Shown: piece after piece, positions 1 to 51,821 of the stretch
Numbering within the stretch: position 1 is the stretch's first letter
How the letters are laid out: each line of letters opens with the position of its first letter
NCBI GenBank assembly: GCA_004298545.1
Contig: SCQX01000185.1
Span: 1-51,821 of the forward strand
Direction: 5' to 3'
Source: Candidimonas sp.
GTDB taxonomy: Bacteria > Pseudomonadota > Gammaproteobacteria > Burkholderiales > Burkholderiaceae_B
DNA length: 51,821 bases
Position numbers and translations under genes: made by a program
The notes under the pieces: generated by a model
What the model was told of the DNA's origin: nothing
The model's input: the letters and a program-made list of their open reading frames with translations, nothing else
Databases searched by the model: none

Positions 1-372
1 CGGGCGCTGCTGCGAGCGGCGGGAATCACCGGTCGAATAAAAAGTCCCAGCTACGCGGTCCTTGAAAGTTATAATCTTTTTAACTTATACTTCTATCACT
101 TTGATTTCTATAGATTTAGCGATCCACGTGAATGGCTGGATGCCGGGTTCAGAGAGATCCTCCAAGAAAATGCCGTCATTTTGATTGAATGGCCCGAGCG
201 CGCCGGGGGTCTGCTCCCCCCGCCCGATCTGGACATCCATCTTCGGTACGCCAACTCCGGACGGCTGGCCAGCCTGACCGCGCAAAGCGACCGAGGACGA
301 TTATGGCTGAAAACGCTTACCCCCCAGGTGCTGAACTTCCTCCCAAAGGATTCTCGCGCCGCCAAATCCTGA
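1..372 (+). CDS. tsaE: TsaE, tRNA threonylcarbamoyladenosine ATPase (5'-truncated)
   Basis: This is the C-terminal 123 residues of TsaE, the P-loop ATPase that works with TsaB and TsaD in making t6A37 on ANN-decoding tRNAs in the cytoplasm. The fragment opens at RALLRAAGITGRIKSPSY, the segment that in TsaE directly follows the Walker A loop, so that loop lies just left of the window. It continues with HFDFYRF and the conserved ILIEWPER segment. The reading frame is open from base 1 to the TGA at 370. It overlaps amiC by 70 bp, the usual tsaE-amiC pairing of beta- and gammaproteobacteria. The real start is outside the window. Confidence 0.9.
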   Translation, partial: RALLRAAGITGRIKSPSYAVLESYNLFNLYFYHFDFYRFSDPREWLDAGFREILQENAVILIEWPERAGGLLPPPDLDIHLRYANSGRLASLTAQSDRGRLWLKTLTPQVLNFLPKDSRAAKS

Positions 373-1661
373 GTGCCGGCTCATCCCTGCTGATCATTTC
401 GCTGCTGCCGCGGGCCGCCGAGGCGGCAACCATCCTGGCGGTGCGGACTTGGCCGGCCGACGAATACACCCGCGTAACGCTGGAACTGGACGCGGAACTC
501 AAGGCCGAGAACTTCACGCTGGAGCACCCGGACCGGCTGGTGGTCGATATTCAAGGCGTGTCCATGGATTCGACCATCAAACAGCTGGTGTCCGAGGTCA
601 AGCCGAACGACCCGTACATCGCGTCGATCCGCGTCGCGCAGAACCGGCCGCACGTGGTGCGCCTGGTGTTCGATTTGAAGCAGCCCGTCGCGCCGCAAAT
701 CTTCACGTTGAAGCCGGTCGGCAATTACAAATACCGGCTGGTTCTCGACCTGTATCCGAAAGTTGCCCACGACCCGTTGATGGCGCTCACCAAAGACAAC
801 ACCGACAATGACCCGCTGGCCGCGGTGTTGGAGCAGCTGGCCAGGAATTCTCCCGACCAGGCGCCCATTCCCACGGTACGAGGGCAGGAAATGCCACGCA
901 CGGCAAGGCGGCGCGGCCCGCTGCCGCCCATGGAGGAGCCGCCCGACGGCGGCCCCAATCGCCCGTTGCTGATTGCGCTCGACCCTGGCCATGGGGGGGA
1001 AGACCCGGGCGCGACTGGCAGGCGGGGCACCCACGAGAAAAACGTCGTGCTTCTCATCGGCCACCATCTGAAGAAGCTGATCGACGCGCAACCCAACATG
1101 CGAGCCTACCTCACACGCGACAAGGACTACTTCGTGCCGCTGTACGTACGCGTGCAGAAGGCGAGGCGCGTGAAAGCCGACCTCTTCGTGTCCATCCACG
1201 CGGATGCGTGGATCAAACCCAGCGCGCGCGGATCGTCCGTGTTCGCGCTGTCGCAGCATGGCGCGACCAGCTCCGCCGCGCGCTGGATGGCCAACCGTGA
1301 AAACGATGCGGATCTGATCGGCGGCGTCGACCTGGCCAACCACAACAGACAGATCGCAAAAGTGTTGCTGGATCTTTCAACTTCCGCGCAGATCACGGAT
1401 TCGATCCGGGTGGGAACCCGGATCCTCGATGAAATCTCGAAGGTCAACCGCCTGCACAGCCGGCAGGTGAATCGCGCCGGCTTCGCGGTGCTCAAGGCAC
1501 CGGACATCCCGTCCATCCTGGTGGAAACCGCGTTCATCAGCAATCCGCAGGAAGAACTCCTGCTGCTGAACCCGAAGCGCCGCGCCGAAATCGCCGCGGC
1601 GATGCTCGACGGCATCAAAGACTATTTCGCCAGCAACCCGGCACTGGCGCGGCGCGCCTGA
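303..1661 (+). CDS. amiC: N-acetylmuramoyl-L-alanine amidase AmiC type, Tat-exported
   Basis: This 452-residue zinc amidase cleaves the amide bond between MurNAc and the stem peptide during cell separation in the periplasm. The chosen ATG gives an N-terminus with a twin-arginine motif (SRRQILSAG, about residues 18-26) and a hydrophobic core; an in-frame ATG at 189 would put 38 unrelated residues before it. GAGGA lies just upstream of 303. An AMIN domain (about 45-150, septal targeting) is followed by a linker and the Amidase_3 domain (about 220-440). The zinc site is visible: H230 in DPGHGGEDPG, E245 in HEKN and H299 in SIHAD, with E408 in LVETAF as the catalytic Glu. A run of seven G (993-999) follows the H230 codon directly. 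Confidence 0.93.
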   Translation: MAENAYPPGAELPPKGFSRRQILSAGSSLLIISLLPRAAEAATILAVRTWPADEYTRVTLELDAELKAENFTLEHPDRLVVDIQGVSMDSTIKQLVSEVKPNDPYIASIRVAQNRPHVVRLVFDLKQPVAPQIFTLKPVGNYKYRLVLDLYPKVAHDPLMALTKDNTDNDPLAAVLEQLARNSPDQAPIPTVRGQEMPRTARRRGPLPPMEEPPDGGPNRPLLIALDPGHGGEDPGATGRRGTHEKNVVLLIGHHLKKLIDAQPNMRAYLTRDKDYFVPLYVRVQKARRVKADLFVSIHADAWIKPSARGSSVFALSQHGATSSAARWMANRENDADLIGGVDLANHNRQIAKVLLDLSTSAQITDSIRVGTRILDEISKVNRLHSRQVNRAGFAVLKAPDIPSILVETAFISNPQEELLLLNPKRRAEIAAAMLDGIKDYFASNPALARRA

Positions 1662-1710
1662 ACGATCGCCACTCATCCCGGCGCTCGGGCCTCGCGGCAC
1701 CGCAGGACTA

Positions 1711-1734
1711 CGCGGGCGCTTTCGGTCGCCCGTG
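1711..1734. terminator. Hairpin between convergent amiC and dedA
   Basis: An 8-bp stem (CGCGGGCG against CGCCCGTG, one G-T pair) encloses an 8-base loop in the 123-bp gap between the convergent ends of amiC and dedA. There is no T-tract, so a terminator role is only inferred from its position. Confidence 0.3.
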
Positions 1735-1784
1735 CGCTACGACGACACTTCCCCGCGCGCCGATTCCAGTGCTTCGCCGCGCGC

Positions 1785-2423
1785 TCACGACGCACACGCC
1801 TTTTTGCAGACTTTCCACAACGCCCCGACGAAAACCGGGACGATAGCCGCGCCAACCCCGACCAGCACGATGGTGTTCAGGTGCTCTTTGATGATAGGCA
1901 CATTGCCGAAGAAGTACCCAAGCGCGATCAGCCCGGTCACCCACAACACGGCGCCGGAGACATTGAACAGCTGGAAGCGGATGAAGTTCATCGCCGCCAC
2001 CCCGGCCACGAACGGCGCGAAGGTTCGGATCAACGGGATGAAGCGTGACAGCACGATGGTTTTTCCGCCATGCCGCTCGTAGAATGCATGCGTTTTCATC
2101 AACGCGTTCCGATCGAGGAAGCGAAGGTTGGCGGAATACACACGCGGGCCGATCAGACGGCCGACCGCAAAATTCACCGAGTTGCCGAGAATCGCCGCAG
2201 CCACCAGCAAAAGGCCCAACAACACCGGATTGAGCAGATGCGAGGCGCCAAACGCGCCGGCGATGAACAATAATGAATCCCCCGGCAGAAACGGGACGAC
2301 GACCAGGCCGGTCTCGGCGAAGATGATGGCGAACAGCACCAGATAAATCCAGACCCCATATTGCGCGACCCACGCCCCCATGTACTGGTCGATGTGGAGG
2401 ATCATGTTGAAAATGTCGAGCAT
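1785..2423 (-). CDS. DedA-family membrane protein
   Basis: This 212-residue integral membrane protein belongs to the DedA/SNARE-associated family, implicated in lipid-carrier recycling and envelope homeostasis. Family signatures are visible: a hydrophobic N-terminal segment, the ETGLVVVPFLPGDSLLFIAG stretch with the conserved E and FLPGD, then GNSVNFAVGRLIG, and FYERHGGKTIVLSRFIPLIR with the conserved R residues. The last part contains further membrane segments and a short basic tail. The start at 2423 (MLDIFNM) gives the usual family length; an upstream in-frame start would add 34 residues of unlikely, Pro/Arg-rich sequence. It is divergent from mutL and convergent with amiC. Its substrate cannot be inferred. 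Confidence 0.88.
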   Translation of the reverse strand: MLDIFNMILHIDQYMGAWVAQYGVWIYLVLFAIIFAETGLVVVPFLPGDSLLFIAGAFGASHLLNPVLLGLLLVAAAILGNSVNFAVGRLIGPRVYSANLRFLDRNALMKTHAFYERHGGKTIVLSRFIPLIRTFAPFVAGVAAMNFIRFQLFNVSGAVLWVTGLIALGYFFGNVPIIKEHLNTIVLVGVGAAIVPVFVGALWKVCKKACAS

Positions 2424-2485
2424 ATGGGCGAAGCCCCCATCGGGGAATATGGGCCTGGCGCGCGTGCCGCCCGGACGAAAGTTGA

Positions 2486-2491
2486 AATATA
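2486..2491 (-). promoter_or_regulatory. Possible -10 box for dedA
   Basis: TATATT on the minus strand in an otherwise GC-rich stretch, placed for a leader of about 55 nt before dedA. No good -35 at the right spacing. Confidence 0.2.
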
Positions 2492-2567
2492 GCGCAAACG
2501 CGCGCGTGGAACCCGCCGGGGCCACCGCCCCCCGAAAGAGTGACCGACGGCGCGCGGATTATCCGCC

Positions 2568-2573
2568 TAAAAT
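2568..2573 (+). promoter_or_regulatory. Possible -10 box for mutL
   Basis: TAAAAT followed by CAGTG, about 108 nt upstream of the mutL ATG. The -35 region is poor. The same hexamer recurs before pcnB and glyQ and, on the minus strand, before purM. Confidence 0.25.
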
Positions 2574-2627
2574 CAGTGCGGGAGCCGCACATCGTCTTTG
2601 CGACCACCACGAGCGGCGCGCGCCGCG

Positions 2628-2651
2628 CCGAATCACCCGCCGAATCACCCG
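2628..2651 (+). repeat. Tandem 12-bp duplication upstream of mutL
   Basis: CCGAATCACCCG occurs twice head to tail with no mismatch in the untranslated region 30-53 bp before the mutL start codon. No function can be assigned. Confidence 0.7.
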
Positions 2652-2680
2652 ACTTCCAGCACGCATCAAAGATTTCCGCC

Positions 2681-4573
2681 ATGACATCCGAACGCCGCCG
2701 AATCGCGCCGCTGCCCGACACATTGATCAGCCAGATCGCCGCCGGCGAGGTCATCGAACGACCCGCTTCCGTCCTGAAAGAGCTGCTCGAAAACGCCATC
2801 GACGCGCGCGCGCGCGCCATCGAGGTCAGATTGGGCGGCGGCGGCATTCGGCGCATCGCCGTGCGTGACGACGGTACGGGCATTCCACGAGACGAACTCG
2901 CCTTGGCCCTGGCACGTCACGCAACCAGCAAAATACAGTCGCTCGGCGAGCTGGAATCCGTCGCCACCATGGGGTTCCGCGGTGAGGCGCTGGCGTCGAT
3001 CGCCTCCGTGGCAACCATCACGCTGACGTCACGCACCGCGAATGCCGCCCAGGCGTGGCAGGTCGACGGTCGCGGCGGGCCGGCCACCGCGGCCGCCGGC
3101 GCGAACGGCACGACGGTCGACGTGCGCCAACTGTTCGATGAAATTCCCGCGCGCCGGAAATTCCTTCGCGCCGAAACAACCGAATACGGCCACTGCCTGG
3201 GTATGCTCGAGCGCGTGGCGCTGGCCCAACCCGACATCGAGTTTCGCCTGTTCCACAACGACAAACCGCAAAAACACTGGCGCGCGGGTAGCGCCAGCCA
3301 GCGCATGCGCGATATCCTCGGCATCGAATTCCTGCAACAATGCGTGACCGCAGAGCGCACGCACGATCTGATTTCACTGCGCGGCATCCTCGTGCGCCCG
3401 ACCCATGCGCGTGGCCGCGCCGATCGGCAATACCTTTACGTCAATGGCCGCTATGTCAGAGATCGCACGGTCTCTCACGCGATACGCCAGGCCTACGCCG
3501 ACGTGCTGCACGGCGATCGCCAGCCGGCCTACGTACTGTTCCTTGCCCTCGATCCCCGCTCGGTCGACGTGAACGTTCACCCATCCAAACACGAGGTTCG
3601 GTTCCGCGACAGCGGTGCCATGCACCAATTCGTCGCTCAGGCATTGAGCGCGGCACTGGCCAGCGGCACCGCCACGCCGGACCACCCGGCGGCGCGACCG
3701 GCCGCGTCCATGGCGGATCGTGCTTCGGCACGCAACGCGGCCACAACAGAGCCCGGCATGGCGGGCAACGCAAACCCAGCCGCCGATGCGCCGACCACCG
3801 CGGGTGGTGCGCACATTCCCTCAATGCCGGCCGCCGACGGGCGGTATCCCCGCGCCCAATGGCAACAGACATTCGCACTGCGCGATGGCGGTCGCGACCA
3901 GGCGGCCTGGCAAGCGGCCTACCGTCCGCTTGACGGAAACGATCCCGGCACCGGCACCGCCAGCGACCCGCCCGGCGGAGCCACGGAAGATTTCCCGCTC
4001 GGCATGGCACTGGGCCAGCTTCACGGCATTTACATCCTGGCCCAGAACCGCGCCGGCCTGGTGCTGGTCGACATGCACGCCGCCCATGAACGAGTCGTGT
4101 ACGAGCAACTGAAGCGTGCCCTGGACGCCCGCACGCTGCCGCGCCAGGAACTGCTGGTACCGGTGGTGTTCAACGTATCGGAGGCGGACGCTGGCCTGGC
4201 CGAGGAATACCACCAGACGCTCACGGAGCTGGGGCTCACCGTCACGCCCGGCGGGCCGGCGTCATTGATCGTGCGGTCGGTTCCGGCACTTCTGGCGAGT
4301 GGCGACATCGAAGCCATGGTGCGCCATGTCATCCGCGATCTCGGCGCGATCGGCAGTTCGCCACGCCTGACGGAACAGCGCAACATACTGCTCTCGAGCA
4401 TGGCCTGCCACGGTGCGGTACGCGCCAACCGGCGCCTGACCCTCGACGAAATGAATGCGCTGCTGCGCACCATGGAGCAAACCGACCGGGCCGACCAGTG
4501 CAATCACGGGCGGCCAACCTGGGTGCAGTGGCCACTGGCCGATCTCGACAAACTATTTCTGCGCGGACAGTGA
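2681..4573 (+). CDS. mutL: DNA mismatch repair protein MutL (endonuclease type)
   Basis: MutL (630 residues) couples MutS mismatch recognition to downstream repair. The GHKL ATPase motifs are intact: LLENAIDA (general base Glu), DDGTGIP and [14 protein letters not shown], followed by [20 protein letters not shown] disordered Ala/Pro-rich linker (about 345-445) leads to the C-terminal dimerisation domain. That domain carries [12 protein letters not shown] from D464, matching the DQHA(X)2E(X)4E metal-binding nuclease motif apart from Met for Gln, plus ACHGAVRA and CNHGRPTW near the end. These are the marks of MutL in bacteria without MutH, as in Neisseria. The start at 2681 gives the canonical N-terminus. 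A (CG)7 tract lies at 2803-2816. The gene overlaps miaA by 4 bp (GTGA). Confidence 0.95.
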
Positions 4574-5502
4574 ACCCCTCCATAGTCTGCCTCACGGGGG
4601 CCACGGCAACCGGCAAGAGCGCGGCAACGCTGGCGCTGGCGCAACGATGGCCCATCGAAATCATCACCATGGACTCCGCCACGATCTACCGCGGCATGGA
4701 CATCGGTACGGCCAAGCCATCGGCCGCGGAGCAATTGCGCGTGCGCCATCACCTGCTGGACATTCGCGATCCTTCCGAAACCTATTCGGCCGCCGCCTTC
4801 CGGCAAGACGCCCTGGCACTCATCGCCGACATCACGGCGCGCAACCACTTTCCCCTGATCTGCGGCGGGACCCTGTTGTATTACAAGGCACTGCGCGAAG
4901 GCCTGGACGATCTGCCACAAGCCGACGCCGCCTTGCGCGACGAGATTGCGCGACAAGCCGCCGAACGGGGCTGGCCCGCCATGCACCGCCAACTGGCACA
5001 ACGGGATCCAGCCACGGCCCGCCGCCTCTCACCCAACGACAGCCAGCGCATCCAGCGCGCCCTCGAGGTGTGCCACCTCACAGGGCAATCCCTGTCCAGC
5101 CTGTTGGCTCGCCAACATCGGCAAACGGCGGCCGAGCACCACCACATCACGATCAGCCTGGAGCCATCGGCACGCTCCGCGCTGCACACGCGCATCGAGC
5201 GGCGCTTCCGGGCCATGATGGCCCACGGGCTGCTCGACGAAGTCGCCGCGCTGCATGCACGTCCCGATCTGCATCCGGGCCTACCCTCAATGCGCTGCGT
5301 GGGCTACCGCCAGCTATGGACACACCTCGACGGCCAGGCGACGCTGGATGCTGCCGCGGATCAGGCCATCGCCGCCACGCGCCGCCTGGCAAAACACCAG
5401 CTGACCTGGCTGCGCACGCTGCCCGAACGGCACATCATCGACTGTACGAGCCCAGACGCGATCGACCGCGTCGTAGATACAATGGCACTTCTACAACCCT
5501 GA
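4570..5502 (+). CDS. miaA: tRNA dimethylallyltransferase MiaA
   Basis: MiaA (310 residues) transfers dimethylallyl from DMAPP to N6 of A37 in tRNAs that read UNN codons. Visible motifs are the P-loop GATATGKSA, the substrate loop [47 protein letters not shown] and [11 protein letters not shown] chose the GTG at 4570 because it forms a GTGA overlap with the mutL stop and puts the P-loop about ten residues from the N-terminus; upstream in-frame sequence is the mutL shadow. mutL-miaA coupling is common in proteobacteria. Confidence 0.93.
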
Positions 5503-5504
5503 CC

Positions 5505-5533
5505 GGCCGGGCGGCACCGATGGCGCACCGGCC
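5505..5533. terminator. Hairpin between convergent miaA and purM
   Basis: GGCCGG and CCGGCC (6-bp stem) flank a 17-base loop and fill the whole 31-bp gap between the two convergent stop codons. There is no T-tract, so this is a positional inference for a bidirectional terminator. Confidence 0.3.
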
Positions 5534-6583
5534 TCAGACCACGACGGTTTGCGGCGCCCCGGGCGCGCGCGCAACGATCTCACCGAGCGCGTACACCCGC
5601 TCGCCCTGTTCGCGCAGCGTTGCCGCCACCGCGTCGGCCTGATCGGCGGCCACGACGGCGACCATGCCGATGCCGCAGTTGAAAACGCGATGCATCTCCG
5701 CATCGGCCACACCACCGCTGGCCTGCAGCCAGCGAAATAACGCCGGCATGTCCCAGGCATCGCGGTGCAGCCGCGCCGCCAGCCCGGCGCCAAGGATGCG
5801 CGGCACGTTCTCCAGCAGGCCGCCGCCCGTGATGTGCGCCAGCCCCTTGATGGCGGCGCCGTGGCGCGACACGGCGCGCAGCACCGACTTCACATAGATT
5901 CGCGTGGGCGCCATGACCACCTCGCGCAGCGGCCGCCCGCCCAAATCCTGATCCGGCCGCGCGCCAACGTGCGCCAAAATCTTTCGCAGCAACGAATACC
6001 CGTTGGAATGAGCGCCGCTCGAGGCCAGTCCCAGCACCACGTCGCCTGGAGCAATCGCGCCGCCGTCGATGATGCGCGCTTTCTCGACGACGCCCACGGC
6101 AAAGCCCGCAAGATCGTACTCGCCCTCCGGATACATGCCCGGCATCTCGGCGGTTTCCCCGCCGATGAGCGCGCAGCCGGCCAGTTCACAGCCGCGGGCC
6201 ACACCGCCCACCACACGCGCCGCCGTCTCGACCGCAAGCTTGCCACAGGAAAAATAATCCAGGAAGAAAAGCGGTTCGGCGCCTTGCACCAGAACGTCGT
6301 TGACGCTCATGGCGACCAGGTCTATGCCCACCGTGTCGTGACAGTGCCAATCGAATGCCAGACGCAGCTTGGTGCCGACGCCATCGGTGCCGGACACCAG
6401 AACGGGCTCGCGATAGCCCGCCGGCATCTGGAACAGCGCGCCGAATCCCCCAATGCCGGCCAGGACGCCCGCGCGCATCGTGCCGGCCGCCAGCGGCTTG
6501 ATGCGATCGACCAACGCATTGCCGGCGTCGATATCGACACCCGCATCGCGGTAGGTGAGAGACGTGGGATGCTTGTCAACCAT
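5534..6583 (-). CDS. purM: Phosphoribosylformylglycinamidine cyclo-ligase (AIR synthetase)
   Basis: PurM (349 residues; E. coli has 345) closes FGAM to AIR with ATP in purine biosynthesis. The sequence is full length and colinear with the family: [15 protein letters not shown] near the N-terminus, GIGGFGALF, the nucleotide/substrate segment [64 protein letters not shown] and [13 protein letters not shown]. It is divergent from hda with 82 bp between the start codons, and no other pur gene is in the window. Confidence 0.95.
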
Positions 6584-6638
6584 GAGAAAACCCGCCAGAT
6601 GTGCAAGAATTGCGTGTTCGGTAAGCCGCCACGGCGCA

Positions 6639-6644
6639 TTTTAC
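6639..6644 (-). promoter_or_regulatory. Possible -10 box for purM
   Basis: TAAAAT on the minus strand in the purM-hda gap, giving a leader of about 50 nt. There is no convincing -35. Confidence 0.22.
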
Positions 6645-6665
6645 GTCCTCTTCCACCCACCCTCG

Positions 6666-7370
6666 ATGTCCCAGCAACTCATTCTCGATCTGCTTCCGGC
6701 GCCGGCCCCCACACTGCAAAACTTCATTGCCGGCGACAACGAAGAGGCGCTCGACGCGCTGCGGCACTGCGGTCCTGGCCGCGCGATCTATCTGTGGGGC
6801 GCCCCCGCCTGCGGGCGCACGCACCTGCTGCGCGCTTTTGCCGCCGAGCCGCATGGGCGGTACTTCCAGGCGCCGCGAGATGCGCGAACGATCCGCGCGA
6901 TGGCGCTGGGCGCTTGCCCCGCGTCCGGCCGGGTGGCGGTGGATGACGCGCACCTGCTCAACGACGCTGGCCAGGCGGCGCTGTTCGCCTTATACAATCG
7001 TTGGCGCGAAACGGCGTCCACCCACGAGGCTTTCGGTCTGCTGGTGTCGGGGCGGCAATCACCACGAGCCACGCCGCTGCGTGAAGACCTGCGCACACGC
7101 CTGGGCTGGGACCTGGTGTTCCGCCTGCACCCCTTGTCCGACGACGAACGCGCACGCGCACTGCAAACGCAATCGGCGGAACGCGGCCTGATGCTCCCGC
7201 CCGAGGTTCTCAACTGGATGCTGACGCACTACGACCGCGACATGAGCCGTCTTGGCGCCCTGCTCGACGCGCTCGACCGCTATTCAGTCCAGACGCAGCG
7301 CGCCGTCACGGTGCCGCTGCTCAAAACCCTTCTGGCCTCCACCCGAGGCCTCGATCCGGACCAAGCATGA
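6666..7370 (+). CDS. hda: DnaA regulatory inactivator Hda
   Basis: Hda (234 residues) is the AAA+ DnaA paralogue that, bound to the sliding clamp, stimulates ATP hydrolysis by DnaA after initiation. The N-terminal QQLILDL resembles the clamp-binding QL[S/L]L motif, which supports the start at 6666. The nucleotide loop GAPACGRTHLLRA has Arg for the Walker A Lys, as in other Hda proteins, and VDDAHLL is the Walker B/sensor region. A helical lid with RLGALLDALDRYSVQ closes the protein. No strong ribosome-binding site is visible. It is followed by a HAD phosphatase with a 4-bp ATGA overlap. Confidence 0.9.
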   Translation: MSQQLILDLLPAPAPTLQNFIAGDNEEALDALRHCGPGRAIYLWGAPACGRTHLLRAFAAEPHGRYFQAPRDARTIRAMALGACPASGRVAVDDAHLLNDAGQAALFALYNRWRETASTHEAFGLLVSGRQSPRATPLREDLRTRLGWDLVFRLHPLSDDERARALQTQSAERGLMLPPEVLNWMLTHYDRDMSRLGALLDALDRYSVQTQRAVTVPLLKTLLASTRGLDPDQA

Positions 7371-8068
7371 CGCCCGCAAGAAAATTGACCCTGTTCGACC
7401 TAGACCACACGTTGCTGCCGATCGACAGCGACTACCAATGGGCCGATTTCCTGGCCGGCACGGGGCGGGTGGGCGACCCCGACCAGGCGCGCCGCCGCAA
7501 TGCGGAACTCATGCGCCTGTACGAAGCCGGCAAACTCGCCGCCGAGCAGGCGACATCTTTCATGCTCGGCCTGCTGACTGGCGCAACGAGCGCCGAACTG
7601 GCGGAATGGCACGAGCACTACATGGCGGAAGTCGTGCGCCCCAACATCCATCCGGTTGCCCAGGAACTCGTACGTGGCCACCTCGAACGCGGCGACCTCT
7701 GCGCCATCGTCACCTCCACCAACGAATTCGTCACCGCGCCCATCGCCCGCGCGTTCGGCATCCACAACCTGATAGCCACCATCCCGCAATATTGCAACGG
7801 CCGTTATACCGGACGCGTCAGCGGCATCCCCAGCTTCCAGGCGGGCAAGGTCGTACGCGTGCGGTCGTGGCTGTCATCGCTGGGCCTCGACCTGAATGAT
7901 TTCGAAAGCTCCACTTTCTATAGCGATTCGGTCAACGACATGCCGCTGATGGAGGCGGTGACCGACCCGGTGGCGACCAACCCCGGGGACGCGCTGCGGC
8001 GAATCGCCACACGACGCGGTTGGAAGGTGCTCGATCTTTTTGACGATGCAAGCAGCGCGACGCCTTAA
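7367..8068 (+). CDS. HAD-IB family phosphatase (SerB-like)
   Basis: This 233-residue cytoplasmic HAD-superfamily hydrolase has all four motifs: FDLDHTLLP (nucleophile Asp), IVTSTNEF (motif II Thr/Ser), the motif III Lys in FQAGKVV, and SDSVNDMPL (motif IV acidic pair). The helical cap after motif I places it in subfamily IB with phosphoserine phosphatase-like proteins. The LPIDSDYQWADFL segment is typical of the proteobacterial group found between hda and pcnB. The substrate is unknown; a metabolite phosphatase role is a family-level inference. It is probably co-translated with hda. Confidence 0.85.
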   Translation: MTPARKLTLFDLDHTLLPIDSDYQWADFLAGTGRVGDPDQARRRNAELMRLYEAGKLAAEQATSFMLGLLTGATSAELAEWHEHYMAEVVRPNIHPVAQELVRGHLERGDLCAIVTSTNEFVTAPIARAFGIHNLIATIPQYCNGRYTGRVSGIPSFQAGKVVRVRSWLSSLGLDLNDFESSTFYSDSVNDMPLMEAVTDPVATNPGDALRRIATRRGWKVLDLFDDASSATP

Positions 8069-8071
8069 AAT
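8066..8071 (+). promoter_or_regulatory. Possible -10 box for pcnB
   Basis: TAAAAT, whose first three bases are the stop codon of the HAD gene, lies 8 bp before the pcnB ATG. If it is used, the transcript would be nearly leaderless, so read-through from upstream is as likely. Confidence 0.18.
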
Positions 8072-8078
8072 ACCGGCC

Positions 8079-9443
8079 ATGTTCACGAAAACCATCAAGC
8101 ATTTCGTCGGTCGCCTGTTTTCGGCGCCGCCCAGCGGGCCGCGGCGTCTGGGCCGCGACAGCCACGGCATCGACCGGCGCAACGTCTCCCGGCATGCCAT
8201 CAAAGTATGCGAGGTCCTCCAGCAGCACGGATACGCGGCCTATATCGTGGGGGGCGCGGTGCGCGACCTGATCGCCGGGCTGCCGCCCAAGGATTTCGAC
8301 GTCGCCACCAGCGCCACGCCCGAACAGATACGGCCGCTGTTTCGGCGCGCCCGCATCATCGGCCGGCGCTTTCAGCTCGTGCATGTCGTGTTCGGTCAGG
8401 AAATCATTGAAACGTCCACGTTTCGCGCGCCAACGTCCGACACTCAGGAAACCGACGAACACGGGCGCATCCTGCGGGATAATCTGTTCGGCACGCACGA
8501 ACAGGACGCGGCGCGACGGGACTTCACACTGAACGCCCTCTACTACGACCCGATGACCGAAGAGGTGATCGATTTCCACCATGGCGTGGCCGACCTGAAG
8601 AACCGCGTCGTGCGCATCATCGGCGATGCCGAGACACGCTACCGCGAAGACCCGGTGCGCATGCTGCGCGCCGTGCGCTTCGAAACCAAACTCAGCGGCA
8701 CCATCGCGCCCTCCTCGCGCGAACCCATCAAACGCATGGCGGAGCTGATCGAATACATTCCCGCGTCGCGCCTGTTCGACGAGATGCTCAAACTGCTCAC
8801 TTGCGGGCATGCAATGGACTGCCTGCGGCACTTGCGCGAAGTGGGTCTGCACAAAGGCATGCTTCCCCTGATCGACGCCATCTTCGCGCAACCGGGTGGC
8901 GAGGCGTTCGTGGAACTCGCACTGGCCCGTACCGACGCCCGCATACGCGCTGGCAAGACGGTCAGCCCCAGTTTCCTGTTCGGTTCGCTGCTGTGGAAAC
9001 TGGTCGACCAGCGCTGGCGCGAAGGCACCAGCCGGGGCGAGTCGCGTATCCAGGCACTGATGAACGCCGCCGACTCGGTCATGGAGGAGCAGACGCGAAA
9101 ACTGGCCATCCAGCGGCGCTACCAGTCCGACATGCGGGAGATATGGTTCATGCAGCCGCGCTTCGAGCGCGCAACCGCCAAGACTGTTTGGCGCATGCTC
9201 GATCAACCGCGCTTTCGCGCGTCGGTCGACTTCCTGCAGCTGCGCGCGGAAGCGCGCGAAGTCGACAGCGTGCTGGCCCAGTGGTGGATGGATCTCGCTA
9301 ATGCCGATGATGCCACCCGGGCCGACATGATAGAAACCTATCAACAGCAGAACCGCGGCGCGTCCAACGGCACCCGTCGGCGGCGCCATCGCGGCCGCCG
9401 CCCGAAGACCGATGCGGCGGTACCGGACGCCGGCGGCGCATGA
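8079..9443 (+). CDS. pcnB: Poly(A) polymerase I
   Basis: PcnB (454 residues) adds poly(A) tails to RNA 3' ends and so promotes decay. The class II nucleotidyltransferase head is clear: YIVGGAVRDLIAG, then PKDFDVATSATPEQ with the metal-binding DxD. The PcnB-type signatures RRDFTLNALYYDP and REDPVRMLRAVRFETKL follow. The C-terminal tail (NGTRRRRHRGRRPK) is strongly basic, as expected for RNA binding and as in poly(A) polymerases rather than CCA-adding enzymes. The ATG at 8079 was preferred; a TTG 13 codons upstream overlaps the previous gene. It overlaps folK by 4 bp. Confidence 0.92.
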   Translation: MFTKTIKHFVGRLFSAPPSGPRRLGRDSHGIDRRNVSRHAIKVCEVLQQHGYAAYIVGGAVRDLIAGLPPKDFDVATSATPEQIRPLFRRARIIGRRFQLVHVVFGQEIIETSTFRAPTSDTQETDEHGRILRDNLFGTHEQDAARRDFTLNALYYDPMTEEVIDFHHGVADLKNRVVRIIGDAETRYREDPVRMLRAVRFETKLSGTIAPSSREPIKRMAELIEYIPASRLFDEMLKLLTCGHAMDCLRHLREVGLHKGMLPLIDAIFAQPGGEAFVELALARTDARIRAGKTVSPSFLFGSLLWKLVDQRWREGTSRGESRIQALMNAADSVMEEQTRKLAIQRRYQSDMREIWFMQPRFERATAKTVWRMLDQPRFRASVDFLQLRAEAREVDSVLAQWWMDLANADDATRADMIETYQQQNRGASNGTRRRRHRGRRPKTDAAVPDAGGA

Positions 9444-9967
9444 CCGGCGCACCGAACGAAGGCGAGGCCACCGCCTACATCGGCCTGGGTGCCAACCTGG
9501 GGGATGCGGCGGCAACCGTGCGCGGCGCCGCGAAGCGCATCGCGGCCCTGCCGGGCCTCGCGAATTTCAGGCTATCACCGCTGTACCGCACCGCTCCCAT
9601 CGATTCCACGGGGCCGGACTATATCAACGCGGTGGCATCGGTCCGCGCGGTGCTGTCGCCCTTCGAACTCCTGGCCGCGCTGCAGCGCATCGAACACGCC
9701 TACGGCCGCGCGCGCCCATACCCCAACGCGCCGCGCACACTCGACCTCGACCTGCTGCTCTATGGCAGCGAAACCATACACGATCCCGATCTCGTTGTCC
9801 CGCACCCCAGGATGCACCTGCGCGCGTTCGTGCTGCGGCCGCTGCTCGATCTGAACCCCGACCTCCAGCTCGAACAGGGCAGCGTGACCAGTCTGCTGGC
9901 GCGCCATGGCGATCAGCGAATCCAGCCACTCGCAACGCCGCGCGTCGAGCCCGGCCGAAGCAGTTAA
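9440..9967 (+). CDS. folK: 6-hydroxymethyl-7,8-dihydropterin pyrophosphokinase
   Basis: FolK (175 residues) transfers pyrophosphate from ATP to hydroxymethyl-dihydropterin in folate synthesis. Family marks are [11 protein letters not shown] at the N-terminus, [29 protein letters not shown] with the two metal-binding Asp residues, and [16 protein letters not shown]. The start codon overlaps the pcnB stop (ATGA), the common pcnB-folK arrangement of beta- and gammaproteobacteria. Confidence 0.94.
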
Positions 9968-9970
9968 AAT
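9965..9970 (+). promoter_or_regulatory. Possible -10 box for glyQ
   Basis: TAAAAT followed by CAGTG, beginning within the folK stop codon and giving a leader of about 30 nt for glyQ. The TAAAATCAGTG string is the same as at mutL. No -35 was recognised. Confidence 0.28.
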
Positions 9971-10007
9971 CAGTGGCTTTCGCAGTCATTTTCCAACGAC
10001 CCCGCTC

Positions 10008-10919
10008 ATGCTCACCTTTCAGCAGATCATCCTGACACTCCAGCACTATTGGGACGATCGGGGCTGCGTCTTGTTGCAACCCTACGACATGGAGGTCGGC
10101 GCCGGTACGTCACACACCGCCACCTTCCTGCGCGCCATCGGGCCCGAGCCATGGCGCGCCGCCTACGTCCAGCCCTCGCGCCGCCCCAAAGACGGGCGCT
10201 ACGGCGAGAACCCCAACCGCCTGCAGCATTACTACCAATTCCAGGTCGTGCTCAAACCAGCGCCACCCGACATTCTCGACCTGTACATCGGTTCACTGAA
10301 AGCCCTGGGCATACACCCCGAGGCACACGACATCCGCTTCGTCGAAGACGACTGGGAGAACCCCACGCTGGGGGCATGGGGTCTGGGCTGGGAAGTCTGG
10401 CTCGACGGCATGGAAGTCACCCAGTTCACGTATTTCCAGCAGGTTGGCGGCCTCGATTGCGTACCCACCACCGGCGAAATCACTTATGGGCTCGAACGCC
10501 TGGCAATGTATCTGCAAGACGCGGAAAGCGTCTATGACCTGGTATGGGCGCAGCGCCGCGACGGCCATCGCATGCTTTACCGCGACATCTTTCACCAGAA
10601 CGAGGTCGAACAATCAACCTACAATTTCGAGCTCGCCAACGCGACCATGCTGTTTGCCCACTTCAACGACTACGAAGCGGAGGCCAAACGCCTGATCGAC
10701 GCCGAACTGGCGCTGCCGGCCTACGAAGCGGCACTGAAGGCGGCACATACGTTCAATCTTCTCGATGCGCGCGGCGCCATCAGCGTGACCGAGCGCGCGG
10801 CCTACATCGGCCGCATCCGCAACCTGTCGCGCGCGGTGGCGCAGGGGTATTATGATTCGCGCGAACGGCTGGGGTTCCCGATGCTCGAGGCGCGTCGCGT
10901 CGCGGAGCCGGTGTCATGA
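10008..10919 (+). CDS. glyQ: Glycine--tRNA ligase alpha subunit
   Basis: GlyQ (303 residues) is the catalytic alpha chain of the bacterial alpha2-beta2 glycyl-tRNA synthetase. The match is near-complete: [89 protein letters not shown] and [13 protein letters not shown]. The chosen ATG gives the canonical N-terminus; upstream in-frame sequence belongs to folK in another frame. It overlaps glyS by 4 bp (ATGA), which would help equimolar synthesis of the subunits. Confidence 0.97.
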
Positions 10920-13075
10920 CGACAGCGGGCACCATGAACGACGACGACACGGGCAAGCAGCCGCTGCTGGTAGAACTATTCACCGAGGAACTTCCGCCCA
11001 AAGCCCTGCGAAAGCTGGGAAGCGCGTTCGCGGAAGGAATCCGCAGCGGTTTGGCGAAACGCCAGCTGCTGGCGTCGGACCAGCCGGCCACCCATTTTGC
11101 GACACCGCGCCGGCTGGCCGCATACATTCCCGACACACTCGCCCAGGCCCCTGAACAGACGCGCCGCGAAAAGCTCATGCCAGTCAGTGTCGGCATCGCG
11201 GCCAACGGCCAGTCAAGCCCGGCGCTGCGCAAGAAACTGGTCGCGCTGGGGCTGGCGCACCTCGAGCCGGCCGACCTGACAATAGAATCGGACGGCAAGC
11301 GCGATTATCTGTTCGCCATCGGCGCCACCGCTGGCACGCGTCTCGCCGACGGGCTGCGCGAAGCGCTGGACTACGCCGTCACCCACCTGCCCATTCCCAA
11401 AGTCATGCGCTATCAGTTGGCCGACGGCGTGACCAGTGTGCGTTTCGTGCGCCCGGCGCACAGTCTCCTCGCCCTCTGGGGAACTCGCATCGTTCCGGTC
11501 GGCACGCTGGGGCTGAACGCCTCTAACCTCACTCGGGGGCACCGCTTCATGGCGCACGGACCGATGGCGATCACATCGGCCGACACGTACCAGCGGCAAC
11601 TGCTCGAAGAAGGCAAGGTGGTGGCGTCCTTTGACGATCGGCGCGCGCATATCGACGCGCAGCTGCGCGCGCACGCGCACCGCCTGGGCGCCACACTGGG
11701 CGACGGCCCCGAAGTGAGCGCGCTGCTCGACGAGGTGACGGCGCTGGTCGAATATCCGGCGGTCTACGTCGGCGAGTTCGACCGTGAATTCCTCGCCGTG
11801 CCGCCGGAATGCCTGATTCTGACCATGCGCCTGAACCAGAAGTACTTCCCGCTGTTCGAACCGGCCAGCGGCAAACTCACGCACCAGTTCCTGATCGTCA
11901 GCAACATGCGGATCGACGATCCGTCGAACATCGTGGAGGGCAACCAGCGCGTCGTCCGGCCACGACTGGCCGACGCGCAATTCTTCTTCCAGACCGACCG
12001 CAAGACGCCTCTCGCGTCGCGGGTGGAACACCTCGATGCAAGCGTCTATCACAACAAATTGGGCTCGCAGCTCGAGCGCGTGCGCCGCGTGCAGGAAATC
12101 ACCCGCCACGTGGCCGGGAAACTGGGCGCCGATGTCGAACTGGCCGCGCGCGCGGCTTGGCTCGCCAAGGCCGATCTGAACTCGAGCATGGTCGGGGAAT
12201 TTCCCGAACTGCAGGGCATCATGGGCGCCTATTATGCTCAGGATGAAGGCGAATCGCGGGAAGTCGTCGCCGCCATCCGAATGCAATACCACAACCGCAT
12301 CGACGAACCCGTCACCTCGCCCATGCGCGTCGCAGCCGCGCTCTTCATCGCGGAGCGCGCCGAAACGCTGGTTGGCATATGGGGCATCGGGCTCGTCCCC
12401 ACAGGCGAACGGGACCCCTATGGCCTGCGCCGCGCCGCCCTGGGTGTCATCAGCGCCTTCGAACAATTGCATGCGGGAGGCTGCCTGCCTCTGACATCGC
12501 CCGGCCTCGGCCTGCGCGACCTCCTCGCGTTCACATTCAGCACATTCTCGGGCCGCGCGCTGGATCCTTCCACGTGTGCCGAGGTGGAAGCATTCATCTA
12601 CGAGCGCTATCGCAATCAGTTGTCCGACCACGACCACCACGTCGTCGATGCCGTTCTGGCGCTCACCCCGCCATTGCAGCAGGTACTCGACCGCGTGGAA
12701 GCCTGCACCGCGTTCGCGCGGCGCCCCGAGGCGGGGGGTCTGGCGGCCGCGAACAAGCGCATCGCGAACCTTCTGAAAAAAAGTGTCGACACCGCGCATG
12801 CGCTGGATCCGCAACTGTTGCGGGAGCCGGCGGAACAGGCGCTGGCCGCCGTTATTGCTAAACTGGAACCCTTGGCGGTCGATGCCTGCACACGCGGTGA
12901 CTTCATCGCGTGCATGACAACGATGGCCGGGGCGCGCGACGCGGTGGACACCTTCTTCAACGACGTCATGGTAATGGTGGACGACCCCGCCCTTCGCGCG
13001 AACCGCCTGGCGCTGCTTGTCCGCCTGCACCAGATCATGAACCTGGTCGCTGACATTTCTCAACTGAACCAGTGA
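10916..13075 (+). CDS. glyS: Glycine--tRNA ligase beta subunit
   Basis: GlyS (719 residues from the first ATG; E. coli has 689) is the tRNA-binding beta chain. The conserved [19 protein letters not shown] lies near the N-terminus, followed by [58 protein letters not shown] and the HD-like region. The C-terminal DALR-type domain includes [20 protein letters not shown] second ATG at 10934 is an equally possible start. A7 occurs at 12776-12782. The stop overlaps the gmhB GTG by 4 bp. Confidence 0.96.
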
Positions 13076-13611
13076 AGCTCGCCATCCTCGACCGCGACGG
13101 CGTCATCAACCACGACAGTGACGCCTTCATCAAGAATCCCGACGAATGGATTCCCATACCCGGGAGCCTGGAGGCAATCGCCCGGCTTTCGCGCGCCGGA
13201 TGGCGCGTCGTCGTCGCCAGCAACCAGTCGGGCATCGCGCGCGGGCTGTTCAGCATGGCGACGCTCAGCGCAATCCATGCCAAGATGCGTCGCGAACTGG
13301 CAAATGCCGGCGGCGCCATCGACGCCTTGTTCATCTGTCCGCACGGACCCGACGACGGCTGCGCCTGCCGCAAGCCGAAGCCCGGCATGTTTCTCGACAT
13401 CGCGCGCCGCTACGATGTCGAGCTGGAATCGGTGCCGGCGGTAGGCGATTCGCTGCGCGATCTGCAGGCGGCCGCCGCCGCGGGCTGCGTGCCGTGGCTG
13501 GTTCTCACCGGAAAAGGGCGGGCCACCTGGGACGCGGGCGACCTTCCCGCCGGAACTCAGGTGGGGGAGAACCTGGCCGAGATCGTGGACGCCCTGCTTG
13601 CGGAGGGATGA
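13072..13611 (+). CDS. gmhB: D-glycero-D-manno-heptose 1,7-bisphosphate 7-phosphatase
   Basis: GmhB (179 residues) removes the 7-phosphate during synthesis of the ADP-heptose precursor of LPS inner core. It is a HAD-IIIA phosphatase with nucleophile motif ILDRDGVIN (D7, D9), VVVASNQSGIARG, the structural-zinc loop CPHGPDDGCACRKPKPGM, and VGDSLRDLQAAAAAGC. The GTG start overlaps the glyS stop, and the stop overlaps the next start (ATGA). The glyS-gmhB link is common in betaproteobacteria. Confidence 0.93.
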   Translation: MKLAILDRDGVINHDSDAFIKNPDEWIPIPGSLEAIARLSRAGWRVVVASNQSGIARGLFSMATLSAIHAKMRRELANAGGAIDALFICPHGPDDGCACRKPKPGMFLDIARRYDVELESVPAVGDSLRDLQAAAAAGCVPWLVLTGKGRATWDAGDLPAGTQVGENLAEIVDALLAEG

Positions 13612-14408
13612 CCGCCATGACGGTCCTGCGATCGACGATCTACCTGGTTTTCCTGATCGTCACCGTCATTCCGTATTCGCTGGCCTGCATTCTGTGGGCG
13701 CCGCTACCGCTATTCTGGCGCTACAAGCTTACCGCCGGCTGGCCACGGCTTGCGCTGTGGGGCGCGCGGGTGCTGCTCGGCATACGCTGGCGCGTCACGG
13801 GAATGGAAAATCTGCCGCAGGGCCCGGCCATCCTGCTCTCCAAACACCAGTCGGCGTGGGAAACGCTTTTTTTCGCCAGCCAGATGCCGCGCCAGATTTG
13901 CTACGTCTACAAGCGGGAATTGAACCGCATTCCATTCTTCGGCTGGGCGCTCGCGCTGCTGCGCATGATTCCGATCGACCGGGCGGCCGGTCGCGACGCC
14001 TTCGAACAGATCGTGCGCGTCGGCCGCCAGCGGCTGAACGAAGGGCGCTGGCCCGTTCTGTTCCCCGAGGGAACACGCGTGGCGCCCGGGAAAATGGGGC
14101 GCTATAAACTCGGGGGGGCGCTGCTGGCCGTGCGCACAGGCGCGTGCATCGTGCCAATCGCGCACAACGCGGGCGAATGCTGGCCACGCAATGCCTTCAT
14201 CAAGCAACCGGGCCTCGTGACCGTATCCATCGGGCCAGTCATCGCGATCGATGGCCAGAACGCGGCGGCCCTGAACAGAAAGGTTCAGGAATGGATCGAA
14301 GAAGAAATGCGCCGGTTGAATCCGGAAAGGTATGATCTCACCCAACCAACTCGCACTGCCGCTCGAATTTCCCGCCTCGACGTTGACGGACACTTTCCGC
14401 GACGCTGA
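13608..14408 (+). CDS. Lysophospholipid acyltransferase (1-acylglycerol-3-phosphate O-acyltransferase family)
   Basis: This 266-residue membrane-associated acyltransferase probably makes phosphatidic acid from lysophosphatidic acid. A hydrophobic N-terminal segment (IYLVFLIVTVIPYSLACILW) is followed by the acyltransferase block: KHQSAWETLF, where the catalytic His is followed by Glu instead of the more usual Asp, as in many betaproteobacterial homologues, then KRELNRIPFFGWAL, IPIDRAAG and FPEGTR. The start at 13608 overlaps the gmhB stop (ATGA); an in-frame ATG three codons later is an alternative. Its last 77 bp overlap the next gene. Runs of T7 (13867-13873) and G7 (14112-14118) are present. 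Confidence 0.88.
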   Translation: MTAMTVLRSTIYLVFLIVTVIPYSLACILWAPLPLFWRYKLTAGWPRLALWGARVLLGIRWRVTGMENLPQGPAILLSKHQSAWETLFFASQMPRQICYVYKRELNRIPFFGWALALLRMIPIDRAAGRDAFEQIVRVGRQRLNEGRWPVLFPEGTRVAPGKMGRYKLGGALLAVRTGACIVPIAHNAGECWPRNAFIKQPGLVTVSIGPVIAIDGQNAAALNRKVQEWIEEEMRRLNPERYDLTQPTRTAARISRLDVDGHFPRR

Positions 14409-15267
14409 AGGCGATACCGACGATCCACCGGTTTCAAACCAGGCACCCGCCGCCAGTCACCACGACGGCGCAACGGTGGAAACCGTGCCCGCGGCACCCG
14501 CACCGCTCCACCTGCCACCGGGTGCCCGCTGGCGCAACGTGCGGATCGGGGGTGGCGGCTCCATCGGCTTCATCCTGCGGCGCTCCCGGCGCGGAACCAT
14601 CGGTCTCACGATTGGTGACGAAGGCCTGCGCATCACCGCGCCTCGATGGGTCACCTTGCGACAGATCGATAAAACGGTACTGGAGAAATCCGCATGGATC
14701 ATCGATAAGCTCGCCTGGCACCGGGCACGGCAGGAACGGCTCGCACGGGCCGACGCCCAGTGGCGCGAGGGCGGATGCCTACCCTACCTCGGCGTGCCGA
14801 TCGTGCTGAGGCTGGCGGGTGCGTGCGCGCAATCCGCCTATCACGGGGACGTGGGTGCGCCCCGACCCGGCGATACCCTGTGCCTCACACTTCCCCCCGA
14901 TGCGGACCGCAACCAGATACGCGAGAGCACGCAAAGCTGGCTCAAGCAGCGCGCCCACTCCTGGTTCGGGCAACGGCTGATCCATTTTCAAAAGATCAGC
15001 GGTCTGTCGATCAACCACTGGCGGCTGTCGTCCGCGACCACCCGCTGGGGCTCCTGCAACAGCAAGGGCGGCATCCGGCTCAACTGGCGCCTGATCCACT
15101 TCGACGCCACCATCGTCGATTACGTGATCGCGCACGAACTCGCGCACCTGAACCAAATGAACCACAGCGCCGAATTCTGGCGCGAAGTCGACCGCATCCT
15201 GCCCGGATTCGAGGTCGCGCGCGACATCCTGCGGCAACACACGCCAGCGGCGCTTCCGCTACTATGA
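14332..15267 (+). CDS. YgjP-type (DUF45) zinc metallopeptidase
   Basis: This 311-residue protein contains the YgjP/DUF45 metallopeptidase domain in its C-terminal two thirds. The zinc site is [16 protein letters not shown] (HExxH plus a downstream His), preceded by the family segments [16 protein letters not shown] and LNWRLIHFD. The first 70 residues are Pro/Ala/Asp-rich and probably disordered; short homologues such as E. coli YgjP (about 167 residues) lack them. GGAAAGG immediately before the ATG supports this start, although it puts 77 bp of overlap on the acyltransferase gene. The substrate is unknown. Confidence 0.85.
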
Positions 15268-15298
15268 ACGGTCGACCAACTATTCCAAGGAGATTTCC

Positions 15299-15685
15299 AT
15301 GCGTCTGCTCCACACCATGCTGCGCGTCGGCAACCTCGATCGCTCGATCGAGTTCTATACCCATGTCCTCGGCATGAAGGTGCTGCGCCGCCACGATTAT
15401 CCCGACGGCAAATTCACCCTGGCCTTCGTCGGCTACCAAGAGGAATCCAGGGGCGCCGTGATAGAACTCACCCACAACTGGGAAACGTCACACTACGACC
15501 TGGGCAATGGCTACGGCCACATTGCCATCGAGGTGGAGGACGCCCGCGCCGCCTGCGCCACCATCAAGGAAAAAGGGGGCCACGTCACACGCGAAGCCGG
15601 CCCCATGAAGCACGGAACGACGGTCATCGCGTTCGCCGAAGACCCCGACGGCTACAAAATCGAGTTGATCGAACACCAGCGCTGA
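15299..15685 (+). CDS. gloA: Lactoylglutathione lyase (glyoxalase I)
   Basis: GloA (128 residues) isomerises the methylglyoxal-glutathione hemithioacetal to S-lactoylglutathione. All four metal ligands of the Ni-dependent bacterial class sit at the E. coli positions: H5, E56, H74 and E122. The N-terminus [19 protein letters not shown] and GMKVLRR are typical, and the protein is short without the insertions of Zn-type eukaryotic enzymes. AAGGAGA is placed ideally before the ATG, 31 bp after the metallopeptidase gene. Confidence 0.96.
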
Positions 15686-15696
15686 TGCCGGACACC

Positions 15697-15722
15697 CGCC
15701 GATGCGCCACGCGCATGCGGCG
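15697..15722. terminator. Hairpin between convergent gloA and fadE
   Basis: CGCCGATGCG and CGCATGCGGCG form a 10-bp stem with one bulged G and a 5-base loop, 11 bp after the gloA stop and 50 bp before the fadE stop. It lacks a T-tract; a bidirectional terminator is inferred. Confidence 0.4.
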
Positions 15723-15771
15723 CGCCAAACTGGCGTCGCATGACTCGCCGCCGGTGAAACAATTCCATGGG

Positions 15772-17991
15772 TCAGCGACCACGCGCCAGCGCATCGGGCG
15801 AAAAGTCGTCGACGGCGATGACTTCCGCGGCGGCTGATTCGGCATCTTCCAGAAGTTTCGCCTGGCTATCGTCGATAGCCCCTTTGGCGTGCGCCAACCG
15901 CCAGTCACTCACGCCGCCGTGCCTGAGACGATCGACCAGGGGCTGTGCCTGCACGGCAAGATCGAAAGCCCGCTCGAGTTGTTCGACGCTGGGGTTGCCG
16001 CGCGCGCCCCACACCTCTCCGATCAGCCGGCTGCGCACGCCCGACGGCTCCAGCAGGAACCGCGCGCAAGCCACGAGCAGCGCGTCGGATGGCGGCTTGG
16101 CGCGCCGCAACGGCGGCAAAACAATGGCGCGCAGCGCGAACGCCAATGCGCGCGACGGGTGGTTGAGCAGCACGCCATCCAGGCACGTCTCGATAGTGGC
16201 AAAACCGCAAGCCATGCAATACCGTACCAGTGGCAGATCGGCCTCGTGGCGTCCCTCATCGAGCCACCGCCTGAGCACGGCGGAAAGGAGATACAGTTCG
16301 GCAAGCACGTCGCCCAGCCGGGCGGACAGCATCTCCCGTCGCTTCAGGGCACCGCCCAGGGAAAACAGCGTCGCTTCCGACACCATCGCAAAGGCGGCCG
16401 CGTAACGATCCAGGCGCCGGTAGAAGACGGCCGTTGGCCCCGCGTCGGCCGGCGGCTTGCCAAAGGGCACGCCGAACCAGGCCATCGACAGCGCGCGGAA
16501 CCCGTTGCGAGTCGCCTGCCACAGATGCTTCCAGATGAGCGCGTCGAACGCCTCAAGACCGGCCTCTTCGTCGCTATCGGCCAACGCCAGAACTTCGCGC
16601 ATCAGGTAGGGGTGGGCGCGTATGGCCCCCTGGCCGAACACGATCAGGCTGCGCGTGAGGATGTTCGCCCCTTCGACCGTGATCCCCACCGGTACCGCCC
16701 GATACAGACTGCCAAGATAATTCCGCGGCCCATCGATAATGGCTTTGCCGCCATGGACGTCCATGGCATCGTTGACCGACTGACGCATGCGTTCCGTCGC
16801 GTGCAGCTTCATGATGGCCGATACCACCGCCGGTTTGTACCCCATGTCGAGCCCGGAACAGGTGAAGCGGCGCGCCGCTTCGACCAGATAAGCATTAGCG
16901 GCCAGGCGGCCGAGCTTTTCTTGCACGCCCTCGAACCGGCCCACGGGAATGCCGAACTGGGTACGGACCCTGGCATAGCAGCCCGCCGTGTGCGCGGCGA
17001 ACACGCAGGCGCCGGCCGACAGGGACGGCAGCGAGATGCCGCGACCGGCCGCCAGGGCGGCCATCAGCATCCGCCAGCCTTGGCCGGCCCTTTCGACCCC
17101 GCCGATGAGCGCATCGATGGGAACGAAAACATCGGCACCCTGGTTCGGACCATTCTGAAACGCCTGTAGCGCGGGCAAGTGCCGGCGGCCGATCGAGACG
17201 CCAGGGAGATTCGTGGGCACCAGCGCCACGGAGATGCCGACGTCCACCTTGTCGCCAATGAGATGATCGGGATCGGACAGCTTGAAGGCCAGGCCGAGCA
17301 CCGTGGCGACGGGACCGAGCGTGATGTAGCGCTTGTGCCAATTCAAACAGATGCCCAAGGTATCGACACCATCGATCGGGCGCCGGCAGACGACACCGGT
17401 ATCGGTCATGGATGCTGCATCGGACCCGGCCTGGGGACTGGTCAGGCCAAAACACGGAATTTCCCGTCCATCGGCCAGCCGCGGCAACCAATGATCACGC
17501 TGCGCCTGTGTGCCGAACTGCATCAGCAGCTCTCCCGGGCCGAGCGAATTGGGCACCATGACCGTGACGCCCGCCGTGACCGAGCGCAGCGACACGCGGC
17601 GCACCACTTCGGAGTGCGCGCGCGCCGAAAAACCAAGCCCGCCGTACTCCGTGGGAATGATCATGCCGAAGAAACGCTGCCGCTTCAAAAACGCCCAGAC
17701 GTCGGCCGGCAGATCGTAGCGGCGCCACGATACATCCCAGTCGTCCAGCATGCCGCACAGTTCAGCCACCGGGCCGTCCAGAAACGCCTGCTCCTGGTCG
17801 GAAAGCGTCGCGGCGTCGATGGCGCGAAAGGCCGTCCAGTCCGGGTGGCCGGAGAACAACTGCGCATCCCACCAGACGTCGCCCGCTTCGATGGCCTGCT
17901 GTTCGGTTGGCGACAAACGCGGCACAGCGGCGCGCACCCTGCGGTAAACGGGCTCAGTCAGCCACTTGCGACGCCAAGCGTTCCAGCTCAT
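15772..17991 (-). CDS. fadE: FadE-type acyl-CoA dehydrogenase (without membrane anchor)
   Basis: This 739-residue flavoprotein catalyses the first beta-oxidation step, acyl-CoA to enoyl-CoA. It aligns along its whole length with E. coli FadE: TEQQAIEAGDVWWDAQLFSG, RFFGMIIPTEYGGLGFSA, VPNSLGPGELL, CFGLTSPQAGSDA, NWHKRYITLGP, DVFVPIDALIGG, AGRGISLPS and VEGANILTRSLIVFGQGAIR with the catalytic Glu. A DUF1974 C-terminal domain (ALKRREMLSARLGDVLAELY) follows. The 70-odd N-terminal residues of E. coli FadE that hold membrane helices are absent. AGGGAG sits 6 nt before the ATG at 17991 and decides the start. Confidence 0.92.
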   Translation of the reverse strand: MSWNAWRRKWLTEPVYRRVRAAVPRLSPTEQQAIEAGDVWWDAQLFSGHPDWTAFRAIDAATLSDQEQAFLDGPVAELCGMLDDWDVSWRRYDLPADVWAFLKRQRFFGMIIPTEYGGLGFSARAHSEVVRRVSLRSVTAGVTVMVPNSLGPGELLMQFGTQAQRDHWLPRLADGREIPCFGLTSPQAGSDAASMTDTGVVCRRPIDGVDTLGICLNWHKRYITLGPVATVLGLAFKLSDPDHLIGDKVDVGISVALVPTNLPGVSIGRRHLPALQAFQNGPNQGADVFVPIDALIGGVERAGQGWRMLMAALAAGRGISLPSLSAGACVFAAHTAGCYARVRTQFGIPVGRFEGVQEKLGRLAANAYLVEAARRFTCSGLDMGYKPAVVSAIMKLHATERMRQSVNDAMDVHGGKAIIDGPRNYLGSLYRAVPVGITVEGANILTRSLIVFGQGAIRAHPYLMREVLALADSDEEAGLEAFDALIWKHLWQATRNGFRALSMAWFGVPFGKPPADAGPTAVFYRRLDRYAAAFAMVSEATLFSLGGALKRREMLSARLGDVLAELYLLSAVLRRWLDEGRHEADLPLVRYCMACGFATIETCLDGVLLNHPSRALAFALRAIVLPPLRRAKPPSDALLVACARFLLEPSGVRSRLIGEVWGARGNPSVEQLERAFDLAVQAQPLVDRLRHGGVSDWRLAHAKGAIDDSQAKLLEDAESAAAEVIAVDDFSPDALARGR

Positions 17992-18026
17992 CGATACTCC
18001 CTTGTGAAACGAGACACGGTTTCGTA

Positions 18027-18055
18027 CCATTAGCATCCAGGCAAAGCGACGTCAA
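18027..18055 (-). promoter_or_regulatory. Possible sigma-70 promoter for fadE
   Basis: TTGACG, 17 bp, then TAATGG on the minus strand, giving a leader of about 30 nt before fadE. The -35 is strong and the -10 weak. No fatty-acid repressor operator was recognised. Confidence 0.35.
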
Positions 18056-18125
18056 TAGCGGGCTGCACCCGCTTCATCGCCCGTCGGTGCGCGCCGACGC
18101 GGCCGCGACCCACCCACCACCCTTT

Positions 18126-19355
18126 ATGCTCAACACAATCTGGCTGGCCTTTTTCGTGATCGCCTCGATTTCGGGGCTCTATCGCTGGGTGGCGCTGAGC
18201 GACCCCGAGGTGTTCTCGCGCATCGTCCTGAGCCTGTTCGACATGGCCGATCTGTCGGTCAAGCTGATGCTCCTGCTGTTCGGCACGTTGACCCTGTGGC
18301 TGGGTTTCCTGCGTATCGCCGAGGCGGCCGGGTTGATCGAATCGCTGGCGCGCCTCCTCACACCCCTGTTCCGCAGACTCATGCCGGGCGTGCCGGCCGG
18401 GCACCCGTCGATCGGACTGATCACCCTGAACTTCGCGGCCAACGCGCTTGGCCTGGACAACGCCGCAACCCCCATCGGCCTGCGCGCCATGCGCTCCTTG
18501 CAGACACTCAACCCCGACCCCAAAACGGCCACCAACGCGCAAATCCTGTTTCTCGTGCTCAACTCGTCATCACTCACGCTACTGCCGGTGACCATCTTCA
18601 TGTACCGGGCGCAACAGGGCGCGCACGACCCGACCCTGGTGTTCCTGCCCATTCTGCTTGCAACATCGGCGTCCTCACTCGTCGGTCTGCTGACGGTCGC
18701 GTTCATGCAGCGCCTCAAGCTGACCGACCCGGTCGTGCTGGCGTGGCTGGGCGGTATGGCCGCCCTGTTGGGAAGTCTCATGGCAGTGCTCGCCACGCTG
18801 TCCGCAAGCGCCCTCGGCGCCGTATCCTCGATCGCCGGGAACCTGTTGCTCTTTGGCATCATCGTTGCATTCCTCCTGGCGGGCTGGCGCAAGAAGGTAC
18901 CGGTATACGAAGCCTTCATCGATGGCGCCAAAGAGGGGTTCGACATCGCCAGAGACCTGCTGCCTTACCTGGTGGCCATGCTGTGCGCCATCGGCGCGCT
19001 GCGTGCCTCGGGCGCGCTCGACGCCGCACTCGACGTCATCCGCTGGGGCGTCCACGTCGCCGGCTTCGATACGCGCTTCATCCCCGCGCTTCCGACGGCG
19101 CTGGTCAAGCCCTTCTCGGGCAGCGCCGCGCGCGCCATGATGATAGAAACCATGAAACACTACGGCGTCGACAGCTTCCCGGCCCTGCTCGCCGCAACGG
19201 TTCAGGGAAGCACCGAGACCACGTTCTACGTGCTGGCGGTCTATTTCGGCGCGGTTGGCGTACAGCGCGCGCGCCACGCGGTGGGTTGCGCGCTGGCCGC
19301 CGACGTCGCAGGAGTGCTTGCATCCATCGCGATCTGCTACTGGTTCTTCGGATGA
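18126..19355 (+). CDS. Fused SpmA-SpmB-like membrane protein (nucleoside-recognition/gate domains)
   Basis: This 409-residue polytopic membrane protein is a head-to-tail fusion of the two spore-maturation proteins SpmA and SpmB of Bacillus. The first half shows the SpmA/Gate signature ([50 protein letters not shown]). The second half is SpmB-like ([53 protein letters not shown]). Many Gram-negative bacteria carry such fusions without sporulating; the transported substrate is unknown. The ATG at 18126 starts the first hydrophobic segment. The 3' end overlaps the convergent rsmA by 19 bp. Confidence 0.88.
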
Positions 19356-20140
19356 ATCCGCAGCCCGGCGTTGACCACCAGCCAATCGGTCAGGCGCGCG
19401 AAGTCGGCCACGGAAAGTTCCTCGGCGCGCGCCGTGGGCGCAATGGCCAGGCCGCTCCAATCCAGCCCCGCCGTCCAATCCCCCAGCCCGCGGCGCAGCA
19501 TCTTTCGCCGCTGCGAGAATGCGCGCGCCACCACCGATGCAAACGCCGCCCACCTGACGGTGACCACGGCGGGGGCGGGCAGGGGCACCATGCGCACGAC
19601 CGACGACGTCACGCGCGGCGGTGGGTCGAAGGATGCAGGCGCGACATCAAACAGCTTTTCCATGCCGTAACGGGCCTGAAGCATCACCGAGAGGCGGCCG
19701 TAGTTCGGCGTGGAAGGCCGCGCCACCATGCGGTCTACCACCTCGCGCTGTAACATGAAGTGCTGATCCACGACACGATCGGCGCAGTCCAGCAAATGGA
19801 ACAGCAGCGGGCTCGAGATGTTGTACGGAAGATTCCCGACGACACGCAGGCGCGTTCCGAAAGCGGCGAAATCCACCTCGAGCGCGTCGGCCTCAACCAC
19901 GCGAAGCCGCGCCGGGTCGCAGCGCGCCCGCAGGCGTGCGGCCAAATCACGGTCCAGTTCGACCACCATGAGCCACGGCACCGCTCGCAACAGCGGCATC
20001 GTCAGCGCCCCCAGCCCGGGACCAATTTCCACCAGTGTATCGGCGGGGGTCGGCGCGATGGCGCGCACGATCGCATCGACCACCGCCTCGTCGATCAGGA
20101 AGTGCTGGCCGAATCGCTTGCGCGCGCGATGCGGCGGCAT
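19337..20140 (-). CDS. rsmA: 16S rRNA (A1518/A1519-N6,N6)-dimethyltransferase
   Basis: RsmA/KsgA (267 residues) dimethylates two adjacent adenosines in helix 45 of 16S rRNA. The start at 20140 gives the standard N-terminus [14 protein letters not shown]. The SAM-binding motif [12 protein letters not shown], the acidic VELDRDLA and the catalytic motif [11 protein letters not shown] are intact, followed by [12 protein letters not shown] and [12 protein letters not shown]. It starts 7 bp after the surA stop and is the last gene of the lptD-surA-rsmA operon. pdxA, which separates surA from rsmA in E. coli, is absent here. Confidence 0.95.
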
Positions 20141-20147
20141 CGTGCCG

Positions 20148-21662
20148 TCACTCGCTCTTGCGGTTGGCCGCAGGATCCACGTGATTGTCGATGTACGACC
20201 TGCCGCGCAGCTGGCCAAGCCACTCGTCGAACGCGGGCCCGGCGCGGCGCTCGAACAGAATGCGGCGCGCCTGCTCGCGCCGGTAATCCTCAGCCATGTT
20301 CTTCGTGCGGCGCGCAAGCACCTGGATCAGATGCCAGCCGAACTGTGTTTTGACCGGTTCGCTCACCTGCCCTACCTTCAGCGCATCCATCGCCTGCTGG
20401 AAGGCCGGCACCGTCTCGCCAGGGTTGACCCAGCCAATGTCGCCTCCCTGCGGCGCCGAGGCGTCCTGGGAGTACTGCTTTGCCAGCGTGGTAAAACTTG
20501 CGCCATGCTCGATGCGCTGACGCAGGTCGACCAGGCGCTGCTCCGCCTGCGCGTCGGACATTACCTGAGTGACTTTGATGAGAATTTGCCGTACGTGAGT
20601 CTGCGTGACCATCTTGGGGCCTTCGTCCTCCGCGGTGGCGGACGGTGTCAGATTCGGTCCGGCGGATTGCGCAGGGGAAGACGCCGGCCGCGCCGACGCG
20701 CCGCTGCGGGAAAGCACCTTCAGAATGTGAAATCCGTTGCCGCTCTTCAGAATGCCGGTGACTTGCCCGACCGCCAGACTGGTGGTTGCGCTGACGAACA
20801 GATCGGGCCATCCGTCGGTTGGCTTGACACCAAGATTGCCGCCCTGCAGCGCATCGGGGCCGTCCGACGCCGCCGCCGCGACAGCCGCGAAATCGGCGCC
20901 GCCGCGCAACTTGGCCAGAATGGCCTCGGCCTTGCTCCGCGACGCCGCAACCTGCGCGGCCGACGCGCCATCGGGCACGGCAACGAGAATCTGCGCCAAG
21001 CCCAGCATGACGGGCCCGCTTGGCTGGCGCGCCGGCTCGGCGGGCGCCGTGGCAGCCTGGGGCTGCTGGGGCGCCGCGCTGGCAAACAGATCAGCCCCCG
21101 CCTGCTTGGTTCTCAGATACGCATCGATATCCGCATCGGTCACGTGGACGGTGCTGTCGAGCACTCGCCGCCGAAGGTCGTCGAGCAGTATCTCCTGGCG
21201 TATCTGCCGCTGGTACGCGTCCCATGACACACCCGTTTTTCCCACCTCGACGCGCAGGTTCTCGACCGAGATCTTATTGCGGTCAGCCACCGATTTGATG
21301 GCCGCATCCACCTGCTGATCGCTCACGACGACGTCCAGCCGCTTGGCTTCCTGCTCTTCGAGCTTCTCGTCGATCATCCGGTTGAGTACCTGTCGGCGCA
21401 ATGTCTGCGAATCGGGAACGGCGATCTTCTGCCGCGCAAGCTGCTCTTGCGCCTGCTGCGTGCGCTGCGCCAGTTGTCCGAGTGTGATCACGTCCTTGTT
21501 GACCACCGCCGCGATGCCGTCGACAAACTGCGCCGCCGGCGGGCCTTGCACGGCCGCCGCGGCGCCACGCTTGGCCGCCACAGCCGCGCCGCATGTCACC
21601 ACAAGGGCCAGGGCGGTCAGCGCCGCGGCCAACCGGCGGTAAGAGCGGGGTCTGCACATCAT
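20148..21662 (-). CDS. surA: Periplasmic chaperone and peptidyl-prolyl isomerase SurA
   Basis: SurA (504 residues) escorts outer-membrane proteins across the periplasm, LptD among them. A signal peptide ([22 protein letters not shown]) is followed by the SurA_N chaperone domain ([31 protein letters not shown]). Two parvulin domains come next: a divergent first ([13 protein letters not shown] to GNGFHILKV, about 230-325) and a canonical second ([12 protein letters not shown] to FGWHLIQVL, about 355-455). The Pro/Ala-rich insert before each parvulin domain makes it longer than E. coli SurA (428). The start overlaps the lptD stop; an ATG directly follows the first ATG. Confidence 0.94.
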
Positions 21663-24079
21663 TCGTACCTCTCGAAAGACGTTTTTTCGGGGATAGGGGG
21701 TGTCACGGGTTGATAACCGATGATGCGGTCGCGCAGCAGGCTCATGGGGTCGGTACCGAGCGAGCCCAGGCCGCTCAGTTCAAGTTGGAAGAACACCGCG
21801 CTATTGACATCCGCGCTGGACACGGCATAGCGTTCGAACACGACTCGCGCGGTCCAGCAGCAGTCTCCCTTGTATTCGACACCGGCAATGGATTGCGTAT
21901 TGCGACTACCCTGGAACGAATAATCATAGCGTCCCATCACGTACCATTTATTGGTGATCGGCCACTGGCCCGAAACGGTGGCTTGATTGCGGCTGTTGTC
22001 GACGTAGCCGGGAACATTCACCACCGCCGGGTTCAGCAACTGCGCCGGATCACGTTCGTAGCGATACCCGACCGACAAGGTGGCCAGGCGTTTGGGTTCC
22101 CAGCGAAAAGAGGTCGTCAACTGGTCGCGTTCGTGAGTGTGCGGATTGTACTGCGCGTTGAATTGGACGTTGAACTTGTCGGTAAGCGCCGCATTCATGC
22201 CAACCAGGTAATCCGACGTCCGCGCGGTGCGCGCATCCGCAGTCTCGCCCGGAAGCGTGACGCGCTGATCGACGAAATAATAGCGTTGCGCAGCCGATAG
22301 CGACAGCCGCTCGAAGCCGGTGTCGGCATCGAGCCAGCGGCTGGTCAGGCCGGCGGTGATTTGGTTGGCGTTGGCGACGCGATCCCAGCCGCTGAAAATA
22401 TTGTCGCTGAACGCCTGCGTGAAATTGAACGTTGCGAGGGCGGTATCGTAGATTGGAATTTGCGACTGGTTGCGATAGGGCACCCACAAATAGTAGAGCC
22501 GCGGCTCCAGCGTTTGCACCGTATCGTTGCCGAACAAGGTGGTGTTGCGTTCGAAGGTCATGCCCGAATCGACCGACACGATGGGCAGCACGCGGCTTTG
22601 CGTGGCGGGAAACCCCTGGTCGGCCGCGATGCTGTACCAGTTGGTGTTGTACTGCGCCAGGCTCAGTCCCGCCTTTGGCGTGATGTACCAGCCCGCGCGG
22701 GTGATGGGGTACGCCACCGTGTCGTACGACAGGAAGCGGGTGCCGTTCGGAACCGTGTGAACGCCGTAGGCCTGCGCGTAAGAGGAATTGTAGAGCGCGC
22801 CCCGGTAGACGGGAGACTGGAACCGTGTGACGTAATTGTCACTTTGCACGTCAAAGCCGCTCCAGTTGTAACGCGACGCATTGAAGTGCAGCTCGGGCAG
22901 CTTGTCATAGGGCGGCAGCAAATAAGTGGAGGTCGAGTCCTGCAAGGTCTGGTACGTGTACGACTGCAGGGTGGCATACCAGTACTGGTGGCCGCCGGAA
23001 GTCAGCGTGGCGACGCTGGGCAGGTAGCTGGTGGTGGTTTCATTGAGCAGGCCGAACGTGGAGAAGTCGCGGAAATAGTTGTCGTCCGACACCCTGCGCA
23101 GGTCCAGGGAAAGATTCAGGCCATTCCCCAAATCTTGATAGTGCTGCGCGATGTACATCCAGCGCGGATCGCGCGTGATCGCATCGCGTGGCAGATAGGT
23201 GCCGCTGAGTTCGCCATGGTAGTTTGCGCCCAGGTAGCGAAACTCGGCGCCCAGTTGCGCCCCCCGCTTGCTCATCAGCCGCGGCGTGAGTGTGGCGTCG
23301 TAATTGGGGGCGAGGTTCAGGTAATAAGGAAGGGAAAGCTCCACACCGGTGTTGCTGGATACGCCATAGGTTGGAATCAGGAACCCGGACTTGCGTTCTT
23401 TCCGGATCGGAAAGGACAAATAGGGTGAGGCCAGCAGCGGTACTCCCTTGAAATACAACACGCCATTGTGCGCAACCCCCTCGTTCTCCTGAAAATGCAG
23501 GTCGACGCGCGGCGACTCGATGTACCAGGGCGGGTCGGCGCATGGGCAGCCCGCGTACACCACGTCGTGCAGACGCATGTCCTGACTATCCAGAATGTCG
23601 GCCTGCGCCGCCTTGCCGGAACCGGCATTGGCGCCCAGCCAGAAGTTCGGATCACTGACTTCCCCCGTCTTGCTGTTGACGTTGTAGCGCAGGGAGGGTC
23701 CGGTGACGATGGACGCGTCGCGCATGATCAGGCCGTTGCCGTGGACCTGAACCTCGCCGGTGTTGCGCTGATAATCGATACGGTCGCCCTTGACGACCGA
23801 ATCGATGCGCCGGACCTCGGCCGAGCCGGTCAGGACGACTTCGCCATTGGACTCCGTTTGAATCTTGTCAGCCGTCAGAAATACCGACATCTGGTCTTCA
23901 TTCAAGCGCGTATGCAGCTGCAGACTGGGCGCCACGGACAAATGAGGATCCGAGCCGAGGGGCGCCACGGATGCAGCGGACGCGGGCGTCGAAGAATCGG
24001 CCGGCACCCGGAGCGTTTCAGCCCGCACCGCCGACACGCCGCCGATTGCAAAGAAGATCGCCCACCAGACCCAACGCAC
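21659..24079 (-). CDS. lptD: LPS-assembly protein LptD
   Basis: LptD (806 residues from the chosen start) is the outer-membrane barrel that inserts LPS at the cell surface together with LptE. A signal peptide (WVWWAIFFAIGGVSAVRA) is followed by the periplasmic jellyroll (LTADKIQTESNGEVVLTGSA; VKGDRIDYQRNTGEVQVHG), the hinge (YLSFPIRKERKSGFLIPTYG) and the barrel. The GTG at 24079, preceded by GGAG, was preferred; a TTG at 24151 would add 24 Arg-rich residues and lies almost on the predicted transcription start. Only four Cys exist: C178 and C180 (YAGCPCADPPW) and C740, C741 (GDCCW). Confidence 0.92.
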   Translation of the reverse strand: MRWVWWAIFFAIGGVSAVRAETLRVPADSSTPASAASVAPLGSDPHLSVAPSLQLHTRLNEDQMSVFLTADKIQTESNGEVVLTGSAEVRRIDSVVKGDRIDYQRNTGEVQVHGNGLIMRDASIVTGPSLRYNVNSKTGEVSDPNFWLGANAGSGKAAQADILDSQDMRLHDVVYAGCPCADPPWYIESPRVDLHFQENEGVAHNGVLYFKGVPLLASPYLSFPIRKERKSGFLIPTYGVSSNTGVELSLPYYLNLAPNYDATLTPRLMSKRGAQLGAEFRYLGANYHGELSGTYLPRDAITRDPRWMYIAQHYQDLGNGLNLSLDLRRVSDDNYFRDFSTFGLLNETTTSYLPSVATLTSGGHQYWYATLQSYTYQTLQDSTSTYLLPPYDKLPELHFNASRYNWSGFDVQSDNYVTRFQSPVYRGALYNSSYAQAYGVHTVPNGTRFLSYDTVAYPITRAGWYITPKAGLSLAQYNTNWYSIAADQGFPATQSRVLPIVSVDSGMTFERNTTLFGNDTVQTLEPRLYYLWVPYRNQSQIPIYDTALATFNFTQAFSDNIFSGWDRVANANQITAGLTSRWLDADTGFERLSLSAAQRYYFVDQRVTLPGETADARTARTSDYLVGMNAALTDKFNVQFNAQYNPHTHERDQLTTSFRWEPKRLATLSVGYRYERDPAQLLNPAVVNVPGYVDNSRNQATVSGQWPITNKWYVMGRYDYSFQGSRNTQSIAGVEYKGDCCWTARVVFERYAVSSADVNSAVFFQLELSGLGSLGTDPMSLLRDRIIGYQPVTPPIPEKTSFERYE

Positions 24080-24161
24080 GAGTAACCCGTCTCCTGAAAA
24101 CCGCGCCGCCGCACGACCCCCCGTCCGGCGCCGCCGCTCGTCCGGCGCCAACAGGTCGTGT

Positions 24162-24167
24162 ATTATA
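24162..24167 (-). promoter_or_regulatory. -10 box for lptD-surA-rsmA
   Basis: A perfect TATAAT on the minus strand, with an overlapping TATTAT on the plus strand (24161-24166), in the lptD/amgK gap. The -35 regions are poor in both directions. It may serve the divergent pair; for amgK it would leave almost no leader. Confidence 0.4.
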
Positions 24168-24174
24168 AGAGACT

Positions 24175-25239
24175 ATGCTTAGCGCGAACGCCTCGGGGGC
24201 CAACAACCAATCCACCGCGCGATTTGCGGCGCTTACCGCCTGGCTGGAGGCGCTTGCGCCCCAGCACGAACTCAAGATCGAGACACTGCGCGCCGCGTCG
24301 CACGATGCAAGCTTTCGCCGCTACTTCCGGCTCGACACGCGCACCGGCACAGTCGTCGCCATGGATGCCCCGCCACCGCACGAAGACTGCCGGCCGTTCG
24401 TGCACGTTCGCGGGCTGCTGAGCAACGCTGGCATCAACGTGCCCACCATCCTGGCGCAAGACATTTCGCAAGGCTTTCTGTTGCTGTCAGACCTGGGGCC
24501 ACGAACTTACTATCAAGCCATTGAAGCAGGCCTGGACGATGCCGCATTGCAGCGAATCTACCGCGAGGCGCTGAACGCGCTGGCGCGCATGCAGCACGCC
24601 GCCACGACCGATCTGCCACACTACGACGAAGCGCGCCTGCTCGAAGAGCTGGCGCTGTTTCCCGACTGGTACATCGCGCGGCACTGCAAGGCGACACTCA
24701 GCGCCGACGAGGTCAACGCGTTGCAAAACGCATTTCACCTGCTGGCGCGTGACAACGCGGCGCAGCCGTCGGTATTCGTTCACCGCGACTTCCATTCCCC
24801 CAACCTCATGCTGTGCGACGGTGACCGCTTCGGCACCAATCCCGGCATCATCGACTTCCAGGACGCGCTTCGCGGCCCCCTGACGTACGACCTGGCCTCA
24901 CTGGTGATGGATGCGCGCACGACCTGGGAAGAATCCCAGCAACTCGACTGGGCCATCCGCTACTGGGAACAGGCACGCGCCACCGGCCTGCCGGTTCCCA
25001 CCGACTTCGCAGAGTTCCACCGCGCCTACGAGTGGATGGGGCTGCAGCGCAATCTGCGCATCCTCGGTGTGTTCGCCCGACTCTCGCATCGTGACGGCAA
25101 GCACGACTATTTGAACCATATGCCGCGCGTCAACGCATACATTCGCCAGGTGGTCGGGCGCTACTCGGTATTCCGCCCACTGCTGCGGTTGTTCGACCGG
25201 CTCGACAACCGGCGGGTCAGCGTGCGCTACACCTTCTGA
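24175..25239 (+). CDS. amgK: N-acetylmuramate/N-acetylglucosamine kinase AmgK
   Basis: AmgK (354 residues) phosphorylates MurNAc at the anomeric carbon in the peptidoglycan-recycling route that bypasses de novo UDP-MurNAc synthesis. It has the aminoglycoside-phosphotransferase fold: SHDASFRRYFRL near the N-terminus, the catalytic loop VHRDFHSPNLMLCDG and the metal-binding IIDFQDALRGPLTYDLASLV. The assignment rests on these motifs and on the partner murU directly downstream (1-bp overlap), both divergent from lptD as in Pseudomonas. Confidence 0.9.
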   Translation: MLSANASGANNQSTARFAALTAWLEALAPQHELKIETLRAASHDASFRRYFRLDTRTGTVVAMDAPPPHEDCRPFVHVRGLLSNAGINVPTILAQDISQGFLLLSDLGPRTYYQAIEAGLDDAALQRIYREALNALARMQHAATTDLPHYDEARLLEELALFPDWYIARHCKATLSADEVNALQNAFHLLARDNAAQPSVFVHRDFHSPNLMLCDGDRFGTNPGIIDFQDALRGPLTYDLASLVMDARTTWEESQQLDWAIRYWEQARATGLPVPTDFAEFHRAYEWMGLQRNLRILGVFARLSHRDGKHDYLNHMPRVNAYIRQVVGRYSVFRPLLRLFDRLDNRRVSVRYTF

Positions 25240-25922
25240 TGCGCGCCATGATTCTGGCGGCGGGGCGCGGCGAACGCATGCGCCCGCTGAGCGACACGCT
25301 GCCAAAGCCACTGTTGCCGGTCGGCGGCAAACCGCTGATTGTCTGGCATATCGAGCGCCTCGTACGCGCCGGCATCACGGAAATAGTCATCAACCACGCC
25401 TGGCTCGGGCATCTGATCGCCGCTGCCGTGGGCGACGGCTCACGGTTCGGCGCGCACATTCTCCACGTGCCCGAATCGCCCGCCCTGGAGACGGCCGGCG
25501 GCATCGCGCACGCACTTGGCCAACTGGGAAACGACCCCTTTCTCGTCATCAACGGTGACATCTGGTGCGATTGGGATCCCGCAAAGGCCGGTCGTGCGAC
25601 CCACACGCTGGCGGCAAGCGACCGCGCGTGGCTGCTGCTGGCGCGCAACCCTCCCCACCATCCCGGCGGCGACTTCCATCTGGACGCGAACGGGCGAGTG
25701 GTGGCTGGCGGCGCGGAAACGCTTACTTTCACCGGTATCGCCATCTATCGACCGGAATTCTTCCAAGGCGTCGATCCCACATCGCCCGCCCCGCTGGCAC
25801 CCCTGCTGCGCCGCGCCATACGGCGCGGCGAGGTGCGGGGGGAACGCCACGCCGGACTGTGGATGGACATTGGCACACCGGAGCGCCTGCGCGAGCTCGG
25901 CCGCCTCCTCGAGGCTCTCTGA
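25239..25922 (+). CDS. murU: N-acetylmuramate alpha-1-phosphate uridylyltransferase MurU
   Basis: MurU (227 residues) converts MurNAc-1-phosphate and UTP to UDP-MurNAc, feeding recycled sugar back to peptidoglycan synthesis. The nucleotidyltransferase signature AAGRGERMRPLSDTLPKPLLPV is at the N-terminus, followed by ETAGGIAHALGQL and the metal-binding VINGDIWCDW. WMDIGTPERL is the conserved C-terminal motif. The ATG shares a base with the amgK stop codon, so the two are almost certainly co-translated. Confidence 0.92.
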   Translation: MRAMILAAGRGERMRPLSDTLPKPLLPVGGKPLIVWHIERLVRAGITEIVINHAWLGHLIAAAVGDGSRFGAHILHVPESPALETAGGIAHALGQLGNDPFLVINGDIWCDWDPAKAGRATHTLAASDRAWLLLARNPPHHPGGDFHLDANGRVVAGGAETLTFTGIAIYRPEFFQGVDPTSPAPLAPLLRRAIRRGEVRGERHAGLWMDIGTPERLRELGRLLEAL

Positions 25923-25924
25923 GT

Positions 25925-25930
25925 TACACT
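25925..25930 (+). promoter_or_regulatory. Possible -10 box for the DUF6776-type gene
   Basis: TACACT just after the murU stop, giving a leader of about 47 nt. There is no clear -35. Confidence 0.2.
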
Positions 25931-25983
25931 TGTGGTTTTGGCGCGCGCCGGCGCCGGTCGTGGCTGGCGAAGCACGCCATCCG

Positions 25984-26706
25984 ATGCCCACAAAAGCAGC
26001 TCGTATGTTCCGTTCGAAGCAAACTGTTTTCAGACCAACCGCTTACGGGAGCGTACGTCGCCCCTGGCACATTCCGCGCTGGCTGGTTCTCATGTTGACC
26101 GGCGTGGTCCTTGGCGGCGGCGGCGTGCTATTTCTACAGAAAAGCTACGGCCCCACCCGGCTTACCGTCGACCAATCCGAACAGCTGCATTACGACCTCA
26201 ACAGCACGACCCTCGACAAACAGCGGCTGCAGTCGCAGTTGACCCAATCGAACCGCGACCTCCATACCGCCCGCGCCCAGCTCGCCAAAGATTCCACGCA
26301 ACTGAAGCAGGCCGCAAGCGAAGCGGCCAAGCTCAACAAAGACATCTCGCTGTTCATCGAAGCCATACCGGGCGACCCGCGCGGTACCTCGCCGGGCATC
26401 CGTGCAGCCAACTTCACGGTCGACAACGCCACACTGGACTATCAGGTGTTGATCATGCAAGACAAGGACAAAGCCACGACGACCTTCCAGGGCAGCATGG
26501 AGCTACTGGCCGAAGGCCTCTACGCCAATGGGAAGTGGGGCAACATTTCACTGGCCCCGGTCGACTTCACGGTGCAGCGCTATACCCATCTCGTCGGCAA
26601 TGCGGATCTGCCCGTGGGGTTCCGGCCCCGCCAGATCGCCATTCGTGTCGTCAACACCGCCACCAAGAAAATCAGCGCGACACGCACCGTGCGCATCGGG
26701 CGCTGA
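25984..26706 (+). CDS. Membrane-anchored coiled-coil protein (DUF6776 type)
   Basis: This 240-residue protein has a basic N-terminus, one membrane segment (WLVLMLTGVVLGGGGVLFLQ, about residues 25-44), then a helical heptad-like region (LDKQRLQSQLTQSNRDLHTA to AAKLNKDISLF, about 65-120). A C-terminal domain rich in beta strands follows (LDYQVLIMQDKDKATTTFQG to VRIGR). It resembles Burkholderiales proteins of the DUF6776 family, of unknown function; the C-terminal domain is predicted to be periplasmic. Starts at 25984 or 26005 are both possible and neither has a strong ribosome-binding site. Confidence 0.65.
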   Translation: MPTKAARMFRSKQTVFRPTAYGSVRRPWHIPRWLVLMLTGVVLGGGGVLFLQKSYGPTRLTVDQSEQLHYDLNSTTLDKQRLQSQLTQSNRDLHTARAQLAKDSTQLKQAASEAAKLNKDISLFIEAIPGDPRGTSPGIRAANFTVDNATLDYQVLIMQDKDKATTTFQGSMELLAEGLYANGKWGNISLAPVDFTVQRYTHLVGNADLPVGFRPRQIAIRVVNTATKKISATRTVRIGR

Positions 26707-26723
26707 ACGCACCGGCTTCGCGA

Positions 26724-26742
26724 CCCCTGGCATTCACAGGGG
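26724..26742. terminator. Hairpin at the 3' end of the cellulose operon
   Basis: CCCCTG and CAGGGG enclose a 7-base loop in the 72-bp gap between the convergent DUF6776-type gene and the last cellulose gene. There is no T-tract. A bidirectional terminator is inferred from its position. Confidence 0.4.
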
Positions 26743-26778
26743 CATTGAGGCAATTCGTTCTGCAAGAATATCCGGTCG

Positions 26779-27087
26779 CTACGTTCCGCTGGTGAGCGTC
26801 CCGTCGCGCGTATCCGCGCCTTCCACACTGCGCAAGTCCGCACCCTCGCCCCCCACATCGAGCAGGCTGGCCAGGAACGGCCATGCCGCTACCGCGGCGG
26901 CAAGCGCCACTGGTTCCTGGCAATCGAAATAGGCGCTGGCGTCGATGCCGGGCGAGTGCGCGGCCAGGCGCCTGATGTCGCCGGCCCCCGAGCCACTGGC
27001 GGACGCGTCGCCGCCAGCCATGGCGGGTGGCGTCTTGCGCGGCGGCACGCTGCTCGCCCGCGATGAGTCGTTGGGCTTCATCGTCAT
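26779..27087 (-). CDS. bcsR: BcsR-like cellulose biosynthesis protein
   Basis: This 102-residue protein ends the cellulose operon. Its middle (SPGIDASAYFDCQEPVALAA then AVAAWPFLASLL, about residues 45-77) resembles the core of E. coli BcsR, LPDIDYADISQREQLAAALK followed by RWPLLAEF. BcsR is a short regulator that binds BcsQ within the inner-membrane complex. A Ser/Gly/Ala-rich N-terminal stretch and a C-terminal tail make it longer than E. coli BcsR (62 residues). The ATG at 27087 overlaps the bcsG stop (ATGA); a second ATG lies two codons later. The assignment is a motif judgement supported by context. Confidence 0.62.
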   Translation of the reverse strand: MTMKPNDSSRASSVPPRKTPPAMAGGDASASGSGAGDIRRLAAHSPGIDASAYFDCQEPVALAAAVAAWPFLASLLDVGGEGADLRSVEGADTRDGTLTSGT

Positions 27088-28643
27088 TTCTCCGCGACCC
27101 AATCGCCCGACGTGTTGCGCATGACATAACCCTTGGGGGTCTGCAACGTGACCGTACCCTCGTTCTCCCCCACCATCGGCGTGCGCGGCAGGTCGGTGGC
27201 GTAGTGGATCAGGGGCGGCGCATCGGGCCGGAACGGGCTGTCTGCAACCAGGTTTGCCAGCAACTGCGCCAGGGCGAGGTAGCTGGTGTGCTCGCGAATG
27301 ATCTGGGTGGGGCCGCGCGTGCCGGTGAAATTGATCAGCCGCACCCCCACAGGAATATTGATGATTTTCGGGGTGGGGATGTCACGCAATCCCGCGATCT
27401 GGCCCGAATCGCCGTCCAGCGCCGCGCCATGTTCGGGCACGAAAACCAGCACCGCCTTGCGACCGGACGCCTGGATGACATCGGCGAACCGGTCTATTTC
27501 ATTCATCAGCTTATTGACCCGCAGGGGGTACGATTGAACGCTCGTGAGGTTCGAATCGGGCAAGTGGTTGCCATCGTGCATCGTGATGGTGTTGTAATAC
27601 AAGGCAACCGGACCGGCGACCGACTGTCGGTTCTTCCACCAGCGGTCCAGTGTGGCGAAATCATCGCGTATGGGCGATCCGTCGAAAGCCTGCATGGCCG
27701 TCGGCACGCCTTCGAGCGACATGGGCTTGACGTCCGGCACCTCGATGTTGCGCATGACGTCGCCGATGAAATCGTCGAAGCGGCCATCGTGATTGAGCGC
27801 AACCTCGGGCGTATAACCCTCCTGCTTCAGGGTCGACATCAAATAGCACCCCTGTGGCGCCCGCTGATACAAGTCTTTGTGCGGCGCCTGCCCGCAATCG
27901 GCACGCAGCAGCCGTATGGCCGCCGGCCCGCTATAGCTCACCGCCGAACTGAAATTGGTGAACAAGTAGTCGAAATGGCTCAGCAAAGGATTGTGCAGCG
28001 CCTTGGCCGCTCTGAGGTCGTCCCAGGCGAGTGAGCAGATGTGGATCAAAATGATGTCGAAACGGGCGCGCGTGTCGGCCGGCTTGAAGCTTACCTTACG
28101 CGTCGCCTCGGTTTGCCGGAACCGGGCCAGGAATCCATCGTAGTCGCCGGCCGCGACCATGGGCTGGGCACCCGCGGGCGCGGGCACATTGGCCATCGCC
28201 ACCGTCACCGGGCGCGAAAGCGCGCGCAATTGCGTCTCGGCGGACCGCCACACGGGCAACACCAGAAAGGCGATCAAAACAAAGGTGCTCACGCGCACCC
28301 AGCGGTTTATCACGAAGTACGCAACCAGGGCGGCGGCGGCGCCCGCCAGCAGGGTCGCCGGGAAAAACCGGCTCGCCAGTTCCAGCAGATAGCGCGTGTC
28401 GAACTTCATGATGCCGCCGAACTGCTCGACCAGATGGGCGAACGGCGGCAGCGTCGATTCGTAATACATCAGCGGAAACGCGACGGCAAGCCCGGCCAGC
28501 GCCCGCACGACACGCAGCCAGCGCCGTCGCAGCGGAACGATGAGCACGAGGATGAAAAGCAGATTCACCCCCCACAGGGGGACCAGCGACCCCTTGAAGT
28601 AAAGGTACAGCTTCAGCAGAAAATACAGATTCCAGCTTGCCAT
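27084..28643 (-). CDS. bcsG: Cellulose phosphoethanolamine transferase BcsG
   Basis: BcsG (519 residues) transfers phosphoethanolamine from phosphatidylethanolamine to C6 of cellulose glucosyl units in the periplasm. The N-terminal 150 residues hold about five membrane helices (YFLLKLYLYFKGSLVPLWGV, VNLLFILVLIVPL and others). The alkaline-phosphatase-like domain keeps the residues known from E. coli BcsG: the zinc Cys in ICSLAWDD, the nucleophile Ser in the SYSGPAAIRLLR segment, CGQ, the zinc His in HDGNHLPD and the Glu-His of VPEHGAALDGD, then GLRDIPTPKI. It starts 15 bp after bcsA and overlaps the bcsR-like gene. Confidence 0.93.
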   Translation of the reverse strand: MASWNLYFLLKLYLYFKGSLVPLWGVNLLFILVLIVPLRRRWLRVVRALAGLAVAFPLMYYESTLPPFAHLVEQFGGIMKFDTRYLLELASRFFPATLLAGAAAALVAYFVINRWVRVSTFVLIAFLVLPVWRSAETQLRALSRPVTVAMANVPAPAGAQPMVAAGDYDGFLARFRQTEATRKVSFKPADTRARFDIILIHICSLAWDDLRAAKALHNPLLSHFDYLFTNFSSAVSYSGPAAIRLLRADCGQAPHKDLYQRAPQGCYLMSTLKQEGYTPEVALNHDGRFDDFIGDVMRNIEVPDVKPMSLEGVPTAMQAFDGSPIRDDFATLDRWWKNRQSVAGPVALYYNTITMHDGNHLPDSNLTSVQSYPLRVNKLMNEIDRFADVIQASGRKAVLVFVPEHGAALDGDSGQIAGLRDIPTPKIINIPVGVRLINFTGTRGPTQIIREHTSYLALAQLLANLVADSPFRPDAPPLIHYATDLPRTPMVGENEGTVTLQTPKGYVMRNTSGDWVAEK

Positions 28644-28658
28644 GTCGGCCTCGAAAAA

Positions 28659-31313
28659 TCACCGCCTCGATATTCCGCTGCGGCTTGGCAAAAAGGGCAG
28701 CCAGCCGGCGCGCAACGTATCGGCGGCCAATCGGAAATAACCAAAGACACTCGCGCGCACCACGCCCAGCATGCTCGCCAGTATGTGTTCCGGGTCGTCC
28801 CGCGCGCCTTGATCGATCCAGGCGTCCGCTCGCCCGAACGTGCACCGGACCAGATCCCGCTCCTGCGCGAGCGTCAACGCTTCGAAGGCAACACCGACCT
28901 CATCACCCGCGATACGCGCAACGCGCGCGGGGAAATATTTTTCTCGATCGCCCAGCGCGAGCCCGACGCCAACGGGCATGCCGACGACCAGCGTCGCCGC
29001 ATCCGCCAAAGTCAGCCCTAACCCGCTCAGGGCGTAATCGAACGTCTCCGCGGCCACGACGCGGCCATCGACGAGTGCCAGCAGCGCGGGAATACGCGCG
29101 GGCGAACGATGCGAACCGCGCGCCTGGCGCGCCTCGCGCGCCACGGAAATTGCAACGCCCAGCATGATCAGGTTATAGGCCGTCCAGAATAAATTGATGA
29201 GCACGGTGGACGAATCGTTCACGTTCCACCAGAAATACCGCGCGAGACCGACCGCGAATGCAATCACGTTGACAGTCGCAAGCGCAATGTAAGGCAGTGA
29301 AATCTGCCAGTCGCGATAACCTTTCGCGATGTTCCGCCCCTTATTCGTCACATTGAATTTGCCATGGCGCGGGCTCAGGAACGCCAGTGTGGTCGGCAGC
29401 ACCACGTACCACGCCAGCACCGACTCGTACACTTCAGCCCAGAAAGAATGGCGGTAGCGCCCCTGAATGCGCGAACTGGCGATGTTGGCCAGCACCAGAT
29501 GCGGCAGCACGAACGACGCCAGGGCCAGCGCCGACGCATCCAGAAAGTAGAGCTGGAACAACAAGTACGCCGTTGGCATCAACAAGAAGACCAGGCGTGG
29601 GACACCATAGAAGAAGTGCAACATGGCGTTGCTGTAGCACAAGCGCTGCGCAAACGTCAGCCCCTTCCCGAGCAAGGGATTGTCCACACGGAAAATCTGC
29701 GCCATGCCGCGCGCCCAGCGTATGCGCTGACTGATGTGATCTGCCAACGTTTCGGTTGCCAGGCCGGCGGCCTGTACCGTGGACAGATAGGCTGAACGAT
29801 AGCCGAGCCGATGCAGCCTGAGTGACGTATGGGCGTCTTCCGTAACCGTCTCGGTTGCAATGCCGCCGATGCGTTCCAGCGGCGCACGCCGGATGACGGC
29901 GCAGGAGCCACAGAAAAAAGCGGCGTTCCACAAATCGTTGCCATCCTGCACCAACCCATAGAACAAGCTGCCTTCTTCAGGCACGCGCCCGCCCGTGCCA
30001 AGGTTGCGCTGAAACGGATCCGGTGAAAAGAAATAATGTGGCGTCTGTACCAGCGCGCAGCGATCGTCGGCCACCATCGCGCCCAGGGTAGCTTGCAGGA
30101 ACGAGCGCACGGGCACATGGTCACAGTCGAAAATGGCCACATAGTCGCCGCAGGTCTCGCGCAAGGCATGATTGATGTTCCCCGCCTTGGCGCCCTGGTT
30201 GTCGTCGCGCGTGACGTACCCGACCCCGGCCTGTGCGGCGAATGCCCGGAATTCTGGCCGTTTGCCGTCGTCGAGCACGTAGACTCTCAGACGATCCGCC
30301 GGCCAGTCCATGCTTTGCGCGGCATAGACGGCTGGTTTGACGACGGAAAGCGCCTCATTGTAGGTGGGAATGAAGACATCCACCGACGGCCACCGCGCAA
30401 CATCGGGCGGCAATCTGGCTGCGGGCCGCTCGAGCGGCCAGATCGTCTGCAGATAGCCCAGCAGCAGCACCAGCCAGGTGTAGCACTCCGCCAGATAAAG
30501 GGCATAGCCGACGAACGCCTCGGTCACCCCAGGAAACTCGAGCGTCTGGGTGGTGCGCCACCACACATAACGGGCGGATGCGCTCAGCGACAGGGACACC
30601 AGCACCAGCATGGCCAGGCGCCCCGGTATTTTGCGGATCAGCAACGCCAGGGCCAGCACCACCCCGAAAAATGCCATCTGCGGCCACGGCGGCAGCGGCG
30701 TCGTCACGGCAACGATCACCACGCCGACGCCCAGAAGAGCAAGTACGATGGCGATCGGCGCGAAGCGGCCGGACCACGTCACGCCCGCCTCGATGATTTG
30801 CGCGCCGTGTGCGCGGCGCGACGCCGGCATCAGCCAATTGAACGCGGCATGCAGCCCAGCGGACAGCCAGCGCAGTGGCCCGAACAGCGCGCGAACCCCG
30901 TTTGCGCCTGCCACCCCTATCGGCAGGGTCGATGGCGGACGTACGAAGAACCGCCACATCCACTCACGGCTCCGACGAATTTCGCGTACGCCGAGCCGGC
31001 GGGCAAGCGAGTGCACGGCCGCAACGATGGCGGTGCGCAACCGATCGGGCCGACCGCGCCGCGGCGCCTTCACAAACAGCCGCAACAGCCAATCGAACCA
31101 GAAGGCGTCGGGCGGAACGCCCAGATTGCCCGCACCGCGCGTCACGAGCGCGCGCAGGGTCATCCGCACCCAATCCGGCCGGCCCGGCATCGGCGCGCGT
31201 AAGAAAAGACGCAGCACCCAAATGGACAGTCCGGCGCCTGGCGCCACCCCCAGCGCCAAGGCAACACGCGGCTTGAAGCGAGCGCGTGGCCGAAGCGTCG
31301 CATAGCGCGCCAT
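28659..31313 (-). CDS. bcsA: Cellulose synthase catalytic subunit BcsA
   Basis: BcsA (884 residues; E. coli 872) is the processive inner-membrane GT2 synthase that polymerises UDP-glucose and threads the glucan through its own channel. The E. coli-like N-terminal extension (about 1-200) and membrane helices precede the catalytic domain: DVFIPTYNEAL (about 317), DDGKRPEF (about 348), FDCDHVP (about 394), TVTEDAHTS (about 491) and QRIRWARGM (about 530). The C-terminal PilZ domain has the c-di-GMP Arg motif RGSHR (about 734), but its DxSxxG motif reads DYALSG (about 758), with Ala for Ser. The start at 31313 lies 1 bp after the bcsQ stop. Confidence 0.95.
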   Translation of the reverse strand: MARYATLRPRARFKPRVALALGVAPGAGLSIWVLRLFLRAPMPGRPDWVRMTLRALVTRGAGNLGVPPDAFWFDWLLRLFVKAPRRGRPDRLRTAIVAAVHSLARRLGVREIRRSREWMWRFFVRPPSTLPIGVAGANGVRALFGPLRWLSAGLHAAFNWLMPASRRAHGAQIIEAGVTWSGRFAPIAIVLALLGVGVVIVAVTTPLPPWPQMAFFGVVLALALLIRKIPGRLAMLVLVSLSLSASARYVWWRTTQTLEFPGVTEAFVGYALYLAECYTWLVLLLGYLQTIWPLERPAARLPPDVARWPSVDVFIPTYNEALSVVKPAVYAAQSMDWPADRLRVYVLDDGKRPEFRAFAAQAGVGYVTRDDNQGAKAGNINHALRETCGDYVAIFDCDHVPVRSFLQATLGAMVADDRCALVQTPHYFFSPDPFQRNLGTGGRVPEEGSLFYGLVQDGNDLWNAAFFCGSCAVIRRAPLERIGGIATETVTEDAHTSLRLHRLGYRSAYLSTVQAAGLATETLADHISQRIRWARGMAQIFRVDNPLLGKGLTFAQRLCYSNAMLHFFYGVPRLVFLLMPTAYLLFQLYFLDASALALASFVLPHLVLANIASSRIQGRYRHSFWAEVYESVLAWYVVLPTTLAFLSPRHGKFNVTNKGRNIAKGYRDWQISLPYIALATVNVIAFAVGLARYFWWNVNDSSTVLINLFWTAYNLIMLGVAISVAREARQARGSHRSPARIPALLALVDGRVVAAETFDYALSGLGLTLADAATLVVGMPVGVGLALGDREKYFPARVARIAGDEVGVAFEALTLAQERDLVRCTFGRADAWIDQGARDDPEHILASMLGVVRASVFGYFRLAADTLRAGWLPFLPSRSGISRR

Positions 31314-31314
31314 A

Positions 31315-32070
31315 TCAGACTCCCGGCGCCACCGGCGCGCACAGCCAATCAGCCAGTTCCCGCAGGTCGTGCGCGGCCTGCGATCGCGGGCAGGCATCGA
31401 AACAGTACTGCCCCTTGGCGTACGACTCGGGGATGCTCGCGTCCTCATGCACCCGCGGCGTCATCACCCGCTCGCGCCCCAAGCGTGCCCGCAACAGCGC
31501 CAGCACGTCGTAATGCAGCGGACGAGCGGGATGGACGCCATTGGCCAAAATGCGAAACGCACGGTTTGCGCACCGCTGCGCGTCGGCAAACCGCAGCAAT
31601 GCCGCGCACGCCACAGGCTCGGGGCGCGTCACACAAATCACCTCGTGCGCGCTGCGCATCGCCAGCGCCGCCAGCGTGCCGGGGAAGCGCGCGGCATCGA
31701 GCAGCACCATGCCATGGTCCGGCAAATCGATTTGCGCAATATGCGCACTCAGCCAGCCCGGGTCGGCTGCCAGCCGACCTTCCAGATCGAGAAGCCGATC
31801 CGCATCCAGATCACCAAAGGGAACGAAGAGTACGCCATCGGCGCTGCGATACGTGGCGCCGCGCCACGGGCTCCCCCCGTCGAGCGCGCGTGACGCGAGG
31901 CCGGTGGCTGGTGCTCGCGCAAGGCCCAAAAAAGTGCCCAGTACATTCTGGGGATCCAGCTCGACGACGACCACGGGCTGTGCCGCGCGAGCCAGAAGCA
32001 CCGCCAGCGCGGACACCAGGGACGTCTTGCCAACGCCGCCACACACCGACACGAAGGCAACGATCTTCAC
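31315..32070 (-). CDS. bcsQ: BcsQ, ParA/MinD-like ATPase of the cellulose complex
   Basis: BcsQ (251 residues) is a MinD-family ATPase that sits at the cytoplasmic vestibule of the synthase and is required for type II cellulose secretion. The P-loop is VCGGVGKTS (K15): the invariant P-loop Lys is kept, but the family's signature Lys (KGGVGKT) is Cys, comparable to Arg at that place in E. coli BcsQ. VVVVELDPQN is the switch region and LLDAARF the Walker B area. It starts with GTG overlapping the bcsF stop (GTGA). Confidence 0.88.
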   Translation of the reverse strand: MKIVAFVSVCGGVGKTSLVSALAVLLARAAQPVVVVELDPQNVLGTFLGLARAPATGLASRALDGGSPWRGATYRSADGVLFVPFGDLDADRLLDLEGRLAADPGWLSAHIAQIDLPDHGMVLLDAARFPGTLAALAMRSAHEVICVTRPEPVACAALLRFADAQRCANRAFRILANGVHPARPLHYDVLALLRARLGRERVMTPRVHEDASIPESYAKGQYCFDACPRSQAAHDLRELADWLCAPVAPGV

Positions 32071-32258
32071 ACACGGTCCTCCAGTTCATTGCGCACCAGC
32101 CGACCCTCCACGACCACCGCGGTCCAGTTCACCGCAACGATTTCGTCGCGGCGCAGCACCGCCAGAGTGGGCGGACGGAGCCACAGCAGTCGGAACAAGA
32201 TCCAGAGAACCGTCCCAACGGCCAGCCCCACGGCAAAACCATAGGCAATCAGCATCAT
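32067..32258 (-). CDS. bcsF: BcsF, small membrane protein of the cellulose complex
   Basis: This 63-residue protein has one membrane helix at its N-terminus (LIAYGFAVGLAVGTVLWILF) and a polar C-terminal half ending in a charged tail. Its length, topology and place directly behind bcsE match E. coli BcsF (63 residues), which recruits BcsE to the membrane; sequence identity itself is too low to prove it. The ATG at 32258 overlaps the bcsE stop, and the stop overlaps the bcsQ GTG, so it is translationally coupled on both sides. Confidence 0.72.
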   Translation of the reverse strand: MMLIAYGFAVGLAVGTVLWILFRLLWLRPPTLAVLRRDEIVAVNWTAVVVEGRLVRNELEDRV

Positions 32259-34051
32259 GACGTGTGCCTCAGCGTGATGCGCAGCGGCATCGTGACCGGC
32301 ACGGCGCCCCGCGCACCCGCGCGACTGGGCGCCGGCGCCGCGGCGGGCGGCACTCCCGGCTGCGCGCCCTCGCACCGAACGGACGCCGATGCCGCGGCGC
32401 GCTCGGGCGCGCGCATCATCAAGACATCGGCCGACTTGCCCGTCCGGGGCGGAAAATTGGCCGTGGACGCCGTGTGCGCCAGAACGTCACTGTAATCGGC
32501 CGCTGGCTGGCGGCATTCGGAAGCCATCAACTGCGACACATGCTCGCCAATGTTGCGTAGATGGGTGACCTCATCGAAAAACGCCGACAATGGCTGCGCG
32601 AATACGCGTTGCAGCACGCGATCGACGTCCGCTTCCGGGCAGGAGAACAAAAACAGGTACAAACTGTCGGCGTCGGCCGTGCAGACATCACCATGACGCG
32701 ACAGCCGGCACGCGCGCAGCGCCGACAAATGGCCCGCCTGAGCGCGCAACCGCAATTGGACGATCACGTGAGGCAAAGGCAGGGCACGACCACGCTCGAG
32801 AACCCGCGCCACGTGCTCGCAGAAGCGCGCCATGCTCAGGTAGCCACAGGATTCCTCTGCTGTCGCGGCCGCCAGCGTGGCATGGTAGTCGCTGGCGATG
32901 GGGCCGGTGAAACGCTGCTCTCGCACCAGGCCGATGAGTATCTGGAGCCGCGAGAACGATACCTCGCGTCCCGCCACCATGTTGATACCCAGATTGCGCA
33001 GCAGAAGCTCGTGCTCATGACGCAGCGTCCAGTGGCACTCGCGCACGACGATGCCAATCTTCCGCCCGCAGCGCTGCCGCACATCGCACACGGCCCGGCA
33101 CAGCCCTTCGAAATCTTCCTGTCCCGCATAGGCGAACAGCGCCACGGCATTGCCACCCGGATGGCACGCGGCGGCCAATGCGTCGTTGTCTTCGAATACC
33201 TCGTAGTTGGGTGGCAATTGCGCCTCCGACTGCACCGCGGCGCGCGCCGCCAGCAGCCGCCCGGCACGCCGTGCGAGGCGCTGCGCGGTCTGATCCGCGC
33301 TCACCGCCAGCACCCGCATCGCGCCATCTTTCCCACGTTCCAGCGGCCACTCCGTCTCCATCTCGGGCGCATCATTCCAGAACTGCGTCCACCACGATAC
33401 GTCACCGCCCGTCCGCAGCAAACACGCCACGCCATCGAAACGACGCTCCGGCACCCGCCCGCCGCGCACCGCGCCGTGGAAATCATCGTCCGCCTGACCC
33501 GCGGCGGCGCCACGGCCATGCGGGCCAAGCACGAAGACGACACAACAGCGCCATGTGCGTGACCAATCGACCACATAATCCATCTGCGGATTCATGGCCG
33601 CGCCGTCGTCCCAGTCAAACCAGCCGTCCGCCCCTTCCACGATGACCAGGGAGCCGGGCGGCACGCCAAATTCCAGCAGGGACGCAAGACCACCAGCCAG
33701 CCGCGCCAAGGGCGATGCCGACCCCGCGGGCCGCGCGGCCGCGACCGCCGGAGGTGCTGCAAGGACGTTCAATGACGCGGGCCAGCGCCTCCCTGGCGAT
33801 GCGCCGGTTTGTCGCGCCCGCACCGCTGCGGCCGCCTGTTCCGGATCGCGGGCCAGCGCAAGCACCACACACTCCGCCGAGGACGTCCGCGCCACACCGA
33901 AGACCAACGCGTCACGGACGTCGGACGGATCCGCATACACCAGGTAAGCCCCGACGGCGCGCAGCGTTGCCACCCGTTCCGGCAAGCCGACGATACCCAG
34001 GTGAGCGCAGTGCCGGTGCTTGCGGCGGCGTGTCGAAAACAAAGCAGTCAT
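32255..34051 (-). CDS. bcsE: BcsE, c-di-GMP-binding cellulose regulator
   Basis: BcsE (598 residues) is a cytoplasmic c-di-GMP sensor that boosts synthase assembly and activity. Order: an N-terminal degenerate ATPase-like domain (about 1-220), a receiver-like domain (about 225-390, with VREQRFTGPIAS) and a GGDEF-like domain (about 395-530). The last contains RHGD in CRLSRHGDVC (about residue 450), matching the RxGD I-site through which E. coli BcsE binds c-di-GMP. A Pro/Ala-rich tail follows, probably the BcsF/G-interacting region. It begins 46 bp after the bcsC stop, the widest gap inside the operon, so an internal promoter is possible. Confidence 0.86.
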   Translation of the reverse strand: MTALFSTRRRKHRHCAHLGIVGLPERVATLRAVGAYLVYADPSDVRDALVFGVARTSSAECVVLALARDPEQAAAAVRARQTGASPGRRWPASLNVLAAPPAVAAARPAGSASPLARLAGGLASLLEFGVPPGSLVIVEGADGWFDWDDGAAMNPQMDYVVDWSRTWRCCVVFVLGPHGRGAAAGQADDDFHGAVRGGRVPERRFDGVACLLRTGGDVSWWTQFWNDAPEMETEWPLERGKDGAMRVLAVSADQTAQRLARRAGRLLAARAAVQSEAQLPPNYEVFEDNDALAAACHPGGNAVALFAYAGQEDFEGLCRAVCDVRQRCGRKIGIVVRECHWTLRHEHELLLRNLGINMVAGREVSFSRLQILIGLVREQRFTGPIASDYHATLAAATAEESCGYLSMARFCEHVARVLERGRALPLPHVIVQLRLRAQAGHLSALRACRLSRHGDVCTADADSLYLFLFSCPEADVDRVLQRVFAQPLSAFFDEVTHLRNIGEHVSQLMASECRQPAADYSDVLAHTASTANFPPRTGKSADVLMMRAPERAAASASVRCEGAQPGVPPAAAPAPSRAGARGAVPVTMPLRITLRHTS

Positions 34052-34097
34052 GAAACGAACACCATCCTGAAATCGAGCGGCGATGGATCGGCCACCA

Positions 34098-37000
34098 TCA
34101 AAAATCGGAATAGGGATCCACCGCGCTCGGTGGGTACTTCACCGGCCCTTTGTCGGGATTGAACAGATAGCGGAAATACAGCATTGCCGTCGACGGCGCG
34201 TTGTCGTGCGAACGATCGATGGAAAAGCTCACCCCCACCGCCAGACGGGAGGTCAGGTTGTATTGGAGAACGCCGCCCAGCGAATACGAGAAGCCCCCGC
34301 CGGGGCCGCCGCTATGCACGAGGTTGCCGGATGCCCGCTGGAGCTGGGGAGATGTCGGGTAGAACGGCGAGTCGGATTCATAGGTGTTCGAATACCCCGC
34401 GGAGCCTCGCAACTCCCAGGACGCCTTGCCGGCGCGGCCCGACCAGCGCAGCGGCACGCCAACCGACAGGTAGCGCTGCGGGCTGTAGTAACCGCCCTGG
34501 CCGAACGTATAGAAATCCAGGTTCCTGGAATAATGCCAGTAATTGCCGATGAGCCCGCTTTCCAATCGCCAATTCCGGGCCTGAGCCACTGGGACGATGA
34601 CGCCGGTGCGCAGCTCGAATGACTGGTTCGTCTGCACATTGCGCCCCGTGTAGACGTATCCGCCAAGCTGCGCGAAGGCGGTGGCCGTTCCCACGTCGCG
34701 CGACACGCGCACATCGGCGCCAGTTTGCACCACGCCGCCATACGCCTCGCCGCTGACGGGGTCGCGCACCCCGGCGTACGACAGCACACTGCCGGTCACC
34801 GCGCGGCGCGACAGATTGAGTCGCAGACCTACATAATCGTTGGGGAAAACGACGCGTATGCCGCCGACGATATTCGTTACCGGAAACCCCACCGGTGTGG
34901 TGCCGAGATCCACGCGCCAGTCATCGGCCTCGAACCCCGCCCCCAGCGCCACGCCGGTCGCTTTTGTATGCAACGATTCCTTCAACGGCGCGCCCACGCC
35001 CCCGTTGGGCTGCGCCGCAAAGGTACCCAGGGATTTGCGCGCATACGAATCCGACGGGTCCAGCGTTCCGGCGTCGAGTTTCACCCCATCGACATGAATC
35101 AGCCAATGGCCGAGGTAGCCCTGCGGGATCCGAACCTGCATGGGCGCTTCAACCGCGCGATAGAGCGACACCCCCGCCGTACCGCTGTTGTAGGACGGGC
35201 TGACACCCGCCTCGACCAGGGGCTGGCGCCGCAACTCTAGCGCATCGAGGGCGCGCTGCGCCGAGGTACCGGCGGGCCCCGCGGTGACGCCTTCGGATGA
35301 TTCCTGCGCCAGCGCCCGCCGATAATCGACCTTCGCCAGATCGTACTGGCCGAGCGCCTCGCGTATCTTCCCCTGCTCGACCATGATGTCGGAACGCGCG
35401 CCAAGGCGGTCCTGCAGCGCATCCGTCACGGTGGCGGCCTCGCGCGGGCGTCTGAGCGCCACGAAACGGCGCGCGGCCGACAACCTCACATCGACGTCCT
35501 CCGGCGGGGCCTGGTCCACGACACGGCGCACCAGCGTCAGAGCCTCCCGCCGGTCTCCATCCTGCTCGAGGATCCTGGCCAAGGTGAGCTGGACGTCCGG
35601 GTCATCGGGATTCCGCGTCAAGAGAGGCGCCAGGGCCGCTCTTGCCTGCGCGTAGCGGCCCTGGCTGCGACGCAGATCCACAAGCTCCATGATCCAGCGC
35701 GGATCGGCGCGTAACGCGGGGTCCGCCCGGTACAGGCGCCGTTCCGCCAAATCATAGTCATCGTCGGCCATCGCCGCATCGGTCAGGCGCAGCACGCGCC
35801 TGAGGCTTTCATCATTGAGGCGCTTGGTCTGCTCGCGCGTGAGATTGGGGTTACGGGCAATGTCATCGAGCCACACCCTCAAGGCCTCTTCACGTCCCGC
35901 GTTGGCCAGCAGATCGCCCTGGCGCAGCCGCACGTCGACTTGCGGATCGGCCGGCGATGCATTTTTCCGCAGCCAGCCCTCCAGCAGGGCGAGGCCGCGA
36001 TCGGCATGTCCCTGAACGATCCACTGGTTGCCGATCGACGCGAGAATGTACGGGTAGTCCGGCACGAGGGCCGCCGCATTTTCAAGATTCTTTTCACTGT
36101 CCGCGCGGTCACCCCGGCGATACCGTGCCTCGGCGTCGGCCAACAGCCGGCGCGCCCGCAGACTGCGGTCCAGGGACCGCATCGCATCGGTGCGTTGCGC
36201 CGCCGGCACGCGATCGAGCGCGGCCTGCGCCCCCGCGCCATCGTTCTGCGCGTCCCGGTACAAAGCTGTCGCATAGCTCATATCTGCGCGGTCGAAACGC
36301 CGGAAGCCCTCTTCCATGACCGAACGCCCCATCTGCGGCAGACCCATTCGGCTGTATGCGCGCGCAAGCGTATAGCGCGTCCACGCCGCCCCCGGGTCGT
36401 GCCGCAGCGACGCTTCAAGCGCCCGTATCGCCGGCCCGGTCTTGCCCTGCGCCAGCAGCCGCTCCGCCTCATCCGCGAACTGCCGGGCGCGCAGGCGCTC
36501 CAACGCTTCAAGCCTCTTGCCCGTGAAGCGTTTCTCCAGTGCGGCCATCAACGCGCCGACCTCGTCCGAACGCCCCTGATTGCGCAACAGTTCCGCCATC
36601 TGTTGCACAGTGCCAACCGTCACATCGGCGCGCGCCAACTCGCGGCGCAACAGCGGCTCGGCCTGACCCCATTTTTTTTGCGCCAGCAGCGCGTCGACGA
36701 GCAGGCCGGACGCGGATTCATTGCCCGGCTGCTGGGCAAGCGCCGCGCGCGCATAACGCTCCGCCTGCGCGGGCCGGCCCTGATCGGCCGCGTCGCGCGC
36801 CTGCTTGATGGTTCCCCAGAACAACGCGGTTTGCGCCAGGCTTTCCCACTTGCTCCGGCCGTCTTCATCCAGGCGCGCGGCTCTCAGGAACAGGGTACGC
36901 GCCTCCATGTGTCTGCCCTGGCGCATTCTGATCACCCCTAACCCCCCCAACACCTCCGGGTCATCGGACCGCCCCTTCAGCGCCTCTTCGAGCAACGGCG

Positions 37001-37997
37001 CCGCGGCGACACCACCGGTCTCGTCCAACAGGCGCAGCCCTTTTTGCCGCGCCTGCCAGTACGGATCGGCGGCGAGTGCCTCCTGGGCGGCCAGCCGCGC
37101 TTCCGCCGCCTTCAACTGGTCCCGGAATTCGGTGTCGTCGGGCACCACGGCCAAGTAAGTCTTCAGCGGAACGATGTAGGCCGGATCGCCGCCGGCGGCG
37201 CGCAATACCCGCCGCCAGACATTGAATGTCGCCGAGCGGTCGGCGTAGGGGTCGCGCGATACCCGCTGCACGATGCGCAGTGCCCGCATGCGGGTCGACG
37301 CTTCGCGGTTGAGCAGGCTGGCCAGCGTCAGCGAGGCGTCGGTATTGTCCGGGTTCGCGGCCACCAATTTTTGCAGTGCGGCAATCGCCACGGGCCGATC
37401 GGGTGGATTTTGCGCCAGCGTGTCGTAATAGGGCCCCGCCAGCGCACCCGTCGGCGGCCCGAGCGGGAACAACGCCTTGAGCTGGCGTATCGCATCGGCC
37501 GGATCGCTTCCCCCGGCGAGGCGCTGAACCGTCGCGAACTTCTGTTTGTCGGGGCCCGCCATGCGATACGCATAGTCGAGTTCGCGCGTCCCGCTTGCCG
37601 TCGGGCTCGCGGCCCTGAGCCGCGCCAATAGGCGGGCAGCGTCGGTCATGCGCCCCATGCGCACCTCGATCTGACCCAGACCGGACAGCGCATCGGAGTC
37701 TTCCGGAAGAACCAGCAAGGCCTTCTTCAATTGTTCGATGGCAAGGTCATCGCGACGATGGTGAACCCAGTATCTGGCACTGGCGACCAGCTCGTCCACC
37801 GTGCCCTGCGCGGCGGTGGCGGCCGGGTCGGACGCGTTCTGCACGAGCGCGCCAGGCTGGCGGGCCGCGCCGGCGGGCACTGGCTCGGTGGCGCCCGCCG
37901 CCACACAAGGCGCCAGCAACAGGCCCACCCACGCCAGGCGCCGGGCCGCCGGCGCCGCGCGATAAAGAGCCCACGCGAGCATCTCCCGTGCAATCAT
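34098..37997 (-). CDS. bcsC: BcsC, cellulose export outer-membrane channel with TPR scaffold
   Basis: BcsC (1299 residues; E. coli 1157) conveys cellulose through periplasm and outer membrane. A signal peptide (about 1-36, WVGLLLAPCVAAGA) precedes a long array of TPR-like helical repeats (about 60-915; for example DALSGLGQIEVRMGRMTDAA and PEVLGGLGVIRMRQGRHMEA). The C-terminal barrel begins near 925 (PLVEAGVSPSYNSGTAGVSL) and ends in Phe, as outer-membrane barrels do. AAGGGG before the ATG at 37997, which overlaps the bcsZ stop, decides the start. Homopolymers A8 (coding strand, 36672-36679) and G7 (36943-36949) lie in the TPR part. Confidence 0.93.
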   Translation of the reverse strand: MIAREMLAWALYRAAPAARRLAWVGLLLAPCVAAGATEPVPAGAARQPGALVQNASDPAATAAQGTVDELVASARYWVHHRRDDLAIEQLKKALLVLPEDSDALSGLGQIEVRMGRMTDAARLLARLRAASPTASGTRELDYAYRMAGPDKQKFATVQRLAGGSDPADAIRQLKALFPLGPPTGALAGPYYDTLAQNPPDRPVAIAALQKLVAANPDNTDASLTLASLLNREASTRMRALRIVQRVSRDPYADRSATFNVWRRVLRAAGGDPAYIVPLKTYLAVVPDDTEFRDQLKAAEARLAAQEALAADPYWQARQKGLRLLDETGGVAAAPLLEEALKGRSDDPEVLGGLGVIRMRQGRHMEARTLFLRAARLDEDGRSKWESLAQTALFWGTIKQARDAADQGRPAQAERYARAALAQQPGNESASGLLVDALLAQKKWGQAEPLLRRELARADVTVGTVQQMAELLRNQGRSDEVGALMAALEKRFTGKRLEALERLRARQFADEAERLLAQGKTGPAIRALEASLRHDPGAAWTRYTLARAYSRMGLPQMGRSVMEEGFRRFDRADMSYATALYRDAQNDGAGAQAALDRVPAAQRTDAMRSLDRSLRARRLLADAEARYRRGDRADSEKNLENAAALVPDYPYILASIGNQWIVQGHADRGLALLEGWLRKNASPADPQVDVRLRQGDLLANAGREEALRVWLDDIARNPNLTREQTKRLNDESLRRVLRLTDAAMADDDYDLAERRLYRADPALRADPRWIMELVDLRRSQGRYAQARAALAPLLTRNPDDPDVQLTLARILEQDGDRREALTLVRRVVDQAPPEDVDVRLSAARRFVALRRPREAATVTDALQDRLGARSDIMVEQGKIREALGQYDLAKVDYRRALAQESSEGVTAGPAGTSAQRALDALELRRQPLVEAGVSPSYNSGTAGVSLYRAVEAPMQVRIPQGYLGHWLIHVDGVKLDAGTLDPSDSYARKSLGTFAAQPNGGVGAPLKESLHTKATGVALGAGFEADDWRVDLGTTPVGFPVTNIVGGIRVVFPNDYVGLRLNLSRRAVTGSVLSYAGVRDPVSGEAYGGVVQTGADVRVSRDVGTATAFAQLGGYVYTGRNVQTNQSFELRTGVIVPVAQARNWRLESGLIGNYWHYSRNLDFYTFGQGGYYSPQRYLSVGVPLRWSGRAGKASWELRGSAGYSNTYESDSPFYPTSPQLQRASGNLVHSGGPGGGFSYSLGGVLQYNLTSRLAVGVSFSIDRSHDNAPSTAMLYFRYLFNPDKGPVKYPPSAVDPYSDF

Positions 37998-39223
37998 CTG
38001 CTGCCCCTTGCGCACAAATCGTGCCACGATACGACCAGACGCCCGTCCGCTGAAAAGTGAAAACGCCCTTCCTGCCACCCCAGCCCGAACAGACTCAACA
38101 CCTCGCTGTAATAGCCGGGCGGCGTTCGCGCCTCGAGCCGCTGCGCCCTGGCGATCTGCGCCTCGGCCAATTCAGACTCTCCTTCGAACAGCAGAAACGG
38201 CACAACCGCCGCGGAGAAGCCGCCATTGCCCGAATTCTCTCCGGGAACGCCGGTGACCGTATTGACCTCTTCCGGCGGAAAACCGTTATTCCCGATGGTC
38301 TCCGCCATGGGGTGATAGAGCCGCAACAGCCGCGACGCCTGCTGATCCTCGCTCGACAGCATGCCAATCCACAGATACACGCGTATGGCGTTGTACGATC
38401 CTTTGGCGTCCACGTCTTCATCAGGGGCGAACTGGCCGGAACCATCAGCGTACCGGTACAACACCCAATCCGGCGCAAATCCGCGTGGCGCCGTCTCCAG
38501 CAAGATACGCAGCGACGAAGCGACGACGGCGGACCACCGCGGCTGGTCCGGAAGCGCCGCCGCGATCCCCCGCAACACCTGGGGCGGGTAGTAACTGGGG
38601 TTCAGACGCCACGTGGACTTGTCGACATGAAAGCCGGCGGTTCCCGGCAGGATCGTCCAGCCCATCCCGGGAAGCTGTGCGGCCTCATTCGACAAAATGC
38701 GTTTGGCAACCAACCGTCCGAGTTCGGTAAACCGGCGCTCGCGCCACAGGCGGCCAGCCTGAAGCAGGCTGTAGGCGATCCACAGATCCGCGTCCGATGC
38801 GGTGTTCTTGTCGAGCACCGCGAATGTGCCGTCGGCCCGCCGCCCCCACAACCAGGCCGGCAGGCGCTGACCAAGCGCGCCATCCGACAGATAGTCCTGC
38901 GTGGCAAGCAGCAGTTGCTCGAACGCCGGACGGTCATTGGCCACGAGGGCGAAGAACAGGCCATAGGCCTGGCCCTCCGACACCGTGCGCGAATCGGCGG
39001 AACCCAAATCCACCACGCGCCCACTGGTGTCGATGAACTTGCGCTTGAACGCATTCCAGCGCGCCCATGGCATGCACGCCAGCTGCGTGCCACCGCCCGC
39101 CACTTGGCTGCCGGAAGCGGCCACCGCTGCGCCGCCACCGCCGAACACGACGACCAAAACCATCCCGGCACAGGCAGCGCGGCAGTGTGATCGCAACTGG
39201 CGAACCAGGAATTGGCGGCGCAT
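37994..39223 (-). CDS. bcsZ: BcsZ, GH8 endo-beta-1,4-glucanase (catalytic base altered)
   Basis: BcsZ (409 residues) is the periplasmic cellulase of the secretion complex. A signal peptide (AACAGMVLVVVFGGGGAAVAA) leads into the GH8 (alpha/alpha)6 barrel: TVSEGQAYGLFFAL holds the general acid E83 (E55 in E. coli), then DADLWIAY, NPSYYPPQV and the C-terminal SEVLSLFGLGW. The segment that in E. coli BcsZ reads SYDAIRVYLW, containing the catalytic base D243, here reads SYNAIRVYLW with N278. The codon is AAC on the minus strand, so this is not a misreading of the translation. The enzyme may be weak, inactive or use another base. It starts 3 bp after bcsB. Confidence 0.92.
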   Translation of the reverse strand: MRRQFLVRQLRSHCRAACAGMVLVVVFGGGGAAVAASGSQVAGGGTQLACMPWARWNAFKRKFIDTSGRVVDLGSADSRTVSEGQAYGLFFALVANDRPAFEQLLLATQDYLSDGALGQRLPAWLWGRRADGTFAVLDKNTASDADLWIAYSLLQAGRLWRERRFTELGRLVAKRILSNEAAQLPGMGWTILPGTAGFHVDKSTWRLNPSYYPPQVLRGIAAALPDQPRWSAVVASSLRILLETAPRGFAPDWVLYRYADGSGQFAPDEDVDAKGSYNAIRVYLWIGMLSSEDQQASRLLRLYHPMAETIGNNGFPPEEVNTVTGVPGENSGNGGFSAAVVPFLLFEGESELAEAQIARAQRLEARTPPGYYSEVLSLFGLGWQEGRFHFSADGRLVVSWHDLCARGSR

Positions 39224-39226
39224 GGC

Positions 39227-41605
39227 TCAGCCTCCGCGCCGACGCGCGGCGATCGACTGGAACCCGACGAACAGCCCCATGGCAACCAGAATGCCGGCAA
39301 GGACACTGAACACGGCCAGCAGCAGTGGGTGGGCCGCCGCCACCATCCAGACGCGCGCATACCACGGCAAATGACCGACGGTGTATTGCGGCCCGATCCG
39401 CATGGACTGCACCTCACGGTCGCGAACGATGGCAACGTCGCCATCGATGAAACCGCTGGCGCCAGAGTCCGCGAGCACCCGCGAGACATTACGCAGGCTG
39501 GTCGCGTCGGTGCCAATCAGCGCCACGACGCTGCGCGCGGCGTCAAAAGGCGATTGCATCCCCACGATCGCCCCCAGGCCGCCATGCTGATCGAGCGTGA
39601 CCGTGCGCTCGCGCGGCGCCCCGGATGCCCCGGCGCGGCGCTCGACCAGGCTGACCGTGTACGCCTCGGACCCCGCAGGCGCGGAGGCGACACGCTGGTC
39701 GCGCTGTCCATCGCGCTGGCTCGGGCCGGGCCCCGCATGCGCCGCGGCGGTTTTGGCAATGCGCAGCGGCGCCACCCCATTCCACCCCTTCAGCAACGCG
39801 GCCGTGTCGCCACTGCCGATGACGATCAAATCCTTGTCCAGCGGCGCCCTGACCTGGCTCGCACGCACGATGCCGAACCGCAGCGCCGGCAGCCCCGTCC
39901 AGTCGCCCATGTGGCCCAGAACCTCCAGCATCGTTTCAACGTCGGTCGCATCGGGGTGGTCGGGCAGGACCACATCCGTGTCCGCCAGATCGGCCAGCCG
40001 CGTGTACGGGTATCCACTATTGGCGAAGAACGCGAGATTGGGCATCACCGCATAGTGGCCGAGTCCGCTGAAGTCGATCGTGGAATCGGGGTCTATCGCG
40101 GCGCGCGCACGGTTGACGCCAGCCCCGCCGCAAACACCGCTACGCTGCGACTCGAGGGAGAACCTGAGTTCCATCTCGTTGGCCGACCCCACTCGAAACG
40201 ACGGAATGTCGATGAAACTGCTCACGCCCGAACCACTGTCCGTCAAGAGCGGCAACCGGAGCGTTCCGATCACGGGATCGCTCTTCTGGGGGGAGCGCGG
40301 ACTCAACCGATAGGATTTGACCAGCAGGCTGTTGATGTCGACGCTGAGCATCGAATCATTGACCACCGACGGCGCCGTGTAGCGATACTTCAGGTCCAGC
40401 GGTATGCCACGCCCCGACCACTCGAACAAGTCGGCCGGTACCGGCATCTTGATGCGGATCGGGTCGGGCGCGCTGCCCGAAACCTGCAATTGCGCGGGGT
40501 CGTCGACCAGATCCTTGAATTTCACCGGACCATCCATGGACACCCACTTCGGGGCGTCATACGGCTTGCGGGGCGGGCCGATGTCGACCCGGCCAACCTG
40601 CGCGCTGGCGCCGGAAAGCACCATCTGCCCCAACACGAGCCCGTACACCGCGTTCCGGACTTCCGCGTCGTTGCGTCCCAGTATCAATAGAACCTTTCTG
40701 TCGGGCGCGGCTGGATTGGTCCGCACCATGATGGTGGGCCCCTGGATCGGCCCGATCTTCAGAGAAGCCGGCAGGCTGGCCGGCGTGCCCAACAGCACCA
40801 CGTTGTTCGACGTGGGGAAACCGGTGGCCACCGGAAACCGGGCGCCGCGATAACCCGCCAACTTCCCGAACCATGACGCCAATATGCCCGCGCTACGCAG
40901 CAATTCATCATCGGGGGCGCCACCCAGCATGAACGGCAACACCAGGCGCGTATTGTCGTGTTCGTCGAAAAATGGCGCCGGCAGCAATGCCAGATCGTCA
41001 GCCAGCGCCACGGGCCTTTCGTCGATGGCGAGCAGGCTCGACGGGCTGATGTCCGCCCATATCGCCGTATTGGCCGGATCTTCGCAATGATCCATGGTGT
41101 AATGGCCAACCAGCTGCAACGCGATTTGATTGAATCCGGTGAACAGGCGCGGGTCCAGCGCAACATCGACTGTGCTGACTTTTCCGGCATCGTCGGCGGC
41201 CTGCTGGCGCAGCGGAATCGACGCGACGACCTGCTGATTGAACAGCACGCGAATCTGCGAAACCGACGGCAGCAACGCCGGAGAATAGGTGTAGACGAGA
41301 TGCAGGCTCGCCCGTGTGACGACGCGGTCTAGCCGAATGCCCAGGCCAATCACGCCGGTGTCGCGGGTTCCCGTCAACTGTATGGGCCGAAACGCGCCAA
41401 GCCGGGAGAACGGCAAGCGTACTGCGATCGCGGGCTCTGGCGCCGGGGACGCATCCGACACCGCGCGCGTAGCGGCTGCCGGAGATTGGCTCGGAAGCGC
41501 CCGCCCGCGCGCCGTAGGCAACGCCGCGGCCATCGCCAGCGCCACACAGGCGCAAATGGCGAAACGCCGTGGGCGCGGCGTATGGAATCGATCTGACGGT
41601 GCCAT
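39227..41605 (-). CDS. bcsB: BcsB, periplasmic cellulose-binding subunit of the synthase
   Basis: BcsB (792 residues; E. coli 779) stabilises BcsA and guides the nascent glucan into the periplasm. A signal peptide (RRFAICACVALAMAAALPTA) precedes two repeats of carbohydrate-binding and ferredoxin-like domains. A C-terminal transmembrane anchor (HPLLLAVFSVLAGILVAMGL) follows an amphipathic helix and ends in a basic RRRGG. Conserved features include LDRVVTRASLHLVYTYSP, VRVDIGPPRKPYD and GVCGGAGVNRARAAIDPDST. It is the first gene of the cellulose operon, preceded by AAAGAG and the long non-coding region. Confidence 0.93.
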   Translation of the reverse strand: MAPSDRFHTPRPRRFAICACVALAMAAALPTARGRALPSQSPAAATRAVSDASPAPEPAIAVRLPFSRLGAFRPIQLTGTRDTGVIGLGIRLDRVVTRASLHLVYTYSPALLPSVSQIRVLFNQQVVASIPLRQQAADDAGKVSTVDVALDPRLFTGFNQIALQLVGHYTMDHCEDPANTAIWADISPSSLLAIDERPVALADDLALLPAPFFDEHDNTRLVLPFMLGGAPDDELLRSAGILASWFGKLAGYRGARFPVATGFPTSNNVVLLGTPASLPASLKIGPIQGPTIMVRTNPAAPDRKVLLILGRNDAEVRNAVYGLVLGQMVLSGASAQVGRVDIGPPRKPYDAPKWVSMDGPVKFKDLVDDPAQLQVSGSAPDPIRIKMPVPADLFEWSGRGIPLDLKYRYTAPSVVNDSMLSVDINSLLVKSYRLSPRSPQKSDPVIGTLRLPLLTDSGSGVSSFIDIPSFRVGSANEMELRFSLESQRSGVCGGAGVNRARAAIDPDSTIDFSGLGHYAVMPNLAFFANSGYPYTRLADLADTDVVLPDHPDATDVETMLEVLGHMGDWTGLPALRFGIVRASQVRAPLDKDLIVIGSGDTAALLKGWNGVAPLRIAKTAAAHAGPGPSQRDGQRDQRVASAPAGSEAYTVSLVERRAGASGAPRERTVTLDQHGGLGAIVGMQSPFDAARSVVALIGTDATSLRNVSRVLADSGASGFIDGDVAIVRDREVQSMRIGPQYTVGHLPWYARVWMVAAAHPLLLAVFSVLAGILVAMGLFVGFQSIAARRRGG

Positions 41606-41891
41606 CGAAACTCTTTGTTGGAACGTGCCGCGTCATGTCAATCGGCGCCACGACACCGGTGCTCGACACGACTCGACGATCGCAGCGCCGACGTTGACGC
41701 CACCTCGAAAAATCAAAATAAATGCCCTCCGACCAAGTCGCCCGAAGCCGATGCGGCTCCCGCACCAATTCCCGGCGCCACGAGACACCCGCCTGGAAGG
41801 CAGTACCCGGGTGAAATCGATCGGAGGGTCCACGGACACGCGCGAGTCGGTTCAATACCCCCGCGGGCGCGCGTTTACATTTCGCAGCAGC

Positions 41892-41920
41892 ATTATGTGC
41901 AAAATATTACAAAACACAAA
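41892..41920 (-). promoter_or_regulatory. Possible promoter for the cellulose operon
   Basis: On the minus strand TTTGTG, 17 bp, then CATAAT (five of six matches to the -10 consensus), inside the most AT-rich island. It would give a leader of about 280 nt for bcsB. Confidence 0.3.
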
Positions 41921-42237
41921 GATGGATTATTTGACTAGACCGAATGGCCGATAGCGTAATACGGATGGCCCATCGCTTTCGCACCGACACCATGCAATGG
42001 CGCACTGCTTCCATCTTCGCTCGGCCAAGATCGGTCATCCTCGCCTAATTCACAATTATTGATGTGGATTATCCGATCTCTGGGCAACCGGCGCGCACCG
42101 GCCACGCGTTCCGCCCATCCGCTTGCGACACGCGGTTGACGACAACGCGCGAACCGGCCCGGATTCCCTCTCGGGCTGTCTCATAAATACGACGTGCACC
42201 ACAACCCACAATCAATACGGCACGCGCGGCGAGACTC

Positions 42238-42257
42238 GCCAGGCAGGGGTTCCTGGC
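42238..42257. repeat. 6-bp inverted repeat (GCCAGG/CCTGGC)
   Basis: A perfect stem with an 8-base loop, 131 bp beyond the stop of the small membrane protein gene. It could end that transcript, but no T-tract follows. Confidence 0.3.
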
Positions 42258-42387
42258 AACGTTCGTGGGGCCTAAGCCGCCTTCGGGCGATCGGCTGATG
42301 CGATATTGTAAATAAATGCTACTAATTACGAATCAACCGACAACTGCTGCGAATCGGGAAGCGTTTCAGGCCATTCGCCAGCGCCGC

Positions 42388-42537
42388 TCAAGATTCCTTG
42401 TCACGGTTGATGCGTTTGAGTTCCACAAGGATCAAGTCGAGTCTCTTCTTGATGCCGAACACCGCAAACGGCAGCACGATCCATAGAATGGCAACTATGA
42501 TGGCAACCACGACGAACAACCCGTAGATGTCCCTCAT
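42388..42537 (-). CDS. Small single-helix membrane protein, 49 residues
   Basis: The product begins MRDIYGLFVVVAIIVAILWI, has one strong membrane helix (about 6-30), then a charged tail (KKRLDLILVELKRINRDKES) likely to form an amphipathic helix in the cytoplasm. GGGGAAG sits 3 nt before the ATG at 42537, which picks this start over a longer in-frame one. I do not recognise the family. It is flanked by long non-coding regions, so it is probably a single-gene unit. Confidence 0.6.
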   Translation of the reverse strand: MRDIYGLFVVVAIIVAILWIVLPFAVFGIKKRLDLILVELKRINRDKES

Positions 42538-42689
42538 GTCTTCCCCCAAATTCAGTGAATTCTCTCGTGCCAGCTGACCGAGCCACCACTGATTCCTCGA
42601 ACCGGGAGACACCAGCGGCACCGCGCGGGCACACCACTTCCCAACATCAAAATTTTAATCGCGTCTCAGGTTCCGCAGGCATCCGGCAA

Positions 42690-42720
42690 ACGCGGCGTCG
42701 AAAAAAACATGACGCCGCGT
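42690..42720. promoter_or_regulatory. Perfect 10-bp inverted repeat, possible operator or RNA hairpin
   Basis: ACGCGGCGTC and GACGCCGCGT flank an 11-base spacer containing A7. The arms match without error. It lies 153 bp upstream of the small membrane protein gene (minus) and 269 bp upstream of the cytochrome gene (plus), so either could be its target. Confidence 0.45.
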
Positions 42721-42734
42721 ACCTCGGACTTCCA

Positions 42735-42761
42735 CCGGGCAATTGCACATCATGCGCCCGG
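42735..42761. repeat. Inverted repeat CCGGGC/GCCCGG
   Basis: A 6-bp stem with a 15-base loop that includes GCAATTGC, 14 bp after the preceding inverted repeat. Together they could fold as tandem hairpins in a leader transcript. Confidence 0.3.
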
Positions 42762-42989
42762 CACACCGCCTCCCGGGCTCCAACAAGAGGGATACCCCGC
42801 GTGAGCTTCAAAGCCTCTCCGGGTCTTACGCTACATCAACAACAATAGACGTGAGCGTTGTATTGCGAACCGGCCTGAATTACCGTTATTGGCTTGGGAG
42901 CGGGAAACTACGCGTCCTTGCCGCGATACAGCACAACGTTTCCGATACAACGACAGACTGCGGCGGCATGCGCGAAGGAACGGTACGCC

Positions 42990-43718
42990 ATGCAACCCTC
43001 TATATTCTCGATCACGGGTTTCGCCAGGCCCGGCACGAGTCCTGGCCACTCACTCGACCGCCACCGGCAAAGCCGCTGTCCCAATACCGGCGCGGGCCGC
43101 ATCCACCGCTACCGGCTGTTCGCCCTTTCGGTGGCGCTTGCGCTGGCAACCACTCGAGCCGTCAGCGCCGCTCCACCCGCGAAAGCCTCGAATGCCAGCG
43201 TCGAATACGCGACGCAACTCACACCGATCTACAGCGACGCATCGCTGTCACAACAAATCGGAACGCTCTCCCCCAGCAGTGAACTGCATCTTCAGGCCGA
43301 TATCACCCCATCGGCGGCCGAACCGTTCTCCATCGACGGCTGGTTTCAGCAGGGAAACGAGCAATCGCTCTTCCTCGACAAGGGTAAACGCATCGTCGTC
43401 GCGGCACTGTCACGCCCGCCCAAAGGCTATGAAAAGCTGGGTGAGGCGAAGGACGACTACGACAACGTCTGGGTACACGCGCGCCTCAACGCCTACGTGA
43501 ATCCGCAATCGCTGACGGGCGACCAGGCAACCGTGTGGCAACACGCCGCGACCCTGTATCAGGCACGGTGCAGCGCCTGCCACGCCGTGCATAAACCGGC
43601 GGAATTCACGGCGAACCAATGGCCGGGCATTCTCAGCATCATGGCCAGGAACGCCGCGCTGAGACCCGACGAACTGGCGTTGATCACCGAATATCTCCAG
43701 ACGCATGCCAAACCCTGA
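42990..43718 (+). CDS. Periplasmic monohaem cytochrome c, TorC C-terminal-domain type
   Basis: This 242-residue protein has a hydrophobic signal-like core only at about residues 53-70 (RLFALSVALALATTRAVSA), after an unusually long polar N-terminus. A beta-rich domain follows (LTPIYSDASLSQQIGTLSPS to VNPQSLTGDQ), then one haem site C194-S-A-C197-H198 within ATLYQARCSACHAVHKPAEF. TANQWPGILSIMARNAAL is the hallmark of the C-terminal haem domain of TorC/TorY, the electron donor of TorA. The tetrahaem NapC-like part of TorC is missing. AAGGAA is 10 nt before the ATG. The next gene starts 11 bp after its stop, so the two probably form one operon. Confidence 0.8.
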   Translation: MQPSIFSITGFARPGTSPGHSLDRHRQSRCPNTGAGRIHRYRLFALSVALALATTRAVSAAPPAKASNASVEYATQLTPIYSDASLSQQIGTLSPSSELHLQADITPSAAEPFSIDGWFQQGNEQSLFLDKGKRIVVAALSRPPKGYEKLGEAKDDYDNVWVHARLNAYVNPQSLTGDQATVWQHAATLYQARCSACHAVHKPAEFTANQWPGILSIMARNAALRPDELALITEYLQTHAKP

Positions 43719-43729
43719 GGAGCACAACC

Positions 43730-46204
43730 ATGGAACCCCACTCTGTTTCAATGCAATCCGCATCCACGTCAGCCAACCGTACCGGCGACGGTTCAACCAA
43801 CATCTCGCGCCGCCGCTTCATGGAAGCAGCCGGCGTTGCCGCCGGCGCACTCGCGGTACCCACCGTGGCTTTCGGCGAAGGCGGTGAAAAAACCATTTTG
43901 ACCGCCACGCACTGGGGCATGGTGCGCGCGGTCGTCCAGTCCGGACGGCTGCTGCGCGTCGAGCCCTTTGAAAAAGACCCTCATCCCACGAAAATGCTGA
44001 CGGCGTTTCACAGCCGGGTTTATTCACCCACGCGCATCGCGCATCCCGCGGTGCGCAAAGGCTTCCTCGACAAGTCCACACGCGGCGATACCGCGCGCCG
44101 AGGCGCCGACGCGTTCGTTCGGGTCAGCTGGAACGAGGCGCTGGATCTCGTCGCCGACGAACTGCGTCGCGTCAAGCGGCAATATGGCAACGGCGCATTC
44201 TTTCCGGGATCGGCGGACTGGCAGTCGGCCGGAATCCTGCACAGCGCGTCGGCCCTGACGCGGCGGCTCCTGGCCCTGCATGGCGGCTTCACCGACTGCT
44301 CGGGCGACCCCAGCATCGCCGCGGCGATGGTGATCGTGCCCCACGTGCTGGGCGATCTCGAAGTCTACGGCCAACAGACCGCGTGGCCCAGTATTCTGGC
44401 CAACGCCAGGAACGTGGTGTTCTGGGGCTGCTGCCCGATCAAAAACAACCAGATCGGCACGCATCCATCGGACCACACCGCCTACGGCGCATTGGCGGCG
44501 TTGCGCGAGAAGTCCGCGCGCAAGGAGATAAACGTCATTTCGATCGATCCGCGCGTGACCGATACCGCCGCGTATACCCACGCCCGGTGGATTTCTCCGC
44601 GCCCGAACACCGACACGGCGCTGATGCTCGCGCTGATGTACGTTCTGTATACGGAGAAGCTGCACGACGCCGACTTCCTGTCCAAATACTGTTTCGGGTT
44701 CGATCGGTTCCTGCCGTATCTGCTGGGTGAAAACGGCGGCGTGCCCAAAACGCCGGCATGGGCATCCGCAATCACCGGCGTTCCGGCCGCGGAAATCGAG
44801 CGCCTGGCCCGCACGCTTGCCGCGGGCCGCACGATACTGATCACCGGCTACGCCATCCAGCGCGCCGATCACGGCGAACAGCCATACTGGGCCCTGATCA
44901 CGCTGGCCGCGATGCTGGGCCAGATCGGTCTGCCCGGCGGCGGCCTGGGTTTCAGCTATCACTACGACAATGGGGGCTCCCTCACCTCGAAGGGACCCGG
45001 CGTCGCGGGTATCTCCGCTGGCGAGAACCCTGTCCAGACGGTGCTGCCATTCGAACGCGTGACCAGCATGCTGCTCAATCCAGGCCAGACATTCAACTAC
45101 AACGGCCAGCGCATGGCGTACCCCGATGTCAAAATGATTTACTGGGCGGGTGGCAACCCGATGACGCACCTCTGGCAGACCGCCAAGGTGATCGAGGCCT
45201 GGCGGCGGCCGGAAACCATTGTCGTGGCGGATCCGTTCTGGACGCCAACTGCGCGTTTCGCCGACATCGTCCTTCCCGCAACGACGACCTTCGAGCGCAA
45301 TGATCTGGAAGTCTGCGGCGCCTACTCGCAAAAGTTTCTGGTCGGCATGCACCAGGCGATCGAACCGGTCGGCGAAGCCCGCAATGATTACGACATCATG
45401 CGCGAGCTGGCCAAGCGTCTGGGGTTTGAAGACAAGTTCACAGAAAACAAGTCGGAGATGGACTGGCTGCGCACATTCTACGAACAGGCCAGGCACACCG
45501 TCGAAGCAATGAACAAAATAAGCATCCCCGATTTCGATAAATTCTGGAACGGCGGCGGCTACGTGGAGTTCCCCATCCCGGATGACGCGAAAAACTACGT
45601 CACCCACGAGGCGTTCCGCAAGAACCCGCAACAGAACCCACTGGGCACCCCGTCGGGGAAGATCGAAATCTACTCGACACCGATTGCCGCCTTCCACTAC
45701 GACGACTGTCCGCCGCACGCAACCTGGATCGAACCCGCCGAGTGGCTCGGCGCTCCTCAGGCAAAGAAATTCCCCATTCACATCGTATCGCCGCATCCAC
45801 AGTTTCGCCTGCACTCGCAGCTCGACAACACGATCCTGCGCAAAGCCTATGAAGTGCGCGACCGCGAACCCATCTGGATCAGCGTCGCCGATGCGAAACG
45901 ACGCGGTATCGCCAAGGGCGACATCGTGCGGGTGTTCAACGATCGCGGCAGCGTGCTGGCCGGGGCGGTGGTCACCGACCGCATCATGACAGGCGTCGCC
46001 ATGCTGCAGGAGGGCGCCTGGTATGATCCGGATCAGCCCGGAAACCCGCAGGCCCTGTGCAAGCACGGGCTCATCAATGTGCTGACGCTGGACAAGGGGA
46101 CGTCCAACCTGGCGCAAGGGAATATTGCGAACACGTGCCTCGTGGAGATCGAGAAATACGACCGACCCGTGCCCGCAATCACGGTGTTCACCGCGCCGGT
46201 TTGA
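43730..46204 (+). CDS. TorA/DMSO-reductase-family periplasmic molybdoenzyme
   Basis: This 824-residue bis-MGD molybdoenzyme probably reduces an S- or N-oxide (TMAO, DMSO, methionine or biotin sulfoxide). The Tat signal ISRRRFMEAAGVAAGALAVP lies at about residues 25-45. No N-terminal Cys cluster is present, so it lacks the [4Fe-4S] centre, as in TorA, TorZ and BisC. The molybdenum ligand is likely S195 in SGDPSIAAAMVIVPHVLGDL, where TorA/DorA have DYSTGA. GDLEVYGQQTAWP, KNNQIGTHPSDH, WAGGNPMTHLWQ and QFRLHSQLDN follow the family order. GAGGAG overlapping the cytochrome stop gives the start. No TorD chaperone is in the window; the exact substrate is open. Confidence 0.88.
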   Translation: MEPHSVSMQSASTSANRTGDGSTNISRRRFMEAAGVAAGALAVPTVAFGEGGEKTILTATHWGMVRAVVQSGRLLRVEPFEKDPHPTKMLTAFHSRVYSPTRIAHPAVRKGFLDKSTRGDTARRGADAFVRVSWNEALDLVADELRRVKRQYGNGAFFPGSADWQSAGILHSASALTRRLLALHGGFTDCSGDPSIAAAMVIVPHVLGDLEVYGQQTAWPSILANARNVVFWGCCPIKNNQIGTHPSDHTAYGALAALREKSARKEINVISIDPRVTDTAAYTHARWISPRPNTDTALMLALMYVLYTEKLHDADFLSKYCFGFDRFLPYLLGENGGVPKTPAWASAITGVPAAEIERLARTLAAGRTILITGYAIQRADHGEQPYWALITLAAMLGQIGLPGGGLGFSYHYDNGGSLTSKGPGVAGISAGENPVQTVLPFERVTSMLLNPGQTFNYNGQRMAYPDVKMIYWAGGNPMTHLWQTAKVIEAWRRPETIVVADPFWTPTARFADIVLPATTTFERNDLEVCGAYSQKFLVGMHQAIEPVGEARNDYDIMRELAKRLGFEDKFTENKSEMDWLRTFYEQARHTVEAMNKISIPDFDKFWNGGGYVEFPIPDDAKNYVTHEAFRKNPQQNPLGTPSGKIEIYSTPIAAFHYDDCPPHATWIEPAEWLGAPQAKKFPIHIVSPHPQFRLHSQLDNTILRKAYEVRDREPIWISVADAKRRGIAKGDIVRVFNDRGSVLAGAVVTDRIMTGVAMLQEGAWYDPDQPGNPQALCKHGLINVLTLDKGTSNLAQGNIANTCLVEIEKYDRPVPAITVFTAPV

Positions 46205-46253
46205 GATCAATGGGCGAAAATCCGGCGCCGCCAACCGGCGAACCGGGAACGCG

Positions 46254-47147
46254 CTATCGAGACCGTCGCGTCGCGGCGTGAACGATCTTCGCCAGTAAAC
46301 CGTCGGGCGACTCGAACAGCCGCATCGCGGAAAAATGGTTGTGCCCGATCATCTCCTGGTACGTGCAATGCGATCCGTGCGCGCGGCACGCTTGCGCATA
46401 CCGCTGCGATTGGCCAATCATTTCCGGCGTTTCCGCATCCCCCACCAGCACATGCAGCGGCAACCGCGACAAAATCGGGTGCCGCATGGGACTGACCTCG
46501 CCGACCTGATCCGCGCGCAGGCGAAGATCCTGGTTGACCGGGATCGAGAGCAGAGGCTCAAGTTCGTAGACGCCGCTGATCAGAACCACTTCCGGCACCC
46601 GGCCCGGCGGCAACACCGCCACGCCACTGTCGGCCGCCAGCGCGGCGGCAACCAGATGGGCGCCCGCGGATCGCCCCGAAATGGACACCGGCACGTCGGC
46701 GGCCGCCGCCTCGGCGCAATGGCTGATCTCGCCCACGTGCCCGTACACCCAGCGCAGCCCCGCGCGTATCTCCGCGACGATGTCGGCCACGGCAACTCGT
46801 GGACACAGATCGTAATTCAGGAGGACCGTGGTGATGCCCGCGGGCACGAGCGCATCGGCAATGAAACTGTGGTCGCGCTTATCGAGCCGGCGCCAGGAGC
46901 CGCCGTGCACGAACACATGAATGGGGGAACCGGGCGCGGCCGGAAAAATATCCAGCCTCGCCCCCGGCGCACGCCCATAGGCGACGTCGCCGACCATCGT
47001 GTGGCGGGCGCGTGCCTGCGCGCTGAGCAGTCGATAGCGCTCGATATGGCCTTCAGCGTCGGGGACCGAAACGCTGGGCGTGTATTGCCACGCCATGTCG
47101 TTGCGGCGCTCCGCAACGCTTGCCGTCAACCCTTCCCGCGTATCCAT
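46254..47147 (-). CDS. Alpha/beta hydrolase (esterase / kynurenine-formamidase-like)
   Basis: This 297-residue cytoplasmic hydrolase has the oxyanion segment VFVHGGSWRRLDK and the nucleophile elbow SGRSAGAHLVAA (GxSxG). A likely acid is in LVGDAETPEM and a His in IGHNHFSAM near the C-terminus. The HGGSW motif and layout are those of the carboxylesterase/BD-FAE and kynurenine formamidase group. It is the last gene of the minus-strand operon, 60 bp after the M20 hydrolase, so it may act on the same imported compound. An internal ATG at 47093 is an alternative start. Confidence 0.82.
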   Translation of the reverse strand: MDTREGLTASVAERRNDMAWQYTPSVSVPDAEGHIERYRLLSAQARARHTMVGDVAYGRAPGARLDIFPAAPGSPIHVFVHGGSWRRLDKRDHSFIADALVPAGITTVLLNYDLCPRVAVADIVAEIRAGLRWVYGHVGEISHCAEAAAADVPVSISGRSAGAHLVAAALAADSGVAVLPPGRVPEVVLISGVYELEPLLSIPVNQDLRLRADQVGEVSPMRHPILSRLPLHVLVGDAETPEMIGQSQRYAQACRAHGSHCTYQEMIGHNHFSAMRLFESPDGLLAKIVHAATRRSR

Positions 47148-47207
47148 CCGTTCAGCGCCCTGTTCGCCATGCCGCCTTGCCGACCCTCACGATGACCCGA
47201 TCGCCCA

Positions 47208-48524
47208 TCAATGGGTCGTCTGCTTCTGCCCGATCTCGAGAATGGAACGGGCGAGCGCGTCCACCGCCGGCGGCAGGTCCGATTCATTGATGTCGAACTT
47301 CGTCGTGTGATGACCCGATGGCAGGTCGGACCCGATGACCGTGTAGATGGCACGCCCGCCACGTTCCTGCACCCGCCGCATCAGGTAGGTTGCGTCCTCA
47401 CTGCCGGAGGCGCAGAAAGGCTCGGCGTGAACCTCCAGGTTGGCCACTTCCCGCGACGACCGCGCCACTGCATCGGCAAGATCGGGGTCGGAATCGGCGG
47501 TGGTCGTATGCCCCACGCTGCGGATGTCCACTTCCAGCTCCTGCGCCAGAGCGGCGCCGCGCAGCACCGCCTCGGCGCGCTTGACCATGTATTGAGCGAT
47601 TTCATCGGTTTCGCCGCGCACCTCCATGAGCATGGTGGCGGTATCGGCAATCACGTTGCGTCCCGACCCCGCGCGCAGCACCCCCACATTCACGCGCGAC
47701 CGCCCCGCATGATGGCGCGAGATGGCATACAGGCCCACCACGGCCTGCGCCGCGCCCAGCAGCGCGTTGCGCCCCATCTCGGGACGCCCGCCCGCGTGCG
47801 CGGTCTGGCCGCGAAAACTCACATCGAACTTGTTGCTGGCGAGATGGCCGTAGACATTCGGACGCAACACGTGGCTGGGCGCGCCAGTGCCGACGTGGAT
47901 GGCGATCAGGTAATCGACATCATCGACGACGCCGGCCTTCACCATGGGCAGCGCGCCCCGGCCGCCCTCCTCGGCGGGCTGGAAGATGAACTTGACGGTG
48001 CCGTGAATCTGGTCGCGCATGTGGCTGAGCACTTCCGCCACCCCCAGGGACATGGCGGTGTGCGTGTCGTGCCCGCAGGCGTGCATCACCCCCTTGTGCT
48101 GGGAAACGAAACCCGCGCGCACCGGGAAGTGGTCATTCGTATCGTCTTCCAGAATCGGCAAGGCGTCCATATCGGCGCGCAACGCCACCACCGGCCCCGG
48201 TTTCGCCCCTTTCAGAATGCCGACGACGGCGGTATGCCCCCCCTCGAACTTCGGCAGGAACTCGGGGTCGGCCCCCTCGGCGCGCGCCCGTTCGAAACAC
48301 TGTGTCAGCGCCGCGGCGCTTGGCATACCCACGCGGCTGGCCGAATCCATTGCATCACGACCCAGTTGCAACTCCAACCCGAGATCCTTGAGCCGACGCG
48401 CCACCAAGCTTGCCGTGCGGAATTCGGTCAGCCCCAGTTCAGGATGCTGATGCAGGTCGCGCCGCGTGGCGATCACCTTCGGCCCAACCGTTTCCATGAG
48501 TTTCTCTACATCCACATGCGCCAT
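47208..48524 (-). CDS. M20-family amidohydrolase, AbgA-like
   Basis: This 438-residue metallohydrolase aligns along its length with E. coli AbgA, a subunit of the enzyme that splits p-aminobenzoyl-glutamate. Shared segments are RRDLHQHPELGLTEFRTASL, LGRDAMDSASRVGMP, ALRADMDALPI, the metal site MHACGHDTHTAMSLG, IFQPAEEGGRGA, VGVLRAGSGRNV, CASGSEDATYLMRRVQ and GHHTTKFDINE. GGAG lies 6 nt before the ATG at 48524, which beats an ATG four codons upstream. No AbgB partner is present, and the neighbouring importer suggests an exogenous amide or peptide substrate. The exact substrate is inferred only. Confidence 0.87.
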   Translation of the reverse strand: MAHVDVEKLMETVGPKVIATRRDLHQHPELGLTEFRTASLVARRLKDLGLELQLGRDAMDSASRVGMPSAAALTQCFERARAEGADPEFLPKFEGGHTAVVGILKGAKPGPVVALRADMDALPILEDDTNDHFPVRAGFVSQHKGVMHACGHDTHTAMSLGVAEVLSHMRDQIHGTVKFIFQPAEEGGRGALPMVKAGVVDDVDYLIAIHVGTGAPSHVLRPNVYGHLASNKFDVSFRGQTAHAGGRPEMGRNALLGAAQAVVGLYAISRHHAGRSRVNVGVLRAGSGRNVIADTATMLMEVRGETDEIAQYMVKRAEAVLRGAALAQELEVDIRSVGHTTTADSDPDLADAVARSSREVANLEVHAEPFCASGSEDATYLMRRVQERGGRAIYTVIGSDLPSGHHTTKFDINESDLPPAVDALARSILEIGQKQTTH

Positions 48525-48548
48525 TTCTTTCTCCATCCGTTGCGGAAT

Positions 48549-49433
48549 TCACGATTTGGCCGCCGCTTTCGCAGCCGCCCGCCTGATCTTCTTGTTCGAC
48601 CGATAGCGTGGGTCGATGGCATCACGCAACCAGTCACCAATGAGATTCTCGCACAGCACCAGCAGAACCAGCGCCACCCCCGGGAGCACCGACGTCCACC
48701 AGGCGCCGCTGAACAGGTACTGGTAGCCCTGCGCGATGCGCAGCCCCAGCGCCGGCGTCGTCGTGGGCACGCCCAGCCCAAGGAACGACAGCGTCGCTGC
48801 CAATTCCACGGCGCGCGGAATATCGACCGAGATCTGCACCAGAATGGGGTCGGTCACGTTGGGCAGAATATGGCGAAAGAGTATGCGCGCCGGCGAAGCG
48901 CCGATGGCCGCGGCCGCCGTGGCGTACTGCTTCTCGCGTTCCGCCAGCACCGAAGAACGCACCAGCCGGGCGTATTGCGCCCAATCCACCACGCCGATGA
49001 CGACGATGACGATCCACAGGCCGCGGCCGAATATCGCCAGCGCCGCCAACGCGATCAGCACCGCTGGCAGCGACAGCTGCACGTCCGCCGCCCGCATGGT
49101 AACGGTGTCGAACCAGCCGCCCTGGTAGCCCGCGATCAGCCCGATGGTTGCACCAATGGCAACGCCGATCGCCACCGACACAAAGCCCGCGAGCAGGCTC
49201 ACCTGCAGGCCGTAGATGATATTGGAGAGGACGTCGCGCCCCAGCGCGTCGGTACCCAGGATGTACGTCCAGTGGCCCGTCTCCCACACCGGGGGGGTGA
49301 GCCGCGCCATCAGGTTCTGGCGCAGCGGGTCGTGCGGCGCCACCCACGGCGCGAACACCGCCGCGGCGATCATCAGCAGCAGAATCACCGTCGGCACCAG
49401 CGGCGGGCGCTTCATCTTGCTAACGGCGGCCAT
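48549..49433 (-). CDS. ABC transporter permease, DppC/OppC type
   Basis: This 294-residue inner-membrane permease belongs to the dipeptide/oligopeptide (PepT) importer class. The N-terminal helix (VPTVILLLMIAAAVFAPWVA) and the HDP segment precede LGTDALGRDVLSNIIYG, typical of DppC. The ATPase-coupling EAA loop is YATAAAAIGASPARILFRHI. FLGLGVPTTTPALGLRIAQG follows, then the final helix and a basic tail. Its start overlaps the upstream permease gene by 14 bp. It pairs with the DppB-type subunit. Confidence 0.92.
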   Translation of the reverse strand: MAAVSKMKRPPLVPTVILLLMIAAAVFAPWVAPHDPLRQNLMARLTPPVWETGHWTYILGTDALGRDVLSNIIYGLQVSLLAGFVSVAIGVAIGATIGLIAGYQGGWFDTVTMRAADVQLSLPAVLIALAALAIFGRGLWIVIVVIGVVDWAQYARLVRSSVLAEREKQYATAAAAIGASPARILFRHILPNVTDPILVQISVDIPRAVELAATLSFLGLGVPTTTPALGLRIAQGYQYLFSGAWWTSVLPGVALVLLVLCENLIGDWLRDAIDPRYRSNKKIRRAAAKAAAKS

Positions 49434-50343
49434 AGGACACCCGCGGATCGATCAGGCGGTAGATCACATCCACCGCGAAGTTGATGGTGGAGAACAGCGC
49501 GGCCACCACCAGCACGTACGACAGGATGATGGGATAGTCCAGGCGGTACAGCGCTTCCAGCGCCAGGCGGTTCATTCCCGGCATGGCGAAAATCGTTTCG
49601 GTGACCACCGCGCCGGCCAGCAGCTGGCCGAACTGCAAGCCGAACACGGTGATGAACGGCAGCAACGCGGGGCGCAACGCGTGCTTGTAAATGACGATGG
49701 TTTCCGACAACCCCTTGGCGCGCGCGGTGCGCACGTAATTTTGCGACAACGTGCTGAGCACGTTGCTGCGTATCATGCGCGTGAACAGCGCAATGCGAAA
49801 GAACGCCAGCGAGCAGGCGGGCATGATGTAATGCACCCAACTGCCCGCTCCTGAGGACGGCAACAGATTGAGCTCGACACTGAAGAAAAAAATCAGCAGG
49901 ATGCCAAGAAAGAACGTAGGCACCGACGAACCCAGCACCGAGACGGTACGCAGCAGGCGGTCGGCGACCCCGCCCGCATGCACGGCCGAGGAAACCCCGA
50001 ACGGCAAGCCGAAAATCACCGCGATCGCTATGGACAGCAGCACCAGCCTGAGCGTGACCGGAAAACGCGAGAGCACAAGCCGCATGGCCGGCCGGCCGGT
50101 GTAATACGAGATTCCCAGGTTGCCGTGCAGCACGCCATCGATGTAGCGGTAATACTGCACGGCCAGCGGCTGGTCCAGGCCAAGCGACGCGCGCAGTTCG
50201 TCACGCTGCTGCGTGGTCATCTGCTCGGGCGCCAGCACCGACACGGGGTCGCCGGCCATGTGAATCAGCCCGAAAACCAGCGTTGCCACCACCCAGACGG
50301 TGAATATCGCCTGCGCCAGCCGCTTGACCGCGAAGCTCAGCAT
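49420..50343 (-). CDS. ABC transporter permease, DppB/OppB type
   Basis: This 307-residue permease has the DppB layout: the N-terminal helix FAVKRLAQAIFTVWVVATLV, the DPV and LGLDQPLAVQYYRYI segment, GNLGISYYTGRP, the SSVPTFFLGILLIFFF helix, and the EAA loop YVRTARAKGLSETIVIYKHA. TETIFAMPGMNRLALEAL and a C-terminal DPRVSYG follow. It starts 12 bp after the binding-protein gene and overlaps the DppC-type gene, so subunit synthesis is coupled. Confidence 0.93.
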   Translation of the reverse strand: MLSFAVKRLAQAIFTVWVVATLVFGLIHMAGDPVSVLAPEQMTTQQRDELRASLGLDQPLAVQYYRYIDGVLHGNLGISYYTGRPAMRLVLSRFPVTLRLVLLSIAIAVIFGLPFGVSSAVHAGGVADRLLRTVSVLGSSVPTFFLGILLIFFFSVELNLLPSSGAGSWVHYIMPACSLAFFRIALFTRMIRSNVLSTLSQNYVRTARAKGLSETIVIYKHALRPALLPFITVFGLQFGQLLAGAVVTETIFAMPGMNRLALEALYRLDYPIILSYVLVVAALFSTINFAVDVIYRLIDPRVSYGRR

Positions 50344-50354
50344 TGCCGGCGATG

Positions 50355-51821
50355 CTACTTACGGCTCATGTCCCAGGCGAAGATCAGCTCGTCGGGGCGC
50401 GACTTCCATTCCACATGATCGTTCACGCCCGCGATGACGTCTTCCCAATAAAGCGGTATATAGGCGAAATCCTGGCGATCGGCAATGTGATAGATCTCGC
50501 GCTCCAACGCAATGCGCTTGCTGGCCTCAAAGGTTTTCGCCGCTCCTTCGAATATTTTGTCGGTTTTCGGATTGCAGTAATGCATGCGGTTGGCGTGGCC
50601 GTAGCCCTTTGCCTTGTCGCGGCAATGGTAAAGCGCACCGTACGTGGAGATTGGATCGGTGGTGCCCCAGCCCGCCAGGTACATGGTGAAATTACCCTTG
50701 TCCACCTGCGGAAAGAACACGGTCTTGGGCTCCGCGTTGACGGTCGCATCGATACCGACGTTCTGCAGCATGCCGCCGATGGCCTGCGCCACCAGCGCAT
50801 CATTCAGGTAGCGGTCATTGGGGGCGACGAATTCCAGAGAGAACCCGTGGGGGTACCCCGCTGCAGCCAGCAGTTTCTTCGCGGCGGCCGGATCGTAAGG
50901 CAGACGCTTGACATTCTTGTCATAGGACTCGAATTGCGGGGCAATGAACTGCGTGGCGGGCGTAATGGCGTCGTTGAAGATTTCCTTCTTCAGACCCTCC
51001 ACGTCGATGGCCTGATACACCGCCTGGCGCACGCGCGGATCCATGAAGGGGTTCTTCTCGCCCTTTTTCATGCCGGCCGAATCCGTCTTGCGCCAGTAGT
51101 CCATCGCCAGGTAGATGATGCGGATGCCAGGCGTGATGGTCAGGTAGGCGCTGCCGCTGCTCTTCACGCGTGCGAAATTCTGCGGCTCGACCTTCTCGGC
51201 AACCTGAACCTGGCCCGACAGCAGCGCGGCAAGCCGCGTTGCGCTATTGGGGATGCTTTCCAGCTTCACATACTTGAAAACCGGCTGCGGGCCCCAGAAG
51301 CCCTTCCATGCCTCGACGTTCAGGTGGTCGTCGGGCAGCCAGTTCACGAATTTGTACGGACCAGTGCCGATGGGATGCTGCTCAAACACGGCGCGGCCTT
51401 CCTTCTTGATGAGGGCCTCGGGCATGACAGGGATCATGCTCATGTGACGCGGGAAGATCGGATCCGGCAGGTTGAACGCGACATCCAGCGTGTGGTCGTC
51501 GACGACCTTGTAGCCGGACACCGCGCTGGCAAAATCGCGCATCTGCGACTTGGGATTGCGGCCCGTATCGAGAATGGACTCGCCCACGTCTTCAGGCGTC
51601 ATGACGCTGCCATCCTGAAACTTCACATCCTTGCGCAGGGTGATGCGCCAGATGTTGGGCGCAATGAATTTCCACGCGGTGGCGATGCGCGGCTGAATCG
51701 AGCCGTCGCGCGCAAGAAGCGTCAACGTGTCGAATATATGACGCTGCCACGAGTAATTGGTGTTCTCGCTGCGCATGATGGGGTCGAGCGTCGAGGCGCC
51801 CCCCTGCCAGGCGATCACCAG
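50355..51821 (-). CDS. ABC transporter substrate-binding protein, family 5 (5'-truncated)
   Basis: This is the C-terminal 488 residues of a DppA/OppA-type periplasmic binding protein; the signal peptide and first strands lie beyond the right edge. Family 5 features are GGASTLDPIMRSEN, WRITLRKDVKFQDGSVMTPE, PIGTGPYKFVNW, the MDPRVRQAVYQAIDVEGL segment and AAKKLLAAAGYPHGFSLEFV, with YIPLYWEDVIAG near the end. The frame is open to the edge. The two permeases follow at once; the ATPases, if cognate, would have to be further right or elsewhere. Confidence 0.93.
   Translation of the reverse strand: MVIAWQGGASTLDPIMRSENTNYSWQRHIFDTLTLLARDGSIQPRIATAWKFIAPNIWRITLRKDVKFQDGSVMTPEDVGESILDTGRNPKSQMRDFASAVSGYKVVDDHTLDVAFNLPDPIFPRHMSMIPVMPEALIKKEGRAVFEQHPIGTGPYKFVNWLPDDHLNVEAWKGFWGPQPVFKYVKLESIPNSATRLAALLSGQVQVAEKVEPQNFARVKSSGSAYLTITPGIRIIYLAMDYWRKTDSAGMKKGEKNPFMDPRVRQAVYQAIDVEGLKKEIFNDAITPATQFIAPQFESYDKNVKRLPYDPAAAKKLLAAAGYPHGFSLEFVAPNDRYLNDALVAQAIGGMLQNVGIDATVNAEPKTVFFPQVDKGNFTMYLAGWGTTDPISTYGALYHCRDKAKGYGHANRMHYCNPKTDKIFEGAAKTFEASKRIALEREIYHIADRQDFAYIPLYWEDVIAGVNDHVEWKSRPDELIFAWDMSRK

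Follow-up and report, generated by a model that had tools for sequence, protein, structure and literature searches.

The question raised by this locus is whether a GH8 endoglucanase encoded in a bacterial cellulose synthase operon can still work when the Asp known as its catalytic base is replaced by Asn. The window, i.e. the whole stretch of 51,821 nucleotides of Candidimonas sp. DNA analyzed here, carries on its minus strand the gene bcsZ (37994..39223), which encodes a GH8 endoglucanase of 409 amino acids with the base-site motif GSYNAIRVYLW. Within this motif the codon AAC (38390..38392, minus strand) places Asn278 where enzymes of subfamily GH8a have their catalytic Asp (Asp243 in E. coli BcsZ, Asp278 in CelA). 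A sequence-only reading of the window had already pointed to this residue, regarded the substitution as exceptional and proposed a slow cellulase, a cellulose-binding scaffold or a relocated base. Reading of the ORF and alignment to the BcsZ proteins of E. coli (3qxf) and Enterobacter (7f81), both of which have Asp at the base site, verified the Asn, and in the alignment of relatives together with E. coli BcsZ it likewise stays at the base position, with no Asp or Glu there in the window enzyme. Entry 7f82 is the same Enterobacter protein as 7f81 with Ala at this site. As GH8a is defined by Asp at the CelA Asp278 site, the window BcsZ falls outside this subfamily.

The protein matches the GH8 family of Pfam (PF01270, 231.7 bits) and the BcsZ equivalog NF008305 (493.4 bits against a cut-off of 299). 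An AlphaFold2 model was obtained with a pLDDT of 88.8 and low confidence for residues 1-45; its best matches among solved structures in Foldseek are the BcsZ entries 3qxf, 9b87, 4q2b and 5cd2, with TM-scores by target of 0.93-0.95. The general acid Glu83 (38975..38977, minus strand) aligns with the catalytic acid, which is Gln in the E. coli entry 3qxq, and is intact as stated in the sequence-only reading. Asp144 of the -1 subsite (38792..38794, minus strand), which we take to be the counterpart of CelA Asp152, is present as well. The GH8 fold, as judged from PF01270 and Foldseek, is thus accompanied by both of these catalytic residues.

The gene is located between bcsB (39227..41605; PF03170, NF008323) and bcsC (34098..38078 as listed, with the true start probably near 37994; PF05420, BCSC_C), which is the operon context of a BcsZ. 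Further genes on the same minus strand are bcsE (32255..34051; PF10995), bcsQ (31315..32070; TIGR03371), bcsA, encoding cellulose synthase with a PilZ domain (28659..31448 as listed, with the true start probably further in; TIGR03030, PF07238), and bcsG (27084..28643; TIGR03368). The order bcsB-Z-C-E-Q-A-G is complete and all seven proteins match their respective families in profile searches, so the earlier statement that the surrounding cellulose genes are intact holds. Beyond the operon, on the opposite strand, a TorA/BisC-type molybdopterin oxidoreductase is encoded (43619-46204, plus strand; profile match), preceded by an ORF (42894-43718) whose product contains a CSACH motif and resembles a c-type cytochrome. 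Downstream of the operon (19337-25922) genes were noted by eye which resemble rsmA, surA and lptD as well as a sugar kinase and nucleotidyltransferase pair of the amgK/murU type.

For the distribution of Asp and Asn at site 278, the 80 nearest BcsZ loci from one-per-species genomes were collected initially; a simple scan detects the motif in 79 of them. Asn occupies the base site in 76 of these 79 loci and Asp in three; the 80th locus (L050), whose motif the scan had missed, was later read as Asp. The 76 Asn loci belong to Burkholderia, Paraburkholderia, Caballeronia, Cupriavidus and Dyella. A second sample, in which the nearest loci were combined with GH8 proteins encoded by 200 genomes from the family to which the window belongs and by 398 from its phylum, comprised 192 non-identical sequences. 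Their base column contains Asp 97 times, Asn 94 times and Glu once, while Glu83 and Asp144 are invariant (192/192 each). The only Glu is found in a gammaproteobacterial GH8 protein (L130, genome G392; PPRFGFEAVR). Rarity of the substitution is ruled out by this survey, and the view of the window enzyme as an exception has to be given up. BcsZ of the Burkholderia type normally carries Asn, as does rhizobial CelC.

In a tree of 134 sequences, calculated with column 278 left out, 11 state changes occur at this site, at least eight of which are forced by well supported branches. The window BcsZ groups, with support, with two Asn-type proteins from another genus of the same family (L086, L091) and with an Asp-type protein from a Herbaspirillum MAG (L020). 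Asp also reappears within the Asn clade, namely in B. guangdongensis (L031), L050 and L052. The dN/dS values range from 0.07 to 0.36 in 13 pairs of Asn-type genes and from 0.08 to 0.23 in six Asp-type pairs. The Asn form of BcsZ is therefore old, recurrent and under purifying selection, and general decay of the operon is ruled out by the dN/dS values together with the intact operon profiles.

A second position accompanies the substitution. In most Asn-type sequences the residue four positions upstream (-4) is Glu or Asp, as in AESAYN of Burkholderia, AEFGYN of rhizobia and SADYGFN of L207, while in Asp-type sequences it is Val, Arg or another residue. Within a set of 146 sequences, all of which carry Glu83, an acidic -4 residue was present in 42 of 59 Asn-type and in 4 of 87 other sequences. 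A test for correlated evolution of the -4 acid with Asn278 gave a likelihood ratio of 26.5, the highest of the roughly 93 variable acidic columns compared; in 200 simulations in which the sites evolved independently the ratio never exceeded 12.9. Several unrelated columns reach likelihood ratios of 13-17, and we therefore rely on the top rank and the simulations alone. Residue 269 ranks second (19.8) but lies within a gapped loop. For the -4 acid there are only eight phylogenetically independent pairs (3.3 versus 0.5 on average), too few for a decision, which is why we turned to the likelihood test and its simulations. The pairing of Asn278 with the -4 acid is found in distant lineages, i.e. 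Burkholderia-type BcsZ, rhizobial CelC, the gammaproteobacterial proteins L207 and L209, and L131. Conversely, all four Asp forms within the Asn clade are devoid of the upstream acid. In the B. guangdongensis BcsZ (L031:8989-10059) both sites have switched, with AQGAYD compared to AESAYN in its neighbors, as it should be if Asp278 and the upstream Glu can stand in for one another.

Two characterized enzymes give this pattern a biochemical counterpart. The GH8 endoglucanase BpEG, purified from Burkholderia pyrrocinia JK-SH007, has 11.2 U/mg on CMC compared to 5.2 for the E. coli enzyme, converts cellopentaose to cellotriose and cellobiose and does not attack crystalline cellulose (PMC6987409). 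Glu83 and Glu271 were proposed as its proton donor and acceptor, based on a homology model and the analogy with the chitosanase of Bacillus K17, and Arg278 was given as conserved (PMC6987409). The spacing of seven between Glu271 and Arg278 matches AESAYNAIR of the Burkholderia relatives, and reading it as E-S-A-Y-N-A-I-R identifies Glu271 with the -4 acid, which had been detected in our alignment before that publication was read. Judged from this spacing and from the Burkholderia relatives, BpEG would carry Asn at position 275. The second enzyme, CelC2 of Rhizobium leguminosarum, degrades CMC and sets the length of cellulose fibrils (PMC3520766). Its close relatives suggest that it is of the Asn type: rhizobial CelC has Asn in 10 of 10 records (Rhizobium, Neorhizobium, Sinorhizobium and Ensifer, including R. 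leguminosarum) and Glu at -4 in nine of them. One of the celC genes, on plasmid pSK06 of R. leguminosarum bv. viciae BIHB 1148 (L227:2319-3252), is split over two frames by a frameshift or sequencing error, while the adjacent gene for cellulose synthase is intact; for the count its base region alone was used.

The upstream Glu is thus probably the base of most Asn-type relatives, as judged from alignment and the proposal for BpEG, and the earlier suggestion of a different base, as in a subgroup of GH8, is favored for them (PMC6987409). The window BcsZ shares with enzymes of displaced base the Asn at the Asp278 site but has Lys274 (38402..38404, minus strand) where the displaced acid, Glu271 in BpEG, is expected, a point which had escaped the sequence-only reading. 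We nevertheless consider it likely that the window BcsZ functions normally as a periplasmic endoglucanase and represents the widespread Asn type, and predict it to be active. It would trim nascent cellulose within the complete bcs operon. In most Asn-type enzymes the base would now be the -4 Glu of the same active-site loop, Asn278 would still hold the catalytic water, and with the base relocated Asp and Asn at site 278 could interchange easily. In the window BcsZ the water may be activated by a different loop carboxylate, namely Asp268 or one of its neighbors, or through Asn278 itself.

The window BcsZ is not alone in this respect, since 10 other dereplicated BcsZ sequences also have neither Asp278 nor the -4 acid; a search of the literature found no activity data for an enzyme without both residues, 5CD2 of Vibrio fischeri included. 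Compatible with our main explanation is the assumption that in the window enzyme the role of the base has passed to one of the carboxylates Asp268, Glu269, Asp270 or Asp272. These belong to the loop Asp268-Glu269-Asp270-Val271-Asp272 (38408..38422, minus strand), which is predicted to lie near the active site and within which the base is relocated in other GH8 enzymes. Of the 11 sequences lacking both residues, 10 have an acid at residue 268 (position -10), the only loop carboxylate so common to them, and it is Asp in 5CD2. However, it is acidic just as often where the -4 acid is present (30 of 31 sequences) and also in 44 of 66 Asp-type sequences, so that it shows no tie to the loss; residue 272 is not associated with Asn278 either (likelihood ratio 3.9), and among the columns of the BcsZ alignment none was found to be acidic specifically in the sequences lacking both residues. 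A takeover by one of these carboxylates is therefore possible but rather doubtful.

Equally compatible with an active enzyme, but unlikely in our view, is that in the enzymes lacking both residues Asn278 itself acts as the base, its imidic-acid tautomer taking part in a proton relay. The model for this is Asn92 of PcCel45A, an inverting cellulase, in which this residue is the proposed base and the exchange N92D drastically lowers activity (PMC5829257). The restriction of site 278 to Asn or Asp in all but one of the 192 sequences would fit this reading, as would the mere existence of 11 dereplicated BcsZ sequences and 5CD2 with neither Asp278 nor the -4 acid. But most Asn-type sequences keep the -4 acid, which would be needless were Asn sufficient, and the folds of GH45 and GH8 are unrelated. 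Hydrolysis of cellulose by BcsZ proteins like those of the window and 5CD2 with Asn278 as the proton acceptor seems improbable.

The third possibility is that the window BcsZ is slow or inactive and retained as a subunit that binds cellulose or serves as a scaffold. Neither of the two known base residues is present, and the window BcsZ has Ala107 (38903-38905) in place of a Trp which is present in 98% of the BcsZ sequences and apparently replaced by Met in L086 and L091. Moreover, the E56A mutant of Salmonella retains some phenotypes, which speaks for a role of BcsZ beyond catalysis (PMC5070118), and engineered base mutants of GH8 enzymes are known from the PDB, e.g., Rex D263N (2drr). Together with Ala116, where all other Asn-type BcsZ sequences have Asp, Ala107 makes a reduced activity of the window enzyme possible. 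However, Glu83, Asp144 and the invariant aromatic residues of the alignment are kept, the genes are under purifying selection, and an inactive enzyme should have let the acid drift, so that the invariance of Glu83 disfavors a loss of catalysis. The neighboring lineage L020 has Asp at 278, which indicates that the site stays functional in this clade. Since BpEG and CelC2 hydrolyze CMC (PMC6987409, PMC3520766) and the Asn type is common, the slow-cellulase and scaffold explanations of the sequence-only reading are disfavored, and we rate such a subunit as an unlikely outcome. A sequencing or assembly artefact or a pseudogene, for which the fragmented assembly of 339 contigs might speak, is in practice refuted, as the frame is full-length, site 278 is encoded by AAC in 89 of 191 sequences examined, and Asn also occurs in genomes of the same family (L086, L091) and in most relatives.

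If annotation required the Asp of GH8a, many active cellulases, among them the enzymes of Burkholderia, Cupriavidus and Rhizobium, would be labeled as dead. The recurrent switching between Asp and Asn, coupled to the -4 acid, represents a natural experiment on the relocation of the base in an inverting hydrolase, and members without both residues, one of which (5CD2) has a solved structure, make the identity of the base directly testable. Should Asn278 be the base, GH8 would join subfamily C of GH45 in using asparagine for this purpose.

Comparison with known systems allows a classification of the window BcsZ. E. coli BcsZ (3QXF) is its orthologue by operon and fold and differs in having the Asp of GH8a as its base. 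Chitosanases of subfamily GH8b, for instance ChoK, have a base displaced upstream and Asn at the CelA Asp278 site; they are distant in sequence and have a longer loop, and the window BcsZ is without their displaced Glu. The grouping of GH8 enzymes into subfamilies by base position goes back to Adachi et al. (2004), a study cited in PMC5407803 and PMC6987409. BpEG resembles the window BcsZ as a GH8 enzyme with the acid Glu83 whose Burkholderia relatives have Asn at the base site, but has Glu271 four residues before the Asn, where the window enzyme has Lys. Rhizobial CelC and CelC2 likewise belong to GH8 and to a cellulose synthase operon; the relatives read carry Asn at the base site, and CelC2 is active on CMC. 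CelC is about 30% identical to the window BcsZ and mostly retains the -4 Glu. The same state of the active site is found in the endoglucanase 5CD2 of V. fischeri ES114, which shares the BcsZ fold (TM-score by target 0.95), the Asn and the missing -4 acid (Val; QSVGSYN), but is 43% identical and known from a crystal structure. The window BcsZ is thus a member of an already known type of BcsZ, and its peculiarity is the missing second residue.

Follow-up and report, generated by a model that had tools for sequence, protein, structure and literature searches.

A candidate TorB-TorA-type periplasmic oxide reductase without NapC in Candidimonas sp.

A stand-alone TorC haem domain adjoins a TorA-family gene

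How can a TorA-family reductase be supplied with electrons when the cytochrome gene next to it encodes a single haem? This question is raised by two adjacent genes in a stretch of Candidimonas sp. DNA that was analyzed over its whole length of 51,821 nucleotides (the window). The features concerned are the following:

42990..43718, + strand: monohaem c-type cytochrome, TorB-like (TorC C-terminal domain), 242 aa; TIGR02162, one CxxCH
43191..43520, + strand: SH3-like beta domain, about residues 68-177 of the cytochrome; AlphaFold2 strands, VIA matches
43524..43715, + strand: haem c domain with CSACH (C194-H198); Pfam DHC, VIA 3u99
43730..46204, + strand: TorA-family bis-MGD S/N-oxide reductase, 824 aa; TIGR00509, NF011682, Pfam
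44207..44233, + strand: active-site motif GSADWQSAG; alignment to 1eu1 and 41 relatives
44303..44320, + strand: motif GDPSIA; same alignment

The cytochrome frame opens with an ATG at 42990 and codes to 43715 (stop at 43716-43718), and the TorA frame runs from an ATG at 43730 to 46204. These positions agree with the coordinates and the 11-bp spacing reported in a first-pass annotation of this DNA. The window therefore holds the arrangement of the TorB-TorA kind, in which a stand-alone monohaem homologue of the TorC C-terminal domain (TorC-C) adjoins a TorA-family gene. Among the nine neighboring ORFs scanned were a cellulose cluster and a hydrolase/peptidase/ABC transporter block, and Rfam gave no match at the gathering score in the window. 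FNR/ANR control was considered and set aside: the two sites at 42059 and 42449 carry two mismatches each to the consensus and lie 0.5-0.9 kb upstream of the pair.

A pentahaem TorC joins a NapC-type tetrahaem domain to a C-terminal haem domain. The cytochrome encoded here has one CxxCH, lacks PF03264 and aligns to the torC model TIGR02162 at model positions 199-380 of 387 only. The score of 97.9 bits (E 7.5e-28) falls well short of the 478.2 that a complete TorC has to reach. The protein is thus not a pentahaem TorC, and its description as an orphan TorC C-terminal haem domain is borne out. Its CxxCH is the sole one in the window among open frames of at least 60 aa on both strands. A frame running upstream into a tetrahaem domain, a possibility raised in the first-pass annotation, was looked for and ruled out, with no haem motif in frame before the ATG.

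By eye, the cytochrome starts with a hydrophobic export signal that ends VSA-A at about residue 60. Residues 68-242 were modeled by AlphaFold2 with a mean pLDDT of 94.6; an earlier, poor model from 6 sequences (mean pLDDT 63.6) was discarded. VIA matched the beta domain to SH3b/SH3 rows with a best Z of 8.8 (60 residues, rmsd 1.4). Because these Z values are middling, the SH3 label is to be read as a resemblance of the predicted fold. Foldseek found no match to the AlphaFold model at E 0.001 or better. We propose that this domain may be the docking part. The haem c domain matched Pfam DHC (25.5 bits, cut-off 22.2) and 3u99 (VIA Z 7.8, rmsd 2.1, 58 residues, 33% identity). When 41 haem domains, that of the window included, were compared by eye, Met218 was present in 39 and His239 in 24. 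His239 was rejected as a universal distal haem ligand, being Asn in all 14 fusions and in 3 of the 13 pentahaem rows; Met218 fits better and is likely to be this ligand.

The reductase carries an altered active site

The enzyme exceeded the cut-offs of the S/N-oxide reductase subfamily model TIGR00509 (1054.5 against 1017.55, residues 59-823) and of the TorA model NF011682 (928.1 against 909), and scored 889.4 with the torA model TIGR02164, below its cut-off of 1465. Pfam matches were PF00384, PF01568 and PF18364, and the best solved relative is the DMSO reductase 1eu1 (E 1.2e-256). The Pfam TAT_signal model gave no match; a twin-arginine signal, SRRRFM, was recognized by eye. With this signal and the TIGR00509 score, the assignment of a Tat-type TorA-family enzyme beside the cytochrome holds.

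Rhodobacter DorA Tyr114, Trp116 and Ser147, whose numbering was confirmed by the 1eu1 alignment, presumably line the active site, and Ser147 is the residue that we take to be the Mo ligand. The window enzyme keeps Trp116 (W164) and Ser147 (S195), and has Ala162 for Tyr114, Asp163 for Gly115 and Pro194 for Tyr146. The combination of GSADW or GTADW with GDPS was found in all five members of the window lineage and in 0 of the 37 other rows aligned, the sister locus L066 having GSTDW/GDFS. Tyr114 and Trp116 together mark the S-oxide-competent reductases (DorA, TorZ, MtsZ and BisC); here the tryptophan alone is kept. According to excerpts of PMC5122715, S-oxide reductases all retain Tyr114 and true N-oxide reductases lack it. 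Since this tyrosine is replaced by Ala, the rule makes an N-oxide the likelier substrate and weakens the idea of methionine sulfoxide (MetO) repair put forward in the first-pass annotation, which is not supported.

The lineage genomes show no NapC-family match

No match to the NapC/NirT family PF03264 was detected in the window genome (96.9% complete), the E. coli control being positive, so that the lack of a NapC partner, noted first for the neighborhood, extends genome-wide, and with it the lack of a NapC/TorC quinol dehydrogenase that the TorB-TorA kind entails. PF03264 was equally without match in the other four lineage genomes, G061 (one contig), G128, G568 (carrying L003) and G569 (carrying L004), the completeness of the last two not being stated. 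A NapC-type partner elsewhere in the genome, which the earlier annotation had allowed for, was therefore found in none of the five lineage genomes, but a NapC-family gene was present in 4/4 examined genomes with stand-alone forms outside the lineage. The absence is not a specific association: it is common, with PF03264 in only 34 of 200 family genomes.

A dedicated TorD was also rejected for the window genome. Its sole TorD/NarJ-family match (PF02613) is NarJ-like, since by eye it sits in a nar cluster between NarH-like and NarI-like ORFs, and the earlier statement that the system has no TorD stands.

Cytochrome c1 was found in four of the five lineage genomes and gave no match in G568. The window genome carries petB and petC (cytochrome b and c1) on one contig (C284). 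No Rieske gene stands at the usual position beside petB, so a working bc1 complex there is only a candidate; in G061, Rieske, cytochrome b and c1 genes stand together (by eye). MenD did not exceed its cut-off in any of the five genomes, and the weak matches are probably related enzymes. In the sister genome with L066, MenD does exceed its cut-off and PF03264 has four matches.

The TorC-C domain occurs with different electron-entry modules

Searching genomes for the pair revealed four further loci of the window lineage (L003, L004, L064 and L065), the arrangement being kept by all five members. TorA identity to the window protein is 82% in L064 and 60-61% in L003 and L004. This recurrence places the pair far above chance. 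In L064 and L004 the pair is directly preceded by a class I cytochrome c gene, and a class I cytochrome c is fused to TorC-C in L066, sister of the window lineage. No such gene was seen beside the pair in the window, L065 or L003, which counts against such a donor.

In six loci (L008, L102-L105 and L124), a two-haem cytochrome precedes TorC-C in a single fused protein and, by eye, has a membrane segment at its N-terminus; haems were counted in all six, and the class I domain was checked with Pfam (PF00034, PF13442) in L008 and L124 only. In 14 further intact loci the haem domain is fused onto TorA itself, with 43-58 residues between the TorA match and CxxCH, leaving no room for the SH3-like domain in any of them. 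In L109, the stand-alone form adjoins a pentahaem relative in both trees. The trees exclude L008, L032, L108, L112 and L113 (cut, truncated or split genes), and the TorC-C tree also excludes the 14 fused rows. Also left aside were L114 and L082, DHC-like proteins with two haems whose stretch holds no match to TorA, and most weak haem-only matches. In a limited search of open-licence literature, which is weak evidence of absence, we found no title on the dihaem-cytochrome/TorC-C or TorA-haem fusions and did not meet the three stand-alone lineages or class I cytochromes adjacent to TorC-C or joined to it.

The fusions are observed; from them the haem domain would seem to stay constant while the electron entry is exchanged. 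Together, the class I neighbors, dihaem fusions and TorA-haem fusions suggest a swappable electron-entry module and a donor at the level of cytochrome c.

Proposed mechanism and alternative readings

We consider it somewhat more probable than the opposite that the two genes encode an oxide reductase of the TorB-TorA kind that works in the periplasm without NapC. In this reading, the Tat-exported molybdoenzyme would reduce a small, TMAO-like N-oxide at a bis-MGD Mo held by Ser195. The monohaem cytochrome would deliver electrons to it singly, docking through its SH3-like domain, and would in turn receive them from a c-type cytochrome, either in the bc1 complex or as a soluble class I protein, and not from a tetrahaem quinol dehydrogenase. 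A cytochrome c-level donor is suggested by the class I genes upstream of the pair or fused to TorC-C. The first-pass idea that electrons come by another route is thus supported, no NapC/TorC match being found in the genome, and may be narrowed to this level. Excerpts of PMC6195509 report that a C. jejuni qcrABC mutant showed no TMAO reduction with physiological donors, TorB being the proposed carrier. They also judge ubiquinol too high in potential for TMAO reduction through a Qcr-type complex against the proton-motive force. Given that judgement, the lack of MenD above cut-off in the five genomes counts against a bc1-fed reading, as do the missing c1 of G568 and the lack of a Rieske gene beside petB in the window genome. 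The MenD and PF03264 matches of the sister genome, which has the class I fusion, weigh on the same side. Docking by the C-terminal half is disfavored by the result of Gon et al., cited in excerpts of PMC11727998, that strong binding to TorA is confined to TorC and its N-terminal part.

A broader proposal is tentative, and we lean against it as a whole. A ubiquinone-only bacterium would reduce N-oxides from a high-potential cytochrome c pool, and TorC-C would be a portable docking-plus-haem adaptor for four electron entries (tetrahaem NapC, anchored dihaem cytochrome, class I cytochrome, none), its haem part alone being also fused onto TorA. Stand-alone forms would have three or more origins, with a substrate pocket peculiar to the window lineage.

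The donor might instead be periplasmic dehydrogenases acting via class I cytochromes, or another quinol oxidase, making the system a redox-balancing valve with no energy-conserving chain. We hold this unlikely, though worth weighing: class I neighbors and fusions indicate cytochrome-level entry without naming bc1, the gaps in c1 and Rieske genes fit, and the dihaem module of the TorC-C fusions, for which only PF00034 and PF13442 were matched, presumably resembles dehydrogenase cytochrome subunits. The presence of c1 in most lineage genomes, the grouped Rieske, cytochrome b and c1 genes of G061 and the known dependence on Qcr in C. jejuni (PMC6195509, excerpts) speak against it. Two further alternatives concern the substrate. 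A substrate other than TMAO, DMSO or MetO, determined by pocket residues peculiar to the clade (Ala162-Asp163-Trp164 and Pro194-Ser195), is improbable given the scores to the S/N-oxide reductase subfamily and TorA models, even though this pocket is confined to the lineage and the differing positions presumably line the active site. We doubt still more that the enzyme repairs MetO or another S-oxide in the periplasm, its carrier being fed by a small flow of electrons from cytochrome c. Such a role would ease the energetic problem because little flux is needed; C. concisus BisA/BisB, with the same two-gene layout, was concluded to repair MetO besides respiring oxides (PMC10653797, excerpts), and periplasmic DorA is reported to reduce protein-bound MetO (PMC7402097, excerpts). 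Against this, Tyr114 is Ala in 5/5 lineage members, in conflict with the tyrosine rule of PMC5122715 (excerpts), and no repair genes were recognized among the nine neighboring ORFs scanned. Finally, a decaying remnant of a TorC-TorA operon is most improbable. Truncation probably does happen, as the placement of L109 indicates, and no TorD partner turned up for the pair, but neither ORF is disrupted, the haem motif persists, and identity and arrangement are conserved across the lineage.

Under the preferred TorB-TorA reading, the Campylobacter rule of NapC-free, cytochrome c-fed TMAO reduction would be carried to bacteria with c1-type bc1 genes, and the one-contig genome G061 allows direct comparison. 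The claim in excerpts of PMC6195509 that ubiquinol cannot drive TMAO reduction via Qcr becomes testable; the lineage genomes nevertheless carry the pair without NapC and without MenD above cut-off. The module series also offers a natural dissection of TorC into a docking part and a last-electron carrier.

Comparison with known systems

The design had been presented as unusual, but precedents exist in C. jejuni TorA/TorB (PMC6195509, excerpts) and C. concisus BisA/BisB (PMC10653797, excerpts), which are respiratory; both were compared here by published description. The arrangement is thus known from Campylobacter and occurs here in another bacterial group with an altered active site. In C. jejuni, as in the window, a small soluble monohaem TorC-C homologue (TorB, Cj0265) stands beside TorA (Cj0264), NapC and TorC are lacking, and a cytochrome c-level donor is proposed. 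C. jejuni differs in using menaquinol and a Qcr with a dihaem cytochrome c, whereas the window genome has a c1-type protein. C. concisus BisB resembles the window cytochrome (monohaem, 189 aa, Sec signal, paired with a catalytic subunit); BisA serves both the respiration of N- and S-oxides and the repair of MetO. The window enzyme lacks the Tyr114 equivalent.

Compared with E. coli TorC/TorA/TorD, the window cytochrome corresponds to the TorC hinge plus the haem-5 domain. Both systems have a TorA-family enzyme, and E. coli TorA likewise lacks Tyr114 (a gap in L122), but the window has no tetrahaem NapC part, TorD or TorRST/TorT neighbors. E. coli TorY/TorZ and H. influenzae MtsY/MtsZ belong to the same enzyme group (TorZ by alignment, MtsZ from excerpts of PMC5122715); unlike the window, they have a pentahaem partner, and E. 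coli TorZ keeps the tyrosine (GSYGW, L123). The closest solved structure is Rhodobacter DorA (1eu1, 1dmr), whose Ser147 and Trp116 are kept and whose Tyr114 and Tyr146 are replaced in the window enzyme; its partner DorC is pentahaem (PMC11727998, excerpts), whereas that of the window enzyme is monohaem.

Organization of the gene pair

Two open reading frames spaced by 11 bp make up the pair:
42990-43718, plus strand: monohaem cytochrome (242 aa)
43730-46204, plus strand: TorA

Of the torC model, the cytochrome matches only positions 199-380 (97.9 bits, E 7.5e-28, where a whole TorC would need 478.2). Pfam places a DHC-type haem domain at its C-terminal end. Its CxxCH motif is the single one among window open frames of at least 60 aa. 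The first-pass annotation had described an orphan TorC C-terminal haem domain (TorC-C) 11 bp ahead of a TorA-family gene, and the partial torC match and single CxxCH bear this out; the frame was also checked for an upstream continuation into a tetrahaem domain, and no CxxCH lies in the open frame ahead of the ATG. The TorA product exceeds the cut-off of the S/N-oxide reductase subfamily model (1054.5 vs 1017.55), while of two TorA models one was passed (928.1 vs 909) and the other failed (889.4 vs 1465).

Nine neighbouring ORFs were scanned. Those upstream belong to a cellulose synthase cluster (BcsB, GH8, BcsC, BcsE), and those downstream encode an alpha/beta hydrolase, an M20 peptidase and an ABC transporter of the oligopeptide type. 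None of the nine encodes NapC, TorD, a two-component regulator or a protein for the molybdenum cofactor, in agreement with the earlier reading that the first three are missing nearby. Upstream of the pair are two FNR-type palindrome matches (42059 and 42449). The whole window holds 17 such matches (up to two mismatches) vs 8.07 expected, a count reached in 0 of 100 shuffles; this excess could reflect the composition of coding sequence. ARAGORN called a tRNA-Thr (CGT) at 31097-31182 on the minus strand, inside a long minus-strand ORF (28659-31448); the call is probably false, or overlaps an over-long ORF.

Predicted structure of the cytochrome

The AlphaFold2 model of residues 68-242 (23 alignment rows; mean pLDDT 94.6, pTM 0.87) has two parts: model residues 1-110 form a beta domain, and model residues 112-175 a haem domain of three helices. 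Plain Foldseek returned nothing at E 0.001. A second-look structure aligner paired the beta domain, at Z 4.6-8.8, with chains taken to be SH3b and SH3 domains. For the haem domain it gave a dihaem cytochrome of Shewanella, 3u99 (Z 7.8, rmsd 2.1 over 58 residues, 33% identity), and cytochrome cz, 3a9f (Z 7.1). In the 14 intact TorA-haem fusions described below, the stretch between the end of the TorA match and the CxxCH is 43-58 residues long, too short to hold an SH3-like part. We infer that the free cytochrome is held to the enzyme by this part, which is dispensable once the haem is tethered. Earlier binding data count against such a role: as cited in PMC11727998, only TorC and its N-terminal half bound TorA strongly.

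Architectures and phylogeny

The pair was found again in two MAGs (L003, L004), in the one-contig genome G061 (L064) and in G128 (L065), which together with the window form the window lineage. In a search of 200 genomes of the family, the 30 matches listed, sorted by open frame length, included 3 stand-alone forms (251-344 aa), 15 of 391-431 aa at E below 1e-21, 1 of 541 aa, 10 of 894-978 aa and 1 weak match of 414 aa.

Architecture kinds, from fetched loci and haem-motif counts
Kind 1, pentahaem TorC adjoining TorA: L032, L067, L068, L069, L079, L081, L115-L117, L120-L123, L125
Kind 2, two-haem cytochrome fused to TorC-C, membrane segment at its N terminus (by eye): L008, L102-L105, L124
Kind 3, TorC-C with a C-terminal class I cytochrome: L066
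Kind 4, stand-alone TorC-C: window, L003, L004, L064, L065; separately L106, L107, L109
Kind 5, TorA with a C-terminal haem domain: 14 intact, L070-L078, L080, L110, L111, L118, L119

Kind 2 (dihaem) genes adjoin TorA or sit within about 0.6 kb; the one on a Cereibacter azotoformans plasmid (NZ_CP090024.1; L124 2347-3933) is annotated only as 'c-type cytochrome'. Fused enzymes of kind 5 measure 885-1009 aa (open frame), and two further loci, L112 and L113, are both split. At L108, listed alongside the kind 4 loci, the TorA match covers a 246-aa part only. Pfam confirmed class I cytochrome c domains in neighbour genes of L064 and L004 and in L066, L124 and L008, the scan of the dihaem kind having taken in L008 and L124. 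Between TorC-C and TorA in L004, a gene at 8696-9070 is almost a copy of the class I cytochrome gene found upstream (7553-7951); it carries CAARH instead of CAACH and is therefore probably unable to bind haem normally. In G148 (580 contigs, 81% complete), a pentahaem TorC (L032) and a dihaem fusion (L008) occur together, each near a TorA start, possibly through contamination of this fragmented genome.

In the TorA tree (42 rows, quick method, SH-aLRT support only), the stand-alone kind required 3 changes, as many as the starred branches impose. All 14 fused rows fall into one group, and so do the 5 dihaem rows (both 100, starred); the window lineage is grouped at 99 (starred), with L066 as sister (96, starred). 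The more careful TorC-C tree (27 domains) likewise gave 3 changes (5-95% range 3-3 over 200 bootstrap trees). Gain and loss are generally indistinguishable because the tree root was not inferred. In both trees, the stand-alone L109 (5559-6206, G1268) falls next to L079, a pentahaem form from the same family, and its form looks like a likely loss of the tetrahaem (NapC) half; G1268 has a NapC-family gene elsewhere.

NapC-family genes across architectures

PF03264 (NapC/NirT) had no match in the window genome (3.19 Mb, 339 contigs, 96.9% complete; E. coli control positive) and was absent from all five window-lineage genomes, which argues against feeding by NapC. As an association with the pair, this absence was ruled out, the background in the family being low (34/200 genomes). 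Contrary to a simple rule, all four genomes with stand-alone forms outside the lineage have PF03264 (108-116 bits in G747, G586 and G711, the G747 match having one internal stop; 250 in G1268). The NapC-type gene elsewhere in the genome, named at first pass as counting against a stripped-down system if it pairs with the enzyme, is missing within the lineage but present in these four. The sister genome, G283, has four matches.

Among genomes with TorA-haem fusions, PF03264 was absent in 8/11 of a first set (G092 judged by open frame only) and 5/6 of a further set (G884, G856, G828, G704, G1107; present in G1008), hence 13 of 17, two with split genes and one by open frame only. Dihaem-kind genomes lacked it in three of four cases (G854, G704, G884; present in G720); it was absent from the C. 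azotoformans plasmid, where the search covered the plasmid only, and present in G148, which also has pentahaem TorC. The sole PF02613 (TorD/NarJ) match of the window genome sits within a nar cluster (read by eye), and the protein is therefore NarJ.

Active site and substrate

With numbering after 1eu1, DorA Tyr114, Gly115 and Tyr146 correspond to Ala162, Asp163 and Pro194 in the window TorA, and Trp116 and Ser147, the latter the Mo ligand, are kept. The motifs G(S/T)ADW and GDPS are common to 5/5 window-lineage members and occur in 0 of the 37 other rows compared. According to PMC5122715, the tyrosine is missing from true N-oxide reductases, which are unable to reduce S-oxides. Since the tyrosine is replaced, this rule points to a predicted N-oxide substrate and weakens the initial idea of methionine sulfoxide repair. 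Given the Asp and Pro changes, an unusual substrate is possible.

Electron route and comparison with known systems

An electron source other than NapC, such as a soluble cytochrome, had been anticipated, and the class I cytochromes neighbouring the pair in L064 and L004 and fused in L066 support entry at the level of cytochrome c. Cytochrome c1 was found in 4/5 window-lineage genomes. In the window genome it lies on contig C284, where, by eye, a cytochrome b gene precedes it and sspA-like and sspB-like genes follow. In the relative G061, a Rieske gene precedes petB, between mscL and petB (L128 6808-7455; by eye). The corresponding interval of roughly 200 bp in the window genome (L127, G000:C284:15500-21649, about 2240-2445) holds no Rieske gene, with the bc1 genes petB and petC in place, which may reflect an assembly gap, a move or a loss. 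The Rieske gene not seen there and the lack of a cytochrome c1 match in the lineage genome G568 are weak points of the cytochrome c-level route. A further one is that sister G283 has MenD and NapC genes. The window genome has no MenD above cut-off, MenD being the menaquinone route covered.

In Campylobacter jejuni, PMC6195509 reports that QcrABC is required for TMAO reduction, that TorC is absent and that TorB (Cj0265), a homologue of the TorC C-terminal domain, is the proposed carrier; a ubiquinol route without menaquinol is judged energetically unfavourable there, which is another weak point of the route. BisA/BisB of C. concisus are described in PMC10653797. By these precedents the window pair most likely works like TorB/TorA. 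We lean towards a route in which a cytochrome c-level donor would pass electrons to the monohaem cytochrome, which would hand them to TorA and on to an N-oxide. The limited open literature listed included no title on dihaem-TorC-C or TorA-haem fusions. The two-gene design itself is already known; the window pair differs by its group, by a pocket of its own and probably by its quinone.
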